Source of the DNA: Flavobacterium sp. CFS9
GTDB taxonomy: Bacteria > Bacteroidota > Bacteroidia > Flavobacteriales > Flavobacteriaceae
Reading direction: 5' to 3'
DNA: 64,000 nucleotides
Assembly (NCBI RefSeq): GCF_041154745.1
Contig: NZ_AP031573.1
Span: forward strand, 4,526,001 to 4,590,000
Shown one piece after another: positions 1 through 64,000 of this stretch. A program made the position numbers and the translations under genes. The notes below the pieces were generated by a model, which was not told where the DNA came from, made no database searches, and saw only the letters and a list, made by a program, of their open reading frames with translations. Position 1 is the stretch's first letter, and each line of letters begins with the position of its first letter.

Positions 1-1
1 G

Positions 2-1213
2 AATATCCTCAACACCAATTATGCGGAATCAAGCGCCTACTTTTCGATCAGGCTGGTGCTTTATGTGCTCGCGCTCGGGATACTTCCCGCGGCGGCGCTA
101 TTGAGGATAAAGATAATAAAGGAGCCCCTCAAAAGGTTCGCGCTGCTCTGCTCAGGCAGCCTGTTTATTGCCCTTGCGCTGGTATTTATCAATTCGGCAG
201 GCTGGCTTTGGATCGACAAGAATTCCAAAAAATTGGGAGGGCTGGCAATGCCATGGTCCTATGCGGTCAACACTTCCCTGTTTTACGTGCACCAGTACAA
301 GAAAAACCAGAAGGAAATCCTGCTTCCCGATGCCCGCATCGGGAACAGGAAGAAATCCATTGTGGTGCTGGTCATCGGGGAATCGGCAAGAAGGGCCAAT
401 TTCTCGCTGTACGGCTATCCGAAGAACACCAATCCGCTGCTTTCCAAAACTGAAAACCTGCATATCTTCAATGCTGTCTCCTCGGCAACCTATACCACCG
501 GCGGCGTGAAGGCTATTCTGGACCATAAAAAGACCGGCGATCTCTATGAGATTCTGCCCAACTACCTGTACCGTAACGGTGTCGAGGTCATCTGGAGGAC
601 CGCCAACTGGGGAGAGCCGCCGCTTCATATCAAAAATTACCAGGACCGGAAATACCTGGGCGCTGCATGTCCGGGCAGCGAATGCGCATACGACGAGATC
701 CTGCTGAACCTTTTCCGGGAGCAGATCCTGGCCAGCAGCAGCGACAAGATACTTCTGGTGCTGCATACCAGCACAAGCCACGGCCCCAGCTACAGCAAAA
801 AGTATCCTCCGGCGTTCCAGTATTTCAATCCGGTCTGCACCAGCGTCGAGCTTGCCGACTGCTCAAAGGAGGAGCTGATGAACGCCTACGACAATACGAT
901 AGTCTATACGGATTACCTTTTGAGCCGCGTGATCCAGAACCTGAAAGAGCTCAAGGAATTTGACAGCACGATGATTTTTGTATCGGACCACGGAGAGTCC
1001 CTCGGGGAAAATAATCTCTACATGCACGGCCTGCCGATGAGCATTGCTCCAAAAGAGCAGTTCGAGATACCCTTTGTCGTCTGGGTATCTCCCGGCTCAA
1101 AAAAGCTGAAAACCAATAAAACGGTGTCGCAGTACCATGTCTTTCACAGCGTGCTGAACTTTCTGGATGTGGAAAGCCCCGTATACGATGAAAACATGAA
1201 CATTTACCAATAG
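2..1213 (+). CDS. Phosphoethanolamine transferase, EptA-like (5' truncated by window edge)
   Basis: Inner-membrane enzyme of the EptA/sulfatase family, which moves phosphoethanolamine from phosphatidylethanolamine to lipid A and releases diacylglycerol. The frame is open back to base 2 with coding-like sequence, so the true start lies outside the window. Two membrane segments of the N-terminal bundle are visible, then the periplasmic alkaline-phosphatase-fold domain with the metal motif VIGESARRANFSLYGY, a Thr-rich nucleophile region (SATYTTGG) and the motif FVSDHGESLGENNLYMHGLP. The paired cysteines in the catalytic domain (ACPGSEC, VCTSVELADC) fit the family. A two-component system follows downstream, as in polymyxin-resistance loci. 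The family is clear; lipid A as the substrate is inferred. Confidence 0.87.
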   Translation, partial: NILNTNYAESSAYFSIRLVLYVLALGILPAAALLRIKIIKEPLKRFALLCSGSLFIALALVFINSAGWLWIDKNSKKLGGLAMPWSYAVNTSLFYVHQYKKNQKEILLPDARIGNRKKSIVVLVIGESARRANFSLYGYPKNTNPLLSKTENLHIFNAVSSATYTTGGVKAILDHKKTGDLYEILPNYLYRNGVEVIWRTANWGEPPLHIKNYQDRKYLGAACPGSECAYDEILLNLFREQILASSSDKILLVLHTSTSHGPSYSKKYPPAFQYFNPVCTSVELADCSKEELMNAYDNTIVYTDYLLSRVIQNLKELKEFDSTMIFVSDHGESLGENNLYMHGLPMSIAPKEQFEIPFVVWVSPGSKKLKTNKTVSQYHVFHSVLNFLDVESPVYDENMNIYQ

Positions 1214-1252
1214 GATTCAAACAACCGGCACAAGCCATAAAAATAATTTCAT

Positions 1253-1903
1253 ATGAATGGAACAGTATTTATCAACCGGCTCAGCAACAGGTCAAGGCTG
1301 GCAATATCCGCTTCGGCGGGGCTGCTCACAGCCGTTGTCCTTGAAATAGGAACCAGCAGGCCTTCGGTGCACATCATGGCGGTATGGCTGGCTTTTTCGC
1401 TCACCCAGCTGTTTTTCTCCTGGTTCACCATATTCACCTGCCGTGTGGCCGAGCTCAAGAAGAATGCCAAAGACCAGGACTCGGGACGCGCTGTGCTTTC
1501 CCTGTTCATGCTCCTTACAACGGCCGTCAGCCTTCTGGGGATCGTGCTGCTGTATGTTTCGGCCGAGCAGAAGTCAGGCTCCGAGCTGGCGCTGCATGTG
1601 GTGATGACACTCTCATCGGTGGGAACGGCCTGGGCGGTGGTCCATACCACATTTGCCTTCAAATACGCCAATCTGCATTATTCGCTCAATGGCCTTGATT
1701 TTCCCGGAAAAGGCGAACCTGACTATCTCGACTTTGTCTATTTCTCATTTGTGATCGGCACAACCTTTCAGGTGTCCGATGTTGCCATACTGGACAGGAA
1801 GATAAGAAGGACCGCACTGGTGCACGGGGTGCTCTCCTTTATGTTCAACACTACCATACTGGCATTGAGCATCAACATAATTTCAAGCATGGTCCAGCGC
1901 TGA
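1253..1903 (+). CDS. DUF1345 integral membrane protein
   Basis: 216-residue membrane protein of the DUF1345 (COG4291) family, function unknown. It has about five hydrophobic segments. The family signature is clear: HTTFAFKYANLHY, then LDFPGKGEPDYLDFVYFSFV, then IGTTFQVSDVAI, and the terminal stretch LVHGVLSFMFNTTILALSIN. It starts 39 bases after the EptA-like gene on the same strand, so it is probably co-transcribed with it. No catalytic motif is visible. Family assignment is firm; role unknown. Confidence 0.85.
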   Translation: MNGTVFINRLSNRSRLAISASAGLLTAVVLEIGTSRPSVHIMAVWLAFSLTQLFFSWFTIFTCRVAELKKNAKDQDSGRAVLSLFMLLTTAVSLLGIVLLYVSAEQKSGSELALHVVMTLSSVGTAWAVVHTTFAFKYANLHYSLNGLDFPGKGEPDYLDFVYFSFVIGTTFQVSDVAILDRKIRRTALVHGVLSFMFNTTILALSINIISSMVQR

Positions 1904-1959
1904 AAAATATAGCCCAACAGGAACATTTGCATGTACCCAAACTCTGTTTTTTTTGATTT

Positions 1960-2000
1960 GATTCTCCCGGCATCCAGTTTTCATTGCTGGGGGAATCTTT
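1960..2000 (+). terminator. Hairpin after the eptA/DUF1345 unit
   Basis: GATTCTCCCGGCA pairs with TGCTGGGGGAATC (with G-U pairs) around a short loop, followed by TTT. It sits 60 bases after the DUF1345 stop. The T tract is short, so the call is moderate. Confidence 0.4.
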
Positions 2001-2054
2001 ATCAGAGACCGGAAAGCTAAAGGAAGTTTTTGCGCAAAAAAAAACTCTGGAGGT

Positions 2055-2105
2055 AAAAATTCAGAATTAATTCAAAATTGAGCCGTATTATTACATCCTG
2101 TAATA
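2055..2105 (+). promoter_or_regulatory. Shared 13-mer and palindrome upstream of the two-component system
   Basis: AAAAATTCAGAAT at 2055-2067 recurs upstream of the LtaS-like gene (4266-4278) and, inverted, at 18730-18742. A palindrome TATTACA-TCC-TGTAATA lies at 2089-2105. A -7-like CATATTTG lies at 2148-2155, about 60 bases before the response regulator start. The whole suggests an operator/promoter region, possibly autoregulated; the binding protein is unknown. Confidence 0.4.
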
Positions 2106-2217
2106 TGCACGGCAGTGCCGTATTTAAAAAAATGATCCCCCGCAGCGCATATTTGGCCATAAATTCTTAAATTTAGTAGGTATATGCACTGTCATGGGGA
2201 GGTAAGAAAAAGGCATC

Positions 2218-2892
2218 ATGAAAATTTTAATCATAGAAGACGAACAGGATATCGCTCAAAGCATACAGAGCTATTTCAAGGACAACGGCGTAAAATGCGA
2301 AACGGCGCACAATTATGCGCAGGCCATCCATAAGATTGACAATTATGACTACGACTGCATACTGCTTGACCTGGGCCTTCCCGACGGAGATGGTTTTGAT
2401 ATCCTCAGGGAGCTTCGAAGCAAAGACAAGACCGACGGGGTAATAATCATATCGGCAAAAGAGACCTTGGAGACAAGGCTGGAAAGCTTCAGTCTGGGCG
2501 CCGACGACTACCTCACCAAACCCTTCCATCTTGCCGAACTGCTGGTAAGGATGCAGGCGCTGGTTCGGCGCAGGAACTTCAAGGGAAGCAACAGCGTGGT
2601 GTTCCATGAGATCAGGATCGAGGTGTTCACCAAAACCGTGCTGGTCAATGACCGAAAGCTAGAACTGACCAGAAAGGAGCTCAACCTTCTTCTGTTCCTG
2701 ATCGGCAACAATGACAAGGTCCTGTCAAAGGCAGCCATCGCCGAACACCTTTCAGGCGACATGGCCGATATGCTCGACAGCCATGACTTCATCTACGCCC
2801 ACATCAAAAACCTCAAAAAGAAACTCTCCAAAGCCGGCTCGGGCGACTATATTAAAACCGTTTACGGAGAAGGATACAAATGGGAAAAATGA
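2218..2892 (+). CDS. OmpR/PhoB-family response regulator
   Basis: 224 residues. The receiver domain occupies about 1-115: acidic pocket E7-D8, phospho-acceptor D51 in LLDLGLPDGDGF, conserved Lys in ADDYLTKPF. The C-terminal winged helix (about 130-222) ends with the typical HDFIYAHIKNLKKKL and KTVYGEGYKW. It would be phosphorylated by the kinase whose start codon overlaps its stop (ATGA). Standing between a phosphoethanolamine transferase and an LtaS-like transferase plus lipid kinase, it plausibly controls envelope modification in the manner of PmrA. That role is inferred from context. Confidence 0.93.
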   Translation: MKILIIEDEQDIAQSIQSYFKDNGVKCETAHNYAQAIHKIDNYDYDCILLDLGLPDGDGFDILRELRSKDKTDGVIIISAKETLETRLESFSLGADDYLTKPFHLAELLVRMQALVRRRNFKGSNSVVFHEIRIEVFTKTVLVNDRKLELTRKELNLLLFLIGNNDKVLSKAAIAEHLSGDMADMLDSHDFIYAHIKNLKKKLSKAGSGDYIKTVYGEGYKWEK

Positions 2893-4154
2893 ACCGTAAA
2901 AAACTTCTGGGCAAAACCACGAGGGATTTTCTCGTGCTTGCCGCCGTCATTCTGATAATCTGCGCTCCAATCTTCTACTATGTCAGCCAGTGGCTTTTCA
3001 TCTACGAAACCGAGGAGGTTCTCGTGCAGCATAAAAACGCATTCATTAACCAGTCAAGCCGCAACTTCACTCCCGAAGACATCAAAACCTGGAACAGGTA
3101 CAACCTGCATTTCACCATTATGCCCGATATGGGAGTCACCAGAGATTCCATTGTGGGCACCATGATCGAAGACTCGACGGCAGAAGAGAAAGAGCCGTTC
3201 CGAATCATATACGCCCCTGTGGAAATTGCCGGCAAAAAATACACGTATACCGAAAAGATCCACCTTCTGGAAATGGAAAGGATGGTTTTCACCATCGCAG
3301 GCATGTTCACCTTTATCCTTCTGGTGCTTTTCCTCGGCATTGTATGGCTCTCCAAAAAGACGGCCTCCAAGCGGTGGAAGCCCTTCTATGACACCCTGGA
3401 CCAGATCCATGAATTTGAGATCGACAAGAACAAGCCCCCTCATTTCCTGGAGACTGACATCGACGAATTTGAACGCCTGAACAGAAGCCTTGAGGCGCTG
3501 ATCGAAAAAAATACGGCCATCTACAAAAGCCAGCGGGAGTTTGTCGAAAATGCCGCCCATGAGCTGCAGACTCCCCTGGCGCTGTTCCAGAACAAGATCG
3601 ACACCCTTTTCCAGATGCGGCTCGACAGGGACCAGACACGCGTGCTGGGAGCATTGAGCAGGGATGTGGCAAAGCTCAACAGGCTCAATAAAAATCTGCT
3701 GCTGCTCTCCAAAATAGAGCATGAGATCTATTTGGAAAAAACCAGCCTTTCCGTCAATGAGCATATAGAAAAGCATCTGGACTTCTTTACGGAACAGGCC
3801 GGCCAGAAATGGGTCGCCGTCAATGTGCAGCTGTCCCAGAGGCTCGAAATAGAAGCAAACCCGGTCCTTGCCGAAATCCTGATCAACAATTTGGTGCTTA
3901 ATGCCATCCGCCATAACCGCACCGAGGGAAATATCATAATCAGGACTCTGGACCGCGAGCTGATGGTCCTCAACACCGGAAAAGCCGAACCGCTTCCCAT
4001 TGAGAAGCTCTTCGGACGTTTTTTCAGCGGCGGCGCCTCGGCAAACGGCAGCGGGCTGGGTCTGGCCATCATCAGGAAGATAACCGAGATAAGCGGATGG
4101 AAGATCTCCTACTCCTATTACAACGATTTCCACTGCTTCAGCGTCAAGTTCTAG
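2889..4154 (+). CDS. Membrane sensor histidine kinase
   Basis: Two-transmembrane sensor kinase. TM1 is near residues 10-33 and TM2 near 135-155, enclosing a periplasmic sensor of about 100 residues with no recognised ligand motif. The dimerisation/phospho-acceptor helix has NAAHELQTPLALFQNK with His at residue 224 (counting from 2889), followed by N box INNLVLNAIRHN and G2-type GSGLGLAIIRK. The G1 box is reduced to LNTGK, common in Bacteroidota kinases. The start at 2889 was chosen because it gives an ATGA overlap with the response regulator stop; an in-frame ATG at 2880 would add three residues. Partner of the upstream regulator. Confidence 0.92.
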   Translation: MNRKKLLGKTTRDFLVLAAVILIICAPIFYYVSQWLFIYETEEVLVQHKNAFINQSSRNFTPEDIKTWNRYNLHFTIMPDMGVTRDSIVGTMIEDSTAEEKEPFRIIYAPVEIAGKKYTYTEKIHLLEMERMVFTIAGMFTFILLVLFLGIVWLSKKTASKRWKPFYDTLDQIHEFEIDKNKPPHFLETDIDEFERLNRSLEALIEKNTAIYKSQREFVENAAHELQTPLALFQNKIDTLFQMRLDRDQTRVLGALSRDVAKLNRLNKNLLLLSKIEHEIYLEKTSLSVNEHIEKHLDFFTEQAGQKWVAVNVQLSQRLEIEANPVLAEILINNLVLNAIRHNRTEGNIIIRTLDRELMVLNTGKAEPLPIEKLFGRFFSGGASANGSGLGLAIIRKITEISGWKISYSYYNDFHCFSVKF

Positions 4155-4243
4155 AGTCTGCATCTGCTTGTGCAGGCCGTTTCCGCTGGGGTCTTAACAG
4201 GTCGGCGCTGCAGGCTGCAATGCGCTTTTTTTCATAAACAGGG

Positions 4244-4297
4244 TTAATATTTCTTAATAAAAACCAAAAATTCAGAATGACTACAACATTGCAATGT
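4244..4297 (+). promoter_or_regulatory. Candidate control region of the LtaS-like/lipid kinase operon
   Basis: Three elements lie in the 169-base gap before the LtaS-like gene. First, TTAAT repeated with a 10-base period at 4244-4258, similar in style to OmpR-family direct-repeat sites (the enteric PmrA box is TTAA-based but with an 11-base period). Second, AAAAATTCAGAATGACTACA from 4266, matching the element near 18.7 kb at 20 of 21 bases. Third, palindrome ACATTGCAATGT at 4286-4297, followed by ACTTTGC, a weak -7 candidate. Confidence 0.42.
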
Positions 4298-4323
4298 AAA
4301 CTTTGCTGAGTTATTATTGAGTT

Positions 4324-6282
4324 ATGGGTAAATTGTCTTTGAGAACCGGCAGATACGCGCTGCTGGTTCATTTTATTTTATGGTTTCTGCTGTTTTCGCA
4401 GCTGCTGCGCATCATCCTTTTCATCTGGCAGCATGGCCAGGTTTCGCTAAGCATTTTTGATGTCATCCGCACGCTGCTGACAGGGCTTTTTTTTGATATC
4501 GGAACCATTGCGCTGATTTCTTACCCTGCCGTTCTGTACTATACCGTTTTTGCGGGCAGATGGACCGGCTCGCTGGCCGACAGGATTATAATCTGGTTCT
4601 TTACGGCGCTGAATGTCTTCATACTGGTTTTCACCTTTCTGGCCGAAATCACCTTCTGGGAGGAATTCAGGACCCGCTTCAATTTCATTGCGGTGGACTA
4701 TCTGATCTACACCTACGAGGTCATTGCCAATATACAGGAGTCCTATCCGCTTCCCCTTCTGATTGTATCAGTGGCGGCAGTAACGGCTATGGTGCTTTTG
4801 TTTTTCCACAGATCAAAGGCCTTTGCCGCCGCATTCGCCCGCAACACGGACATAGTGAAGAGGGTTTCCATATTGCTGCTCTTCACGGCGGCGGCATCAT
4901 TTTATATCACTTTTATCTCCAGCAGCCAGGCCGAATGGTCGCCAAACCGCTACAATTCCGAAATTTCCAAATCGGGGATCTATTCCTTTTTTGCCGCTTT
5001 CCGCAATAACCAGATGAAGTATGAGCAGTTTTACACCTCCATCGGCAATGACCGCGCGTTCAGCATAGTCAAATCAAAACTGGCAGACAGCACGGTATCC
5101 TTTGCCTCCACAGGGTATTCGATCCACCGCAGCATAAAGGACGCCCAGTCTCCGCTGCAGCGCAGCAACGTGGTCTTTATCCTCATGGAAAGCTTCAGTG
5201 CGGATTTTATGGCCGAATTCGGAAACAGGCAGAACCTGACCCCTTTCCTGGACAGCCTTGCCCAGAAGAGCGTTTTCTTCACCGGCATGTATGCCACGGG
5301 CACCAGAACGGTAAGGGGCATGGAAGCATTGACGCTCTGCATTCCTCCCACTCCGGGCCAGTCGATCGTCAAAAGGCCGGAAAACCAAGACCTGTACACC
5401 ATCAGCAATGTCTTCAGGTCCAAGAACTATGACTGCAGCTTTTTTTACGGCGGCGACGGCTATTTCGACAACATGAACTCCTATTTCGGAGGCAACGGCT
5501 TCAGCATTTATGACCGCGGGCGCGGAAGCGTGCTCAGCGACCGCATCAGCACAGTGAGGCATAATATCGCAGACAGCGAGGTCACCTTTGAAAATGCATG
5601 GGGAATCTGCGATGAAGATATTTTCAATAAAATGATCAGCACTGCCGACCAGAAGCATAAGCAGGGAAAACCGTTCCTGAATTTCGTGATGACCACCTCC
5701 AACCACAGGCCCTACACCTATCCTTCGGGCCGCATTGACATCCCGTCCGGAACGGGACGCGAGGGGGCTGTCAAGTATGCCGACTATGCCCTGAAAAGGC
5801 TCTTTGCCCAGGCGTCCAAAAAGCCCTGGTACAGGAATACCGTCTTCATTGTCGTTGCCGACCACTGCGCCAGCAGCGCAGGAAAGGATGAGATAGACAT
5901 TGCCAACTACCATATCCCCGCCTTTATTGTGAATATGCCCGAAACGGCAAGCCGCAAGGTGGATAAGCAGTGCTCGCAGATCGATCTCTGGCCTACCGTA
6001 TTTTCGATGTTCAAATGGCACTACGAATCCGATTTCTTCGGCAGGGACATCCTTGACCCCGATTTCGAGCAGCGCGCATTCCTGGGAACATACCGCAAGC
6101 TCGCGCTCATGAAGGGCAGCCGGGTGATGATACTCTCCGACCAGAAGAGGCAGGCCTTCTACAGCTGGAAAAAATCGGACAACAGCCTGAGCCCCCTTCC
6201 GATGGACAGGCCCTTTCTTGAAGAGACCATCGCCTGGTACCAGACCGCTGATTACCTTTTTACAAACAAACTTTTAAAATAA
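4324..6282 (+). CDS. LTA synthase-family sulfatase-fold transferase
   Basis: 652 residues. The N-terminal ~210 residues carry about five transmembrane helices; the rest is an extracytoplasmic alkaline-phosphatase-fold domain of the LtaS/MdoB type. Visible motifs: VVFILMESFSADFM (metal-binding Glu), ATGTRTVRGMEAL (nucleophile Thr region), LTLCIPPTPGQS, FFYGGDGYFDNMNSYF, TTSNHRPYTYP and VVADHCASSAG. Family members transfer glycerophosphate or phosphoethanolamine to glycans or lipids. Bacteroidota do not make lipoteichoic acid, so the acceptor is unknown. The next gene, a lipid kinase, starts three bases after the stop, suggesting tight coupling and diacylglycerol as a by-product. Confidence 0.9.
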   Translation: MGKLSLRTGRYALLVHFILWFLLFSQLLRIILFIWQHGQVSLSIFDVIRTLLTGLFFDIGTIALISYPAVLYYTVFAGRWTGSLADRIIIWFFTALNVFILVFTFLAEITFWEEFRTRFNFIAVDYLIYTYEVIANIQESYPLPLLIVSVAAVTAMVLLFFHRSKAFAAAFARNTDIVKRVSILLLFTAAASFYITFISSSQAEWSPNRYNSEISKSGIYSFFAAFRNNQMKYEQFYTSIGNDRAFSIVKSKLADSTVSFASTGYSIHRSIKDAQSPLQRSNVVFILMESFSADFMAEFGNRQNLTPFLDSLAQKSVFFTGMYATGTRTVRGMEALTLCIPPTPGQSIVKRPENQDLYTISNVFRSKNYDCSFFYGGDGYFDNMNSYFGGNGFSIYDRGRGSVLSDRISTVRHNIADSEVTFENAWGICDEDIFNKMISTADQKHKQGKPFLNFVMTTSNHRPYTYPSGRIDIPSGTGREGAVKYADYALKRLFAQASKKPWYRNTVFIVVADHCASSAGKDEIDIANYHIPAFIVNMPETASRKVDKQCSQIDLWPTVFSMFKWHYESDFFGRDILDPDFEQRAFLGTYRKLALMKGSRVMILSDQKRQAFYSWKKSDNSLSPLPMDRPFLEETIAWYQTADYLFTNKLLK

Positions 6283-6285
6283 GCA

Positions 6286-7164
6286 ATGATCTATATACAT
6301 TTCATCATAAACCCCGTCTCCGGCGGAGGACGCCACAGCCTGCCCGATTTTTACATCAGGCAGTTTTTTCCCTCTGACCGGTATAAGATCAGCACTGATT
6401 ACACCATGAGCAGAAAGCACGCGCTTGTCCTCACCCAGAAGGCGCTGCAGCAGAATCCCGACATCATCGTGGCCTGCGGAGGCGACGGAACCATAAATGA
6501 GGTGGCTTCCTGCCTGATCGGCACCGATGTGAAGCTGGGAATCATCCCGCTGGGGTCTGGAAACGGCCTTGCGTCGCATCTCAACATACCTCATGATATC
6601 GGAAAATCGCTTGAAGTGATCAGGGAAGGAAGAAAGATAAGAATCGATGCGGGAAGAATCAACCAGCATTATTTTTTCAGCAACACCGGCATCGGCATCG
6701 ACGCAATGATCATCAGAAAGTATGAGCATTCGGGAAAAAGGATGCTTTTTTCCTATGTCAGGGCCGCGGTTGCCTCAACTTTCGAGTACAGCGCGCAGCC
6801 GGCCATCGTATCCTTTGATGACAGGGTCATACCAATAAAGCCCTTTATGGTCTTTGTTTCCAATTCCAATGAAATGGGATATAATATGACCCTTACCCCC
6901 GATGCGATGCTGACCGACGGAAAGCTTGACCTGGTCCTCATTCCGGAGCTTTCCTTTTTCGAAAAAATAGCCCTTGGATACCGCATACTGACCCGATCGG
7001 TCAGCAGATTCAAAAAGGCACAGCACCATCTGGTGAAGAGCCTGCAGATCGAAATGCCCATGAAGATCTTCACCGACGCGCAGATCGACGGGGAGCATTA
7101 TAAATTAAGGACCAACACCTGCAGAATTTCGGCAGAGCCTGCCGTACTCAGCGTGCTGGTCTGA
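6286..7164 (+). CDS. Diacylglycerol/lipid kinase family protein (DagK/YegS type)
   Basis: 292 residues with the DAGK catalytic domain at the N-terminus: FIINPVSGGGRH, then VACGGDGTINEVASCL (GGDGT nucleotide loop) and IIPLGSGNGLASHLNIP. The C-terminal half is the beta-sandwich of the YegS/DgkB group, ending with a region containing QIDGEHY. It phosphorylates a lipid alcohol, most likely diacylglycerol, to phosphatidic acid with ATP at the inner leaflet. Its position directly behind the LtaS-like gene suggests it salvages diacylglycerol released by phospholipid-consuming transferases. Family call firm; exact substrate inferred. Confidence 0.92.
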   Translation: MIYIHFIINPVSGGGRHSLPDFYIRQFFPSDRYKISTDYTMSRKHALVLTQKALQQNPDIIVACGGDGTINEVASCLIGTDVKLGIIPLGSGNGLASHLNIPHDIGKSLEVIREGRKIRIDAGRINQHYFFSNTGIGIDAMIIRKYEHSGKRMLFSYVRAAVASTFEYSAQPAIVSFDDRVIPIKPFMVFVSNSNEMGYNMTLTPDAMLTDGKLDLVLIPELSFFEKIALGYRILTRSVSRFKKAQHHLVKSLQIEMPMKIFTDAQIDGEHYKLRTNTCRISAEPAVLSVLV

Positions 7165-7180
7165 AAGCTTAATTAGGCTT

Positions 7181-7219
7181 TTCCGGAACTGCCTTCCCTT
7201 CGGGGAAGGCTCTCCGGAA
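7181..7219. terminator. Strong hairpin between convergent genes
   Basis: Long stem TTCCGGA / TCCGGAA with inner GCCTTCCC / GGGAAGGC closed by a TTCG tetraloop. It lies between the lipid kinase stop (+) and the stop of the small - strand gene, so it likely acts in both directions although no long T tract follows. Confidence 0.65.
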
Positions 7220-7250
7220 ATACGGGCTGCCGCCCTTGATCTTATCAGTT

Positions 7251-7475
7251 TTATTTGGCAAGCCTAGAGCGATCCGTCTCAAAATCCAGAAAAATCATTT
7301 TCTGGTCGTCCAGAAAAATCAGCACATCCAGAACGGCTGCCTGGTTATGCTTCTCCTCTTGTATCGGATCTGTCGGAAAAATTAAGCCCGAAAGCTCCTC
7401 CAGAGCAAAATCACGATCAGGATTGTCCCTTAGAATGGTAAGGATTACATTGGAAATATTGGCATACTTTTTCAT
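7251..7475 (-). CDS. Small hypothetical protein
   Basis: 74 residues from the ATG at 7475 (MKKYANISNVILTILRDN...). Acidic, with alternating helical and hydrophobic stretches resembling a small winged-helix-like fold (NVILTILRDNPDRDFALEEL), but no family is recognised. A TTG four codons upstream would also be in frame. Oriented with the metal genes further right, from which it is separated by a further small gene. Function unknown. Confidence 0.5.
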   Translation of the reverse strand: MKKYANISNVILTILRDNPDRDFALEELSGLIFPTDPIQEEKHNQAAVLDVLIFLDDQKMIFLDFETDRSRLAK

Positions 7476-7503
7476 ATTCTGCAAATCATTTGGTTTTAAT
7501 GCC

Positions 7504-7559
7504 CGGTTTATTTTTTTTTATAGAATAAACCGCAGAACCTTCGAAAAAGCCTGCGGTTT
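7504..7559 (-). terminator. Two mutually exclusive hairpins
   Basis: AAACCGCAG (7527-7535) pairs with CTGCGGTTT (7551-7559), and overlapping it CGGTTTA (7504-7510) pairs with TAAACCG (7526-7532). The two stems share bases and cannot form together. Probably the 3' end of the small gene at 7602-7871; an attenuator for the next gene is possible. Confidence 0.4.
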
Positions 7560-7601
7560 TGAATTAACAATTCACCTTCTATAAAGTTTTTTTCAGATTT
7601 T

Positions 7602-7871
7602 TTATTTCGGGGACGCGGGCAGGCGTCCGGCGCCTTCATTGGTCAATTTCCCGTTGGCCTGCTCATGCGGCCTGTCCTGCACATGGTACAGGATAAAATG
7701 TCTTGCCCTGGCAAAAATTCCAAGAACAATCACAATTCCCAGAATTGCCAGTATGATCGTTTTTCCGATATTGACAGCAGAATACCTGTTCTTCTTTCTA
7801 ACCGGCCTGCCCTTCTGTCCCCTCGATGTCTTCTGTATATTTGGATAGTATTTCTTCTTTCGTTTTTTCAT
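7602..7871 (-). CDS. Small basic single-pass membrane protein
   Basis: 89 residues from the ATG at 7871. A highly basic N-terminus (MKKRKKKYYPNIQKTSRGQK) is followed by one transmembrane segment (TIILAILGIVIVLGIF) and a short polar tail. The positive-inside rule puts the basic part in the cytoplasm. The frame is open upstream to 7985, but that extension looks non-coding. No family recognised. Confidence 0.5.
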   Translation of the reverse strand: MKKRKKKYYPNIQKTSRGQKGRPVRKKNRYSAVNIGKTIILAILGIVIVLGIFARARHFILYHVQDRPHEQANGKLTNEGAGRLPASPK

Positions 7872-8137
7872 TTCGCATAAAATTCGATTCAATGCGCTAT
7901 ACCTGCAGATACGGCATTGCATTACCATGAACTGCCGGTAAAACTGCACGTTTGATATTTCTGCCTGTGCGTTTGCGGCAGGCATTTCTGATGGATATTA
8001 CGATTGGATAAGGGCACAAAGAATCCCTGCCGTCAGAGCCAGATGATTATCCGTAAGCGGATATCATTTGGCCGGCAGCTGAATGATGGCATTAAATCTT
8101 TTGGATTTAAGTCTTTAGGATTTCTGCATTATCCAAT

Positions 8138-10201
8138 TTAGAATTTCATTTTCTGGATGCGCACGGCATTCAGAATCGCAATCAGCGATACGCCCACATC
8201 GGCAAATACGGCTTCCCACATCGTGGCCAGTCCGCCTGCTCCGAGAACGAGCACTACGCCCTTCACTACGAAAGCCAGAGTGATGTTCTGCCATACGATT
8301 TTCTTGGTCTGTCTGCCGATATTGATGGCCATGGGAATTTTTGAAGGCTTGTCGTCCTGTATCACGACATCGGCCGTTTCGATGGTCGCATCGCTTCCCA
8401 GCCCGCCCATTGCGATGCCCGCATCGCTGAGCGCAACCACAGGCGCATCGTTCACCCCGTCACCGACAAAGGCAACCGTTCCATACTGCGCCTTGATCTC
8501 CTTCACCTTGTTAACCTTGTCTTCCGGCAGAAGGTCGCCGTAGGCATTATCGATGCCCAGTTTGTCGGCTACAAATTTCACAACGCTTCCCTTGTCCCCG
8601 CTGAGCATCGTCGCTTTGATATTCAGCTTGTGCAGCAGGTCTATGGTCAGCTGCGAGTCTTCCTTGATGGTGTCCGCAATTGTGATATACCCGACATACT
8701 TTTTGTCGTAGCTTACCGCGATTGTCGTGTATACTATCGAAGCCGGATCAACATCATAGGAAATCCCGAACTTGTCCATCAGCTTGAAGTTACCCGCAAG
8801 CAGCTCCTTGCCGCCGATCACCGCCTTCAGTCCGTGGCCCGCAATTTCCTCGGTGCTTTCCAGTTTTATCGAGCTGTCAACCTCACCCACGTATTCATGG
8901 ATTGCCGTAGCAACAGGATGCGAGCTCTGGCTCTCCACCGCATTGACCATTTTCAGGATCTCATCCTTGTCAAACTCAGGCTTGAAGACAGTCTCCTGCA
9001 CTTTGAATACCCCTTCTGTCATCGTTCCGGTCTTGTCCATCACCACGTTCTGGATCGAGGCCATCACGTCAAGGAAATTGCTCCCTTTGAACAGTATCCC
9101 GTTGCGGCTCGCCGCACCGATTCCGCCGAAATAGCCCAGCGGTATGGAAATGACAAGCGCGCACGGACAGGAAATTACCAGAAAGACAAGAGCCCTGTAA
9201 AGCCAGCTGCTGAAATCATAATTGTCCGCAAAGAAATAAGGCAGAAGGCAGATTCCGATAGCCAGAAAAACCACAATAGGCGTATAGATCTTGGCAAACC
9301 TGCGGATGAACAGTTCTGTCGGAGCCTTCTGCGAGGTCGCATTCTGTACAAGTTCCAGTATTCTGCTGAGCTTGCTGTCGGTAAAGGCCGCGGTGACTTT
9401 CACCTGTGCCGCCACGTTGAGATTGATCATTCCCGCCAGGACCGCCTCGCCTTTGGATTTGGTGTCCGGCTTGCTTTCTCCTGTAAGGGCCGCCGTATTG
9501 AATGAAGCGCTGTCGGTTAAAAGCTCGCCGTCAAGGCCAAGCTTTTCCCCAGGTTTCAGCTGGATGATATCCCCTATCTGGGCCTGTTCGGCTTTGATGG
9601 TTTTCGCCTTTCCGTCTGAAATGATCGTCACTTCATCGGGCCTCTGGTCCAGAAGGCTTTTGATGTTGCGCTGTGCCCTTGATACTGCAAGGGTCTGGAA
9701 AACTTCCCCCACGGCGTAAAAAAGCATTACCGCAACCCCCTCAGGATATTCCTTAATGATGAAGGCGCCGACTGTGGCTATGCTCATCAGAAGGAATTCG
9801 GAAAATACCTCCCCTTTGGTGATGCTTTTAAAGGCATCCCTGATAACCGGAAACCCGACAATCAGATAGGCTACCAGGTACCACACGAAGCGCAGGGTGC
9901 CGGTAAACCACGGCAGTTTGATCCAGTTGTCAAAAGAAATGGCAAGAAGCAGCAGCGCCAGGGAAATTATCGAGGGAAGGAACATCTTGAATGCTCCGCC
10001 TTCCGCAGTGCTGTGGTCATGGCCGTCATCATCGCTGTGGGTATGGCTGTGCCCGTCGTCCCTGCTGTGCGCATGATTGTGGCCGTCATCGGGAGCGTGC
10101 CCCTTCAGGAGCTCCTTTGCGCCCGCGTTCACATACACCTTCTCGGTCTGCGTGCAGCAGATCTGTTTACCGTCTTTATCGTATTTATGTTTGTGTTCCA
10201 T
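8138..10201 (-). CDS. Heavy-metal P1B-type ATPase (Zn/Cd/Co/Pb type)
   Basis: 687-residue inner-membrane pump that exports divalent soft metals with ATP. It has the metal-binding CPC motif at residues 345-347 in SCPCALVISIPLG, the phosphorylation site D389 in DKTGT, a TGES actuator loop, HP in SSHPVATAI, and a hinge GDGVNDAPVVALSDAGIAMG. The canonical N-terminal ferredoxin-like HMA domain with GMTCxxC is missing; instead the first 65 residues carry ICC and a His/Asp-rich tract (HNHAHS, HSHTHS, HDHS), probably a metal-sensing or buffering tail. Runs with MgtC, bestrophin, Fur-family and RND efflux genes on the same strand. Confidence 0.95.
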   Translation of the reverse strand: MEHKHKYDKDGKQICCTQTEKVYVNAGAKELLKGHAPDDGHNHAHSRDDGHSHTHSDDDGHDHSTAEGGAFKMFLPSIISLALLLLAISFDNWIKLPWFTGTLRFVWYLVAYLIVGFPVIRDAFKSITKGEVFSEFLLMSIATVGAFIIKEYPEGVAVMLFYAVGEVFQTLAVSRAQRNIKSLLDQRPDEVTIISDGKAKTIKAEQAQIGDIIQLKPGEKLGLDGELLTDSASFNTAALTGESKPDTKSKGEAVLAGMINLNVAAQVKVTAAFTDSKLSRILELVQNATSQKAPTELFIRRFAKIYTPIVVFLAIGICLLPYFFADNYDFSSWLYRALVFLVISCPCALVISIPLGYFGGIGAASRNGILFKGSNFLDVMASIQNVVMDKTGTMTEGVFKVQETVFKPEFDKDEILKMVNAVESQSSHPVATAIHEYVGEVDSSIKLESTEEIAGHGLKAVIGGKELLAGNFKLMDKFGISYDVDPASIVYTTIAVSYDKKYVGYITIADTIKEDSQLTIDLLHKLNIKATMLSGDKGSVVKFVADKLGIDNAYGDLLPEDKVNKVKEIKAQYGTVAFVGDGVNDAPVVALSDAGIAMGGLGSDATIETADVVIQDDKPSKIPMAINIGRQTKKIVWQNITLAFVVKGVVLVLGAGGLATMWEAVFADVGVSLIAILNAVRIQKMKF

Positions 10202-10282
10202 GATATATAATTTATAAGGTTAAAAAATTCGGCACCATTCTGCTGTCAGCGTCCAAGTGCCGATAAAAGGCAGTCCATTGGT

Positions 10283-10738
10283 TTAGTTAGTCCTTTTTTT
10301 ACTCTTAATTAATCTATCGACCAGTCTTCTGTACCATGAAAAATGGTTTATGCTGAAAATCAGTAGTATGATGAATGTTGCCGAAACGGCTATTACCAGC
10401 ATATCCAGTGCTACGGCCATTCCCACCGCCGATGTGGTCCAAAGGCCCGCGGCGGTTGTGATGCCTTTAGGAAGATTCCGCTGGTCCCTGAAGATTATTC
10501 CCGCACCTATGAATCCAAGCCCGGTCGCAATGGCGGCAAGCATCCTGGCTACAGCCGAGACATCTTCCGTAAGATGGCCCGCAATGGAAACAAACAGGCA
10601 GGAAGCCGCGCAGATGCAGGCAAAGGTCCTCAGTCCCGTGTTCTGCTGCTCCCTTTCCCTTTCCAGACCGATAATCCCGCCCAGGAAAGCGGCCAGAACC
10701 AGTTTGGCAGACATATATAGTTCAACTTGGATATCCAT
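10283..10738 (-). CDS. MgtC/SapB-family membrane protein
   Basis: 151 residues from the ATG at 10738 (MDIQVELYMSAKLVLAAFLG). Four to five transmembrane helices with the MgtC_SapB signature: FLGGIIGLEREREQQNTGLR, then GLGFIGAGIIFRD and KGITTAAGLWTTSAVGMAV. Members affect magnesium and membrane-potential homeostasis. This start was chosen because the longer frame would run into the upstream bestrophin-like gene (ends 10767), leaving a normal 28-base gap. The long cytoplasmic C-terminal domain of MgtC itself is absent; this is the short YhiD/SapB form. Confidence 0.9.
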   Translation of the reverse strand: MDIQVELYMSAKLVLAAFLGGIIGLEREREQQNTGLRTFACICAASCLFVSIAGHLTEDVSAVARMLAAIATGLGFIGAGIIFRDQRNLPKGITTAAGLWTTSAVGMAVALDMLVIAVSATFIILLIFSINHFSWYRRLVDRLIKSKKRTN

Positions 10739-10766
10739 CAGATAAGATTTTTGGCGGCTGAGCGGC

Positions 10767-11648
10767 CTACATCTCGTAGTACAGCCTATTTTTAGGCTTC
10801 TCAGGAATATCCTTCGCACCGGTCATCTCAAGGAGGTTGATCTCGATGGTCAGTGCAAGCGAGGTCATAGGGGTATCCACCGGCGTGTTCTCAAAGGGAT
10901 CCTGCATGATGATGGCAGTTGATTCAATTGCAATGAACAGCAGCGGAATCAGAATGGTCAGCAGCAGTTCAACAGCCAGCTGCGAGTCCTCAAGACCGAA
11001 GGGAAGTATCGCGGCAAAGACATAGATCAGCGTGTGCACCAGCAGGCTGTATGACTTTGGAAAAACAGTATTTTTGATCCGTTCGCATTTTCCCATGTGG
11101 TCGCAGAGGCGCGATATGGTCTCATTGAGCTGCACGGTCTTGAAATCCGTTATAATGCCCTTATGCTCCATTTCGGCTACATCCTGCGAGTGCCTGTCCA
11201 GCAGCGCGTTGGGAATGTTTGCCCCCGCCACGTTATGGAATTTCAGGTAGGCTTCCACCTTTGGGCTGAAGGGCTGGCGGCGCAGCGCCTCCCCAAGGGC
11301 ATATACCCAGATGATCTGCCTTTCGGCAAACTGCTCTGAAAAATGCCTGTTTTCTTTCGAAGCGGACTGCATGACCTGTCTGATAAGGGTGCGCGAATCG
11401 TTTACGATCGCCCCCCATACCATTCTGGCTTCCCACCATCTCTCATAGGACTGCGCCGTCCTGAAGGCCAGCAGCAGCGAAACTGCGGTTCCTACCAGTG
11501 CGGGGATGCTCAGGGGAAGCGAGACTTTCCTGAACACCGGAAGCATATCCAGCATCCCGATAGCCGCGGCAAAAATGACAATGAGAATGATCTGGGATCT
11601 GATTTCCCTGACAAAGTACAGCACTGATATTTTACGGTTTAGAAGCAT
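10767..11648 (-). CDS. Bestrophin-family ion channel
   Basis: 293-residue membrane protein of the bestrophin/YneE (UPF0187) family, pentameric ion channels. Family hallmarks: four membrane segments and the conserved stretch LLAFRTAQSYERWWEARMVW in the N-terminal third, then PFGLEDSQLAVELLLT and FENTPVDTPMTSLALTIEIN near the C-terminus. Sits between the MgtC-like and Fur-family genes, pointing to ion homeostasis; the ion conducted cannot be told from sequence. Confidence 0.9.
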   Translation of the reverse strand: MLLNRKISVLYFVREIRSQIILIVIFAAAIGMLDMLPVFRKVSLPLSIPALVGTAVSLLLAFRTAQSYERWWEARMVWGAIVNDSRTLIRQVMQSASKENRHFSEQFAERQIIWVYALGEALRRQPFSPKVEAYLKFHNVAGANIPNALLDRHSQDVAEMEHKGIITDFKTVQLNETISRLCDHMGKCERIKNTVFPKSYSLLVHTLIYVFAAILPFGLEDSQLAVELLLTILIPLLFIAIESTAIIMQDPFENTPVDTPMTSLALTIEINLLEMTGAKDIPEKPKNRLYYEM

Positions 11649-11701
11649 ATTTTAAAATTAAGATTTTACATTTATCCTTTATTCCCATTATATGATCTGA
11701 A

Positions 11702-12118
11702 TTATTTCGCAGTTAGGCATTTCTCGCAGATTCCTTTGGCCAGAATCTGGATCTCATCGATCTGAAGGCTGCCCGAGAGGCTTTCCGGAAGCATGATCTC
11801 TTCGCGGCAGGTAGTCTGCCCGCACCTCCTGCAGTAGAAATGGAGATGCCTGTCATTATGCTCTTCCTCTTCGCATGAATCGGCGCATAAGCGGTACCTG
11901 GCCTGGCTGTCGTCCATAATCTTATGCACGAGCCCTTTTTCCAGAAATGTCTGAAGCGTCCTGTAGATGGTCACCTTATCGGCCTTGTGGAAATACTTCT
12001 CGATCTCCGCAAGCGATAATGCCGCCGTGAGGGTTTCCATATACTCGTAGATCAGAATGCGCATCGTGGTAGGCCGTATGCTTTTGCCGTTAAAGGCTTC
12101 TTCTGTCGTTTTCTTCAT
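11702..12118 (-). CDS. Fur-family transcriptional regulator
   Basis: 138 residues. N-terminal winged helix (about 10-85: TTMRILIYEYMETL, LSLAEIEKYF, KVTIYRTLQTFLEKGLVHKI) and C-terminal dimerisation/metal domain with an acid/His cluster (EEEEHNDRHLHFYC) and two Cys pairs (C-x2-C in YCRRC and CEKC) that would hold structural zinc. Layout is that of Fur/Zur; a zinc-sensing role is favoured by the neighbouring Zn-type ATPase and RND pump but is not proven. A 7-1-7 palindrome of the right shape for a Fur-family box lies upstream of the pump operon at 18594-18608. Confidence 0.88.
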   Translation of the reverse strand: MKKTTEEAFNGKSIRPTTMRILIYEYMETLTAALSLAEIEKYFHKADKVTIYRTLQTFLEKGLVHKIMDDSQARYRLCADSCEEEEHNDRHLHFYCRRCGQTTCREEIMLPESLSGSLQIDEIQILAKGICEKCLTAK

Positions 12119-12274
12119 ATAATTTTTACATTAAAAATAAAACCGGCAACAAGACCTATCTGTTAGGCAGTTACAGTAAATTTACGAAGCTTATTCTTAA
12201 TTTCCGCGTTCGCAGCTTACTTTTTTAGCAGGCAGATACTTCATAATCGGCCTTTATTGCCGGCATATTTTAAA

Positions 12275-12387
12275 TTAATGCAGGTTTTCCTGTCCGAGAC
12301 CATGAAATAGAGATTAAAGGGGGTGAATCCCTATTCCCTGGCTTAATCACAGGCAAACACTTACTGTCGGACAGGAATCTGCATTAA
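12275..12387. repeat. Long imperfect inverted repeat in the Fur-pump gap
   Basis: Left arm TTAATGCAGG...CCTGTCCGA (12275-12297) is the inverse of right arm TCGGACAGG...CTGCATTAA (12367-12387), with about 70 bases between. It lies between the adaptor stop (12402) and the Fur-family start (12118). It could be a small non-autonomous element with terminal inverted repeats or a large mRNA hairpin. No target duplication was seen. Confidence 0.5.
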
Positions 12388-12401
12388 ATCCTTAGTGTCT
12401 C

Positions 12402-13691
12402 TTAATGTTCGTGGCCTCCGGAATTGCTCAGTTTGGCATTTACGAAAAAGGTTCCCTTGGTCACAATCCTGCTTCCCGCAGGTATTTCCTTCACAGGCGT
12501 AACGGCTGTATATCCCACTTCCGAAACTCCTTTTGTCACTTCCACTTTTTCAAAGTTCATGCTTGCCGCATCGATTTTCTTTTCCTCTGCAGGACTGTGC
12601 TTTTCGCCCTCTTCGGTGCCTCCCTCAGCTTCCGCCTCCTCATGCTCCTCAGGTTTCTTGTCCGTTTTCACAAAGATGTAGAACTTCCCGTCCGCCTCGG
12701 CAATGGCACCATTTGGCACTGCAGCCGTAAGAGCGGTGCCTACGCCTACCAGCGCTGTAATGTTCATTCCGTCGATAAGTCCTGCCTTATTTCCCGTCAC
12801 GGTACAGTGAACCGCAACGCTCTTGCTCTGATTCTCAAAAGAAGAGCCGATATTGAACACCTTTGCCGTGTAGGTTGCCTCAGGGTTATTGGTCAGGGTG
12901 AAGCTTACGCTCTGCCCCACCTTTACCTTGGGAAGATCCTTCTCGAAAACCTGAAGGTCAAGGTGGATCAGCTGGTTGTCCACTATCTCCACAACAGGAG
13001 ATGAGACGTCAACATAGCTTCCGATCTTCGCAAATTCGGCGCTTACCGTGCCGGTAACCGGACTGGTAACCGTTAATGCCGCCCTTAGGTTCGCCGGGGT
13101 GATGCTTCCGGGGTTTATTCCCATAAGCTGGATCTGTTTGGCAAGCGAGGCCTTGCGTGCGCGCAGCGCATTTACCTCCGCAGTGGCATTCTGAAGATTC
13201 TTCAGGGCTCCGGCATTACCCGCCTGAAGGTCTTTCTGGCGCTGCAGCTCCTGCTCCGCATTGGTGATGCGGCTGTTGATGGTGATGTACTCCTCCTGCT
13301 GCTGCACGAACTGGGGATTCTCGATTGTTGCGATCACCTGGCCCTTGCGCACCTGGTCGCCCAGCTGCACTCTAAGGGTCTGGATAACACCTCCGTACAG
13401 AGAGGTTGCATTGGCCTTGTTATTGTTTGGAACCCTTAAGGCGCCGTTTACTTTAATCGATGCAGTCAGGTTCTTGTTCTCAATGGTTCCGAGCTGAACC
13501 CCCACCGATTTCATCTGCTCCTGGGTCAGCACCGCAATTGTGGCAGCTTCCCCTTCGCTGTGTCCCTCCTCTTTCGCTCCCTCGGCCTTTTCGGTTTTGG
13601 CTCCGCTTTCGCTTTCGCCGCTTTTTTGTCCGCAGCCTGCCAGTGAGAAAATTGCGGCCGCCGCGATTAATAATTGAATTTTGACTTTCAT
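12402..13691 (-). CDS. RND efflux periplasmic adaptor (CusB/CzcB-like lipoprotein)
   Basis: 429 residues. Signal peptide with lipobox ending FSLAGC, so lipid-anchored in the periplasm. Then a His/Glu-rich linker (KEEGHSEGE), a barrel/lipoyl half-motif (GGVIQTLRVQLGDQVRKGQV), a long alpha-hairpin with QQQEEYI and QRQKDL, and the second half-motif (VTSPVTGTVSAEFAKIGSYV). The C-terminal part has an EEHEEAEAEGG tract and ends GGHEH, giving extra metal-binding sites. Links the inner-membrane RND protein to the outer-membrane channel; the downstream-reading partner is transcribed just before it with a 65-base gap. Confidence 0.93.
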   Translation of the reverse strand: MKVKIQLLIAAAAIFSLAGCGQKSGESESGAKTEKAEGAKEEGHSEGEAATIAVLTQEQMKSVGVQLGTIENKNLTASIKVNGALRVPNNNKANATSLYGGVIQTLRVQLGDQVRKGQVIATIENPQFVQQQEEYITINSRITNAEQELQRQKDLQAGNAGALKNLQNATAEVNALRARKASLAKQIQLMGINPGSITPANLRAALTVTSPVTGTVSAEFAKIGSYVDVSSPVVEIVDNQLIHLDLQVFEKDLPKVKVGQSVSFTLTNNPEATYTAKVFNIGSSFENQSKSVAVHCTVTGNKAGLIDGMNITALVGVGTALTAAVPNGAIAEADGKFYIFVKTDKKPEEHEEAEAEGGTEEGEKHSPAEEKKIDAASMNFEKVEVTKGVSEVGYTAVTPVKEIPAGSRIVTKGTFFVNAKLSNSGGHEH

Positions 13692-13756
13692 GAATGCTCT
13701 ATATTTAGATTTATCCTGCGGAAGGGCTCTGCCGCTCCCGCAGGCTGTTATATTAT

Positions 13757-16700
13757 TTATTTATTGTTGAAATAATCAAACTGCACCGCAGACAGGTTGT
13801 ACTGGTTCAGCACATCAAGATAATTCTGGCGTATGCCTACCGCCTGGGTCAGAAACTGTCCAAGCTCGGCAAAGCTGATTTCCCCTGAGCGGTAGCTCAG
13901 CGTGGAAGCTTTGATGATATCCTCCGCCTGCTTAAGCCCTGAAGTCTCATAGAAGTTCAGCAGGGAAAGGTTTTTCTCAATTTCAGCCGCCGATGAATTC
14001 TTCTGGGTCGCCAGCAGCTGGGTCTGATAGGCAAGATTCTTTTCCTGCACTTCCTTCTCGGCCTTAGCCGCCTTTACCTTATTATGCGCCGATACGGCCC
14101 CGAAAAGCGGGAAAGATGCAGTGGCAGAAAACCCCGTGTATGGATCATTAAGCCCATAAAGCTTCTGGCTGAAAACCCTTCCGGACAGCTCAGGCATATT
14201 GCTGTTTCTCATTACTGAAACATTTGACGACGCAATCTTCACATTCTGCTCCTGCAGGGTAAGCAGGGGATGCTTCCCGCCGCTTTCGGTAAAGCTCACT
14301 TCCGCCTTTCCAAGCGGGGCTTCCACAGGAAGCAGCCACTCATTCAGGTTCATAAGCATCATCAGCTGTTGCTGCTGCACGGTCATGTCTTTCTTGTTCT
14401 GCTCTGAAAAAGCTTTCAATTCCAGAAGTTTGGCCTCTGCGGCAATCCTGTCCAGCTGCGCCACATCACCGGCCTTCAGGCGCACTTCGGCAGTTTTTGC
14501 TAGCTGGGTATAGATGCTGTCCAGACGCTGGTACAGAAGCTGCTTGTCCTGAAGGTACCACAGCTTGTAGTAGGCCGTTCGCACATCCCTTTTGATTGTG
14601 GCGTTTAAAAGCACCGTATTGAGCTGGCTGTACTGGAGCTGGTTTTTGAAATAGCTTTTTCTTGCGGCATAAAGCCCCGGCCATGCAAAACTCTGCGAGA
14701 TACCGATTTTCAGAATCCCTGTCCTGTCAGACGGCCTCAAATCCTCGTTCTCCGCGAAGACTCCCGTTTTAGGGATGTCTAAGGCTGTCTTCACATTCAG
14801 CCCGGCCGCCTGGATTTCGGATTTATTGATATCCAGCTGCTGATTGCTCTGCAGGGCAGTTTCCACAGCCTTCTCGATCGGGATGCGCTGCTGCGCATTT
14901 GCTGATCCCAGACCTGCAATGAAAAGGACAATGATGGCAGTTGTATTTCTCAATTTAAATTTTCCTTTAAAGTCAAACTTTGTATTAAAAATGATATAAA
15001 GAAGGGGAAGAACGAAAAGCGTAAGGAACGTTGCGGTTACAAGACCTCCGATTACAACGGTGGCAAGCGGCTTCTGCACCTCGGCACCAGCGCTGCTGCT
15101 GATGGCCATCGGCAGGAATCCCAATGAAGCCACCATCGCGGTCATAAGCACCGGACGAAGCCTTGTGATGGTTCCTTCTTTCACCCTTTCAAAAATGTTG
15201 TCCATACCCTCTTTTTCAAGCTGGTTGAATGTTCCGATGAGCACGATTCCATTTAGAACCGCCACCCCGAATAATGCGATAAATCCGATTCCGGCACTGA
15301 TGCTGAAAGGCATGCCCCTAAGCATAAGGGCAAATATGCCCCCAATGGCGCTCATTGGAATCGCAGTGAAGATCAGCGTAGCCTGCTTGAAGGAACGGAA
15401 CGTAAAATAAAGCAGACCGAAAATCAGAAGAAGCGACACCGGCACGGCAATCATAAGCCTTGCGCTGGCTGCCTGAAGATTTTCAAACTGTCCTCCATAG
15501 GTGAAATAGTATCCCGGCGGCAGCTTCACTTTTTCAGCCAGCTTTTTCTGGATGTCCTGCACTACGCTCTGGACATCGCGTCCAGCCACATTAAATCCGA
15601 TTACAATCCTTCTTTTCCCTGCTTCCCTGCTGATCTGCGCAGGTCCAAGCTTATAGTCGATTTTTGCCACCTGGGACAGAGGCACCTGAACCCCTGTGCT
15701 GGTAGGGATCATAAGGTTGCTCACATCGTCTATGCTGCTTCTGTGAACGCTGTCAAGGCGCACCACAAGGTCGAAACGTCGCTCATTTTCATAAACCTGT
15801 CCGGTGCTCTTTCCTGCAAATGCCGTGCTGACAACGTCATTCACATCCTCTATGGTAAGCCCGTAATTGGCAATTCTGGTCCTGTCATATTCGATATTGA
15901 TCTGCGGAAGGCCGCTCACTCGTTCAATCTGCGGAGAAGTCGCTCCGGGAACGCTCTGGATCACCTGCCCCACTTCTTTGGCGTACTGCGAAAGCGTGTC
16001 CAGGTTCTCACCGAAAATTTTCACGGCAACGTCCTGTCTGATTCCTGTCATAAGCTCATTGAAACGCATCTGGATTGGCTGGTTCTTCTCAAAGAACACT
16101 CCTGGAATCACTTCGAGCTTCTCCATTATGGCCTCTGCAAGTTCCGTGTAGCTCCTTCCCGACTTCCATTCCTTCTGCGGCTTTAGAACCACCATAAGAT
16201 CGGTGGCCTCAGGAGGCATAGGATCTGTAGGGACCTCTGCGGCTCCCGTCTTTCCAACCACCATTTTAACCTCGTCAAACTGCTTGATGATTCTTGAGGC
16301 CTGCATCGAGGTCTCAATGCTCTGGTTCAGCGAACTTCCCTGAGGCAGGATGCAGTGGAAAGCATAATCGCCCTCCTGCAGCTGCGGGATGAATTCTCCT
16401 CCCATTCTTGTAAAGCAGAATACGGCAATAAGGAATATGGCTACCGTTACGCCGACCACGGCATACTTGATCTCGATCACTTTAGCAAGCAGCGGCTGGT
16501 AGATATTCTGTATTCTGTTCATCATCTTATCGCTGAAAGTCTCCTTGTGCTGCGGCTTTTTAGACAAGAACAGTGCGCACATCATCGGGATGTAGGTTAG
16601 AGACAGTATCAGGGCTCCAAAGATTGCGAATCCTACGGTCTGCGCCATCGGACGGAACATTTTCCCTTCAACGCCCACAAGGGTAAGAATCGGGATATAT

Positions 16701-18073
16701 ACAATTAAAATGATAATTTCTCCAAAGGCCGCACTGGTACGTATTTTGGATGCCGACTCGAAAACTTCCTCGTCCATCTCATCCTGGGTAAGATTATTGA
16801 GCGACTTGCGCATAGCAAGATGATGGAGCGTTGCCTCCACCACAATTACCGCACCGTCGACAATAAGGCCAAAATCAATGGCACCCAGTGACATCAGGTT
16901 GGCGCTTACGCCAAAGACATTCATCAGTCCAAGCGCGAAAAGCATGGCAAGAGGAATTGCTGATGCCACAATTAGCCCTGCGCGGAAATTCCCCAGAAAC
17001 AGCACCAGCACGAATATCACGATCAATGCACCTTCTACAAGGTTCTTCTCTACGGTGCTGATGGCGCGTCCCACAAGATCCGTACGGTCAAGGTATGGCT
17101 CGATAACGACGTCGTCTGGAAGCGATTTCTGGATGGTCGGCAGCTTCTCTTTGATGCGCTTCACCACCTCGTTGCTGTTTTCACCCTTAAGCATCATCAC
17201 CACGCCTCCGACTGCATCTACCTGCCCGTTATAGGTCAGGGCACCGTATCTCACAGCTTTTCCGAAGCGCACCTCGGCAACATCGCTTACATAAATTGGC
17301 GCGGCTCCCGTATTCTTAACCACGATCTTTCTTACATCATCAAGTGAGGTCACAAGACCGATTCCCCTGATGAAATATGCGTTTGGCTTCTTGTCAATAT
17401 AAGCTCCTCCGGTATTCTGGTTGTTTTTCTGAAGTGCCGTAAAGATGTCCGGGATGCTAACCCCCATAGCTTTCAGCCTGTCAGGGTTCACGGCAACCTC
17501 ATACTGCTTGAGCTCCCCTCCAAAACTGTTCACTTCGGCAATCCCGGGAGTTCCGTAGAGCTGCCTTGCCACAATCCAGTCCTGCATGGTTCGCAGGTCT
17601 TTGGCATTGTATTTATTTTCGCTTCCTTTTTTAGGATGGATAATGTACTGGTACACCTCGCCAAGACCGGTGCTCACAGGAGCCATTTCAGGAGTTCCGA
17701 TCCCCTGCGGGATTCGGTCTGTTGCCTCCTTCAGCCTTTCGCTGATGAGCTGTCTGGCAAAATAGATGTCCGTTTCTTCATCGAACACAACTGTGATAAC
17801 AGAAAGCCCGAATCGCGATATGCTTCGGATTTCCTGGATCTTCGGCACAGTGGCAATGCTCTGTTCAATGGGAAAGGTTACCAGCTGCTCCACTTCCTGT
17901 CCTGCAAGCGTAGGGCAGGTCGTAAAAATCTGAACCTGATTGTTTGTGATGTCAGGAACGGCATCTATGGGCAGTTTCGTTGCGCTCCAGGCGCCCCATA
18001 ATATGAGAACCAAAGTCATTAACCCAATAATGATTTTGTTTTTTATGCTGAATTTAATTATACTATCTAACAC
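13757..18073 (-). CDS. CusA/CzcA RND metal pump fused to a CusC/TolC-type outer-membrane factor
   Basis: 1438 residues from a GTG at 18073 (VLDSIIKFSIKNK...); upstream in-frame sequence looks non-coding. Residues 1-1040 are a full HME-RND antiporter: LPIDAVPDITNNQVQ, the TM4 proton-relay motif DFGLIVDGAVIVVEA, and the repeat porter domains. Near 1045-1060 comes a second hydrophobic signal (AIIVLFIAGLGSANAQQ), and residues 1061-1438 are a TolC/CusC-type outer-membrane efflux protein with paired coiled-coil repeats. The two parts belong in different membranes, so cleavage at ANA-Q by signal peptidase is likely. Such fusions occur in Bacteroidota. Substrate (Cu, Ag, Zn, Co, Cd) not determined from sequence. 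Confidence 0.93.
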   Translation of the reverse strand: MLDSIIKFSIKNKIIIGLMTLVLILWGAWSATKLPIDAVPDITNNQVQIFTTCPTLAGQEVEQLVTFPIEQSIATVPKIQEIRSISRFGLSVITVVFDEETDIYFARQLISERLKEATDRIPQGIGTPEMAPVSTGLGEVYQYIIHPKKGSENKYNAKDLRTMQDWIVARQLYGTPGIAEVNSFGGELKQYEVAVNPDRLKAMGVSIPDIFTALQKNNQNTGGAYIDKKPNAYFIRGIGLVTSLDDVRKIVVKNTGAAPIYVSDVAEVRFGKAVRYGALTYNGQVDAVGGVVMMLKGENSNEVVKRIKEKLPTIQKSLPDDVVIEPYLDRTDLVGRAISTVEKNLVEGALIVIFVLVLFLGNFRAGLIVASAIPLAMLFALGLMNVFGVSANLMSLGAIDFGLIVDGAVIVVEATLHHLAMRKSLNNLTQDEMDEEVFESASKIRTSAAFGEIIILIVYIPILTLVGVEGKMFRPMAQTVGFAIFGALILSLTYIPMMCALFLSKKPQHKETFSDKMMNRIQNIYQPLLAKVIEIKYAVVGVTVAIFLIAVFCFTRMGGEFIPQLQEGDYAFHCILPQGSSLNQSIETSMQASRIIKQFDEVKMVVGKTGAAEVPTDPMPPEATDLMVVLKPQKEWKSGRSYTELAEAIMEKLEVIPGVFFEKNQPIQMRFNELMTGIRQDVAVKIFGENLDTLSQYAKEVGQVIQSVPGATSPQIERVSGLPQINIEYDRTRIANYGLTIEDVNDVVSTAFAGKSTGQVYENERRFDLVVRLDSVHRSSIDDVSNLMIPTSTGVQVPLSQVAKIDYKLGPAQISREAGKRRIVIGFNVAGRDVQSVVQDIQKKLAEKVKLPPGYYFTYGGQFENLQAASARLMIAVPVSLLLIFGLLYFTFRSFKQATLIFTAIPMSAIGGIFALMLRGMPFSISAGIGFIALFGVAVLNGIVLIGTFNQLEKEGMDNIFERVKEGTITRLRPVLMTAMVASLGFLPMAISSSAGAEVQKPLATVVIGGLVTATFLTLFVLPLLYIIFNTKFDFKGKFKLRNTTAIIVLFIAGLGSANAQQRIPIEKAVETALQSNQQLDINKSEIQAAGLNVKTALDIPKTGVFAENEDLRPSDRTGILKIGISQSFAWPGLYAARKSYFKNQLQYSQLNTVLLNATIKRDVRTAYYKLWYLQDKQLLYQRLDSIYTQLAKTAEVRLKAGDVAQLDRIAAEAKLLELKAFSEQNKKDMTVQQQQLMMLMNLNEWLLPVEAPLGKAEVSFTESGGKHPLLTLQEQNVKIASSNVSVMRNSNMPELSGRVFSQKLYGLNDPYTGFSATASFPLFGAVSAHNKVKAAKAEKEVQEKNLAYQTQLLATQKNSSAAEIEKNLSLLNFYETSGLKQAEDIIKASTLSYRSGEISFAELGQFLTQAVGIRQNYLDVLNQYNLSAVQFDYFNNK

Positions 18074-18245
18074 TATGCATTTAATTTTAACGTTTAGAAA
18101 ATAGTCTGTCCTCCCATGCAGAAATGGGGACAATGAAAAGCGCGCGCAGGCATCCCGAATGGATACGGAAAATCAAATGCATGCTGGGCAGGACCGTTAA
18201 GTCCTGACAAAAATCACTTCACGTGATAAGCGCAATCCGAAAAAT

Positions 18246-18569
18246 CTAAACGAAAAATTTAGGGGGCTGCCAGATGCTGCCCGTGTAGGTTGAATTTACC
18301 TGGCAGTCCTTAATGACAGTATTCTTGGAACTGATAGGCTGCTGGGGAAGATTAAGGTCCGGCATCTTAAAGCTGAACTTTATTACCGAAACGCTGCAGC
18401 AGGAGCACTGGCAGAATGGCGAGCAGTGGTCGTCATTATCACTGCTGTGGTTATGGGACAGCTCTTTCTGCGCAGTTTTAGAGGAAATACAGCTATTGTA
18501 TACGTCACTGCACGGAACCGCAAGCAGCCCTAGAATGTAAAGTAATAATATTGTTGTTTTCCATCTCAT
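18246..18569 (-). CDS. Small exported His/Cys-rich protein upstream of the RND pump
   Basis: 107 residues with an N-terminal hydrophobic signal (TTILLLYILGLLAVPCSD) and a dense metal-ligand patch: SHNHSSDNDDHCSPFCQCSCC. Resembles the small Bacteroidota family catalogued, I believe, as DUF6660, often placed directly before copper/heavy-metal RND genes. First gene of the pump operon; likely a periplasmic or membrane metal-binding accessory. Function not established. Confidence 0.75.
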   Translation of the reverse strand: MRWKTTILLLYILGLLAVPCSDVYNSCISSKTAQKELSHNHSSDNDDHCSPFCQCSCCSVSVIKFSFKMPDLNLPQQPISSKNTVIKDCQVNSTYTGSIWQPPKFFV

Positions 18570-18573
18570 GGGA

Positions 18574-18608
18574 CAAATGTAAAAAATAGTTTATGCAATC
18601 CGATTGCA
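18574..18608 (-). promoter_or_regulatory. Promoter and Fur-type 7-1-7 palindrome of the pump operon
   Basis: On the - strand a perfect Bacteroidota -7 box TACATTTG (18574-18581) stands only 4 bases before the ATG, so the transcript would be almost leaderless. Just upstream is the perfect palindrome TGCAATCCGATTGCA (18594-18608), a 7-1-7 inverted repeat, the usual geometry of Fur/Zur/PerR operators, positioned to overlap the -33 region and repress. The likely binder is the Fur-family regulator at 11702-12118. Confidence 0.5.
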
Positions 18609-18626
18609 AAGTGGCATCCTGCATTG

Positions 18627-18742
18627 TAAAATTAGAAACCTGCCCTCCGCAGTAAAGCGGGATTGCAGGCAGGCGGTTACTTCCTTCCTATTTTTATGCT
18701 ACGCAAAGTAACAACCTGATTTTGTAGACATTCTGAATTTTT
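18627..18742 (-). ncRNA. Possible short RNA or leader: conserved element, -7-like box and GC-rich hairpin
   Basis: Reading the - strand: AAAAATTCAGAATGTCTACA (from 18742) matches the element before the LtaS-like gene, then GTTACTTTGC (18703-18712) similar to a -7 box, then 30 bases later a hairpin with outer stem CCTGCC/GGCAGG (18639-18673) and inner CCGC/GCGG, followed by TTTCTAATTTT. Promoter-hairpin-T tract spacing would give an RNA of roughly 70 bases. Highly tentative. Confidence 0.25.
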
Positions 18743-18825
18743 GCGCGATCAGCTGAAAAAAAATGTTTTTTTTTCTCTGCATCCAATTAATGACGAAATA
18801 ACTGCGCAGGCCTCACATGCAGCAA

Positions 18826-19284
18826 TTATAGATGAAGCTTCATGCCTTCATGGGTCGGCATAAAGCCCAGGCTCTCGTAAAACTTCACAGCCTCAGGCCT
18901 TTTTTTGTCTGTGGTAAGCTGGACCAGATGTGCCCCGCGCTGTCTTGACCTCTCTATGGCCCACTCGAACATAAGCCTTCCGAATCCCTTTCCGCGGTCT
19001 TCCCTCCTTATCCTGACCGCCTCTATCTGCGCCCTTACTCCGCCCTGATAGGTTAGATACTGGATGAAGCTCAGCTGCATGGTTCCCACCAGATCTCCGG
19101 CCTCATTAGTCACGGCGATAAGTTCCTGCGAGGGATCGGCATCGATTTTCTCGAACGCCTTAATGTAGGCATGTGGCAAAGGAAGCTGGAAATCCTCCCT
19201 GCCCTGCCCAAGGGCATCATCAGAAAGAAGCCTGATGATTTCGGGCAGATCATCTGCTGCTGCAGTTCTAAAAATTAAATTCAT
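18826..19284 (-). CDS. GNAT-family N-acetyltransferase
   Basis: 152 residues with a complete GNAT fold. Acetyl-CoA loop in IRREDRGKGFGRLMFEWAIE (the R-x2-G-x-G/A pattern), preceded by the central strand QLSFIQYLTYQGGVRAQIEA and followed by GAHLVQLTTDKKRPEAVKFY and ESLGFMPTHEGMKL. The acceptor is unknown. Monocistronic by spacing. Confidence 0.92.
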   Translation of the reverse strand: MNLIFRTAAADDLPEIIRLLSDDALGQGREDFQLPLPHAYIKAFEKIDADPSQELIAVTNEAGDLVGTMQLSFIQYLTYQGGVRAQIEAVRIRREDRGKGFGRLMFEWAIERSRQRGAHLVQLTTDKKRPEAVKFYESLGFMPTHEGMKLHL

Positions 19285-19375
19285 ATCAATGTTTTTTGGG
19301 TATGCCGCTTTCTCCCTTTCATATTCCTTAAGCCATTTAGACTAGCACTTTAAAGAAAAGAGAACGATTTAAATT

Positions 19376-20875
19376 TTAAAATATGCTGTTATACTTTTCT
19401 ATCAGCTGGTTTCTGTCCATTTCACCAGCCATCCAATCCCTGACATCTTTCACGCGCTGCTTGACGTTGTTTTTTTTGATTTCCATTGCTTGGTCAAATT
19501 CATCCGCGTCGAAATCTGCCGTGCTGCCGAGTTCCGTAAAAAATATATGAAATGGTGTCCAGTCTTCATCGGTCAATATCTTATGCAGCGGTCTATGTGC
19601 AGTTTCACGCAATACGTCAAAATACAATCCATTAATTTTCCGCGCTGAAACTTCAACCTCCATGAAGGAAAATAGCCTTTGAAAGAAAAAGGACTCCCCT
19701 ATACTTATGCCCTTAGCATCTTCCAAGGTATACAATGAAGGACAGGAATACTCATCATTATCCAGATTATTATAATCTATAAAAGCGCAGATCTTGCCAG
19801 GAACGCATACCACATCTAGATGCTCATGAATGGCGTCAATTTTATTCTCATCGTAAAATATGGCAATGTTATCGGCGGCCGTTTTATTGTTCCATTCTGT
19901 TTCAAAAGCGAAAATTCCCTTGAAAAAAGGAACAGAACTCATCGGGCCTTCGCATATTCTGTCAATACCTTCAAGAGAATCTTTAAGTGTGGACGAACTT
20001 AATGTCGTTTTGATTTCAATTACGGCAATCACGGCTTCCTTTTTTACCACTACAAGATCATCTTCCCTAAAAACTGGAATATAATTGTGCTGGTCATAAA
20101 TTATGATATCAATCTGCTTGCTGCTACCCTCTATAAATCCTGTTGCGACGTGAAATTTTTTGGGCACAAATTTCCGCAGGACGGAAATGAAAAGCCTCTC
20201 CCTGTAATTTCCGACAGTCTGGCCGTGGCTGATGACATAATTGATACGCTCGCTCTGGCTTCTGATTTCATTTGAAATCGAAGAAAGATATCTTTTTTTA
20301 TTTTCTAGTGCGATTTCGTTAATGCCAAGCGCAATATATGTGCCTAATTTTAATTTAACATATTTAAATGTGCCCGCGGCCAAGCGAGATTTTATAATCC
20401 CTGAAGCCTGTAATTTAGACACTCCGATTTCGCTGACTAATAGATCAATGCAGCCATCAACCTTTAACCTTTTCTGGGAGGAGGAATGCATCGTATTGAT
20501 TACCTTGTGCCAGTTGTTTTTTATCATGCTCTGGAGCCTACCATACTTTTCATCGCTAAAAGTACACGTTCTGTCTACAATCACAAATGGATCGACCTGC
20601 TGTTTAAATTCGTCCATGTTATAAGTTACCAAGCCTCGTGCTTTTGTCTTTTCATCGTCACAGGTCCAATAAAACCTCACAGAATCTCCATCAATTGAAA
20701 TAATTTTGCCTGTCTGGGCTTCGCCGTAGTCGTCTTTATGATTTATTATCAAATGATGTTCCTGCTGTAGAAACACTAAGAATTCTTTTGTTGTCAATAT
20801 TATGTCCTTTAGGTTACTATTTAAAATTTTGTTCGCTATTAGTCCAGCAGAACCACAGGACACGATATCCTGCAA
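19376..20875 (-). CDS. Nuclease-like protein of unknown function (DUF6602-like core)
   Basis: About 499 residues if translated from the TTG at 20875; no ATG occurs until residue ~86, and another TTG at residue 27 is possible, so the start is uncertain. The middle part reads RERLFISVLRKFVPKKFHVA, then SSKQIDIIIYDQ, then VIAVIEIKTTL: the E...D...E-x-K order of PD-(D/E)xK nucleases, as in the DUF6602 group. N-terminal ~90 residues include a small beta-rich segment; C-terminal part is alpha-rich. Composition is more AT-rich than the metal genes beside it. Likely mobile defence or stress gene; role unproven. Confidence 0.6.
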   Translation of the reverse strand: MQDIVSCGSAGLIANKILNSNLKDIILTTKEFLVFLQQEHHLIINHKDDYGEAQTGKIISIDGDSVRFYWTCDDEKTKARGLVTYNMDEFKQQVDPFVIVDRTCTFSDEKYGRLQSMIKNNWHKVINTMHSSSQKRLKVDGCIDLLVSEIGVSKLQASGIIKSRLAAGTFKYVKLKLGTYIALGINEIALENKKRYLSSISNEIRSQSERINYVISHGQTVGNYRERLFISVLRKFVPKKFHVATGFIEGSSKQIDIIIYDQHNYIPVFREDDLVVVKKEAVIAVIEIKTTLSSSTLKDSLEGIDRICEGPMSSVPFFKGIFAFETEWNNKTAADNIAIFYDENKIDAIHEHLDVVCVPGKICAFIDYNNLDNDEYSCPSLYTLEDAKGISIGESFFFQRLFSFMEVEVSARKINGLYFDVLRETAHRPLHKILTDEDWTPFHIFFTELGSTADFDADEFDQAMEIKKNNVKQRVKDVRDWMAGEMDRNQLIEKYNSIF

Positions 20876-21066
20876 CTTAAGGCGAATTTAAGAAATTTTT
20901 CTTAGCATCTCTGCTGTCCCAGCCATATGGTGCCCGTACTTGACGTTTCAGACAATAAAGTGTGCATGAATCTTTTACATGTGGAAATCTAGCAATTTAC
21001 GGCACATTATTTGGTGCTTTTCTTGATAAAACATTAATTTACTGCTAACTAACTTATCTGAAAATT

Positions 21067-21456
21067 ATGAAAAAAACTTTATTTTCTCTTCTGGTATTCG
21101 CAATGTCTATAAGCGCATCCGCCCAGAGCCAGTCCGCTTCGAATGCAAATGCATTTCCCTGCATTGACACTGGATACAGGCTATACCCCACTAATAATAT
21201 GTGGACCTATATCAAACTCAACACCCGAAACGGACAGATGTGGCAGGTTCAGTGGGACACTGGAAAAAACAGGTTCGAGTCTCCCCTTTCGCTCAAGGCG
21301 CTTGCAGCACCCGATCAGGAAAAAAACAACAGATTTGTCCTCAGCCCCACCACCAATATATACAATTTCATTCTGCTGGACCAGATCGACGGACGCGTCT
21401 GGCAGGTGCAATGGTCAAGCAAACCCGAAGAGCGCGCCATTTTAGCCATAGAATAG
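21067..21456 (+). CDS. Small exported protein with two tandem WQVQW repeats
   Basis: 129 residues. Signal peptide MKKTLFSLLVFAMSISASAQ, then two related ~36-residue repeats: RLYPTNNMWTYIKLNTRNG-QMWQVQW and VLSPTTNIYNFILLDQIDG-RVWQVQW. Each looks like two beta-strands with an aromatic core. Small secreted proteins of this type are widespread in Flavobacteriia; no function known. Confidence 0.75.
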   Translation: MKKTLFSLLVFAMSISASAQSQSASNANAFPCIDTGYRLYPTNNMWTYIKLNTRNGQMWQVQWDTGKNRFESPLSLKALAAPDQEKNNRFVLSPTTNIYNFILLDQIDGRVWQVQWSSKPEERAILAIE

Positions 21457-21580
21457 AAAAGGCCGAAATAGCATTTTCCTTTATCGGTTCGCAGCATTAT
21501 TTTTTGCACTCTGATGCGGAACCGGCATTTACACTTTTGGATGGGCAAGACTGCATAAAGGCATGAAGTTAAATCTTTGC

Positions 21581-21628
21581 TATATTTGTTTTATGCCGGC
21601 TGATTTTGTTTAAAATGCCTTATATTTG
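21581..21628 (+). promoter_or_regulatory. Two perfect TATATTTG -7 boxes
   Basis: TATATTTG occurs at 21581-21588 and at 21621-21628, the second 39 bases before the ATG at 21667. Both match the Bacteroidota TAnnTTTG consensus exactly; a good -33 TTTG partner at 17-20 bases was not found. Confidence 0.4.
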
Positions 21629-21666
21629 GCCGGAACAAACAATAAAATCAGCATTTTCTCTTTAGC

Positions 21667-22029
21667 ATGAAGCATTTTAAAGGCATATTGATAATGGCGC
21701 TCCTTGCCATGCGGATGCTTTACGGCGTTGAAATCCACAGCGTCTCTTCCGTGCTTGCCGATTGCGCCGAAATGCAGAATATTTCAGGCAGGAAAGCCCA
21801 CCAGTGCGCCGTTGATGCGCCCCATAGCAAAAAGAAAATCCGCATAAACGCTTCTTCCCAAGACAAGAAAGAGAAGCATAAAACCGCTGCGCTTTTAAAA
21901 TCCCTAACAGAAAAATTTACTGATGACGCGCTTTCGCTTCCTCACAGCAAAAGCACCGCTTATTTTAAGCTGGACACTGCATTTGCAGACGCTTTAAAAA
22001 ACTCACTGCACAGACTCCATTTTTTCTAG
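21667..22029 (+). CDS. Small exported hypothetical protein
   Basis: 120 residues with an N-terminal hydrophobic segment (GILIMALLAMRMLYGVEI), then a Lys/Ser-rich, low-complexity middle (SKKKIRINASSQDKKEKHK) and a short amphipathic C-terminus. No family recognised. Supported by its own -7 boxes and codon use like its neighbours. Confidence 0.5.
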   Translation: MKHFKGILIMALLAMRMLYGVEIHSVSSVLADCAEMQNISGRKAHQCAVDAPHSKKKIRINASSQDKKEKHKTAALLKSLTEKFTDDALSLPHSKSTAYFKLDTAFADALKNSLHRLHFF

Positions 22030-22398
22030 ACTCAAAATTAAATTCCGAATTTACCTATTCGATGGCATAACTATCAATAGTCAGCTCAGCATAACGTAAA
22101 AGAAGGCCGTTTTTTATGTTCTCTGCTGCCATCTGCGATTGCCAGCCTGTATAACAGCGCGCTATCCAGATGCAAAACCAAACATAAAAAGTGACGGCTT
22201 ACGAGAAAAGCCCGTTTTTAACATTCGGCTTCAAGAGTCTGATATGCCCTGTAAAACTATGGCAGCCCGCACTCCCGCGGCGCTTTCCAATACAGCTGAA
22301 AACCTGTTTAAACCAATTAAAACCAGACCCGCCGACGGTCTGCAAATCACTATGGCTATTCTGTATTCAGACGGAATAATCATCGATCATTTAATGCA
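22030..22398 (+). other. Intergenic stretch without a convincing gene
   Basis: A frame of 87 codons (22139-22402) exists but has no family resemblance and overlaps the next start. No terminator or repeat was recognised. Confidence 0.4.
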
Positions 22399-23448
22399 AT
22401 GAAAAATTTAATTCTTTCTTTTATATCGCTTTTGGCAGTCCATAGCGCCCAGTCACAAAAAAACTCGCTTAAGAGATACCTCGAAAAACAGGATGCTTCC
22501 ATAACCGATACGGTCATCTGTTTGAAATCCTCGGATTCGGTCTGGGCTGATCTTCCTGTGACCCTAATCAGGGGGCGTGAAAAAGGTCCAACCCTTACCC
22601 TAGCCGCCGGAATCCGCGAAGGCGGATTTTCCGCCGCCGCTTCCCTGCTGCAGCTTCGCCGTGAGATAATGCCTGAAAAGCTCAAGGGAAACCTCATTAT
22701 TATTCCCGACGCTGATGTGCAGCGCTACAGCGGCCGCAGCTCCCAATCCGACAACATACGAATGTCCCATCTTTCCGATGCTTTTCCGGGCAGCGCCAAG
22801 GGAACCGCGGCAGAATTGATCGCCGATTTTATTTCGACAGCTGTCTTTGATGCCACTGATGTATTTCTGGAGCTGAACGGCTGCGATTCCGGCAGTGATC
22901 CGATAGCTTTTATGTGCTACTACGACAATGCGGAATTCATGCAGCAGACAATGCTGGCGTACCGCCTGAGTGAAGCAAGCGGGCTCGGCACCATCCTGAG
23001 CCATCCGTACCCGCTCTCATCAGGAGAGCCTTCAAAATGCGCCGTGAAGCAGGCGGTCAGGCTGGGAATTCCGTCATTGAGCATGACATTAGGCGGATAT
23101 GAAAAACAGGGATCCTCCAGCCAGCCATCGGCTGAAGAAGCGCTTTACAGGATTATGGCAGAATTGGAAATCTACAATAATGGCACAACAAAGCCTTCCC
23201 GCGCAAAGAAATTCAGGTATAACAGAAAGGCCTGCATAAAGGTTCCATTTCAGGGCATATTCTGCAGCTCCATTAAGCCAGGGGATAAAATCAAAGAAAG
23301 CCAGAAGATAGGCAATCTGACCGATATTTTCGGCAACAGGAAAAAAACTCTCAGAGCCCCCGAGTCGGGCACCGTACTTTACAAAACAGATGCAGATGCT
23401 GTAAATGCTGACGAAACTGTAATCTGCATCGGATACAGGATCCAATAG
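22399..23448 (+). CDS. Degenerate AstE/AspA-like (M14) exported protein
   Basis: 349 residues with a signal peptide (LILSFISLLAVHSAQS). The fold follows succinylglutamate desuccinylase/aspartoacylase: AAGIREGGFSAAASLLQLRR, LKGNLIIIPDADVQRYSGRS, DAFPG, DVFLELNGCDSG, and a C-terminal beta-hammerhead ending in FGNRKKTLRAPESGTVLY. The zinc ligands are missing: GIHGxE becomes GIREGG (His to Arg73, Glu to Gly76) and DLH becomes ELN (His to Asn160); the LNR...FPG arginine is also gone. It is probably a non-catalytic binding protein or uses different chemistry. Family assignment good, activity doubtful. Confidence 0.75.
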   Translation: MKNLILSFISLLAVHSAQSQKNSLKRYLEKQDASITDTVICLKSSDSVWADLPVTLIRGREKGPTLTLAAGIREGGFSAAASLLQLRREIMPEKLKGNLIIIPDADVQRYSGRSSQSDNIRMSHLSDAFPGSAKGTAAELIADFISTAVFDATDVFLELNGCDSGSDPIAFMCYYDNAEFMQQTMLAYRLSEASGLGTILSHPYPLSSGEPSKCAVKQAVRLGIPSLSMTLGGYEKQGSSSQPSAEEALYRIMAELEIYNNGTTKPSRAKKFRYNRKACIKVPFQGIFCSSIKPGDKIKESQKIGNLTDIFGNRKKTLRAPESGTVLYKTDADAVNADETVICIGYRIQ

Positions 23449-23557
23449 CAGAAATAGCTGCTGGATTTCGATTTGGAGCAGTTTCTGCCAAGACAGATAA
23501 CTACGCTGCGCACTGCATGCCTGTATCCATTTCTTTAACACAATTAAATCAAAGATC

Positions 23558-24631
23558 ATGAATGAGATTTTAACCACCCCGCTTTGGGGAAACACAATAT
23601 ATAAATGGCTCACAGCACTGATAATTATAATTGTCCTTTTCGCGATTATAAAAATATTCAAAGTGTACATTTTCAAGCGGCTCAAAAAATGGGCGGCTGC
23701 AACCGCCACATCCTGGGATGAATTCGCAATGGAAGTCATTGAGAAGAACATTCTTCCCCTGCTGTACATAAGCACCGTTTATTTTGCCCTGCAGACTTTG
23801 GCCTTGGGCCTAAGGGCAAAAAATATTCTTCATACGGCATATATGATTGCCATCACTTTTTTTATAATCAAAATTATAATTGCCGCTTTCAAAAAATTCG
23901 TGCTGTCCTTTATCAAACGCGACCAGGACAGCGAAAGCAAAGAAAAGCAGGCAGGCGGGCTTATCGCTATCGTCAATATCATCATCTGGCTATTAGGCGC
24001 CGTATTTCTGATTGATAATATGGGCTACAATGTGACAACCATTGTAGCGGGTCTGGGTGTCGGAGGTATTGCTATCGCGCTTGCGGCACAGACCGTGCTT
24101 GGAGATCTCTTCAGCTATTTTGTCATCTTCTTTGACCGTCCATTTGAAATCGGAGATTTTGTGACGGTGGGCACAGACAGCGGCGTTATCGAATATATCG
24201 GGATAAAGACCACCCGAATCAGAACCCTGAACGGAGAACAGCTTGTCTGTTCCAATACAGACCTGACCAACTCCAGGCTGCGCAACTTCAAACGGATGGA
24301 AAGAAGAAGGATTGTTTTCGCAATCCGTGTCACCTACCAGACCACTGACAGACAGCTTAGGGACATTCCCGGTATTGTCGGAGACATAATAGCCTCGAAA
24401 GATAAACTGAGCTATGACAGGGGGCATTTTTCAGGTTTTGGGGATTTCAGCCTTAACTTTGAATTCGTCTACTACGTCGATGACCCGGATTACAATTTCT
24501 ATATGGACGCCCAGCAGGCCGTCTATCTTGAGATTTTCAGTGCCTTTACAGAAAAAGGAATTGAGCTTGCATATCCAACGCAGACCATACAGATTGAAAG
24601 CCTTCCGGTATTCTCAGTTGCAAGGAACTAA
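23558..24631 (+). CDS. MscS-family mechanosensitive channel
   Basis: 357 residues. Three to four N-terminal membrane segments lead into the pore helix TIVAGLGVGGIAIALAAQTV, followed by the beta domain (FDRPFEIGDFVTVG, GVIEYIGIKTTRIRTLNGEQ, NTDLTNSRLRNF) and a C-terminal alpha/beta domain. Opens under membrane tension to release osmolytes. Single gene; ends at a clear terminator. Confidence 0.93.
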   Translation: MNEILTTPLWGNTIYKWLTALIIIIVLFAIIKIFKVYIFKRLKKWAAATATSWDEFAMEVIEKNILPLLYISTVYFALQTLALGLRAKNILHTAYMIAITFFIIKIIIAAFKKFVLSFIKRDQDSESKEKQAGGLIAIVNIIIWLLGAVFLIDNMGYNVTTIVAGLGVGGIAIALAAQTVLGDLFSYFVIFFDRPFEIGDFVTVGTDSGVIEYIGIKTTRIRTLNGEQLVCSNTDLTNSRLRNFKRMERRRIVFAIRVTYQTTDRQLRDIPGIVGDIIASKDKLSYDRGHFSGFGDFSLNFEFVYYVDDPDYNFYMDAQQAVYLEIFSAFTEKGIELAYPTQTIQIESLPVFSVARN

Positions 24632-24681
24632 ATAACAACATACTAGGCGATATTCTTTCGCTGAAAATCTTCACACTTATT

Positions 24682-24713
24682 AAAGAGACAATTAACTAAT
24701 AATTGTCTCTTTT
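24682..24713. terminator. Intrinsic terminator between convergent genes
   Basis: AAAGAGACAATTA pairs perfectly with TAATTGTCTCTTT around the loop ACTAA, followed by T. Serves the MscS gene and possibly the - strand HEPN gene. The same stem sequence recurs at 36683-36713 with one base changed. Confidence 0.8.
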
Positions 24714-24835
24714 CCTGCTGACATAAAGCGCAGGCGAATGGTTTTGATGATCAATAATCGTTTTCCCGTCCATTTTGGATGCTCCGATTTTTAAAATAAG
24801 CTCCCAAGACACCACAAGCTGAATGCTAAAAAGTA

Positions 24836-26218
24836 TCAGGCAATAATGGCAAGTGTGATATCATAGACAAGCGCTTTAAGCTCCTTATTACACAGCGATA
24901 AATCCCTGTCGGGCGGATTTCCATGATAAATGAGGTTTCTGGCTTTAATAAGCTGGCCAAATTCCACATCATAATCGTCCGGATCCAGATTGAGATATTT
25001 TATAAAACCCTCAAACTGATCGATAAGGCCGGTCTTTTTAATAAAGGATACTTTCTCAAAAGCTTTAGAATCAAATTCCTGTTTATCTGCGTCCGCGACT
25101 ATTTCACCGATTTCTTTTATCTTCTTTTTTATGAACCTGTTAATAGAGCCTTCTGATCCCGTAAATACATATTCTTCCTTTACAGTGAAAGCACTGCCGT
25201 CCAAGGGCTCATTTAAAAAATAATTCCTGAACTTTTCAACGATGTTGTAAAGGACCATGAAAGCTGAAATATCATCAAGGTGCTTTATCCTTAACAGTCT
25301 GGGAACAGCCTCCTGTATAAGCTCCCTGAAAGTTTGGAATTTCTCAAAATTTACCGAATCTGCAAAATCGTAAATATTCTGATATTTGTCCTTCAAATGA
25401 AATTCCTGCGAGGAATCAAAGTTATCGCCGGAAAGCTTAAAGACTTCCCTGGTGCCATAATTATCCCTATCATTCACCCTGAGCAGGGCATTGAAAAAAT
25501 CAATGTTCTTCTCCCAGTACAGGGACATCAGCAGGCATAAGTCTTCTCCGAGGGAAAGCAGATCCAGATCTTTTACTTTCTCGCTGTCATCCCTTAGAAC
25601 CAGCTGTGCATCTCTGGTTATTACAAAATCCTTTTTTGGTTCGCCCTGTTTATAGGAATGGCTTAATGACAGCATAAATTCGACAGGACCAAACCTGGTC
25701 CATCTGTTATGATTCCGTTCAATGAATTTGTCATCTGAATCATAAGTTCCAAGCTGGCCGTACTGGATATATCCTGTGAGATGGGAAAGGGCATTGTCTG
25801 CCAGGCTGAATCTTGCGGCAGCGGCATACCTTCCATTCTGGAAAAGACAGAAATTTCGAAGAACCAGTATGACGGATTTCTTGTCATGATCGAAATAATT
25901 AGTTTCATGAAAATCTATCAGAGAGCTTTCAGAAAACTCAAAAAACTCCGGGTTCACCCATTCATATGGCGATAATGCAGGATTTACCAAGTCCAGGATG
26001 CTGGTTCCTGCTTCTGCAAGTGCTCTGAATTTCTGGTACAGATGATCAGAGGGCTTATAATAAATAATCAGCTGCGCCTCTTCAGGTCTTCTCTGGTTAT
26101 AAATCAGTCTCGCATCAAACTGGGAATCTCCGCTTTCACCAGGAAAGCCGTCCAGCAGTTCTTTATGCTCTGACAGCTTTAGCAGTATGGGCACATCATT
26201 TTGAAAGTAGTCTTTCAT
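24836..26218 (-). CDS. Large hypothetical protein with C-terminal HEPN (R-x4-H) domain
   Basis: 460 residues, not otherwise recognised. The N-terminal ~260 residues are mixed alpha/beta (RNFCLFQNGRYAAAARFSL, RFGPVEFMLSLSHSY). The C-terminal ~190 residues are helical and end with the HEPN RNase signature R427-NLIY-H432 in KARNLIYHG, preceded by a helix pair (FMVLYNIVEKFRNYF). HEPN proteins with an R-x4-6-H motif are commonly metal-independent RNases in abortive infection. It stands alone beside nuclease-like and STAND genes, which supports a defence role. Activity is inferred. Confidence 0.6.
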   Translation of the reverse strand: MKDYFQNDVPILLKLSEHKELLDGFPGESGDSQFDARLIYNQRRPEEAQLIIYYKPSDHLYQKFRALAEAGTSILDLVNPALSPYEWVNPEFFEFSESSLIDFHETNYFDHDKKSVILVLRNFCLFQNGRYAAAARFSLADNALSHLTGYIQYGQLGTYDSDDKFIERNHNRWTRFGPVEFMLSLSHSYKQGEPKKDFVITRDAQLVLRDDSEKVKDLDLLSLGEDLCLLMSLYWEKNIDFFNALLRVNDRDNYGTREVFKLSGDNFDSSQEFHLKDKYQNIYDFADSVNFEKFQTFRELIQEAVPRLLRIKHLDDISAFMVLYNIVEKFRNYFLNEPLDGSAFTVKEEYVFTGSEGSINRFIKKKIKEIGEIVADADKQEFDSKAFEKVSFIKKTGLIDQFEGFIKYLNLDPDDYDVEFGQLIKARNLIYHGNPPDRDLSLCNKELKALVYDITLAIIA

Positions 26219-26502
26219 TATTACAAATTATAATTAAAGCATTATTTAAGTTTAGAAGGCGCAGAATAAAAAATGCAGCTAGCCAAATTTATTAAAATAA
26301 AACAGAAAAAAACGCAGGTAGAATTACCTGATTGAACAGTGAAAAACACTTCGGAATTCCAGCCGGTCCTATAAGCATTGCGTTTTTTCTTTTCCTGCAG
26401 TGCAATGATGCTTGGTGTTTCAGATTTATACATAACTTTACATAAAAATTGCGCAAAGCATTCCTATTATATTCATTTCCTATAACTTAAAACCAGCAAT
26501 AA

Positions 26503-27237
26503 ATGGAATACAAAATAATTAGAGTCAGCAAAGAACTGGAACCTTTCATTAGCTTTTTTTGGGAACTTAGAGGAAGCCAATCCAAAGCAGAATTGGAACG
26601 CGTATATCCGGACGGATGTTCGGGAATACTGATTAATATTGGAAGCAAGTGCATGACAGACAACGGTTCTCTTTCTATGGACAGTGGAAAAACTTATGTT
26701 GTCGGAGCAATGAATTCTTTTAAAGACAGCATAATTGAAACCGATACCCATTTATTGGGAGCATGCCTGAAGCCCGCAGCATTTTCCAACTTCTACTGCT
26801 ATGATCCTCAAAGCGCACTCAGTAATAATACTGTCGAATTCGAAAAATCCAAATCATTTGATATCGACAGGGTAATAGCAGACCCCTTTAATTATTTCGA
26901 ATGCTTTTTCACTGATCGGATGAAAAGCAGCTACAACCCCCTGCAGCCGGTTATCAATGACATTGATGCTGCTAAGGGATATATGGGCATCCACGAATTG
27001 TCCCAGAAGCACTGCACAACAGTTAGGCAGCTGGAACGCAATTTCAAAAATTATATCGGCTTGTCCCCGAAAGAATACTCAAATATAATCCGCTTTCAGA
27101 ATGCTCTGAATATTATCAGAAAATCAGATCACAATCGAAGCCTGTCAGATATTGCTTTTGAATGCGGTTACTATGACCATGCCCATCTCACCAATGAAAT
27201 CAAGCGATATACAGGCTTTTCACCGTCATTGCTTTAA
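26503..27237 (+). CDS. AraC-family transcriptional regulator
   Basis: 244 residues. N-terminal sensing domain of the DUF6597 type (FWELRGSQSKAELERVYPDG, LSMDSGKTYVVGAM) and a C-terminal AraC double helix-turn-helix: IHELSQKHCTTVRQLERNF, GLSPKEYSNIIRFQNAL, SDIAFECGYYDHAHLTNEIK, TGFSP. Followed after 73 bases by a DHFR-like reductase that it probably controls or accompanies. Ligand unknown. Confidence 0.9.
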   Translation: MEYKIIRVSKELEPFISFFWELRGSQSKAELERVYPDGCSGILINIGSKCMTDNGSLSMDSGKTYVVGAMNSFKDSIIETDTHLLGACLKPAAFSNFYCYDPQSALSNNTVEFEKSKSFDIDRVIADPFNYFECFFTDRMKSSYNPLQPVINDIDAAKGYMGIHELSQKHCTTVRQLERNFKNYIGLSPKEYSNIIRFQNALNIIRKSDHNRSLSDIAFECGYYDHAHLTNEIKRYTGFSPSLL

Positions 27238-27310
27238 TTTGTCGCATTTTTACAAAGCGCGGTTAAATTTCTGCCGCTACATTTGGCAGAACAACAAAAA
27301 TTTAAAACAG

Positions 27311-27844
27311 ATGCGAAAAATAAAACTTTTCATTGCCATGAGTTTAGATGGTTACATTGCAAAGCCAAATGATGACCTAAGCTTTCTAAAGCTTGTGGAA
27401 AAGCAGGGCGAGGATTACGGCTATGCAGACTTTATTTCTGAAATCGATACCGTGATAGTTGGACGAAAAACATATGATTATGTTCTCAAAGAAATAGGCC
27501 CATCACATTATGACAATGGGAATCGGGATGTTTATGTCATTACAAGAACCGAAAGGCCCCAAATTGGAAGAACAATTTTTTATAATGGCGATATCCCCGG
27601 ATTAATTAAACATCTAAAAAATGAAAATGGTAAAAATATTTATTGCGACGGCGGTGCCGAACTCATAAATGAACTGATGATGCACAGCCTTATAGACGGG
27701 TTTGTAATATCTGTAATTCCTATTCTTTTAGGTGCTGGCACCAGGCTTTTTCAGGACGGCAGACCTGAACAGAGACTAGAGTTTATATCCGCGCAAACAT
27801 TTGAAACGGGATTAGCGCAGCTTACATACGAGAAAAATAGCTGA
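27311..27844 (+). CDS. Dihydrofolate reductase-like / RibD C-terminal family reductase
   Basis: 177 residues from the ATG at 27311. NADPH-dependent reductase fold of the YyaP/RibD-C group: KIKLFIAMSLDGYIAKPNDD at the N-terminus, DTVIVGRKTYDYVL, then NIYCDGGAELINELMMHSLI and ISVIPILLGAGTRLFQDG. The cofactor loop and glycine pair are intact. Frequently paired with AraC-type regulators. The substrate is not known; folate or flavin-pathway reduction should not be assumed. Confidence 0.9.
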   Translation: MRKIKLFIAMSLDGYIAKPNDDLSFLKLVEKQGEDYGYADFISEIDTVIVGRKTYDYVLKEIGPSHYDNGNRDVYVITRTERPQIGRTIFYNGDIPGLIKHLKNENGKNIYCDGGAELINELMMHSLIDGFVISVIPILLGAGTRLFQDGRPEQRLEFISAQTFETGLAQLTYEKNS

Positions 27845-27966
27845 AACTTTAAAAAAGGGTGCGCACTTATACCTTTCTCGCAGAGCATATTAAAAAATGT
27901 GCTTGGTCCGCAACAGGCTTTTTATATTGATATCGCCACCAGACAATCACTCTACTACAAATTATC

Positions 27967-27998
27967 AAACTCAATCCAATTCCTGGATTGAGTTTTTT
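27967..27998 (+). terminator. Intrinsic terminator after the AraC/DHFR-like unit
   Basis: AAACTCAATCCA pairs perfectly with TGGATTGAGTTT around loop ATTCC, followed by a run of T. Confidence 0.85.
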
Positions 27999-28115
27999 GT
28001 TTGATTTTAACGGACATCCCCACACTAAATACAGATAATGTTTTTTTTCATGATTTTTCACGCCTAATGAAATTATGAGAGTTTTTATTTAATTTTACAG
28101 ATAAAGCTTTTTAAA

Positions 28116-29945
28116 ATGGCAGTCAAGGACTTCGACGACGAAAATCTTCCAAAAGTGAATCCAAATGAAAGTCTTGAAACTATTTCAAGTGTTTTGTTCA
28201 GGAAGCGGTTCCCTGTACAAAAATTTGAGATACGATCTGAAACGATGCGTGACAAAGGGATAGATTTTCATATCGAACTGAAAAAAGAATCTGCATCAGG
28301 AGGTAGCGTATACACCAATTACAGGTTTGCTGTCCAGCTGAAGGCGACAAATAAAATCAAACAGGGAACCGATGGAAGTTTCGGACTTCAGATCTCAACA
28401 TCCAATATAAGCTACCTGCTCAATAACGGCATGCCCGCCTACTATGTTTTTTATCACCATCCTTCAGCTTGTTTCTACTTCGAAAACGTCAAAAATATTC
28501 TGGATCAGATCAAGGGCAGAAATGGGAAATGGCAGCAAAAAGCAAAGCAGAAGATTTATTTCACCAAAATTCTTTCTGAACAGGCAGTGCAGGAAATCTA
28601 CGAGGAAACGTATGCAAGCGGAGTTCTTCTCAGAAGGATCAACAGCTACAGATTTCCGTCAAACAGCCCAAATTCCAGCAGCCTTCTCATTGATTCCGAC
28701 AACATAGTATACAGCGTATCGGAAAATATAGAATATATAGACAAGTTTGGCGCGGATCTTGTAAATGCACACCGTTTTGACACCGTAATTGAAATGGAGA
28801 AAAGGAGCTGGCCAAGAAACACAGCAACTCCCCGATTCTACCTTTTTTGCGGCATTGCCTATTTTCAGCGCGGGGATCTCTACAAGGCGATGGACCTTCT
28901 GAAAAGCGCCAAGAAATATTCCGACGAATTTGACCCGGAGGGTCGGGCGATAATCGAACATACTATACTCAATACCAGATATCTTTTGGACATAATATCC
29001 AAAGAGCAGTACGACCGGGCTGTAAAAAAGATCGGCCATCTGGAGGATTCAGGCTCCTTTTTCCAGATTGAGAATGCTTTTGAAGAATTGTCTTCCAATA
29101 GCGGAGAACCAGCTTCTTCAATACTGAAGTTCTACGAATCCATGCAGAAGGTTATTGAAAATGAAAAAAAAATTGGACTGCGAATCATTGCCTTCAATAA
29201 GATCATTGATGCCGAATCCAGCATCCTTTTCAGCGATCTGGCAAAGAATTCCGTCTACGTTGCGGGACGAGTCCAGAATCTTCTTCACACCACTGTCTTT
29301 AAGCAATGGCTTGAACTTGAAAAAATATTCCGCTGGCGTCTTAACAGCATAGTGGATTATGCCGAGAATTGCGGATATTTCATCTCGATCGGCATCTTGA
29401 CCCTGGCGGGCATAAAATGGGAATACCAGAAAGCGTTTCACCTTCATTATCTCTCATGCTGGAAATACAGAAGCTTTGATCTGCTCCAGCCTGTTGATCC
29501 GTCAGTGCTCGAGAAGCTAAGAAGGAACTGCGATCATCTCGACAAGCTTGCAGAAGCATTTGAACAGAATGAATACAGGGAAAACATGCTATGCTGCATG
29601 ATCCTTAAATATGAAATCCTGCAATTTTCCGGAAATGTGAATGCAGCCTGCGATGCAAAAGAAAAAATACTTGAAGTTATAGACGCATTTGAATTCGAGG
29701 GTTTGCGAAAAGAATATGAACCGATTTTCAATCAAGGAACGTCGCATGAAAACTTCGTTGCGAAATACACCTCACACATGAACAGAATTCAGGATCTTGC
29801 TGTGCAAGAGGGAATAGACTGCTACAGGATGCTTTCAAGAGAGGAGCTTGCTTTTAGGCCCCGCTGGTCCATCAGGGATTTTCCAGCATTTGATTTTTCG
29901 ATTATGCCCCATGAAAATGAGGGCGAAAAGGATATATTAAACTAA
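28116..29945 (+). CDS. DUF4365 nuclease-like protein with helical-repeat C-terminus
   Basis: 609 residues. Residues ~10-140 are a DUF4365-type restriction-endonuclease-like domain: RSETMRDKGIDFHIELKKE (metal-binding Asp), RFAVQLKATNKIKQG (Q-x-K), then SNISYLLNNGMPAYYVFYHH. The remaining ~450 residues are alpha-helical with TPR-like pairs (FYLFCGIAYFQRGDLYKAMD). DUF4365 proteins occur in defence islands. First of four consecutive + strand genes with nuclease-like signatures. Substrate recognition presumably lies in the helical repeats; activity inferred. Confidence 0.75.
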   Translation: MAVKDFDDENLPKVNPNESLETISSVLFRKRFPVQKFEIRSETMRDKGIDFHIELKKESASGGSVYTNYRFAVQLKATNKIKQGTDGSFGLQISTSNISYLLNNGMPAYYVFYHHPSACFYFENVKNILDQIKGRNGKWQQKAKQKIYFTKILSEQAVQEIYEETYASGVLLRRINSYRFPSNSPNSSSLLIDSDNIVYSVSENIEYIDKFGADLVNAHRFDTVIEMEKRSWPRNTATPRFYLFCGIAYFQRGDLYKAMDLLKSAKKYSDEFDPEGRAIIEHTILNTRYLLDIISKEQYDRAVKKIGHLEDSGSFFQIENAFEELSSNSGEPASSILKFYESMQKVIENEKKIGLRIIAFNKIIDAESSILFSDLAKNSVYVAGRVQNLLHTTVFKQWLELEKIFRWRLNSIVDYAENCGYFISIGILTLAGIKWEYQKAFHLHYLSCWKYRSFDLLQPVDPSVLEKLRRNCDHLDKLAEAFEQNEYRENMLCCMILKYEILQFSGNVNAACDAKEKILEVIDAFEFEGLRKEYEPIFNQGTSHENFVAKYTSHMNRIQDLAVQEGIDCYRMLSREELAFRPRWSIRDFPAFDFSIMPHENEGEKDILN

Positions 29946-30047
29946 CCTCATTACTGGGCACGCCATCCATCAAATCTTGCTGAAATAATTAAAAGAAAAA
30001 CTTGCTTTCCCCGTTCAAAATTCCATCATCAAAAAAAAATATTACAC

Positions 30048-31193
30048 ATGAAAACGCAGTCGGAAAATCAAATTTCATTTATAAATCAAAATATCTTTTT
30101 TAGGGAATTCACATTCAGCAAGAATGATTTCAAGGGGCTAAACAGCAAACAGCAGCTGGAGTTTGCCGACAATGTGGTTTGGATAGAGGACATTTTTTTT
30201 ATTTTCCAGATCAAGGAAAAGGAACTCGATGCAAGCGACGATAGAAAATTGTTCCAAAGCAAGATTTTGAATAAGGCGGTAAAACAGATAAAAGCCACCA
30301 CGAAATATCTCAGCGAATACTCAGATATCCACATAGAAAACGAGAAAGGGCATAAAATTAACATTGCCCAGGCCAAGGACAATCCAAGCAGGAAAATCAT
30401 AATCTATCAGGCAAAGGATTTTTCAGAACAACTGCGACAGATCAAGTTTTACGAAAGCACTGAAATTGGATTGATTCATCTATTTCATGAAGAGGATTAC
30501 ACATGGATCTGCAGACTGCTCCTAACACCTTGTGAAATCAATGAATATCTGTCCTTCAGGGAACGCCTGTTCCTGTTTGACAAAAGGGCATCTGCAGCCC
30601 TTCCCGAACAATATTTCCTTTCGCATTTTCTCGAGACGCCCGACGCTGACCATTTCAATGCAAAATACATCAATTCGCTATTGCATTTCGACCAGACAAC
30701 TTCAGAATTTGATATTTCGGGTATAATGGAAAACTTTGCAAAAAATATTAAAATGGCCAACTATGAAACCGAATATTATCCAATTTTGGCCGAACTTGCC
30801 CTGCTGAATAGGTTTGAGCTGGCCGCCTTCAAGCAGAAATACTCATTGTGTGTGCAGGAATCCGAAAACCAGGACTTTACGACTCCCTATAGAATGTACG
30901 TTCCAAGAACCGACTGCGCTTTTGTTTTTATTCCTCTGCACTCGAAAAATGCGGCTAATTGGGCAAATGCCCTGGACAATTATGCATTTGCCCTGAAGTA
31001 TGATTCCAAAGCCAGCAGATGCATAGGCGCTGTTGTGTTTAGAGATCCAAATGATAAGGAATATTTTCAGATTTTCTGGAATTACATCCATCATGAGTGG
31101 GTGTTTGACCAAGAACTTGAAGACCTATTGAATGACAATTATCTATTCAGGGCTAGCAGGGTCAGCAAAACTGACAATAGATACAGGAAATAG
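30048..31193 (+). CDS. Nuclease-like hypothetical protein, paralogue A
   Basis: 381 residues, no named family recognised. The N-terminal part reads LEFADNVVWIEDIFFIFQIK-EKE and then NKAVKQIKATTKYL, a D...Q-x-K pattern like PD-(D/E)xK nucleases (compare NERD-type domains). A middle block GLIHLFHEEDYTWICRLLLT...YLSFRERLF aligns with the same block of the protein at 31677-32966. The C-terminus (residues ~210-380) resembles the C-terminus of that paralogue only weakly. Starts 102 bases after the DUF4365 gene. Likely part of one defence unit. Confidence 0.6.
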   Translation: MKTQSENQISFINQNIFFREFTFSKNDFKGLNSKQQLEFADNVVWIEDIFFIFQIKEKELDASDDRKLFQSKILNKAVKQIKATTKYLSEYSDIHIENEKGHKINIAQAKDNPSRKIIIYQAKDFSEQLRQIKFYESTEIGLIHLFHEEDYTWICRLLLTPCEINEYLSFRERLFLFDKRASAALPEQYFLSHFLETPDADHFNAKYINSLLHFDQTTSEFDISGIMENFAKNIKMANYETEYYPILAELALLNRFELAAFKQKYSLCVQESENQDFTTPYRMYVPRTDCAFVFIPLHSKNAANWANALDNYAFALKYDSKASRCIGAVVFRDPNDKEYFQIFWNYIHHEWVFDQELEDLLNDNYLFRASRVSKTDNRYRK

Positions 31194-31254
31194 TGACAAT
31201 GTCCAAAACAGAAAGTCCAAGCAACTATAACCAGAAAATAAATGGAAAATATAA

Positions 31255-31446
31255 CTAGTCTTCAAGGGAAGCTTCGATTAATTTGGCTACTTCCTCTACC
31301 GTTTTTTTCGCTGTGAACATGGAGCAATTGCTTAAATGAAGTTCTGCATTCCTTCCTTTGTTAGTTCCGTTAATAGTGACAATAGAATTGACATTAATAA
31401 AGTGCGGCACGTTTTCTTCATCCAGCACAAATATAAATCCTTTCAT
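31255..31446 (-). CDS. FlbD-like small protein on the opposite strand
   Basis: 63 residues: MKGFIFVLDEENVPHFINVN, then SIVTINGTNKGRNAELHLSN and KKTVEEVAKLIEASLED. The pattern (strand, 'VN...I..I' turn, strand, 'TVEEV..LI' helix) resembles the ~60-residue FlbD family (PF06289), although no flagellar genes are present. It sits antisense between the two nuclease-like paralogues. May be an independent housekeeping gene or a small modulator. Confidence 0.55.
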   Translation of the reverse strand: MKGFIFVLDEENVPHFINVNSIVTINGTNKGRNAELHLSNCSMFTAKKTVEEVAKLIEASLED

Positions 31447-31676
31447 AACTGCTTGATTTTAAGTTTATCAAATATACAAATTAATTAAAACTTCGGTTAG
31501 AAGACCCACGAAGTACAACGGTATAGTTTCTATATACTTCCCAAATATCAGTTAGCTTGTTGATTGGAATTACTTTAATTATCAGAATTACCATGAGCAT
31601 AGGAATAGCCCGCGCAAACTTAAATTCAAATCCATTAATTTTTTTACTAAATTTCGTTCTCGAAAAGCAAAAAATT

Positions 31677-32966
31677 ATGATAATTGAAGACAAAGGCAAA
31701 TTAGGTGAAGATTTTGTAAACACTCTTGCTTACAGATCGTTCTTGAAGTACTGGTGTTTTCCTGGACCAAAATATGAAAATGGCGATAAAAAGGAAATCT
31801 GCGACCTCTTGATTATTTTCAATTCGGTGCTAATCGTCATCTCAGTTAAGAACTACGAATTTAAGGGAAATCATTTCAGGTATTTCAACAACACTATTGA
31901 AAAGGCTGTAAAACAGATCCATGGTGCCTGCCGTACTTTATTCGGAGCTGCAGAAGTGCAGATCAAGCATCCCGACAGGGAAATGGAGATTTTTCCAAGA
32001 GAACAAATCACCAAAGTATTTCGAATTGTAATCAATTTGGGAGAAGGAGTAAAATTTTATCCCTTTAACCATTCCACGAAAAACGATGATTATGTAACCT
32101 TATTTGATAAAGATTCCTTCGAAACTATTATCAGCCAGCTTGATACGCTTCCTGATTTTATAGATTATCTTGAAAAAAGGGAGAAACTATTTAAGGGGAG
32201 GATCACCATAATCATGCCAGGCGACGAGTACGACTTTCCTCTCGAAACGCAGAAGGAATTTTTTGCGCTCCAAAAGCAGCTGACACAAAACTACATTCTG
32301 ATCTCGGGTACGGAAAAGGATCTTCTTTCCCACTTCTTCAAAAATGCTAGAAATTTCCCGCCGTTTCTCAACGATGATTCTAACGGCATCTTTCTGCAAA
32401 TCGATGGTGACTGGGATTCGTTTTCCGATATTCAGCAAGTAAAAAATAAGGCAGAAGCAGATAAAGCCAGCTATTTCATCGACGATTTTGTGCAGAATGA
32501 AATCCTAAAAAATGAATATCTTCAAAATCTGACACCAATGCGGTTAAACCTTGCCAAAGCAATGCTGTCATTCGACAGGCTTACCAGACGATCCATCGCC
32601 AAAAGCTATTTCGAGTTCCACAACCGTTACAAAGACGTTTCTGGACTAAATTTCGGAAGGCGGTTCGGCGATTATGACGGCGTGGGTGTGCTGTTCACTT
32701 TTTACACGGACCAGATGGATATGGAAATGATAAATACCCTAAATACTCTGGCAATAGAAAGTGTTAATCTATTTACAGGATATAAAAGCAAATCCTTAAT
32801 CTTAATATCATCCAACCGAAGCCATAGATTTTTGTTCGCCCATATAGACAAAATTGAGAAGTATGAGCCAGATCATGAGGAAATGATCAGGCAGGATGTT
32901 AAAAGAATGGGATGGTTTACCAAACATACCTTGTTCCAAGGTAGCGAAAACGAGTTTCCAGAATAA
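31677..32966 (+). CDS. Nuclease-like hypothetical protein, paralogue B
   Basis: 429 residues from the ATG at 31677; the frame is open back to 31557 but that extension is hydrophobic and atypical. The N-terminal domain reads KGKLGEDFVNTLAYRSFLKY, KEICDLLIIFNSVLIVISVK and EKAVKQIHGACRTLFGA: E...D...S-x-K in a restriction-endonuclease-like arrangement. The block YVTLFDKDSFETIISQLDTL...YLEKREKLF aligns with paralogue A. The central region RRSIAKSYFEFHNRYKDVSG is helical. Follows an in-line gene order with the STAND NTPase 112 bases downstream. Confidence 0.6.
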   Translation: MIIEDKGKLGEDFVNTLAYRSFLKYWCFPGPKYENGDKKEICDLLIIFNSVLIVISVKNYEFKGNHFRYFNNTIEKAVKQIHGACRTLFGAAEVQIKHPDREMEIFPREQITKVFRIVINLGEGVKFYPFNHSTKNDDYVTLFDKDSFETIISQLDTLPDFIDYLEKREKLFKGRITIIMPGDEYDFPLETQKEFFALQKQLTQNYILISGTEKDLLSHFFKNARNFPPFLNDDSNGIFLQIDGDWDSFSDIQQVKNKAEADKASYFIDDFVQNEILKNEYLQNLTPMRLNLAKAMLSFDRLTRRSIAKSYFEFHNRYKDVSGLNFGRRFGDYDGVGVLFTFYTDQMDMEMINTLNTLAIESVNLFTGYKSKSLILISSNRSHRFLFAHIDKIEKYEPDHEEMIRQDVKRMGWFTKHTLFQGSENEFPE

Positions 32967-33078
32967 ATAAGAGTTGAAATTGCCATCTTTATTTCTTCCA
33001 AAATAATTGTTGATCCATTGAATAAAAAATGGTTTGGATAACTATTTGTCCTTTTTGAAAATATTACACTTAAAAAAT

Positions 33079-36000
33079 ATGAAATACGCCTTTATCGGAT
33101 ACTCTTACCAATGGCTTGCCTCATCACTGCTGCTAGCTAAAATGGATGCTGAAAGAAATATAGATGAAATGGAAATCGAGGCAGCCATTCAAAACAATTT
33201 TGATGATGTAAAAATACGTTGCGGTCTTGAGCATTATTTTTTTCAAATCAAGGATATGGATGCAATGACCCTTGATAAACTGGCCGTTTCCGGAAATGAG
33301 ATTTCAATAAAAGGAAAATCCCATAAACTCTCGGGTCACAGCAATATCATCATTTTTAAGGAGATCGACATTATACCAGATAGCGAAGTACTTGGCATGC
33401 CAGCCTATAATTTTTCAGGAGTATTTATAATCTCCATGAGCCGTAAAGAAATGATAGAAAAAATTCATGAGCTATATGCACTGGATGAAAACAGGAAGAA
33501 TATCATTGAGTACTTTTTTAATGGCCGACTTGACCAGAGAATATTAAAAATATCAAGAGAACAGCTCCCATCAATAGCACTCTTCAGTACTGAGCTTCTG
33601 GAAACGACCGTCAATGTGGCTCGTGAGCGTCTTTTAGTGGAAAATATCCTGCTTATCGAAGGAAAACCTGGAGTCGGAAAAAGCCATTTTGTCAATACAA
33701 TTACAGATCAGTACCCCAATAATATCCTATACCGTTTTTGGACTTCAAGTCAGGACAAAGACTATGACAAACGGTTGAAATACGAGAACTTCCTAAGTGA
33801 ACTATCTAAAAATATCTTCGGTGATTATCGCGAACGCGATGAAAAGGTGATCCTAAACCATCTTATAACCAATAATAAAACAATAATAATAGATGGACTG
33901 GATCATGTCGAGAACTACAACAGAAGTGACTTAGAAAAATTTATCACCTTCATTGATAAACTGCACAAAGGCACTAAAACCATCGTTCTCAGCCGTCCTT
34001 TGCAGCGAGTGTTATCCTGGGAAAAATATACTTTAGGAAATTGGAATCTGGAGCAGACGGCCAAAGTGCTAAATGAACTGTACCACATTTCGAAATACAG
34101 CATTGCAAGCAAAATTTTCACTATCACCCAGGGATATCCCATTTTGGTGAAATACGTTGCAGAGCATTACAAAAAAGAAAAAAAACTACCTCAGTATGAT
34201 CAGTTAGAAAGCATTGATAATTATTACCAGCAGATAATTACCAATGAAAAAGGCAAACAGGCACTGGCTCTGTTCCTCTGTTCCCACACCTATACCATGC
34301 ATTCTGAAATTGATTTTTTTCTTGACTCAGATCTAGGTGATATCGTAAAAGAATTTATAGAGGAACACCCCTATCTATTTGAAATCCGTCTCAACCGTGT
34401 AGCGCTCTTTCATGATAGTCTTGTGACCTATCTCAGAAAATTAAATATAAACTACTCAAAGACTCTTGAGAAGGTAAGCAACAAGGTTTACACTTCAATA
34501 ATGGCAGGCGAAAAAAGGTTCCTGTCGAGATTAAATTTTTACGAACTTTCTGAAACAAAGAAAAACAACATCACTAAAAAATACATTTCAATCGCACAGT
34601 TCCGTCAACTTATGGAAAATGTCATTGATTTTGAAGCCATCCAATCCTTTTATTTTCAGATTAGGGAAAATCTCTGCTCGATAGATCCTGAAGCACTGGA
34701 AATCATAGACTTTTATGACCTATCTCTGATTATTAACATGGTTCAAAGGGACCATATCTCCACACAGGACCAGGTTATATTTACCTACCTCAAAGCTTTG
34801 ATCCATAATGGATATACAGAAGAAGATATTACAAGCGACGGCTATCTATTTGCAATGCTGTATTACATCACGACCAATAACGCATCGTTAATTTTAAATC
34901 TTATGGCTTCTCAGCATTACGACACCAGGTATTTTTATCGTGAACTTGATAAGGACATCAGAGAAGAGAAATCATTTTTCAGCAAACATGCCAAAGCACT
35001 TACAGCACCAGCAATCACTGAGCTTTTGGCTAAAAGTGATGAATTCGATTTACAGGATGTAATTCCTTATATCCTGCAAAATCTGTATATACACCAGATA
35101 AAGCAAGGCAAGTATAAAAATCTATTCAGTGCAATTGATCACTATATGAATGGGAATGCTACCCTTGGCAATAAAATTCTGCAGGACTTTATTGCTTTAT
35201 ATCATATAGAAAGTTTTAAAGCGCTCTGGATGCTGAAAGCCACAAAAAAATATCTGTATGCTTATGGATTACATCCGCAGCATAATGATTACAAGTGCCT
35301 TACACTTGAATATTTTATCAAAAAAAACAAATACAGGGGAAGTTTCGCCCTGAGGGATATGGTGCATAATTACATAAGGCTGTCCCTGCATGAGGAAAGA
35401 AAAATCAACATAGCTGAAATCAGCCATTTCTGGTGCAAGTATTACAACCGTAAAGACTACTCAATGTACAGTCTTGACGTAACCTTAAAAATATTTCAAG
35501 ACAAAGATTTTATAAATCCATTGCGTTCCATAGAACTCATTAATCAAATACAGAATATTTCAGAAAAAGGTTACCGTGAGCTGCTAGCTTCATACATTAA
35601 ACAGCATCCGGCGGACATAATCCATTTTATAAATGAAAATTTTGATGCTGCTGATCTCTCCATTTCATGGCTGGATCTGCCCACTGACTATATTAATCTT
35701 TTGCCAAACAATATCTTTCAACGCGCGCTCAATGGAATTTTACGAACTCACAGTTATGATAAGAAGATTGATTACATAGATGTTTCAAATGTACTGGGTT
35801 CGTCTCGTGAAAACGAACTAAAGTCAGTTATGGCAATGTTTGGATACAGGATCAACGTTGAAGAAGAATCACCTGAGCTAAAAATACTGAAAAACAAAGC
35901 TGTTGATTTTGTGACTTTTCCGCAGGACAAGAACTCTGCAAGAATGAAGTCAGACAGCGCTTCACGTTTCAAAGAGGGAATCCTGAAACAGGAAGATAAA

Positions 36001-36318
36001 GCACTAATTAAGGAAAAAGCCCTGAAGTCGTATGATGTCGCTGGCTTTGCTAATCAAAATTATTCCGCACTTGCAGATTCGGAAATTTTTAAACTTTTTT
36101 CTAAAGAAGATATAAGAAAGAACATAAAACTTATTCTCTATAATGCCATGATTGGCAAAATGGAAAGTTTATCGTCTTTTCATCTTTTGTATATCTATCC
36201 TGGAAATCTACTGAAAATCATCGATGATAATGAAATAGAAATAGATTATCCACTTTTTTTTAAAAGCTTTACTGTCTTTTTAGAACTTTCTTTACTTAAT
36301 TCAGCATTTCAGGATTAA
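33079..36318 (+). CDS. STAND NTPase with N-terminal nuclease-like domain (Avs-like)
   Basis: 1079 residues from the ATG at 33079 (a TTG at 33034 would add 15). Residues 1-150: GYSYQWLASSLLLAKM, EIEAAIQNNFDDVKI, YFFQIKDMD, an E...DD...Q-x-K order like the Cap4/DUF4297 endonuclease. Residues ~175-480: STAND ATPase with Walker A GKPGVGKS (195-202), Walker B IIIDGLDHV (Asp272) and a sensor SRPLQRVL. Residues ~480-1079 are helical repeats, the usual sensor part. Same layout as antiviral STAND (Avs) proteins, which recognise a phage protein and activate the effector. Homology to a specific Avs type cannot be told here. Very AT-rich. Confidence 0.72.
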   Translation: MKYAFIGYSYQWLASSLLLAKMDAERNIDEMEIEAAIQNNFDDVKIRCGLEHYFFQIKDMDAMTLDKLAVSGNEISIKGKSHKLSGHSNIIIFKEIDIIPDSEVLGMPAYNFSGVFIISMSRKEMIEKIHELYALDENRKNIIEYFFNGRLDQRILKISREQLPSIALFSTELLETTVNVARERLLVENILLIEGKPGVGKSHFVNTITDQYPNNILYRFWTSSQDKDYDKRLKYENFLSELSKNIFGDYRERDEKVILNHLITNNKTIIIDGLDHVENYNRSDLEKFITFIDKLHKGTKTIVLSRPLQRVLSWEKYTLGNWNLEQTAKVLNELYHISKYSIASKIFTITQGYPILVKYVAEHYKKEKKLPQYDQLESIDNYYQQIITNEKGKQALALFLCSHTYTMHSEIDFFLDSDLGDIVKEFIEEHPYLFEIRLNRVALFHDSLVTYLRKLNINYSKTLEKVSNKVYTSIMAGEKRFLSRLNFYELSETKKNNITKKYISIAQFRQLMENVIDFEAIQSFYFQIRENLCSIDPEALEIIDFYDLSLIINMVQRDHISTQDQVIFTYLKALIHNGYTEEDITSDGYLFAMLYYITTNNASLILNLMASQHYDTRYFYRELDKDIREEKSFFSKHAKALTAPAITELLAKSDEFDLQDVIPYILQNLYIHQIKQGKYKNLFSAIDHYMNGNATLGNKILQDFIALYHIESFKALWMLKATKKYLYAYGLHPQHNDYKCLTLEYFIKKNKYRGSFALRDMVHNYIRLSLHEERKINIAEISHFWCKYYNRKDYSMYSLDVTLKIFQDKDFINPLRSIELINQIQNISEKGYRELLASYIKQHPADIIHFINENFDAADLSISWLDLPTDYINLLPNNIFQRALNGILRTHSYDKKIDYIDVSNVLGSSRENELKSVMAMFGYRINVEEESPELKILKNKAVDFVTFPQDKNSARMKSDSASRFKEGILKQEDKALIKEKALKSYDVAGFANQNYSALADSEIFKLFSKEDIRKNIKLILYNAMIGKMESLSSFHLLYIYPGNLLKIIDDNEIEIDYPLFFKSFTVFLELSLLNSAFQD

Positions 36319-36554
36319 ACCAATATTTTAAAAAATAACCAAACAAGAATTTTCCCATGACAACAAATCCCCTTAAAACATTATTGAAAGGGATTAACTT
36401 TGTTCCACAAAACCAAAATCCTAGACAGTAATTCACAGAGCCAAACAAAGACACTTTTGCCTTAAATACGGCAATCTTTTCAAATTCGCCCTAAAATATG
36501 TAAATTTATATATTAGCTAAATCGATAAATCAATTGAGTTTTTTATATTTTTTG

Positions 36555-36630
36555 TATCAATCCCCAACGGTACATCTAAACCAAAATTAGAAAGCCAATG
36601 AAAGACAGCGTCTACCTGTAGTACGCCAAT
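36555..36630 (-). repeat. Degenerate repeat copy 1 (gene remnant)
   Basis: On the - strand it can be read as VFHWLSNFGLDVPLGI. A related, more decayed copy at about 47430-47505 reads TLHWLYKFGLNALLGLI. About three quarters of bases agree over the first 45. Looks like the tail of a lost gene family or mobile element; identity unknown. Confidence 0.5.
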
Positions 36631-36682
36631 CGCTTCAAATCTTCCAAAAAATTTATTGTAATTTGTCCCGTAGAGGTCACTT

Positions 36683-36717
36683 AAAGAGACAACTATATAA
36701 TAGTTGTCTCTTTTTTT
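36683..36717 (+). terminator. Intrinsic terminator
   Basis: AAAGAGACAACTA pairs with TAGTTGTCTCTTT around TATAA, followed by seven T. Stem nearly identical to that at 24682. No gene ends immediately before it on + except the STAND gene 365 bases upstream. Confidence 0.75.
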
Positions 36718-37092
36718 ATACACAAACATCTAGATTTTTCAAGCCTTCACGGCCTAATATTTGTGGTTCGATTTTTTCACAATAAACTCTTAGTCTGTTT
36801 GAAATAAACAGTCTTAAAGTGGTGCTATCAGAGAATTAATTGGAGCTGAACTACGGTTCGAAATTGCGTTAAGGATATAGGATTTTTTTCTCTTTTGGTT
36901 TATCGTATTTTTTTGATATTAAATATTGCTGTTCAACTTAGTTCAAAAATTGATTTATTTCTCCTTCTCAATTTCTGGTATTTGTTTGTATTTCCTTTAC
37001 ATTTACGTATTGATTTGAAATAAGGAACATAAAAGTATTTACTGATTACCAGAAAAGAATTTCTCTAATCCGGATACTAATGACAAGAAGAG

Positions 37093-37704
37093 ATGGACGA
37101 AATATTTAATGTATTTGATAAATTTTATACTAAGACAGGAATAGCGTCAAGAAATGAAGTTCATAAACAAGGATTGTGGCATGAAACTTTTCACTGCTGG
37201 ATGTATTACAGAGAAGGTTCAGAAATAAATCTTTATTTTCAACAGCGTTCAAAATTAAAAAAGGATTATCCTGACCTGTTGGACACTACAGTAGCCGGAC
37301 ATCTTCTTCACACAGAAACTCCTCTTGACGGAGTCCGGGAAATAAAAGAAGAGCTTGGAATTGATGTAGAAATCTCGCAGTTGCAATACGCAGGCTTTGT
37401 ACCAATGAGTATCACGCTTCCTTCAATAATTGACAGAGAATTCACCAATGTATACTTGCTGGAACGTAAATTTAACATGCACGACTTTAATCTTCAGCTG
37501 GAAGAAGTTCAGGGCATATTTGTCATTTCTTTATCAGATCTGGAACAATTACTGGCTGATGAAACTTATATAACCGAAGCAAATGGATTTATAATGCAGG
37601 ACAATAAAAGGGAAAAATGCGTAAAACTAGTGCAAAGAAAAAATTTATGTGCGTTTTATCCGGAGTATTATACTTTCTTAATTAATTATCTGAAGAGCTT
37701 ATAA
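37093..37704 (+). CDS. Nudix hydrolase
   Basis: 203 residues. N-terminal segment HKQGLWHETFHCWMYYREGS typical of the IPP-isomerase-like/Nudix group, then the Nudix box region VAGHLLHTETPLDGVREIKE-ELGID. Spacing between the first Glu and the REx2EE core is six rather than seven residues, as in a subset of this group. Acts on a nucleoside-diphosphate-linked substrate; which one is unknown. Stands alone. Confidence 0.88.
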   Translation: MDEIFNVFDKFYTKTGIASRNEVHKQGLWHETFHCWMYYREGSEINLYFQQRSKLKKDYPDLLDTTVAGHLLHTETPLDGVREIKEELGIDVEISQLQYAGFVPMSITLPSIIDREFTNVYLLERKFNMHDFNLQLEEVQGIFVISLSDLEQLLADETYITEANGFIMQDNKREKCVKLVQRKNLCAFYPEYYTFLINYLKSL

Positions 37705-37814
37705 AAGGTTCCAGAAAACAAAATTCGAAAATCGCCTGGTCTGTTTAAGCGAAAACAAATCCATGCGTTCAATTATTAATTATTCCCTCAACTGAGTCAA
37801 AAGAGGTTTGTGTA

Positions 37815-37850
37815 CATAAAAAAGCTCTTTTATTGAAATTATAAAGAGCT
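37815..37850 (-). terminator. Terminator of the S41 protease gene
   Basis: AGCTCTTT pairs with AAAGAGCT across a 12-base loop; on the - strand it is followed by a run of T (agagcttttttat). Lies 93 bases after the protease stop. Confidence 0.6.
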
Positions 37851-37942
37851 GGTTTATGCTTTAAACATGCATTTTTATCTAAGTTAAAATAGTCTTAGTT
37901 AAAAGTGATGTTTTTAATTTCTAAATTTAGTTTCGTTGCTAT

Positions 37943-39442
37943 TTATTCTTTTCTTAACCTTCCAAAATCCTCTATATACAAACCTTTGGCAGTATTTGTA
38001 GGATTGAATACAGCAAGATTATCAATTTTTAATGAAAAAGAAGGATCGGCGGTTTTTGCTGTCGTTCGCATAGTTTGACCTGTAATTAATTCGAGAGCTT
38101 TATTCAGATAAGGATCTTTTACGTTTCCAAATTCCACCAGATTTAAGAAAGTGCTGTAAGGATTGATTTCGTAATCAGGTTTAATTTTCGTTGGATTTGC
38201 GTCTTTATCCTTATTGTAATATGAAAAAGTAATGGGTTGCAACTGCCATTTGTGTTTAGTGCTTCGATTGACATAGGACGTATAATCATTAGCAGGAGAA
38301 TCATATAATGTGTTTGAGCCAACAAATTTACCAACGGTTTCTTCTCCTATTGTGATTACGTTAATGTATTTTTTTAGACATTGTATCGTGAGCTCGCTGG
38401 CAGAAGCAGTTTGAAAACTTATCAGTACATATATTTTTGTCAAAGCAAGGCTGTTTATATTTTCTTGCCTTTGAAAAGTGGGTTGATTGTCAACCAAATT
38501 AAAAATATTTACCTTATCAGAAAGATTTTCATAGCCGTCTTCACTATTGTGTTTATTATTGAAGTCTAAATAAATATAGGGTTTATTGGTAAAACTGCCA
38601 TTAATCATTTGAGCCAGTGCAACTGCCGTTTCCAATGAACCGCCTCCATTGTATCTTAGATCTAAAACCAATTCGTTAATTCCATCCGCTTGCATTTTAC
38701 TGAAAGCCAAATTGAGTTCATCATTATAATCGGATTTAAAACCATTAAAAACCAGATAACCAACATTCTTTGCTCCGTATACTTTCTTTTCGTAATAAGC
38801 AACCGGGTTTTCATTAATTTCTGCTGTTGTTACAGTCACAGTTCCTGTTTTATCTGTAGTTACTAAACTATTGTTTGCAAATTGCACGCTTGCCGCCAAG
38901 GTAATGGTGAATTGCGCATTTTCTAATTGATTATAATTACCTGAAGTCAGCTGGCTTCCATTTATTTTTGTAATAACGTCACCCCTTTTCAATCCTGCCA
39001 GAGCTGCTGGTGAATTAGGTACAATATAGTTAATTAATGCAACCATATTGGTATTGGATGCGTCTTTAGGGTAGATTGCGTAATTAATACCACCTTTTTT
39101 CTCGACTTCTGCAATTTTTGAAACGCGCACTATTTCATTATTATTTTCAATCCAGGAAAATCTATCGACAGTTCCTCTTTGATATAAGAGTGAATAAAAA
39201 AGCGCATCGGGTGTTTTTCCGTTGATTAAATTGTTATATGCGTCAGTATTAGTGATTTTTTCGTCGGACAAATTGGCAACGTTGGGCTGCCAGTAGTACC
39301 AAGAATTCATAGCTTTCCAAACAAAGTTGTTAATTTCGTCTGGCGTGGTAGCAGCTCCTTTACTGTCAGAATCAGAATCTTTACTGCAAGCTGTAAAAAC
39401 CAATCCTACAAGTAGTGTTCTAATAATATGTTTTAATTTCAT
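37943..39442 (-). CDS. S41-family (C-terminal processing) peptidase, lipoprotein
   Basis: 499 residues with lipobox (LLVGLVFTACSKDSDSDS), so anchored in the envelope. A PDZ domain (about 150-210: NSPAALAGLKRGDVITKING) precedes the S41 protease core: NVGYLVFNGFKSDY, ELVLDLRYNGGGSLETAVAL, and the nucleophile Ser349 in SFQTASASELT, followed by ITIGEETVGKFVGS with the family Lys. Cleaves proteins at or near their C-termini. Divergent from the neighbouring + strand lipoprotein. Monocistronic. Confidence 0.92.
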   Translation of the reverse strand: MKLKHIIRTLLVGLVFTACSKDSDSDSKGAATTPDEINNFVWKAMNSWYYWQPNVANLSDEKITNTDAYNNLINGKTPDALFYSLLYQRGTVDRFSWIENNNEIVRVSKIAEVEKKGGINYAIYPKDASNTNMVALINYIVPNSPAALAGLKRGDVITKINGSQLTSGNYNQLENAQFTITLAASVQFANNSLVTTDKTGTVTVTTAEINENPVAYYEKKVYGAKNVGYLVFNGFKSDYNDELNLAFSKMQADGINELVLDLRYNGGGSLETAVALAQMINGSFTNKPYIYLDFNNKHNSEDGYENLSDKVNIFNLVDNQPTFQRQENINSLALTKIYVLISFQTASASELTIQCLKKYINVITIGEETVGKFVGSNTLYDSPANDYTSYVNRSTKHKWQLQPITFSYYNKDKDANPTKIKPDYEINPYSTFLNLVEFGNVKDPYLNKALELITGQTMRTTAKTADPSFSLKIDNLAVFNPTNTAKGLYIEDFGRLRKE

Positions 39443-39496
39443 TATTTTTGAATCGTTTAATTTAATTTAAATTTGTAGTTGTAAAACGCTAAAAAT

Positions 39497-39877
39497 ATGA
39501 AAAATAGTATTCCTAAAGCCGTCTTTTTATTACTTTCTTTTGGGCTTTTTTTTCTTTTTTCCTGTTCCGGACCACTTTTAGATATTAAAAATCAAACCTA
39601 TAAAAGTTATAACCGTAATAGTGAAAGAGGATATATCGTTAGTTTTAAATTAAATGACACTGCTGTTGTTCCTAAATCGATTGTGATTAACGGTATTGTT
39701 CAGGATATATCCGAAGCAAATAAAATTGGAGATACTTACCAGGTAAATGTAATTGCACAAACTACCATAATCCATAATTACAAAGTAAAATTTGATAGAA
39801 AAGAAAATGGAATTTATTTTGAGAAAAACTCAAATCTATTTTTTCAACCTGTAAAATTCAAATTAATTACAGACTAA
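39497..39877 (+). CDS. Small lipoprotein, unknown function
   Basis: 126 residues. Signal and lipobox LLLSFGLFFLFSCSGP. Mature part beta-rich (GYIVSFKLNDTAVVPKSIVI, NYKVKFDRKENGIYFEK). Divergent from the S41 protease, 54 bases apart, so they may share a regulatory region. No family recognised. Confidence 0.65.
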   Translation: MKNSIPKAVFLLLSFGLFFLFSCSGPLLDIKNQTYKSYNRNSERGYIVSFKLNDTAVVPKSIVINGIVQDISEANKIGDTYQVNVIAQTTIIHNYKVKFDRKENGIYFEKNSNLFFQPVKFKLITD

Positions 39878-40056
39878 TTGACAGAATTTAATTTAACCCG
39901 TTGAGCGTAATTATCCCAAACATGAGTTCGAGTATTTCTTATCAAGAATAACAAAAAAACTTCTTCAAATCATGCATAAAAAATGTTGAAGTTTTGCTCT
40001 GTAGTGATCACTAAAGGTGATAACCAGCAGATAGTTGTCAATTTTAAAAAAAATGT

Positions 40057-41403
40057 TCAGTTGCAATTTGTATTATAACCCGCAATGTCGTCTTTTCGCC
40101 AATTATACAAAGGAACAATATCTTTATCAGTTTGTATGCATTTCAGATTGGGATTAGAATAGGCATAGAAATTTGACAGTTGCTTATTTTTTCCATTGCT
40201 AATATTCAAACTTGTTAATGAATTTGATTGACAACTGAGTGCATAAAGTTTTGGATTTTTAGAAATATCCAAATTAACTAATTGGTTTTGTGAACACTCC
40301 ACACTTAACAATAATGGGCTTTGGCTTAAATCAATTGCAACCAAACGATTTTTATGACATATCAACTCAACTAATGGAGCATTAGAAATATTTAATGATT
40401 CCAGTTTATTTTTAGAACAGCTCAAAAACTCTAACTCGCAATTTTGCGTGACATCCAAAACATTCAGCTGATTTTCGTCCAAATAAGCTCTTGTTAAAAC
40501 AATATTTTTACTCAGATCTAAATTGGTTACTTGCGTATTAGTACAAGACAAAAAGTTCAAGTCTGGGTTGTGAGTCAAATTCAATTCGGTTAGCGGATTT
40601 TTTCCACAATGTAAATTAAACAAACGGAGATTTTGAGACAGATCTAAAGTTGCTAATTCATTTTCTACACAACCGAGATTTTTCAAATTAACATTCTGAG
40701 ATAAATCCAATCGTCTGATTCCGTTTACACTGCAATCCAGGACAGTTAAAGCAATATTATCATTTGTATTTAAGACAGAAAGCCTATTTGCGCCACAAAA
40801 CAATCTATCCAGATTTGTATTTTTGGAAATATCTAAATTCTCCAATTGATTTCCGCTAATAGCTATGGATGTCAATTTCGCATTTTGACTCAAATCAACG
40901 GTTGCTAATTGATTTTTTTCGCAAAACAAATTAACTAATTCCTTGTTACCGGTTAGATCTAAAGATGTTAATTTGTTTTCGGAACAATTTAAATGTACTA
41001 GTGCCTGATTTTTACTTAAGTTCAATACCTTCAACTTATTTTCTTCACAGGATAAGGTAGTTAATGCCAAATTACCTGATAAATCCAAAGCGCCTATTTT
41101 GTTTCTATTGCACAGAAGCTTTTTTAATGAAACAAAATCCTGTAATCCCGTTAAATCGGTTATACCGAAATTTGTGATATTAAGTTCAGTTAGCCTTGCA
41201 ATATCAGATGTCAGGACTTTTCCATCAACTTCCCCATGATCATATCTATACGCCTGTAAAGCTAATTCAAAATTAACATCAGGAATCAATGTATACTTCT
41301 TTGTATCTTGGGCTAGTATTACATTGCTAAAAGACAGAACAATAAATGCAAAAACAATAGAATAAATATTGTGTTTCAGTGAATAGTTATTTTTAAACAG
41401 CAC
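40057..41403 (-). CDS. Exported leucine-rich repeat protein
   Basis: 448 residues: signal peptide (IYSIVFAFIVLSFSNVILAQ), N-terminal cap with VNFELALQAYRYDHGEVDG, then about 15 leucine-rich repeats of 20-22 residues of the form LxxLxCxxNxLxxLDLSxNxxL, with a Cys at the convex position in most repeats. No C-terminal sorting domain and no transmembrane anchor; probably surface-associated or secreted. Typical Bacteroidota internalin-like LRR adhesion or binding protein; ligand unknown. Confidence 0.85.
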   Translation of the reverse strand: MLFKNNYSLKHNIYSIVFAFIVLSFSNVILAQDTKKYTLIPDVNFELALQAYRYDHGEVDGKVLTSDIARLTELNITNFGITDLTGLQDFVSLKKLLCNRNKIGALDLSGNLALTTLSCEENKLKVLNLSKNQALVHLNCSENKLTSLDLTGNKELVNLFCEKNQLATVDLSQNAKLTSIAISGNQLENLDISKNTNLDRLFCGANRLSVLNTNDNIALTVLDCSVNGIRRLDLSQNVNLKNLGCVENELATLDLSQNLRLFNLHCGKNPLTELNLTHNPDLNFLSCTNTQVTNLDLSKNIVLTRAYLDENQLNVLDVTQNCELEFLSCSKNKLESLNISNAPLVELICHKNRLVAIDLSQSPLLLSVECSQNQLVNLDISKNPKLYALSCQSNSLTSLNISNGKNKQLSNFYAYSNPNLKCIQTDKDIVPLYNWRKDDIAGYNTNCN

Positions 41404-41453
41404 TATAGATATTTTTAAATTATGTAAATAGAGTTTTTAACTTCATAAATCAT

Positions 41454-41897
41454 TTACTTTTGCACTAAACTTAATAAATAAGAAATCCTATCTGTGTAGT
41501 ATTTAGCATTTTTTTGATAAAAGAGTCTGGCATCAGATTTTAAACCAGGATCATTATCCCACACAAATTTACCACGATGCTTAAACTGAAACTCCTTCAT
41601 AGTCTTTGCAAAATAATAATATGTTGTCTCTTTCCATTCCACTTGTTCTTTTTCAAATGCGGCTCTTTCCTCTTCAGTTTTATTTCGTTTAATAATTTCT
41701 GAAACAGCATTGAAAACCTCAGTTTCCCAGAATTGAAGTTCATGGTAGTATTCTTTTCTGCAATTTAATTCTCCTTTGCTATTGGCTTTAATACATTCGT
41801 TAAGCCCTTTTTCAGCGGTTGGCAAAGGATCTGTAATACTTTGTCCAAAACAGGTTGATAACGTTAGAATAAAAAATAAAACAAATTTTGAAGTCAT
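41454..41897 (-). CDS. Exported LprI/DUF1311-like protein
   Basis: 147 residues with signal peptide (FVLFFILTLSTCFGQS). Mature part helical with two Cys (LNECIKANSKGELNCRKEYY) and a C-terminal helix region (ARLFYQKNAKYYTDRISYLL). The Cys/Tyr-rich four-helix pattern resembles the lysozyme-inhibitor LprI/DUF1311 group. 51 bases separate its stop from the ATG of the LRR gene, so the two may be co-transcribed. Confidence 0.6.
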   Translation of the reverse strand: MTSKFVLFFILTLSTCFGQSITDPLPTAEKGLNECIKANSKGELNCRKEYYHELQFWETEVFNAVSEIIKRNKTEEERAAFEKEQVEWKETTYYYFAKTMKEFQFKHRGKFVWDNDPGLKSDARLFYQKNAKYYTDRISYLLSLVQK

Positions 41898-42154
41898 TTA
41901 TTACACTCTTTTCTTTTGCAAATTTCAGTTATGCAATTATAATACAAATGAATTTAAGAATTTTACTAACAGATATATGGAATTACTAATTGCTTTTTCT
42001 CTTCAAAAGATTAGCATTAAAATTTACTTCCGTAGATCATAAAAAAATAACATATATACGTCTAATCAATAATTTTTACTATTTAACCTCTACAGATTTT
42101 GTACAGCTGATAAAAAAAACTTTGTCTGCGCCAAATAAATTAACCATCGCGAAA

Positions 42155-42607
42155 CTATCCATACATATTTTTTATTTCCGACATTACAAAGGTGCTCTGG
42201 GTGCTTCCTATACTTTCAACGGATCCCAATTTATTAAAAACAAAATCCTGATAATGCTTCATGTCTTTGGCAGAGACTTTCATTAAAAAGTCATAATCTC
42301 CTGAGATATTATAGCATTCCACAACTTCTTCAATTTTCATAATATCACTAACAAACTGATTTCCAATATTACGGTCGTGCTGTTTGAGTTTGATATTGCA
42401 GAAAACGATGAACCCTCTGTTTAATTTTTCAGCATCAAGCAATGCAATATATTTCTTAATATAACCGTTGTTTTCTAGTCTTTTAATTCGCTCAAAAACA
42501 GGCGACGGGGAAAGATTTACCATTTTAGCAAGCTCTTTTACCGTGTATTTAGAATTATTATGAAGTATATTTAGTAATTGAAGATCTATATCATCTATCT
42601 GCTCCAT
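42155..42607 (-). CDS. Lrp/AsnC-family transcriptional regulator
   Basis: 150 residues. N-terminal helix-turn-helix (DDIDLQLLNILHNNSKYTVK, ELAKMVNLSPSPVFERIKRL) and C-terminal RAM ligand domain (VVECYNISGDYDFLMKVSAK, SVESIGSTQSTFVMSEIKN). Complete. Lies 3' of a run of - strand genes ending with the methionine pair, which it may regulate through an amino-acid signal; this is inference. Confidence 0.93.
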   Translation of the reverse strand: MEQIDDIDLQLLNILHNNSKYTVKELAKMVNLSPSPVFERIKRLENNGYIKKYIALLDAEKLNRGFIVFCNIKLKQHDRNIGNQFVSDIMKIEEVVECYNISGDYDFLMKVSAKDMKHYQDFVFNKLGSVESIGSTQSTFVMSEIKNMYG

Positions 42608-42835
42608 AAATTATTTTGTTTTAAGTAAGTTTTGTTATTTTAAATCAGAATAAAATTCTTCAAATATAACCAAAAACAACACAAAAATCTAACTTTAAAC
42701 AAGCCAAGAACATATTAACCTGCAAAACTCATCTTTACAGTATAAAAATCTAAAAAGTAATTTTTACAGAATGGAACTGACATTGAAGTACAGTTTCAAG
42801 AAAAAATCCTTTATCCGTCAAATTGAATGTCAGAA

Positions 42836-43861
42836 CTATGTTTCTTTTCGTCGAGCCATACCCTGAGCGATGATACTAGCGGCAATTAACTGCAAAGCGT
42901 GGTAAAGCATGAGCGGCAATAATACGATGCCGGTTATAGTACTGTGCTGAAAGAGTACTTTTGACATGACGGTACCGTGTACCAATGACTTTTTAGATCC
43001 GCAGAATAATACCGTGATACGGTCTTCGTCTGAAAAGCCAAAAATACGGCTAAGTAGTCCGACACAAAAAAATACGGCAAAAAACAAAGCCATCATCCCT
43101 GCGGCAAGTCCGACAAGTTCTAGGGCTGTGAAACCCTCAAAAAGATGCTGGGAGAATGATTTGCAAAAAGAGGTATAAATAATAGTGAGAATCACTGCCT
43201 GATCGAAATATTTGAGCTGTTTCTTGTATTTTTCGGCAAAGGCCCCAAAACGGGAATTAAGACTAATGCCAATAATGACAGGCAGTAAAACCTGAAGAAT
43301 CAACTTTATAACGATATCAGTAACATCAAAATTGCCAGTTGCCGAAGCGATGTACAGACCAACCCAGAGCGGCGTAACCACTACTCCGATCAAACTGGAA
43401 ATGCTCGCATTGAAAATAGCGGCAGGAATATTTCCCTTAGCGATAGAAACCATGACCACAGAAGAAGATACTGTAGACGGTAAAGCCGCCAGAAAAAAAA
43501 CTCCCAGCCAAAGCAGCTCAAATCCGTTGTTTATAAACAAAGGACGAAATGCCAAAACAATGAGCGGAAAAAACAAAAAGGTTGTCAACTGGACGACAAT
43601 GTGCATTTTCCAATTGGAAAGCCCGGTTTTTAGTTTCTCAACACTCAGCCGTAAGCCATAAAACAGGAAAATCAAGGAAACACCAGCATTGGCAATCTCC
43701 TCCAATGAAACAGGTTCTTTTACCATTCCTGGCTGCGGTAAAAAATAAGCCAGCAAAATCATGGTGGCTATCATTAACAGGAAACCGTCGAAACCTGCTT
43801 TCTTTAATACTTTTAATAATTTCTTCAATTTGTTTTTAATATTATTCCCCCGTAGAGGCAA
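42836..43861 (-). CDS. SLC10A7/YfeH-like bile acid:sodium symporter family protein
   Basis: About 330-341 residues with nine to ten transmembrane segments. Family pattern: FLFYGLRLSVEKLKTGL, PSTVSSSVVMVSIAKGNIPA, AIFNASISSLIGVVVTPLWV and FCGSKKSLVHGTVM. No ATG precedes the first membrane helix: the start is TTG, either at 43861 or more likely at 43828 (LKKLLKVLKKAGFDG). Transports an unknown organic anion. Directly follows the old yellow enzyme gene. Confidence 0.88.
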   Translation of the reverse strand: MPLRGNNIKNKLKKLLKVLKKAGFDGFLLMIATMILLAYFLPQPGMVKEPVSLEEIANAGVSLIFLFYGLRLSVEKLKTGLSNWKMHIVVQLTTFLFFPLIVLAFRPLFINNGFELLWLGVFFLAALPSTVSSSVVMVSIAKGNIPAAIFNASISSLIGVVVTPLWVGLYIASATGNFDVTDIVIKLILQVLLPVIIGISLNSRFGAFAEKYKKQLKYFDQAVILTIIYTSFCKSFSQHLFEGFTALELVGLAAGMMALFFAVFFCVGLLSRIFGFSDEDRITVLFCGSKKSLVHGTVMSKVLFQHSTITGIVLLPLMLYHALQLIAASIIAQGMARRKET

Positions 43862-43923
43862 GATTATAAAAATATTTTACACAAATAAACTATGGCCTTA
43901 ATTGCCTTTATCTGTACAGCATT

Positions 43924-45006
43924 TTACTCGTTCAAAAGCGGATAATCAATATAACCACGCTCCCCGCCTCCATACATGGTTGTCCTGTCCGGCGCATTGA
44001 GCGCTGCATTTTTTTCAAACCGTTCAGGCAAGTCAGGGTTTGCAATGTATAACCTGCCAAAGGAAATAAGTTTTGCAATTCCTTTTTCAAGTTCTGCCTC
44101 AGCAGAAGTCCTGTCATACCCTGCATTAGCGATTACCGTCTGACGAATTTTGCTGCCAAAGAATTCAATCTCGTTGTTACTGCCATGACCTTCAGGTGAA
44201 GCGATGTAGGATGCGGATCTCATGAGTTCCACATAGGAAAAATCGAGTTTGTTCAATTCTTCAATGAGATAAGTGTAGGTACCCGCAACGTCATCCAGTA
44301 CTATATCACCATAGGTATGGGAAGGAGCTATTTTAATGCCCACCTTTTCACTCCCTACAGAACCGATTAGTTCCTGCATTACTTCTAACACAAATCGGGC
44401 ATTGTTAGGAATGTTCCCGCCATATTCATCTGTCCTTTGGTTGGCACTTTCAGCCAGAAACTGGTTGGGTAAATAACCATTAGCAGCGTGTAGCTGAACT
44501 CCATCAAATCCTGCTGCTATGGCATTTCTTGCAGCTTGGCCAAAATCCTTTATAGTTTGCTTGATCTGAGGGATTGTCATTTCCAAAGGGATCTCATAAT
44601 CTTTCATACCCTGGGACGTGAAATGCTGCATACCTCGAATAGACAGCGGTGATGGTGCAAAGGGAAGCTTGCCGTTCCTGTCGGTAGAATGCCCAATGCG
44701 ACCAGTGTGCCAAAGCTGAGCGATAATAATACCCCCTTTATTGTGTACCGCCGTTGTAACCTTTCTCCATGCTTCTATTTGCTGATCCGTGAAAATACCC
44801 GGAGTGTTCGGACTGCCGGTTGCTTCTTCGGTGATCCTAATGGCTTCAGTAAGCAGCAGACCTGCGCTTGCTCTTTGACTATAGTATTCTATTGCCATAT
44901 CACCCACTACCCCATTGATGTCTGCACGGCCTCTGGTCATCGCCGCCATGACCATTCTGTTTTTTAGGTTGACATCACCTAACTGTGTTTTTTCTAAAAG
45001 TTTCAT
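43924..45006 (-). CDS. Old yellow enzyme-family alkene reductase
   Basis: 360 residues, FMN-dependent TIM barrel. Landmarks: LKNRMVMAAMTRGRA, IIAQLWHTGRIGH (substrate His), GFDGVQLHAANGYLPNQFL, FAESANQRTDEYGG-type motif (here FLAESANQRTDEYGG), and IGFGRLYIANPDLP-like SFGRLYIANPDLPERF. Reduces activated C=C bonds (NemA/YqjM-like) with NAD(P)H. On the same strand as MesD, 49 bases downstream of it; it might supply reduced flavin chemistry but that is not established. Confidence 0.94.
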   Translation of the reverse strand: MKLLEKTQLGDVNLKNRMVMAAMTRGRADINGVVGDMAIEYYSQRASAGLLLTEAIRITEEATGSPNTPGIFTDQQIEAWRKVTTAVHNKGGIIIAQLWHTGRIGHSTDRNGKLPFAPSPLSIRGMQHFTSQGMKDYEIPLEMTIPQIKQTIKDFGQAARNAIAAGFDGVQLHAANGYLPNQFLAESANQRTDEYGGNIPNNARFVLEVMQELIGSVGSEKVGIKIAPSHTYGDIVLDDVAGTYTYLIEELNKLDFSYVELMRSASYIASPEGHGSNNEIEFFGSKIRQTVIANAGYDRTSAEAELEKGIAKLISFGRLYIANPDLPERFEKNAALNAPDRTTMYGGGERGYIDYPLLNE

Positions 45007-45055
45007 ATGGCTATTTGAGCGTATTGTTTATACCTTTTTTATCGGTAAATTGGAA

Positions 45056-46087
45056 CTAAATCCCAAGTTCTCTGCGAATAATTTCTGCTCCTGCATTTAA
45101 AGCATTTAGCTTACCTCTGGCTACACTTCGAGACAAAGGAGCCATACCGCAGTTTGTGGAAGGATAAAGATTTTCGGCATCTACAAACTCCAGAGCTTTA
45201 CGCAGTGTATTTGCTACCTCTTCTGGTGTTTCGATAGTATTGGCTGCCACATCAATAGCACCTACCATTACTTTTTTACCACGTACCAGTTCCATTAAAT
45301 TTAAAGGCACATTGGAGTTGTGACATTCTAATGACACCACATCAATTTTAGATTTTTGAATTTTCGGAAAAATTTCTTCATACTGACGCCACTCTGAGCC
45401 TAATGTCTTTTTCCAGTCAGTATTGGCTTGTATTCCATAACCGTAACAAATATGTACCGCAGTCTCACAGTTTAAACCTTCAATGGCTCTTTCTAATGCT
45501 GCCATACCCCAATCGTTTACTTCATCAAAGAACACATTAAATGCCGGTTCATCAAACTGGATAATATCTACCCCTGCATCTTGCAGTTCTCTGGCTTCTT
45601 CATTAAGTGCTTTTGCAAATTCCCATGCCAGTTTTTCTCTGCTTTTGTAATGGTCATCGTACAAGGTATCTACCATTGTCAACGGGCCAGGCAATGCCCA
45701 TTTTATAGGCTTATTTGTTTGTTTACGTAAAAATTTGGCATCTTCAACAAAAACTGCTTTTTGACGTGCAACCTCACCTACAACCATCGGAACACTTGCA
45801 TCATAACGGTTACGGATTTTTACTGTTTTACGATTTTCAAAATCTACGCCGCTTAAATGCTCGATAAAAGTCGTTACAAAATGCTGGCGTGTCTGCTCGC
45901 CATCACAAATAATATCCAGACCTGCCAATTGTTGTTCCTGCAAAGAAATACGCAAAGCATCTTGTTTCCCTTCAAGTAACTGCTCTCCCTCTAATTTCCA
46001 CGGTGACCAAAGTTTTTCGGGTGGTGCAAGCCAGGCAGGTTTGGGTAAACTCCCAACAATTGAGGTAGGTAATAGTAATTTCTTCAT
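45056..46087 (-). CDS. mesD: Folate-independent methionine synthase, MesD-type core MetE
   Basis: 343 residues from the ATG at 46087 (MKKLLLPTSIVGSLPKPAWL); the frame extends upstream but overlaps the MesX gene. It corresponds to the C-terminal catalytic barrel of MetE alone. All four zinc ligands are present: His212 and Cys214 (VHICYG), Glu254 (SLECHN), Cys313 (STNCGM), so homocysteine activation is intact. There is no N-terminal folate-binding MetE half. Core MetE proteins paired with DUF1852 form the MesD/MesX system, which makes methionine without methyl-folate; the methyl donor is unknown. Gap to MesX is 31 bases. Confidence 0.9.
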   Translation of the reverse strand: MKKLLLPTSIVGSLPKPAWLAPPEKLWSPWKLEGEQLLEGKQDALRISLQEQQLAGLDIICDGEQTRQHFVTTFIEHLSGVDFENRKTVKIRNRYDASVPMVVGEVARQKAVFVEDAKFLRKQTNKPIKWALPGPLTMVDTLYDDHYKSREKLAWEFAKALNEEARELQDAGVDIIQFDEPAFNVFFDEVNDWGMAALERAIEGLNCETAVHICYGYGIQANTDWKKTLGSEWRQYEEIFPKIQKSKIDVVSLECHNSNVPLNLMELVRGKKVMVGAIDVAANTIETPEEVANTLRKALEFVDAENLYPSTNCGMAPLSRSVARGKLNALNAGAEIIRRELGI

Positions 46088-46118
46088 AATGATATAGTAT
46101 AATTTTAATGTATTGTAG

Positions 46119-47165
46119 TTAAAGACCGAAACTGGCTGACCACTGTTCCAGGATGTTTTTGTAAGGCTTAATGAAATGCTTTTCTGCAAACTTACCTTGC
46201 TCAATTGCTAACTGGGTGCGCTCTTCCCGGTTGTATACAATTTTGGTTAAAGAATGGTCTTGATTTTTCAAACTAGGCTTATAGGATAATCCTGCAAGAG
46301 AATTGGCATTATAAATTTCAGGTCGATAAATCCTTTGGAACGTTTCCATAGTACTAATCGTACTGATTAGTTCAAGGTTTGTATAATCAGCCAGTAAATC
46401 ACCAAAGAAAAAAAACGTTAAAGGTGCAGCGCAATTAGCGGGCATAAAATAACGAACCTGCAAGCCCATCTTTTTGAAGTATTGCTCTGTTAAAGAAGAA
46501 TCGCTGACCTGATATTCAAAACCTAATATCGGGTGATGGTTTCCTGTACGATGATACGTTTTATTATCTGACACACTCAAACATATAACGGGTGGTTTGA
46601 TAAAGTTTTCTTTGTACGTTTCTGAATTTACAAAGTGCTTAAATATATTGCCGTGTAATTCGCCAAAATTATCAGGAATGCTAAAGTTGTCTTTATCCTT
46701 GTTATGCTCTAAAAGCAATACGCTAAAATCATAATCGCGTACATAAGAAGAAAAGTTATTGCCAACAATGCCTTCAATGCGTTTACCCGTTTTATGATCG
46801 ATAATATGCGTCTTTAAAACCTCAATCGTTGGGAATGTTTGGCCACTGCCATCAATATCTATATAAACAGAAACAATTTCTAATTCAACAGTATAGCGAT
46901 CGTTATTAGGATTATCCCAGTTCGCCAGGGTATTAAAACGATTGTTAATCATGTTAATAGTGTTGCGCAAATTTTCCTGACGGCTCGCTCCTCTTGCCAA
47001 ATTAGCAAAGTTTGTTGTTGTACGCGTACTTTCGGACGGAATATAGTTTTCATTGAAATAAATACTCTCCAATGTGAATGCAAAATCATTTTTGATTGTA
47101 TTCTGGGCGTTTTCAATATCTTGCTTTTCGCTTATTCTTAAATCTTCTTGTATGTTCGCTTTCAT
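46119..47165 (-). CDS. mesX: MesX (DUF1852), partner of MesD methionine synthase
   Basis: 348 residues from the ATG at 47165 (MKANIQEDLRISEKQDIENA). DUF1852 family: NFANLARGASRQENLRNTIN, RYTVELEIVSVYIDIDGSGQ, GEL-HGNIFKHFVNSETYK, PVICLSVSDNKTYHRTGNHH, and APLTFFFFGDLLADYTNLEL. Predicted oxygenase-like partner required with MesD for methionine synthesis; acts in the cytoplasm. Transcribed first, then MesD. No S-adenosylmethionine riboswitch was recognised upstream. Confidence 0.88.
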   Translation of the reverse strand: MKANIQEDLRISEKQDIENAQNTIKNDFAFTLESIYFNENYIPSESTRTTTNFANLARGASRQENLRNTINMINNRFNTLANWDNPNNDRYTVELEIVSVYIDIDGSGQTFPTIEVLKTHIIDHKTGKRIEGIVGNNFSSYVRDYDFSVLLLEHNKDKDNFSIPDNFGELHGNIFKHFVNSETYKENFIKPPVICLSVSDNKTYHRTGNHHPILGFEYQVSDSSLTEQYFKKMGLQVRYFMPANCAAPLTFFFFGDLLADYTNLELISTISTMETFQRIYRPEIYNANSLAGLSYKPSLKNQDHSLTKIVYNREERTQLAIEQGKFAEKHFIKPYKNILEQWSASFGL

Positions 47166-47886
47166 TTGATGGGAATGTTTAGTTTTTTTACCTTGCAAAT
47201 TTTGAAATAAAAGATGATTTATTTTAGTTCAAACCTAAAATCAGAGAAATATTCTTTTTAGATATATTTTATCAGATTATTAATCTTTTTGCAATTACAA
47301 TAAGAAAAAAAACAGATAATTATTCTTTAGAGAGCTCAGATATCGTTCCGGAACTACCTGCAATTGTGTAACAGAAAGCTAAGACGTAATTCTTTTCAAG
47401 CTAACTTAAAAAATCAAATCATTTTTTAGATTAATCCCAACAGAGCATTTAAACCAAATTTATAAAGCCAATGTAAAGTCATAGACTACAGATTTCGAAC
47501 AGCCAACCAGATTGTTGTAACCGTTAGAAAACAGTATCTTCCTGAAAAACTAGCCATAATCAGCTGATATGATACAACTTAAACTATATGATATTATCCA
47601 ATTTTGTCGTTTTTAGAAAAGTAAAACACATAACAATTTTCCATTATTTTTTTATAATAAATCTTACAAATTAGTTTGAACATCCAAAATACTGTTGTAT
47701 TTTCGTTCATAACTGTATTTCAATTTTCCTCTTCTTCCTACAAGAAATAAAGTAAAAATAATGCGCCATAAAAAAGCTATAACTTTAATCAGGATGATAA
47801 TCATTTATAAAATAATGTTTTTTAATACCAAATAAATAAGCCCCAAAATATAAGAGAACCCCCAAATAATTAAGCAACACCTACTT
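47166..47886. other. Gap before the Rhs gene with decayed sequence
   Basis: 721 AT-rich bases. It contains the second copy of the degenerate repeat (about 47430-47505). No intact gene, promoter or RNA was recognised; the region probably holds the divergent promoters of mesX and rhs. Confidence 0.45.
47430..47505 (-). repeat. Degenerate repeat copy 2 (gene remnant)
   Basis: On the - strand a short frame reads MTLHWLYKFGLNALLGLI before a stop, related to the reading of the copy at 36555-36630. More decayed than copy 1. Origin unknown. Confidence 0.45.
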
Positions 47887-50800
47887 ATGCTATTAACCGA
47901 TAACCATTTAACCATTGTAGTGGGGATTGACATCCATTTCACTACCCTACCCCCTTTTAACCCTTTCCATCCTTATATAGGTATTGTCATCGATCCATTC
48001 GATTATATTCCGTTTTTAGGTGCCACTGTACATGTAAACGGATTTAAACGTGGAAACTCAGACACCAGCGGTATCATAATACCTTTGATGCACATTCCGC
48101 TTTTTACACCGCCCTGGCTGATGACTCCTATCATTGGTCATGAAAGTATGAACTTTTTTGCTTCTAAAACAGTTTTCTCAGACGGTACCAGAATGAGCCC
48201 CAAAGGACACATGTTAATGACTTGTAATGATATTGGGATTCCCCTCTCGATGTCTTTAGGGAAAACCAAAATAGGCAAGAAAATGTTACCTTTTGCCCCA
48301 ACTCTTTTTGCTCCAACCTCATTCTCCTTGCCTATCCCTACCGGGAAACCCGTGATGGTTGGCGGCCCCTATCCTCCTGATTGGGGAGGAGTCCTTACAG
48401 GCTTATTAGCAAGTATTGGTTTTAGTACCTTAATGAAAAAAGTGAGAGGACTTGTTAAAAAGATTAACCTTAAGGGATCAAAAGGTCCTGATGGCCTCAA
48501 AGATGCACTTCGAAAATGTGTTAATGACCCCGTAAACGCAATCAATGGAGCAGTAATTTATGAAGGAAGCGATTTTAGTATTGCCAGTCCAATTTCTTTA
48601 AACTGGGAACGCAGTTGGTATTCAGATTCTCCATATGTGGGTTGGCTTGGTCATGGAACCCATAGTGTGTATGACAGAGCAGTTGAATTATACCCCGAAG
48701 ACGATGCCCTTGGACTTCGCATGGATGACGGACGTCTTGTGGCTTTTCCGATGCTACTGCCTGAGGAAGAATTTTACTTACGTGAAGAAAAAATAACTTT
48801 AAAAAGAACTCAGGATGGTTATGAGGCTTACGATCACGATAGCAAACTCTTTTATGATTTTACTCTGTTTGACGGAAAAAAATACCAGCTTACCAAAATT
48901 AGTAATGTTAGCGGACTTAGTGTCATTTTTGAATTTACAGCCAATCGTCTGAAAAAAATCATTGATGCTGCAGGCAGAGAGATCAAAGTGAGCACAAAAG
49001 GCGGATTCATTCAAAAGTTGGAACTTGTCGGACCGGAACAGGACGAACTTTTGGTAGCCTACGAGTACGATCAGGAAGGCAACATAAGTGCGATTATCGA
49101 TGCACTTCAAAAACCAACAACCATTGAATATGAAAATCATTTAATGGTCAAAAAGACCGACCGTAACGGACAAACTTTTTATTGGGAATACGATAATGAA
49201 AACCGTTGTATCCATACCTGGGGAGATGGCGGCTGGCAGGAAGGCTGGATGGAATACCATCCTGAGGAAGGTTACAATCTGATAACAGACTCCAACTATG
49301 CCGTAACCACTTATTATTACGAGCCAAGTCAGCTGATTACGCAGGTTAAAGACCCTATGGGCAATAGCACCTTTTACGATTATACCGAGTTTATGGAACT
49401 TTATCGCGAGATTGATCCTGAAGGACGCATTCTTGGTTTTAATTATGATGACAGAGGGAACAAAACCGGCACCGTTTATCCGGATGGCACCGAAGAAATC
49501 ATGATTTATGATGAGGAAAACCGCCCATCGATAGCCATAGATCCCGAAGCGAACAAAACCGTTTATCTGTACAAAGAAGACAGACCGGATCAGCTCAAAA
49601 CCATTATTGCACCTGATAAAACCACTACTCATTTTAGTTACTATAATAATGGGCTACTGGCTACAGTGGCCAAAAACAACAACAAACTCGAATTGATTTA
49701 TGATGATCGATACAATCTTATCGAATGGCGTGAGAATAGTGAAAAATTAAAATCGTGGGAGTACGACCATCGTGGACGCGTACAGGCGATTTACACCCCA
49801 ATGCAAATGGCTGATTACTTTAGTTATGACGCATTGGACAGGGTAAGGCAAATTGTAGAGAAAGACAGCAATGTCATACAGTTTACCTACAACAATTATG
49901 ATGAAGTAATAGGTTTAAAAGACAATAAAAACAGTATTAAGTTCAGTTATACCCCAATGGGAAGTCTTTCTACACGCGAGCAAAATGGCGTAAAAGTGCG
50001 TTTTGATTACGACAAGATGGAACAGCTGCAAGCCATCAAAAACGAAGACAACGAAGTCTACTATTTTACCCGAAACAAAGCCGGACAAATTGTAAAAGAA
50101 ACTGCATTTGATGGTATGGTCAAAAAATACCAGCGGAATCTCGCAGGTGAAGTCACCAGAATCGATCATGGCAACGGCAGATTTACCGAATATGAGCAGG
50201 ACGCTTTAGGACGTATCACCAGAGTCGACTACCACGATGGCAGCTGGGAAACCTATAGCTATAATAAAAATGGACTTTTAACGGAGGCCGTAAATCAAAA
50301 TGTAAGCATTCTTTTAGAGCGAGACGAAATGGATCGTATCGTAAAAGAAACCCAAAAACAGCAGCTCGACAAAGCAGAAAATGCCATTGTACTTACCGCG
50401 ACCTACAACAAACTGGGACAGCGTACCCATATAAGCACTAGTTTAGGAGCAGAGATCAGTACGTATTACGACTCAAAAGGACAACTTGAACGAATAGAAG
50501 CCCAAAGCAGCGAGCTCAAAGAACAGCATCAGAAGTGGGAAACCACCCTGAAACGCGACGAACTGGGAAGAGAAATAGAACGCTTTACCACTGGTGGACT
50601 CCACATTAAAACCAGTTACAACAACAGCGGAAAACAAAAAGAACAGGAAGTATTTGCCAATGGCAAACGCACCGGATCTCGTTTTTATAACTGGGATACC
50701 AACCAGCAGTTACGCAGCACAGTAAACCAAATGACCTCCAATATCACTTATTTTGATTATGATGATTTTGGTAATCTGGCAAAGGCAGATTATAATGGAA

Positions 50801-52077
50801 AAGAACAGCTGTACAAAACCCCGGATGCAGTAGGAAATCTTTACAAAACTCCCGATCGCAGCGATCGTAAATACGGTAAAGGCGGTAAACTGTTACAGGA
50901 TGAGAAGTACCATTACAAATACGACGAACTGGGTAACCTGATACACAAAAGTTCCAGAAACATCAATGAGGAATTAAAATTCGAAGAACCAACCAACTGG
51001 ATCGATAAACTGGCGGGTAACAAAATCGAAGAAACCAGATTACAGCAAGAACACGAGCAGTGGCAGGACGGAGATACCATGTATAACTGGCTGGCGAATG
51101 GTATGCTCGAGAGCATCACCAATCCTGATGGGAAGAAAGTACATTTTGAATACGATGCCCTGGGCCGACGCACCGCAAAGATTGCAAACGAAAAAATAAA
51201 TCGCTATGTTTGGGATGGCAACGTTCTTATTCACGAATGGAAGTATGATTTAAAAGATCGACCTAAATTAATTGCTACTGAAGATGACTTGGTATACGAC
51301 AAGCCAGAACCCATTGAGAATTTAATTACTTTGGTCTACGAAGACCGTTCTTTTGTACCAAGCGCTAAAATTGTTGGCGAGGAAAAGTTTTCTATTATTA
51401 ATGATTATATCGGCAGACCTGTACAAGCTTATAATGAGAAGGGCAAGCTGGTTTGGGAAACCGATTATGATATTTATGGTGAATTACACAATCTAAAAGG
51501 TGATCGAAGTTTTATTCCTTTTAGACAGTTGGGACAGTACGAAGATGCTGAGACAGGATTATATTACAACAGGTTTAGATATTATAGTCCTGAAACTGGA
51601 GGATATATCAGTCAGGATCCGATTGGGTTACATGGAAATAACCCAAATTTTTATGCTTATGTAGAAGATAGTAATTCAACATTTGATCTTTTTGCGCTTG
51701 ATGTAATTACAATTATAAGGCAGGATGTAAATATTGGCAGCGGAAATCATTATAGATTGATCTTTACTGATTCAAAAGGAGTTCAACAAATGACGCATTT
51801 GACAATGGGTAGAAATGATATAATCGAAATCAAAACTGGAGCGAGTAAAATATCTCTTGATGATATCGATGCAGCAGACAAAAAAACAATCGAAGTAACT
51901 CGTAATTTGAATGATGCGATATCAAAATCAGCGCAAAGATTTAATGGTAAAAAATATAAACTTAATGAATTTGATTGTTTTAGATATATTGAATCAATCA
52001 TAGGGAAAGCAAACCCTAATGTTTCAGTAAAAGGAAGTACTAATTTGGAAAGGTTTAAGAGTTTAGGATGTAAATAA
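47887..52077 (+). CDS. PAAR-Rhs polymorphic toxin
   Basis: 1396 residues. The N-terminal ~190 residues are a PAAR-like cap for loading on a type VI secretion spike (GIVIDPFDYIPFLGATVHVN, SPKGHMLMTCNDIGIPLSM). Residues ~210-1270 are Rhs/YD repeats (many GxxxxxYDxxGxL units), ending in the core YEDAETGLYYNRFRYYSPET and SQDPIGLHGNNPNFYAYV. The C-terminal ~125 residues are the variable toxin: H1288 in GNHYRLIF and C1364 in YKLNEFDCFRYIESIIGK, an order that resembles permuted NlpC/P60 or LRAT-like papain folds. The immunity gene overlaps the stop (TAATG). Toxin class is inferred. Confidence 0.85.
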   Translation: MLLTDNHLTIVVGIDIHFTTLPPFNPFHPYIGIVIDPFDYIPFLGATVHVNGFKRGNSDTSGIIIPLMHIPLFTPPWLMTPIIGHESMNFFASKTVFSDGTRMSPKGHMLMTCNDIGIPLSMSLGKTKIGKKMLPFAPTLFAPTSFSLPIPTGKPVMVGGPYPPDWGGVLTGLLASIGFSTLMKKVRGLVKKINLKGSKGPDGLKDALRKCVNDPVNAINGAVIYEGSDFSIASPISLNWERSWYSDSPYVGWLGHGTHSVYDRAVELYPEDDALGLRMDDGRLVAFPMLLPEEEFYLREEKITLKRTQDGYEAYDHDSKLFYDFTLFDGKKYQLTKISNVSGLSVIFEFTANRLKKIIDAAGREIKVSTKGGFIQKLELVGPEQDELLVAYEYDQEGNISAIIDALQKPTTIEYENHLMVKKTDRNGQTFYWEYDNENRCIHTWGDGGWQEGWMEYHPEEGYNLITDSNYAVTTYYYEPSQLITQVKDPMGNSTFYDYTEFMELYREIDPEGRILGFNYDDRGNKTGTVYPDGTEEIMIYDEENRPSIAIDPEANKTVYLYKEDRPDQLKTIIAPDKTTTHFSYYNNGLLATVAKNNNKLELIYDDRYNLIEWRENSEKLKSWEYDHRGRVQAIYTPMQMADYFSYDALDRVRQIVEKDSNVIQFTYNNYDEVIGLKDNKNSIKFSYTPMGSLSTREQNGVKVRFDYDKMEQLQAIKNEDNEVYYFTRNKAGQIVKETAFDGMVKKYQRNLAGEVTRIDHGNGRFTEYEQDALGRITRVDYHDGSWETYSYNKNGLLTEAVNQNVSILLERDEMDRIVKETQKQQLDKAENAIVLTATYNKLGQRTHISTSLGAEISTYYDSKGQLERIEAQSSELKEQHQKWETTLKRDELGREIERFTTGGLHIKTSYNNSGKQKEQEVFANGKRTGSRFYNWDTNQQLRSTVNQMTSNITYFDYDDFGNLAKADYNGKEQLYKTPDAVGNLYKTPDRSDRKYGKGGKLLQDEKYHYKYDELGNLIHKSSRNINEELKFEEPTNWIDKLAGNKIEETRLQQEHEQWQDGDTMYNWLANGMLESITNPDGKKVHFEYDALGRRTAKIANEKINRYVWDGNVLIHEWKYDLKDRPKLIATEDDLVYDKPEPIENLITLVYEDRSFVPSAKIVGEEKFSIINDYIGRPVQAYNEKGKLVWETDYDIYGELHNLKGDRSFIPFRQLGQYEDAETGLYYNRFRYYSPETGGYISQDPIGLHGNNPNFYAYVEDSNSTFDLFALDVITIIRQDVNIGSGNHYRLIFTDSKGVQQMTHLTMGRNDIIEIKTGASKISLDDIDAADKKTIEVTRNLNDAISKSAQRFNGKKYKLNEFDCFRYIESIIGKANPNVSVKGSTNLERFKSLGCK

Positions 52078-53252
52078 TGAAAGCATTTATAAAAAAAATA
52101 GAGAATCAGTTTGATATTAAAATGATCAAATCTGATGAAGCGATTGATTTCGAAAATACTTATACAGTTGATAAAGATGATAACATAACAGCGTTGCGTT
52201 TACAAGAAATCCCAATTAATAGCCTTGACTTTTTATTACCTGTATCTGATAATTTAGAAGACTTAATTGTACAAGATTGTGAAATCAAAAATATTAAAGA
52301 TATAGGTGTTTTTAAACAGCTTAAAAAATTAGATTTAAGCATTAATCCCTTGTCAAATATTGAAGGTATTGAAGGTTTAATAAATCTACAGGAACTGAAT
52401 TTATCCGCTACTGATGTGGATTCTGATTCTAAATTTGAAAACATTCAAAATCTTCAAAACTTAAGGTCTTTAAGCTTAGATTATACTAAAGTAAAATCTA
52501 TTCAGGGATTAGAACATGCAAAAAAATTGAGGAAGTTAAGTCTGAGAAATGCAAGAATCGAAAGTTTTGAAGATATTGAAGAACTGGAAAATATTAACCA
52601 CATAGATCTCTCCTCTTGTTTTGACTTGGATTTCAACAGATTAGGGTTGGATAGAATGAAAAATTTAGAAAAATTAAATCTGAGTTCTTGTATTATAAAG
52701 TCATTTCAAGGTCTAAAAGAAATGACCAGCTTGAAACAGCTTTTGCTGCATAACGCAAGCGAAATCGAAAAAATAGAGTGCTTAGAATATCTGGAAAATT
52801 TACGAGTATTGGATTTAAGCGAAACAGAGATTTCAAAAATAGAAGGATTAGAAGGATTAAGTAATCTCACCATGTTGAATTTTGCTACTAATAAAATATC
52901 AGAAATAGAGGGAATTAAAAATCTAAAAAATCTGGAATATATTGATTTACGCAATAATAAGTTTTCTGTTATCAAGGAAGATAGTTTTATTGGAATTGAG
53001 AAAGAATGTGTTGTAGATATTGGTTTCAACAATGTCACAAACTGTGATATAAAAACAAGAAAAAATGTAAAAATTGTTTATAATCATGAAGGTGCCGGGC
53101 TTAATTTAGACCCCCTATCCTTTGCTTTTGGTGACATAGAAAATATTGAAAAGTATTGTGGAGAGCTCAAAAAAGAGTATTTAAATCGTATTAAAGAATT
53201 TGGTCTTTCCAGTTCTCTTAGTATTAGCGATTTCAATAAAAGAATAATGTAA
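52077..53252 (+). CDS. LRR protein, probable immunity to the Rhs toxin
   Basis: 391 residues, cytoplasmic (no signal). SDS22-like leucine-rich repeats of 20-24 residues from about residue 45 to 300 (LKKLDLSINPLSNIEGIEGL, LRVLDLSETEISKIEGLEGL, LTMLNFATNKISEIEGIKNL), with a short C-terminal helical tail. Its ATG overlaps the toxin stop as TAATG, the usual translational coupling of toxin and immunity. An LRR horseshoe could bind and block the toxin tip. Not previously matched by me to a named immunity family. Confidence 0.7.
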   Translation: MKAFIKKIENQFDIKMIKSDEAIDFENTYTVDKDDNITALRLQEIPINSLDFLLPVSDNLEDLIVQDCEIKNIKDIGVFKQLKKLDLSINPLSNIEGIEGLINLQELNLSATDVDSDSKFENIQNLQNLRSLSLDYTKVKSIQGLEHAKKLRKLSLRNARIESFEDIEELENINHIDLSSCFDLDFNRLGLDRMKNLEKLNLSSCIIKSFQGLKEMTSLKQLLLHNASEIEKIECLEYLENLRVLDLSETEISKIEGLEGLSNLTMLNFATNKISEIEGIKNLKNLEYIDLRNNKFSVIKEDSFIGIEKECVVDIGFNNVTNCDIKTRKNVKIVYNHEGAGLNLDPLSFAFGDIENIEKYCGELKKEYLNRIKEFGLSSSLSISDFNKRIM

Positions 53253-53265
53253 AAATCTTTAGCCG

Positions 53266-53296
53266 TAAACTGCCCTGTATCGGGCAGTTTATTTTT
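53266..53296 (+). terminator. Intrinsic terminator of the Rhs/immunity unit
   Basis: TAAACTGCCC pairs with GGGCAGTTTA around a five- to six-base loop (TGTATC region), followed by a run of T. It lies 14 bases after the LRR stop. Confidence 0.88.
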
Positions 53297-53368
53297 ATAA
53301 CTATTATGGTTAAAAGCTTTGTTTGTATAAGTCCTGAAAAATAGAATGTTTAAAGGAATATTACTTTT

Positions 53369-53842
53369 TTAGAAGGGGTTTTCCGTTTTATCTTCAAAAG
53401 TTACTTTGCCAAAATTTATCTTTTCCATCTCATACATAAAAGGCATATGCGATTCCGCTATCCATTCTCCATTTTTAAAAATAAAAGATAAGTGTCTTCT
53501 AAGAGAGCCTTCTGGAGTAAAAATTTGAAGATTATCTTTTTCACTGGGCTGGTACTCAAAATCAAAACAGTTTCTGGTATTAAGACAAACAAGCAGTGCC
53601 TCGTTTGTCAAATCTTCTGTTAAAGCGTTCTCAGGCATATATCCCATTCCATCCATAGTAGTTTTACTGTAGCCTATACATTTTTCTAATGTCCAGGTAA
53701 AGTCAACACGTCTTTTTTGCCTGTTTTTTCGAGAATTCTTGTGGTGAATAATAGTACTCATTCCATTTGGAACACAGGTACAAAGTTTAATTTCTTTTCC
53801 GTTTACGCACATATATTTTGATAGCTGATTATTATTGAACAT
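53369..53842 (-). CDS. Hypothetical protein beside the Rhs locus
   Basis: 157 residues, no signal. Near the N-terminus KYMCVNGKEIKLCTCVPNGM gives a Cys pattern (MCV...LCTC) seen in Flavobacterium proteins near Rhs loci. C-terminal half is beta-rich (NLQIFTPEGSLRRHLSFIFK). Its ATG lies inside the last codons of the TonB-C lipoprotein upstream (11-base overlap), so the two are coupled. Function unknown; a second immunity or stress protein is possible. Confidence 0.55.
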   Translation of the reverse strand: MFNNNQLSKYMCVNGKEIKLCTCVPNGMSTIIHHKNSRKNRQKRRVDFTWTLEKCIGYSKTTMDGMGYMPENALTEDLTNEALLVCLNTRNCFDFEYQPSEKDNLQIFTPEGSLRRHLSFIFKNGEWIAESHMPFMYEMEKINFGKVTFEDKTENPF

Positions 53843-54284
53843 AAAAAGGTATACTAAACAAACATCTTACCGGTTCTCCGTTTATAGTTCCCGGAATCCA
53901 GTTTGGACATAATTTTAAAACCCTTTCTAATTCTTCTCCTGAACCATATCCAAAATCACGAAGAATTTTTATATCAGACAAGGTTCCGTCTTTTTCTATT
54001 ATCATCGAGGCAAAAACTGCACCAGCCAGTTGTTCATCTTCAGCCACTTCTTTAGGTGCAACATAATTCTTCGTTAGGAAAATATGAAATTTTTGAATAC
54101 CGCCCGGATATTTAGGTATAGCCCCAACAGATCCAAAGTTGTATACCTTATTATCATTTTCATGAAGTTTATTCTGAGATTTTCTTTCTACTTTTTTGAC
54201 AGCCTTTTTCTCTACAGGTTTAGGGTTATTTTGACAACTAAAAAGCAGTGCAAAACTAAAAAGGGCAAAAAAAGTGTTTCTCAT
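53832..54284 (-). CDS. TonB C-terminal-domain lipoprotein
   Basis: 150 residues. Lipobox in FALLFSCQNN, Lys-rich linker (KPVEKKAVKKVERKSQNKLH), then a TonB_C domain (IQKFHIFLTKNYVAPKEVAE, AGAVFASMIIEKDGTLSDIK, ILRDFGYGSGEELERVL, GEPVRCLFSIPFYV). Such free TonB-C lipoproteins are common in Flavobacteriaceae; not a full energy transducer because it has no transmembrane helix with the ExbB/D contact. Followed by a coupled small gene. Confidence 0.8.
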   Translation of the reverse strand: MRNTFFALFSFALLFSCQNNPKPVEKKAVKKVERKSQNKLHENDNKVYNFGSVGAIPKYPGGIQKFHIFLTKNYVAPKEVAEDEQLAGAVFASMIIEKDGTLSDIKILRDFGYGSGEELERVLKLCPNWIPGTINGEPVRCLFSIPFYVQ

Positions 54285-54477
54285 TGGTCTTCAATTTTTA
54301 ATTGACTTCAATTAACTTGAACTTTTACTTTTAAGTATAATGAAATAAAATTCATTGACTAAAGTAAAAGCAATTTTCCATTCTATACAAATAAAGAAAC
54401 TAGAAAGATTAGTATTTCGTCAAAGTACACCCCTAAAATAATTTGTAGTTGATGTAATGGTATTCACAAAGAAATTA

Positions 54478-54559
54478 AGGACTGAAAGTCCTATAGCGCA
54501 AGCAGAGTGCAACGCACTATGATATAAATGAAACAAATGAAATTGCCCTGAATGGGCAA
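54478..54559. repeat. Three consecutive short hairpins
   Basis: AGGACT-GAA-AGTCCT (54478-54492), AGTGC-AAC-GCACT (54506-54518) and TTGCCC-TGAAT-GGGCAA (54543-54559). Tandem short palindromes of this style are typical of Flavobacterium interspersed repeats. Gap 54285-54594 holds no gene. Confidence 0.4.
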
Positions 54560-54594
54560 AAGCAGAAAGCGTAAACAATTATCCCACCACAATA

Positions 54595-55140
54595 TCAGGC
54601 CGATTTGCATTCCTTGATTTTCTCAATACCTCTTTCTTTCATTAAATATACTGCGTCGAGCATTTTGATTAAATAAATGTAGGGCGTCGTAAGGTCTGAG
54701 TAAGGATCTGTAGGATTAGGTGACATTGAAAGCTCCAGCATTAGACATAAAAATGATTCAAATTCTTCCAGAGTCTTTTCGTTAAATGCTTTTTGAAATA
54801 CTATAAAAGGATTGTCGTATTCTTCCTTTGTCAGCGAAGAAAGAGGAGAAAACATTTCACTGGGCAAAGATGCTGTAACTTTCCATTTTTTGCTTTTTTC
54901 TTGCAGGCAGTAACACAGTTTAAGAAAATTGTTCATAGCCGTATAAAAAACAAAAGCATTCGAGGGATTGTTCGCTTCGTAAACTTCACTCTTATAACTG
55001 TAAACTACCACTTCGGTTAGATTTTGTTTGTAATAATCAAGATCTGCAAAGGCAAAAAAGGCTTCGACTGCCTTAATTGGATTTCCCGACACCTCCCCTG
55101 CCCAAGAGCTGGTTTCGAACGATATTGTATTCTTGTTCAT
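54595..55140 (-). CDS. Hypothetical cytoplasmic protein
   Basis: 181 residues from the ATG at 55140 (MNKNTISFETSSWAGEVSGN); helical, with FVFYTAMNNFLKLCYCLQEK and EEFESFLCLMLELSMSPNP. No family recognised. Divergent from the XRE regulator, with the 11-base inverted repeat between them, so likely co-regulated with it. Confidence 0.55.
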   Translation of the reverse strand: MNKNTISFETSSWAGEVSGNPIKAVEAFFAFADLDYYKQNLTEVVVYSYKSEVYEANNPSNAFVFYTAMNNFLKLCYCLQEKSKKWKVTASLPSEMFSPLSSLTKEEYDNPFIVFQKAFNEKTLEEFESFLCLMLELSMSPNPTDPYSDLTTPYIYLIKMLDAVYLMKERGIEKIKECKSA

Positions 55141-55207
55141 GCTAAAGTGATTTAAAATTCGCAAACGAATTTCTGTTCTTTAAAAAGGATAATCTATTCG
55201 AAAAGTG

Positions 55208-55242
55208 GATATTATACCCTAAATAAAAATTGGTATAATATC
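55208..55242. promoter_or_regulatory. Perfect 11-bp inverted-repeat operator
   Basis: GATATTATACC (55208-55218) and GGTATAATATC (55232-55242) are exact inverses, separated by 13 bases. Placed in the divergent gap between the hypothetical gene and the XRE regulator, this looks like an autoregulatory operator for the latter. Confidence 0.6.
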
Positions 55243-55274
55243 TGACAAAAAAGATGTTTTCTCGGATATTTTTT

Positions 55275-55319
55275 TATCTTTGAAACTCAGGGTTTTTAAG
55301 CCAAATGGCTTTATCTTTG
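55275..55319 (+). promoter_or_regulatory. Two TATCTTTG -7 boxes before the XRE regulator
   Basis: TATCTTTG at 55275-55282 and 55312-55319 both match TAnnTTTG exactly. The second is 27 bases before the ATG at 55346 and is the likelier promoter. Confidence 0.5.
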
Positions 55320-55345
55320 AGCCTTTAGAAAAATTGACAATCGCT

Positions 55346-55753
55346 ATGGAACAGAAAATACATCAGGGAAGAAACGTAAAACGTTTTAGAGAAATGCTTA
55401 ACATCAAACAAGAAGCATTGGCTTATGATCTGGGAGAAGACTGGAACCAAAAGAAAATTTCGATGCTCGAACAAAAAGAGGTAATCGAAGACAAGCTGCT
55501 GAAACAAATTTCTGCCATCTTAAGAATTCCGGTGGAAGCTTTTCAGAACTTTGATGAAGAACAAGCGATAAATATTATTTCGAATACATTTTCAGATTTC
55601 AAAGATGGAGCCTCTGCAATTAATCTTCATCCAGTATTTAATCCAATACAAGAGGTTTTAAGAATACACGAAGAAAAAATCGCTTTATACGAGCGTATGT
55701 TGAAAGAGAAAGATGATATGATGGCGAGGCTTGAGAAGTTGATTGGTAAATGA
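55346..55753 (+). CDS. XRE-family helix-turn-helix regulator
   Basis: 135 residues from the ATG at 55346. N-terminal HTH (NVKRFREMLNIKQEALAYDL, KKISMLEQKEVIEDKLLKQI) and a C-terminal coiled region (IHEEKIALYERMLKEKDDMM) for dimerisation. Likely represses its own divergent promoter through the inverted repeat at 55208-55242. The start upstream at 55280 would cross the promoter and is rejected. Partner or target gene unknown. Confidence 0.85.
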   Translation: MEQKIHQGRNVKRFREMLNIKQEALAYDLGEDWNQKKISMLEQKEVIEDKLLKQISAILRIPVEAFQNFDEEQAINIISNTFSDFKDGASAINLHPVFNPIQEVLRIHEEKIALYERMLKEKDDMMARLEKLIGK

Positions 55754-55774
55754 TTATTTATAGAAAATATAATG

Positions 55775-55806
55775 CAAAAAAGAGACCTTAGAGTCTCTTT
55801 TTCTGT
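55775..55806 (+). terminator. Intrinsic terminator of the XRE gene
   Basis: AAAAAGAGAC pairs with GTCTCTTTTT across a short CTTAGA loop. It lies 22 bases after the stop. Confidence 0.85.
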
Positions 55807-55993
55807 TTAAAACTATTAATTCAATTTATAATCTGATTAATATTTATCAGTTCGAAGTCAGGAGGAGATATACACCCAACTTTTCATAAGATTCTTGAAA
55901 AGGAAAACATTGCTTGGCACTTACATATAGTTTTAAATTCAACTTTTACATTACTTTTCCTATTATTTGAAATATTTTTAGATAATATTTTTT

Positions 55994-57025
55994 TTATAAT
56001 TCTAATGCCATTTTAATAAAATCACTTGAATTTTTATCCATTACTACCATTCCAGCATCAAGCGGATTTTCAAGTTTATATCGCGCTTTTGCAGATCCAT
56101 TTAATGCATAATCATACCCCTCAATTTCAATAACACACCAATGTTTATATCTGCACTCAATGACTACTTCATCAGCATAAAATGGCCAATCTCCATCAAA
56201 CTCTGATTTTAAAATCTTCTTATATTTTATGTTAGGATTTAATTTTCTCTCTAAATTATCTTTTAAAGTTCTTTTATATACTTTCTTTGGTATTTCTTTA
56301 TATCGGGTTGTATTTTTTCGATAATCTCTATTTCCAAAATCTTTTTCGTAAAGTAGTCCAAAATCACAAAAAGATACATAAGCTATTTGTTTCGCCTTTT
56401 TTCCAATACAGTTAAAAATAATTTGTCTTGATAAGGCTGAAACAAATCGTTCAAAAATTACTATTACAGTGCTATTTAATTTGTAAAAAACTTCATATTC
56501 AGTTTCTCTGCTTAATAGTTTTGATAATAATTTTTCATCTCTTAGTAAATGTTTGTTTTCAAATTTTGTCCATAAATCCTTTGTGTTTAACGGAATCACT
56601 TTATTTTCAGTTATTAGATCAAAATTATAGTATCTTGACTTTTTGCCAAACTCCGATATTATAAAAAGTAATTCTTTTAATTCTACATCATTTTTTAAAA
56701 ATTCAAGATCATCTTTATATTGAGGTTGTTTAAAATCAAAATAATAATTATCGATAATTTCTTTTAATAATGACTCTAAATCGTGACCCAGATTTTTAAG
56801 GTATTTAAAAGTTGGGTATTGATTCTTTTCATTTTGATAAGCAAGGCAAATATATGATTTCATGAATCTCTCAAACCCTTGTGATAAAAGTTGAAAAGGT
56901 AAAAAATGAAAATTATTGCTTAAACCAATGTTTTGAATCTCTCCTAACCCCAGCATAATTAATTTATTAGATGTTTCAACTTCTTCTAATAACGCAAAAT
57001 ATTTAGTTATATCTTCTTGATTCAT
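55994..57025 (-). CDS. Hypothetical protein with HEPN-like N-terminus
   Basis: 343 residues, AT-rich. The N-terminal part shows the HEPN-type pattern of helices with QGFERFMKSYICLAY and LKNLGHDLESLLKEI, but without the R-x4-6-H catalytic motif. The middle (RIIFNCIGKKAKQIAY-like: SALSRQIIFNCIGKKAKQIA) is helical, and the C-terminus has FDGDWPFYADEVVIECRYKH. No named family. It lies downstream of another AT-rich hypothetical gene and behind a strong hairpin; abortive-infection role possible. Confidence 0.5.
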   Translation of the reverse strand: MNQEDITKYFALLEEVETSNKLIMLGLGEIQNIGLSNNFHFLPFQLLSQGFERFMKSYICLAYQNEKNQYPTFKYLKNLGHDLESLLKEIIDNYYFDFKQPQYKDDLEFLKNDVELKELLFIISEFGKKSRYYNFDLITENKVIPLNTKDLWTKFENKHLLRDEKLLSKLLSRETEYEVFYKLNSTVIVIFERFVSALSRQIIFNCIGKKAKQIAYVSFCDFGLLYEKDFGNRDYRKNTTRYKEIPKKVYKRTLKDNLERKLNPNIKYKKILKSEFDGDWPFYADEVVIECRYKHWCVIEIEGYDYALNGSAKARYKLENPLDAGMVVMDKNSSDFIKMALEL

Positions 57026-57045
57026 TATCTTCTTTATTATTTTAT

Positions 57046-57082
57046 AAAACTATATGTTTAATCACCTTAAACATATAGTTTT
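57046..57082 (-). terminator. Perfect 16-bp hairpin
   Basis: AAAACTATATGTTTAA pairs exactly with TTAAACATATAGTTTT around TCACC. Located 20 bases before the start at 57025 and 104 bases after the stop at 57186. Could be a terminator for the upstream gene or an attenuator/operator for the downstream one. Confidence 0.6.
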
Positions 57083-57185
57083 AATATTTATCTTAATTTT
57101 TATAGTTAGCTAAGAAATTCCTATAGTTTGCAGTCTAATTTACGTAGTGCTAAAATTATTCATTTTATACCCTGACAAAAACACT

Positions 57186-58082
57186 TTATTTTTCTAAAAA
57201 ATCATACAAATACATCAATAACCAAATTGTTATTCCTGTTTTTACTTTTAAACTTCTAACTTGATTTTCTGTTAATCCAATATTTGGTTGATGAACATTA
57301 CATAAAATAGAGTAACAATTACAAACATATTGAATTTCGTTTTTTGTAAAATCTTCAAGTGTTCTAAATTCAAACTTTGATGTAAAATATTCTATTTTTT
57401 GTGCTCTTTTAATTTTTACCAATTCTATATTTTGTTTTCCTAAATGATATTTTTTAAAATTATTTTTAAACATCTCTTCGTCTTTGATTTTTTCAAGTGG
57501 CGCCAATTTTTGATCTATTAAATACTCAAGGATAGTTCTCAAAGAGATTAAACATTGTCTTAATCTATCAGGATTATTTTCTGATTCTAGGACTTGGGTG
57601 GCCCCAATCCAAAGACTCTCAAGATTATGATTTTCTAAATATGGCATTAGATTATCATTCAAAATTTTTTCTTTTTCTTGAATATCAATGTCAGTAAGAT
57701 CAGATACTAAAGATTCTTTTAACTCTTCGGCAGATTTTAAATTTAAGATTTCTAAATCGGTAATAAAACCAAATTGTAATTCAGGATTGTTTTTTAAGTT
57801 TTCTCCTATATTAGAAATTTTTTTTAAAGTTTCTAATAATTTATCATGAAATAAATTGTCAAATTTTGGTATTTCTATTTTAGGCAAAACAAAATTTGGA
57901 AAATCAACTTTTGGAAAATCAACTTTTGGAAAATCGAAAGTAGGAATTGCAAGTTTTAATTTATCCTGCATTTCAATAATTTGTCTTATACTTTCTGGAA
58001 TTGGGTTAGCAAGTTTAGCAAACTGACTCAGCTTTGTATTAATTCCAGCAATCTCTTTTAATTTATCAAAGTTATTTTCCAT
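57186..58082 (-). CDS. Hypothetical protein with VDFP repeats and abortive-infection-like C-terminus
   Basis: 298 residues. Residues ~45-75 contain a short tandem repeat (FPKVDFPKVDFPNFVLPKIE) encoded by repeated 15-base units. The C-terminal half shows IGATQVLESENNPDRLRQCL and ISLRTILEYLIDQKLAPL, a GA-x-x-L...NPDR-x-RQ...SLR pattern I associate with predicted pPIWI-associated nucleases, tentatively. Helical tail. No known operon partner except the next gene (55994-57025). Confidence 0.5.
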   Translation of the reverse strand: MENNFDKLKEIAGINTKLSQFAKLANPIPESIRQIIEMQDKLKLAIPTFDFPKVDFPKVDFPNFVLPKIEIPKFDNLFHDKLLETLKKISNIGENLKNNPELQFGFITDLEILNLKSAEELKESLVSDLTDIDIQEKEKILNDNLMPYLENHNLESLWIGATQVLESENNPDRLRQCLISLRTILEYLIDQKLAPLEKIKDEEMFKNNFKKYHLGKQNIELVKIKRAQKIEYFTSKFEFRTLEDFTKNEIQYVCNCYSILCNVHQPNIGLTENQVRSLKVKTGITIWLLMYLYDFLEK

Positions 58083-58202
58083 TTCTTTTAGTTTAGTTAA
58101 AGTGCATCACGCACAAATAGATTATTTATTTAATCACAATATTTCCAAAAAAGAACCAATTAAAAGTCTAAAAAAATTTAACAATAAATGCTCATTAATA
58201 AT

Positions 58203-58427
58203 TTATTTTTTGAAGACTTTTTTAAACATCTTCTGAACAGCAATCTCTGTTTGTTTTGTTATAATTTTTTTAACTTTTTCAGTGAGTTTCATCTTGAAGC
58301 TTTCACAACAAGAGTTAATTTGAAATCCCTTTGCGGTTTTTATAAATTTGGAATATTCATTATGTTCAGAACACACTTCACTTTCAATTTTACGTTTAAT
58401 TACACCATAATCTAAAAAATCGCTCAT
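58203..58427 (-). CDS. Small Cys/Lys-rich hypothetical protein
   Basis: 74 residues: MSDFLDYGVIKRKIESEVCS, GFQINSCCESFKMKLTEKVK, ending in a Lys-rich helix KMFKKVFKK. Contains a CC pair. No family recognised; a genuine start and A-rich leader support it. Confidence 0.45.
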   Translation of the reverse strand: MSDFLDYGVIKRKIESEVCSEHNEYSKFIKTAKGFQINSCCESFKMKLTEKVKKIITKQTEIAVQKMFKKVFKK

Positions 58428-58558
58428 ATCTTTTTTGTTTTAATTAGTTATTGGACAAAGCTACTCTTGCAGTACGCAGTGTTTTTGCGCAGTTAAAAAA
58501 ATATTCAATTTATAGTCAATTTTATTTAGTTTATCTGTAAAGTGTACCTCACAAACAG

Positions 58559-58584
58559 TGCGCAAACGTCTCTGACTTTACGTC
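58559..58584. repeat. Diverged copy of the RAYT-associated palindromic repeat
   Basis: Reads TGCGCAAACGTCTCTGACTT, close to the inverse of the palindrome around the transposase at 63 kb. Confidence 0.4.
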
Positions 58585-58620
58585 AATTTGTAAATATGTA
58601 ATTTAAAACTTTAAGTCATA

Positions 58621-58652
58621 AAAAAACCAGTGAAGCTAATTCACTGGTTTTG
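58621..58652 (-). terminator. Terminator of the META lipoprotein gene
   Basis: AAAACCAGTGAA pairs with TTCACTGGTTTT around GCTAA; on the - strand it is followed by a run of T. It lies about 53 bases after the stop at 58705. Confidence 0.8.
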
Positions 58653-58704
58653 CAATTATTTTTTATAAATCATCCTTTATTTTAAGATGACTTATAGAAC
58701 AAAC

Positions 58705-59727
58705 TTATTTTATAGTGCCAAACATCATAACTAGTCTATCGTTAAGATAAAAATTAAGAGTTTGATCGGCTACGTCAAAACGCAAGTCTTTGTTGTTTAA
58801 ATAAGATAGCATTTTTTGCTCTGTTTTGTTTCCTTCTTCACCAATGCATGCCATAGCTGTAGCCGCTACCCTATCAAAAGAAATGTGATCACCAGTAGTT
58901 GCATAAGTTCCAGCGAAGTTGTTGCAGCCTGTACTTCCGCTTACTTTTTTTTCTGCAGGATTAAACTTAATAGAAGCCTTTCCGTAATCCTGTCCAACAT
59001 TTTCAAGTGCGATTAGTTTCCAATTGTTTTTTGCAATAAAACTCCACAGTTGATTTTGAGTGGGTATCGAAAATTCCATCACCACTTTGTTCTTAGTATT
59101 TCTAAACTGCACTTTGTTGTTCTTCTTTACAATTTTGAACTTTTTCTTTGTGATCGCAGTACTAAAATCTTGCTCCAATTTCATGCCTTCACCCTCACAA
59201 GCCATTAAAGTTCCAAAAGGAGAATCGGTCTTAATTTGATTTTTTGCAGAAAGCTTTGTATACTTTACATTGAAGATATTACATCCGTTGTTACCGTTTA
59301 TTGTTCCGGTTTCATCATTAATGGTAATAAATGCTTTCCCGCTATTTATCTTTTTTCCGTTTAACTGGGTCAAGATCATTTTGGTATTGTAAATTCCTTT
59401 TTCGGCATTTACAGGAGTTTTCGAAACAATGCTTTTCAGTTTGTACTGGTAGGCAGAAGCGTCGGCAGGAATAGGCGCTTGTCTTTTGGTTCTCGTTACC
59501 AAGATCTCGTATCGATTTCCTTTTTCAAAATTAAAACCTTCAATATGATCGTAAAATAACTGCCATTCTTTGTCCTTGTCATACTTTACCTGCAGACATT
59601 CCATAGGACCAACCCCCATACAGGACACTTTACTTTCTTTTACAAACATTTTTAAACTTTCCTGGCCATATGTAATTGTTGATAATAATACCGCTACAAA
59701 AACATAAATACATTTAAATCTTTTCAT
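58705..59727 (-). CDS. Exported DUF4377-META domain protein (HslJ-like)
   Basis: 340 residues. Signal peptide (CIYVFVAVLLSTITYGQ). A DUF4377 domain (VKESKVSCMGVGPMECLQVK, RYEILVTRTKRQAPIPADAS) precedes two META/HslJ-like domains, each with a NGxxGCNxF motif (INGNNGCNIFNVKYTKLS; VSGSTGCNNFAGTYATTG) and a TxMAC(E/I)GE motif (FGTLMACEGEGMKLEQDF; ATAMACIGEEGNKTEQKM). Envelope-stress-type protein; binding partner unknown. Monocistronic. Confidence 0.85.
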   Translation of the reverse strand: MKRFKCIYVFVAVLLSTITYGQESLKMFVKESKVSCMGVGPMECLQVKYDKDKEWQLFYDHIEGFNFEKGNRYEILVTRTKRQAPIPADASAYQYKLKSIVSKTPVNAEKGIYNTKMILTQLNGKKINSGKAFITINDETGTINGNNGCNIFNVKYTKLSAKNQIKTDSPFGTLMACEGEGMKLEQDFSTAITKKKFKIVKKNNKVQFRNTKNKVVMEFSIPTQNQLWSFIAKNNWKLIALENVGQDYGKASIKFNPAEKKVSGSTGCNNFAGTYATTGDHISFDRVAATAMACIGEEGNKTEQKMLSYLNNKDLRFDVADQTLNFYLNDRLVMMFGTIK

Positions 59728-59934
59728 TATTTTAATTTTTTAGAATACCGATTAAGCATTCAGATTATTCAATGTTTTCCTTTCAAGCACGAACTGTGCC
59801 ACTTTAAAATTAAGAATGTTTTTAACATTTTTTTATCATCCCTCCTGCTCTGTGAAGTACCCAGCAAGCCATTGAATCATATCTTCGACTTTGCGTTGTC
59901 CATTCAATTTTGCGTCAGTATTGCTTTTACTAAG

Positions 59935-60300
59935 TTAAGAAAAAGAATTGAATACCAGAATCTCTTGTAAAACCGGTTTGATATAACTGGTATTTAGCTC
60001 TTCAACAGGATCTGATTTACTGAATACTTTTAACGATTTCTGGTCCTTAAACCGGGCTGCTTCCGCACGGGTAAATCCTTTTGCTATATCTGTAACGTTT
60101 TCTCCAAAAGAAATATCGATAAGTCCCGAAACTGTACTGTGCTTTTTCAGCATTTCACTTTTAAAGTTTTGCTCCTGCTCCAATGATGCTTCCGATTTGA
60201 ATTTGAATAACACCACATTTACCGCTTTTGGATTGTTCGATTTGCATTGGTTTTGCCCTGGCTCTGCGCAAATGGCTAAACCTAAAAATAAATACTTCAT
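59935..60300 (-). CDS. Dabb (stress-responsive alpha/beta-barrel) family protein
   Basis: 121 residues from the ATG at 60300, which follows the VOC stop (60303-60305) by two bases. Dabb fold: KAVNVVLFKFKSEASLEQEQ, VSGLIDISFGENVTDIAKGF, FKDQKSLKVFSKSDPVEELN. N-terminus KYLFLGLAICAEPGQNQC is hydrophobic but short; a signal anchor is possible. Second gene of an operon behind an FNR-type box. Confidence 0.75.
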   Translation of the reverse strand: MKYLFLGLAICAEPGQNQCKSNNPKAVNVVLFKFKSEASLEQEQNFKSEMLKKHSTVSGLIDISFGENVTDIAKGFTRAEAARFKDQKSLKVFSKSDPVEELNTSYIKPVLQEILVFNSFS

Positions 60301-60302
60301 CT

Positions 60303-60758
60303 TTAATTCGCTTTTTCTGCCAAATCCCAGATGTAACCAAACGGATCCTGAATTCTTGCTTTTAAATCTCCCCAAAACTGCATTTCCGGTTCAGCAATAA
60401 TTTTGGCCTCTTTATCTTTTCTAATTTCGGCAACCAATGTTTTTACATCGTCTACATACAGGTAAAAAACAAAAGGAGGTACCTGCCCTGAAGTAATTGG
60501 AGCTACTGCCTGAAAATCCCAATGTTCTTTATTGAGTACAAAGTTGTTTCCGCGATACCGAATTCTTGCAAACAATAGTTCTCCATTGTTTTGATCTTCC
60601 AACTCAGAAATGGAAACCATTTCCATTACTCCGGTATAAAAATCTATTGCACTGGCTACGTCCGGTACGCTTAGAGTGACGGTTAACCAGTTCAGTCCGG
60701 GATGTGGATGCGTACGATGTTCTACATTCTTAAACCAATTTAATTTATCTTTTTGCAT
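60303..60758 (-). CDS. VOC-superfamily (glyoxalase/bleomycin-like) protein
   Basis: 151 residues with two betaalphabeta modules: LNWLTVTLSVPDVASAIDFY, GVMEMVSISELEDQNNGELL, VPPFVFYLYVDDVKTLVAEI and FWGDLKARIQDPFGYIWDLA. YdcF/PhnB-like ring-cleavage or resistance fold; metal ligands not certain. First gene of the Dabb operon and preceded by an FNR-type box at 60809-60822. Confidence 0.88.
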   Translation of the reverse strand: MQKDKLNWFKNVEHRTHPHPGLNWLTVTLSVPDVASAIDFYTGVMEMVSISELEDQNNGELLFARIRYRGNNFVLNKEHWDFQAVAPITSGQVPPFVFYLYVDDVKTLVAEIRKDKEAKIIAEPEMQFWGDLKARIQDPFGYIWDLAEKAN

Positions 60759-60778
60759 GTCTTAATTATTTAGTTCTG

Positions 60779-60822
60779 CAAAGATCGCAAGCAAAAAGAT
60801 TGTATTTTTTGATGTAGGTCAA
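60779..60822 (-). promoter_or_regulatory. FNR-type box and -7 box of the VOC/Dabb operon
   Basis: TTGACCTACATCAA on the - strand (60809-60822), one mismatch from TTGAT-N4-ATCAA, then exactly 22 bases, then GATCTTTG (60779-60786) as -7 box. Same layout as the box before the gene at 61677. Confidence 0.65.
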
Positions 60823-60827
60823 AATCG

Positions 60828-61397
60828 TCAGCGTTTGCGTATTCTGCTTAAAGTTTCCTGTGTTACACGCAAAAAAGAAGCAATATGCCCCAAATTAATA
60901 CGCTGTACTAAACTAGGCTGTTGTTCCATAAGTGATTGATAACGCTCTGTAGCGCTTTCGGTATGCAACGAAGTAATTCTATCCTCGAGAATAACACACA
61001 GCTCTTCGGCAATTTTTCTGCCAATACGATTTAACTCGGGGTACTGTTCGTATAAAATCTCTAAATCATCTACTGCAATGGCATATACTTCTGAATCTTC
61101 TAAAAATTGTATGTACTCTGGTGAAGGTTTATTGGCATACATCGGCATTATGGCCCCAAAAATTTGGTTTTCTTCTCCAAACCATACGTTTATTTCTTTC
61201 TCATTCCGATTAATATAAGCTCTGAAAACACCTTTCTTTACCACAAAATAACTTGTTAGTAGCTGTCCTTGCTTCAAAAAATGATCGTTTTTTTTCTTTG
61301 TAAATACCTTAGTTTTTTGCTCAATAGCCATTTCCACGCTTGAACTCAGCGCTCCATATTTCTTAAATTGTTGAATTAATGGATTTGTATTATTCAT
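60828..61397 (-). CDS. Crp/Fnr-family transcriptional regulator
   Basis: 189 residues from the ATG at 61397 (MNNTNPLIQQFKKYGALSSS). cNMP-type beta-roll (FLKQGQLLTSYFVVKKGVFR, INVWFGEENQIFGAI), dimer helix, and a C-terminal HTH (LGHIASFLRVTQETLSRIRK) whose recognition helix carries the E-x2-SR triplet that in FNR reads TTGAT. The Fe-S cysteines of FNR are absent (one Cys only), so it is not an oxygen-sensing iron-sulfur protein. Two matching TTGAT-N4-ATCAA-type boxes flank its gene. Confidence 0.92.
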   Translation of the reverse strand: MNNTNPLIQQFKKYGALSSSVEMAIEQKTKVFTKKKNDHFLKQGQLLTSYFVVKKGVFRAYINRNEKEINVWFGEENQIFGAIMPMYANKPSPEYIQFLEDSEVYAIAVDDLEILYEQYPELNRIGRKIAEELCVILEDRITSLHTESATERYQSLMEQQPSLVQRINLGHIASFLRVTQETLSRIRKR

Positions 61398-61602
61398 AGC
61401 TCTTGGGAAATGATTGTATAAGTTCTGAGATAAACACCTGCCGATGTGCATCATTTGATTTAAAATCAAATTTACTAAATTAAATTTTGCTTAAAAAAAT
61501 ACCAATAAATAAAACCTGTTGTATTTCTATCCTGTTCTGATTGCTTGTCTTTAGAACATATCTCAAGAAGCATTAAGTAGTATTCCGATACTAAAAACGA
61601 TT

Positions 61603-61646
61603 TTGATCTACATCAAAAAAAGCGCTCAAATTTCCGCAGATCTTTG
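61603..61646 (+). promoter_or_regulatory. Perfect FNR-type box and -7 box
   Basis: TTGATCTACATCAA (61603-61616) is an exact TTGAT-N4-ATCAA site, followed after 22 bases by GATCTTTG (61639-61646). If transcription starts just after the -7 box, the site is centred near -41, the class II activator position. Confidence 0.7.
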
Positions 61647-61676
61647 CCTTACTAAATAATAAAACAAAAAATAATC

Positions 61677-62306
61677 ATGGAAAAAACAGTAAAACAAGTA
61701 GATTTAAAAGAAAACCAACGTCCTCTAAACAAGGCTATTATATATGAAGGTTATGGAGCTCTACCTAATAAAACCAAGTTTGTTCGTGAAAGTGCATCTG
61801 GTAAGTTGACAATTGTAGCCATCGGTGACCCTTCTGAATCTCTGGCAGCTGCCATTACACTGGCAGACGATGGTGCAGAATTAATCGAACTGTGTGGTGC
61901 TATTTCACCTGTATGGAGAGCAAAGGTTAGTGAAGCAATTGGAAGTCGAGCCAAAGTGAGTTCGGTTACTTTCGGATTCGAATCGCTGGCTTTGGCGGCT
62001 GCTTTTAGTTTATCCTTTCACGAAGGTAATCCACCTCGCGAAGCCTTCATTATTCTTGAAAGTGGCAGTGACCCAATACAAGACCGTTTCGAACAAGCAT
62101 TTCATCCGCAGCATACCACATTTATTCCGGTACCGGATGAAGCTATGGGAGCTAAGATTGCCGCAGAACTTGTAGAATCTGGTTTTGGATTAATTGAACT
62201 TTACGGAGGATTCACTGCATCTGGAGCAGCCAAAGTTATTGAAGCAGTCAACGGCCGTGCTCCAGTTGGAATAGGAAGCTTCACTTTAGAGGTAACAAAT
62301 CAATAA
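61677..62306 (+). CDS. Tandem-domain protein, DUF6506-like
   Basis: 209 residues made of two similar ~90-residue halves. Half 1: ITLADDGAELIELCGAISPV, WRAKVSEAIGSRAKVSSVTF. Half 2: IAAELVESGFGLIELYGGFT, SGAAKVIEAVNGRAPVGIGS. The GAxLIELCG...AxVxEA...V pattern I recall from DUF6506; this assignment is tentative. Probably cytoplasmic. Controlled by the FNR-type box at 61603-61616, i.e. by the neighbouring regulator. Confidence 0.7.
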   Translation: MEKTVKQVDLKENQRPLNKAIIYEGYGALPNKTKFVRESASGKLTIVAIGDPSESLAAAITLADDGAELIELCGAISPVWRAKVSEAIGSRAKVSSVTFGFESLALAAAFSLSFHEGNPPREAFIILESGSDPIQDRFEQAFHPQHTTFIPVPDEAMGAKIAAELVESGFGLIELYGGFTASGAAKVIEAVNGRAPVGIGSFTLEVTNQ

Positions 62307-62381
62307 ATTCAATTAAAAATATGCAAATTTTCTAAAATCTTGCCTATCTCAATTTTTACAGATTGTTCCTTTTTTCAAACT

Positions 62382-62414
62382 AAAAAGTCTATTTCATAAG
62401 AAATGGACTTTTTC
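62382..62414 (+). terminator. Intrinsic terminator of the tandem-domain gene
   Basis: AAAAAGTCTATTTC pairs (one G-U) with GAAATGGACTTTTT around ATAA. It lies about 75 bases after the stop. Confidence 0.8.
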
Positions 62415-62600
62415 TAAAACTTTCCTAGTTTACTTAACCGGTAATTTATTTTTGAAAATGGAGAAGGTTCAAATAACAAGAGAAAATTTCCAAATGCAAA
62501 ACAAGAAAATCTGCGTTCTCCACTCAAGTTTTTCAATAAAAAATAAAACCATTCGCTAGTCCTACTATAAAATCAATCAATACCTGTAAATCTTAAGCAG

Positions 62601-62846
62601 CTACTTACCCGCTAGTCTTTCTCTCAATACTACTTCTTCCTGCTGTAATACCAATAGTTTTATGGTATATTGCTCTTGTATCAGTACACTGTTTTTCTTC
62701 AGGACGTTTTGGGCGGAGCTTTTTATACTGGGTAAAAGTTCCTCCTGCCAGGTATAGGTTTGCTGTTTGTTGGCAATCAGGGCGTCAGCAATTTTCAGCG
62801 CATTTTGCTTCAGCTCTCCGCAGTGTTCTTTTCCAAAGCTGCGCAA
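62601..62846 (-). pseudogene. Possible gene fragment joined to a palindromic repeat
   Basis: 81 codons: GELKQNALKIADALIANKQQ, TYTWQEELLPSIKSSAQNVL, EQYTIKLLVLQQEEVVLRER. Helical and plausible as protein, but its first codons lie in the palindromic repeat at 62840-62865, which suggests the 5' part of the gene was replaced by the repeat. No family recognised. Confidence 0.3.
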
Positions 62847-62865
62847 ATGTCTCCGACTTTGCGCT
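62840..62865 (-). repeat. RAYT-associated palindromic repeat, left copy
   Basis: Reads on the - strand as AGCGCAAAGTCGGAGACA then TTTGCGCA: 8-bp inverted arms around a 10-base core. Inverted relative to the two right copies. Confidence 0.65.
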
Positions 62866-62928
62866 ACCTACTCAAGTCTTCATGAAAGAACAAAAGCCTC
62901 TATAAGTCTCTGACTTTTAACTAAAAAA

Positions 62929-63528
62929 TTAATATTTATTATAACGAACAAACGATTTATGGTCTAAAACATTTATTACTGGATTATCAGCTTTTTCAAC
63001 TTTTAGCAGTCCTGAATCACATACATAATTACTTGCACTTGAATAAATATAATCTGATGCTTTAGCAACAATTCCGCCGCTTACTGGATTTAAATGTATA
63101 TAATCTAATTTTGACCACATAAACTCATTACTATAAATTTCTTCTGCATGATTTCCATACTGCCAGAATTGGTATTCTTTATTTCTTGAATGACTGTGGG
63201 TTGCTAATTTAAAACGTTCTAACATCCATTCTCTTCTACTTTCAGGGATATTTTGAATTTTTCCAAGTATATTTTTCGCGGTAAATTTTTTAAAATCTCT
63301 TAATAAATCTGATAATTTTCCATGTTTAGATTGAATAATTAGATGTATATGATTGCTCATAATAACATAACCATATAAAATCATTCCTTTATTCTCAATA
63401 CAGTATGCTAAACTCTCAATGACTATATCTCTATAAACCTGACGTGTAAAAATATCTACCCAGTCCACAACTGTTGAAGTTATAAAATGTGGCAACGTTT
63501 GATCTCTTATTATGTATCCCTCTTTCAT
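62929..63528 (-). CDS. RAYT (REP-associated tyrosine transposase)
   Basis: 199 residues, a Y1 HUH transposase of the IS200-like/RAYT group. HUH motif at His60-x-His62 in NHIHLI, catalytic Tyr143 in YIHLNPVSG, with the auxiliary WQYGNHAEEI region. Intact reading frame, so likely active or domesticated. Flanked by copies of a short palindrome (one inverted copy left at 62840, two right at 63645 and 63730), its probable REP substrate. Confidence 0.9.
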   Translation of the reverse strand: MKEGYIIRDQTLPHFITSTVVDWVDIFTRQVYRDIVIESLAYCIENKGMILYGYVIMSNHIHLIIQSKHGKLSDLLRDFKKFTAKNILGKIQNIPESRREWMLERFKLATHSHSRNKEYQFWQYGNHAEEIYSNEFMWSKLDYIHLNPVSGGIVAKASDYIYSSASNYVCDSGLLKVEKADNPVINVLDHKSFVRYNKY

Positions 63529-63644
63529 TTTTAAATCTTTTTTACAAAAATATAAGATTTAACTTATTTTTAAATACTTATTAAATGATAAAAAAAGAAT
63601 CTGAGACTCTTGAAACGATTATGATTTATAACTAATAAGAAAAT

Positions 63645-63774
63645 TGCGCAAAGTCAGAGACATTTGCGCAGCTTTTCATAAGGGACTCTACTAGTTTTAT
63701 AAACTTTAATAATTTTTAAGTGCAAAAAATGCGCAAAGTCAGAGACATTTGAGCAGCTTTTCATAAGGAACTCT
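63645..63774 (+). repeat. RAYT-associated palindromic repeats, two right copies
   Basis: Copy 1 (63645-63670): TGCGCAAA-GTCAGAGACA-TTTGCGCA, perfect 8-bp inverted arms, followed by GCTTTTCATAAGGGACTCT (63671-63689). Copy 2 (63730-63755) differs by one base in the right arm (TTTGAGCA) and carries the same tail with AAGGAACTCT. Together ~45-base direct repeats, 85 bases apart. Confidence 0.75.
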
Positions 63775-63788
63775 GTCGAATAAAATTC

Positions 63789-64000
63789 CTATGCTATCGT
63801 ATATTTTTTTTCTGTAACCGTATTGGTGGTTTCGGTTGTTACACTGTCTACAAATCGCCATTCGGCTTCAGAACCGGATGCTGTAAATTTAAGGTAGGTA
63901 TATCCTCGCTTGTACAAATTGGCATATTCTAAATCATCTATCAGGACTGTAAAGGCTTGTGCTAATTCTATTGCTTTTGTAGGGTCTGAAGTAATTCCGA
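63789..64000 (-). CDS. PhoD-like alkaline phosphatase, C-terminal fragment (cut by window edge)
   Basis: Reading the - strand from the edge gives SDPTKAIELAQAFTVLIDDL, then EYANLYKRGYTYLKFTASGS and EAEWRFVDSVTTETTNT. The pattern (Leu/Tyr-Ala-x-Leu...RGY...FT...AEW-x-FVD) matches the C-terminal end of the alkaline phosphatase D family. The N-terminal metallophosphatase part is outside the window. Exported, Ca/Fe-dependent family; assignment tentative because only 70 residues are visible. Confidence 0.55.
   Translation of the reverse strand, partial: GITSDPTKAIELAQAFTVLIDDLEYANLYKRGYTYLKFTASGSEAEWRFVDSVTTETTNTVTEKKYTIA

Follow-up and report, generated by a model that had tools for sequence, protein, structure and literature searches.

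Four adjacent genes at positions 28116-36318 of the 64-kb window (the whole stretch of DNA that was analysed) raise the question of whether they form one new four-gene defence system, as had been proposed in a preliminary description of this DNA, or separate genes that share a location. The analysis below makes it very probable that they are separate defence modules accumulated on one mobile block, and not subunits of one system. Each of the four genes would then work alone.

Layout of the locus and its occurrence in other genomes

In the program-made list of open reading frames of the window, the locus consists of four plus-strand reading frames: gene 1, gene A, gene B, and a gene for a STAND NTPase. 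The intergenic gaps are 102, 483, and 112 bases, in agreement with the arrangement described earlier (102, about 480, and 112), and the last gap is reduced to 67 bases if the STAND gene starts at a TTG rather than an ATG. The small minus-strand gene noted between A and B was also recovered, as a reading frame of 63 aa (31255-31446, minus strand). A terminator-like hairpin lies 5' of gene 1 (27967-27995, plus strand), and the region holds 16 such sites where 6.1 are expected. The Bacteroidota promoter consensus has 8 matches (4.0 expected), none of them immediately 5' of any of the four genes, and sigma-70 sites occur at a near-chance count (29 versus 27.9 expected). An Rfam scan of 18000-48000, including the right junction of the block described below, gave no match, and an RNA element at that junction was rejected on this basis.

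A single system could be organized with the STAND protein as a sensor and the products of gene 1, A, and B as distinct nucleases that it switches on. The shared strand, the tight spacing, the nuclease signatures, and the presence of all four intact genes in two species speak for such an organization; however, the minus-strand frame between A and B and the hairpin 5' of gene 1 argue against it, as does the fact that the STAND protein already has a nuclease-like motif of its own. Co-occurrence weighs against it further. The survey sample comprised 29 genomes or records in which at least one of A, B, and the STAND protein has a relative, with a direct search for the STAND protein in 16 of them. 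More than one of the four genes occurred together in Flavobacterium defluvii only; in the other 28 genomes or records, no two were found together (direct STAND search in 16 of the 29). A conserved neighbourhood, whose absence had been named beforehand as a refuting condition, was not seen in the sample outside the F. defluvii block. The four-gene claim is therefore not borne out, and we regard this organization as highly improbable.

The individual distributions point the same way, and in the sampled relatives each gene was found without the other three. The STAND gene was present in 2 of the 16 genomes examined (F. defluvii and Leaf82) and DUF4365, the N-terminal domain of gene 1, in 2 of 29 (F. 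defluvii and G331). In the G331 draft genome, the DUF4365 gene and a B-family gene lie on separate contigs, the latter at a contig end, and their adjacency is unlikely. The A profile had a match in 12 of 29; apart from F. defluvii, the gene matched in each of the remaining 11 was the one found by the B profile. These data also bear on a smaller unit, either B with the STAND protein or A with B, in which the remaining genes would be bystanders. The B-STAND gap of just 67-112 bases is suggestive of the first pairing, and the homologues A and B could hetero-oligomerise. Against this, neither of the two STAND holders outside the block (G414 and G128) yields a match to A or B at E 0.001, the A and B profiles match one single gene in the three plasmid A records searched, and B holders with an A match likewise have one gene matched by both profiles. 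A two-gene unit is thus improbable.

The presence of the four genes in F. defluvii might be taken for conservation. The locus lies in a block of at least 33 kb (3500-36679) common to the window and F. defluvii DSM 17963, which carries metal-resistance genes and defence genes. The block is 99% identical over 3500-23400, its right part was compared at the protein level and across the junction, and each of the four proteins differs from its F. defluvii copy by 0 or 1 residue. The likeness stops at one point on the right, at an 18-base sequence (36662-36679, plus strand) that occurs once in this genome and twice in F. defluvii, where 43 kb separates the copies. The F. defluvii copy is part of this near-identical block and so does not count as a separate line of evidence; with 99% identity, at most one changed residue per protein, and a single break point, its conservation was rejected as support for one system. 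The block also carries a further defence candidate, a DUF6602 PD-(D/E)XK protein (19376-20875, minus strand), which was detected by Pfam PF20247 (83 bits, cut-off 27) and PADLOC PD_DExK (96.8 bits). A megablast comparison of 18000-40000 with plasmids gave no relative. Despite the preference for separate modules, the four genes may have a fortuitous or recent joint function, since two species retain all four intact side by side and little DNA separates B from the STAND gene.

Gene 1 and the STAND NTPase

Gene 1 (28116-29945, plus strand) encodes a protein of 609 aa with an N-terminal DUF4365 nuclease domain at approximately aa 23-158, with the motif GIDFHIE...VQLK. The domain scores 55 bits with Pfam PF14280 (cut-off 24.3). 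In addition, aa 28-160 match the PADLOC REase of pAgo systems (32.7 bits), a match that ends at position 138 of the 429 of that model. The N-terminal 175 aa match the solved DREN-APAZ structure 9jsb with E=0.008 over aa 14-126, and the whole protein does so with E=0.036. The earlier reading of gene 1 as a nuclease is supported by both the Pfam score and the resemblance to DREN. Although gene 1 shares the DUF4365 nuclease domain with the DREN protein of SPARDA, it has no APAZ match, no Argonaute was matched among the scanned genes (eight proteins with Pfam, five with PADLOC), and its C-terminal region is unlike. The C-terminal part of approximately 450 aa has no family match above cut-off, and no relatives of gene 1 were found in IMG/VR. 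Gene 1 would be a sensor-coupled DUF4365 nuclease acting alone.

The STAND NTPase (33079-36318, plus strand) is 1079 aa long from its ATG, to which the first listed start of both independent relatives corresponds; the alternative TTG is at 33034. It is laid out as an N-terminal E-x-E...FDD...QIK motif, Walker A GKPGVGKSH, Walker B IIIDGLDH, and a long C-terminal region. Pfam NPHP3_N is matched with 27.0 bits (cut-off 24.8), and all other STAND/NACHT models fall below cut-off. The E-x-E...FDD...QIK motif, with D42, D43, Q56, and K58, and the Walker residues are invariant in 3/3 homologues. The N-terminal domain has no Pfam match at E 1 and shows no similarity to A, B, or DUF4365 in profile comparisons, and an AlphaFold2 model built from two sequences was unusable (pLDDT 35.9). 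A profile search against solved structures returned only two weak matches, both in the P-loop region, to which the weak PADLOC matches (MkoA and mad8) were also confined. The N-terminus is predicted to be nuclease-like from motif conservation only.

The two independent relatives of the STAND protein, at 74% and 47% identity, have neighbours that differ from those of the window locus, which is further, though weak, evidence against one system, as only two such relatives were found. Leaf82 and G128 both have neighbours that look REase-like by motif, but the two downstream ones share no similarity and the neighbours have few family matches; a constant nuclease partner was therefore rejected. No STAND relatives were found in plasmids or IMG/VR.

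Avs proteins combine a STAND NTPase, an N-terminal nuclease, and a long C-terminal region in a single gene. The window protein resembles Avs/AVAST in its central NTPase, N-terminal nuclease-like motif, long C-terminal region, and single gene, but differs in having no match to the PADLOC Avs models and an N-terminal domain outside Pfam at E 1. By analogy with Avs, the C-terminal region would most likely sense a phage product, and the protein would most likely assemble through its NTPase and then switch on the N-terminal DD...QxK nuclease.

Genes A and B

Gene A (30048-31193, plus strand) encodes 381 aa with a PD-(D/E)XK-like domain (E38-x2-D41...Q54-x-K56), and gene B (31677-32966, plus strand) encodes 429 aa from its ATG, with a NERD-like PD-(D/E)XK domain (E11, E40-x2-D43...S56-x-K58, Q80) and a family-specific C-terminal half. 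A mechanical TTG start of B lies further 5', at 31557. The two had been described as paralogues, and their homology is borne out by profile-profile comparison (hhalign probability 98.7%, whereas 20 column shuffles gave 0.2% at most), even though the B profile did not pick up the A gene in its own genome or in F. defluvii. A single family for all four N-termini was rejected, as the STAND and DUF4365 domains (the latter entered as a single sequence) reached at most 0.2% probability with A/B, with shuffles at 0.1-1.0%.

The AlphaFold2 model of B has a mean pLDDT of 60.6 and contains helix 9-20, strands 27-29, 44-48, and 51-58, helix 66-90, and strand 93-97. D43 is at the start of strand 2 and K58 at the end of strand 3, which is the order of elements of PD-(D/E)XK proteins. 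Of the first 20 Foldseek matches, 19 are PD-(D/E)XK proteins, judged by their titles, and none of the 470 fold matches reaches E 0.001. B accordingly models as a PD-(D/E)XK fold, and A is probably PD-(D/E)XK-like through its homology to B. The nuclease signatures described for the four proteins are upheld in gene 1 by Pfam, in B by the model, and in A by homology; the motifs quoted at the time were all found and are conserved in aligned relatives of A, B, and the STAND protein. NERD proteins have an E-D...x-K layout, which B resembles. B aligns to positions 1-89 of the NERD profile PF08378 (15.6 bits, E=0.024) but remains below the cut-off of 22.1 and has a serine at the catalytic acidic position; A has no match to this profile.

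In A, residues E38, D41, Q54, and K56 are kept in 4/4 aligned rows, and Q54-x-K56 has the glutamine that can replace the acidic residue two before the lysine. In B, E40, D43, S56, and K58 are kept in 6/6 rows of one alignment and 9/9 of another, together 14 distinct proteins, and the acidic or Q residue is missing in all 14. Because serine replaces the usual acidic residue, E40 or E11 would need to provide the metal ligand of B, or else B would bind DNA without cutting it. The latter reading, with B (and perhaps A) as a DNA-binding or regulatory protein that retains the fold, gains from the constant serine and from wider relatives that read F-D-R (two with SEC-C-like ends) or, in one case, S-V-N, which lacks the lysine. 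It is nevertheless less likely than not, given that E40, D43, and K58 are invariant in the 14 proteins, that E11 is absent from just one, N-terminally short protein, that A retains the Q-x-K form seen in gene 1 (Q-L-K), and that one distant relative reads canonical E-V-K.

Spread and meaning of the A/B family

Relatives of A sit on Vibrio, Synechocystis, and Rhizobium plasmids, and members of the A/B family also occur in phage contigs. They are lone genes, several of them within recognised defence hotspots. In three of the four E. coli chromosomal places read, B-family genes adjoin psu/delta of P4-type satellites, and an E. coli member was once also found directly 3' of an integrase; integrases are adjacent at several loci. 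Other neighbours include AbiE-type pairs and AbiH, a retron-like RT and a Res-like gene, as well as SIR2-HerA and Septu-like pairs, while several neighbourhoods of B relatives contain no obvious defence gene.

According to the portion of PMC9122126 used here, the int-psu locus of P4 satellites is a defence hotspot, and it includes STAND proteins with nuclease N-termini; the A/B family is not named in that portion. The E. coli B-family genes that adjoin psu/delta resemble the contents of this hotspot (PMC9122126), but no P4-type satellite carries the window locus. No title or abstract opening among the literature matches listed named the A/B family, and PADLOC has no model that matches its nuclease-like domain. 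B matches the phage protein family phrog_18195 (E=2.6e-7, best stretch aa 10-86), a catalogue entry annotated as of unknown function, with which A has no match at E 1. In IMG/VR, relatives were found neither of A nor of B as a single query, and the B-family protein of L035 had none among GenBank phages. The family is widespread, apparently unstudied, and present in known virus-defence hotspots.

We tentatively propose, at slightly less than even confidence, that A and B are members of a previously undescribed family of stand-alone anti-phage proteins: NERD-like PD-(D/E)XK proteins with E-x2-D...(S/Q/E)-x-K and variable C-terminal halves, found in Bacteroidota, Proteobacteria, and Cyanobacteria, where plasmids, prophage contigs, and P4-type satellites carry them. 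In such a family, the serine members would cut or hold phage DNA via a rearranged active site. On the favoured reading of separate modules, A and B would both be single-gene nucleases, with recognition set by their C-terminal halves.

The locus illustrates that tight gene spacing in defence islands can mislead as one machine, and that finding a locus almost unchanged in a second species mimics conservation when only one shared block is involved. A by-product is a sequence-defined A/B family with members in recognised E. coli satellite defence hotspots, which a phage panel and a single cloned gene would suffice to test. Should the family prove active, its serine variants would inform which residues PD-(D/E)XK nucleases can spare.

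Layout of the four genes and their shared block

The positions and orientation previously described for the four nuclease-like genes (28116–36318) were borne out. Gene 1 (DUF4365), A (30048–31193), B (31677–32966) and the STAND gene (33079–36318) all lie on the + strand, with gaps of 102, 483, and 112 bases, and the gap between A and B holds a 63-aa ORF on the minus strand (31255–31446). The start of B is most likely the ATG at 31677. For the STAND gene, the ATG at 33079 is the most likely predicted start; it matches the first listed start in both independent STAND relatives.

The same four genes are present in Flavobacterium defluvii DSM 17963, with 0–1 residue differences per protein. Window positions 3500–23400 are 99% identical to F. 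defluvii and collinearity continues to 36679, which defines a common block (3500–36679) of at least 33 kb carrying metal-resistance and defence genes. The GC content is 50% in window 1–18000, the metal-resistance part, and 36–42% for the defence genes. Divergence begins at 36679, at an 18-base sequence with one copy in the CFS9 genome and two copies, 43 kb apart, in F. defluvii; a terminator-like hairpin lies beyond this end point. By sequence comparison, the four genes in F. defluvii belong to a single recent shared block rather than being a case of conservation.

Non-coding sequence ending in the 18-base motif was seen at window 36460–36679 and in two other loci, L015 (~1500–1740) and L016 (~1500–1640). 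The motif has two exact copies in F. defluvii and one with 2 mismatches in Flavobacterium sp. Leaf82, and the sequence beyond differs each time. The window copy has no Rfam match; this non-coding sequence could represent an integration site or some unrecognised element. The block also encodes a 499-aa DUF6602 protein (19376–20875, minus strand) with strong PD-(D/E)XK/NucC-like matches, another defence candidate; in Vibrio, too, a DUF6602 gene is located ~4 kb away from the homologue of A. A 460-aa protein (24836–26218, minus strand) with no match in Pfam or PADLOC contains the stretch RNLIYHG, which resembles the R-x4-6-H motif of HEPN domains. Outside the block, window 47887–53252 (+) encodes, as judged by eye, a 1396-aa RHS-repeat-like protein and, after it, a leucine-rich-repeat-like protein; the two may be a polymorphic toxin with its partner.

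Co-occurrence of the four genes

STAND relatives were sought by a scan of genome contigs, which reaches close relatives, and by searching 395 genomes from the order with a profile. The scan identified F. defluvii and Leaf82 (74%), and the profile matched two genomes, CFS9 itself and G128 (47%). In Leaf82 a Gabija-like pair lies upstream of the gene, which REase-looking proteins flank on both sides. In G128, different REase-looking genes and a methylase-like gene come after the STAND gene. At E 0.001, no match to A, B, or DUF4365 appeared in either genome. The large REase-looking proteins around the Leaf82 gene (761, 746, and 1259 aa; locus L009, 319–16727) form a string past the Gabija-like pair, and none of the three matches a nuclease family above cut-off.

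The comparison covered 29 genomes or records, each with a relative of A, B, or STAND; 12 match the A profile and 27 match the B profile. Outside F. defluvii, the A and B matches overlap in all 11 genomes or records with an A match and represent one gene. DUF4365 occurs in two of the 29, F. defluvii and the draft genome G331, where it and the B-family gene are on different contigs, the latter at a contig end. STAND was searched for directly in 16 of the 29, in all plasmids, and, using a scan of lower sensitivity, in viral contigs. The preliminary description had proposed one candidate four-gene defence system. This is not supported: the F. defluvii copy is a shared block, and in the genomes and records sampled the independent relatives occur apart. 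The locus is a defence island of an ordinary kind, albeit a rich one, carried by a mobile block.

Nuclease-like domains and active sites

The STAND and DUF4365 domains show no profile-level relation to A, B, or each other, so the nuclease signatures stem from three separate families. Gene 1 has a DUF4365 domain above the Pfam cut-off (55 vs 24.3 bits), and its residues 28–160 match the nuclease of pAgo systems in PADLOC. Comparison with the solved DREN-APAZ gave E=0.008 for the N-terminal 175 aa and 0.036 for the whole protein. Unlike DREN-APAZ, gene 1 has no APAZ match, and it may be a DREN-like nuclease coupled to another sensor. The STAND model has a pLDDT of 35.9, too low to interpret; the nuclease domain of the STAND protein is putative, from the motif E-x-E...FDD...QIK, which is invariant in all three homologues.

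For A, no Pfam family scores above cut-off. For B, NERD scores below threshold, and there is a match to phrog_18195 (E=2.6e-7), a phage family of unassigned function. Homology between A and B spans the N-terminal ~180 residues (hhalign 98.6%); the trimmed domains reach 98.7%, compared with ≤0.2% in 20 column shuffles. Profile searches also cross-match: B-family genes are recovered with the A profile, and the three plasmid A genes with the B profile, whose matches do not include the A gene of CFS9 or of F. defluvii.

The B model, built from B and eight viral-contig relatives (alignment A4), has a mean pLDDT of 60.6, with ten-residue blocks at 79–83 (41–60), 85 (111–120), and 84–85 (141–170), and 56–70 across the first helix and the helix at 66–90. 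Its element order is that of PD-(D/E)XK enzymes: D43 enters strand 2 and K58 ends strand 3. Foldseek returned 470 matches at E 10 and none at E 0.001. Among the best 50, which were inspected, 19 of the top 20 are PD-(D/E)XK proteins by title, including R2 endonuclease domain, McrBC, BspD6I, Hjc, Cas4-like, HerA-DUF, and BstEII; the exception is Get3 at rank 11. Lower-ranked matches include pyrophosphatases and others, and several alignments are long and poor (rmsd >10). A would share the PD-(D/E)XK fold through its homology to B.

E40, D43, S56, and K58 are invariant across 14 aligned B-family proteins, and E11 is absent from just one, an N-terminally short member. In five further relatives, judged by eye from translations outside the alignment, the catalytic strand reads S-V-K, S-V-N, F-D-R (twice), and E-V-K. 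The family thus ranges from a canonical centre to degenerate ones, and B, with a serine in place of the acidic residue, may or may not cut. The two members with F-D-R instead of S-x-K, in loci L048 and L046, end in a SEC-C-like motif.

Distribution and possible roles of the A/B family

A was found in 1 of 247 Bacteroidota genomes, that of CFS9, and in four plasmid records (three neighbourhoods inspected). B relatives occur in 3 of 196 genomes from the order and in 11 of 395 from the phylum, CFS9 being counted in both, and in 28 plasmid records and nine viral contigs. A, B, the Vibrio A relative, and the protein of locus L035 have no PADLOC match, and two SEC-C members of the B family match E2-type PADLOC models over the last ~30 residues only. 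Gene names in unannotated loci are readings of translations.

Neighbourhoods were inspected in seven of the ten other phylum-search genomes (all except G293, G353, and G534) and in G172 of the order search. The neighbours are AbiE-type pairs in two genomes and, in one each, an integrase with HsdM nearby, a Res-like gene, and a PD-(D/E)XK-like protein; two of the eight have no obvious defence neighbour. In G172 (locus L004), the B-family gene directly follows an RT-like ORF (284 aa) and a helix-turn-helix ORF in a retron-like arrangement, and its product could be the effector of such a unit. In the seven plasmid neighbourhoods inspected, an integrase adjoins in three and AbiH in one, and no defence neighbour was seen in the other three. 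Seven viral contigs were inspected, four just as ORFs of at least 200 aa. One each has a lambdoid replication region, SIR2-HerA plus Septu-like genes, an Mrr-like nuclease, and a P2-type gpA plus a Septu-like pair; in the other three, nothing stood out beside the B relative.

The L035 gene has DNA-level matches in 37 of 5426 E. coli genomes, 21 of them merely over 69 bases, on plasmids; the single plasmid place inspected has no defence neighbour. Among four of the 16 chromosomal places, one adjoins an integrase and three adjoin psu/delta of P4-type satellites, two of the three matching only 19% of the query DNA and being assigned by that stretch plus gene length. According to one report, the int-psu locus is a defence hotspot where STAND proteins with nuclease N-termini also occur (PMC9122126).

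In each of the four proteins, a nuclease-like part would be coupled to one that senses. The STAND protein would act like Avs proteins, and A and B would each act alone. Of the features at this locus, it is the A/B family that merits testing.
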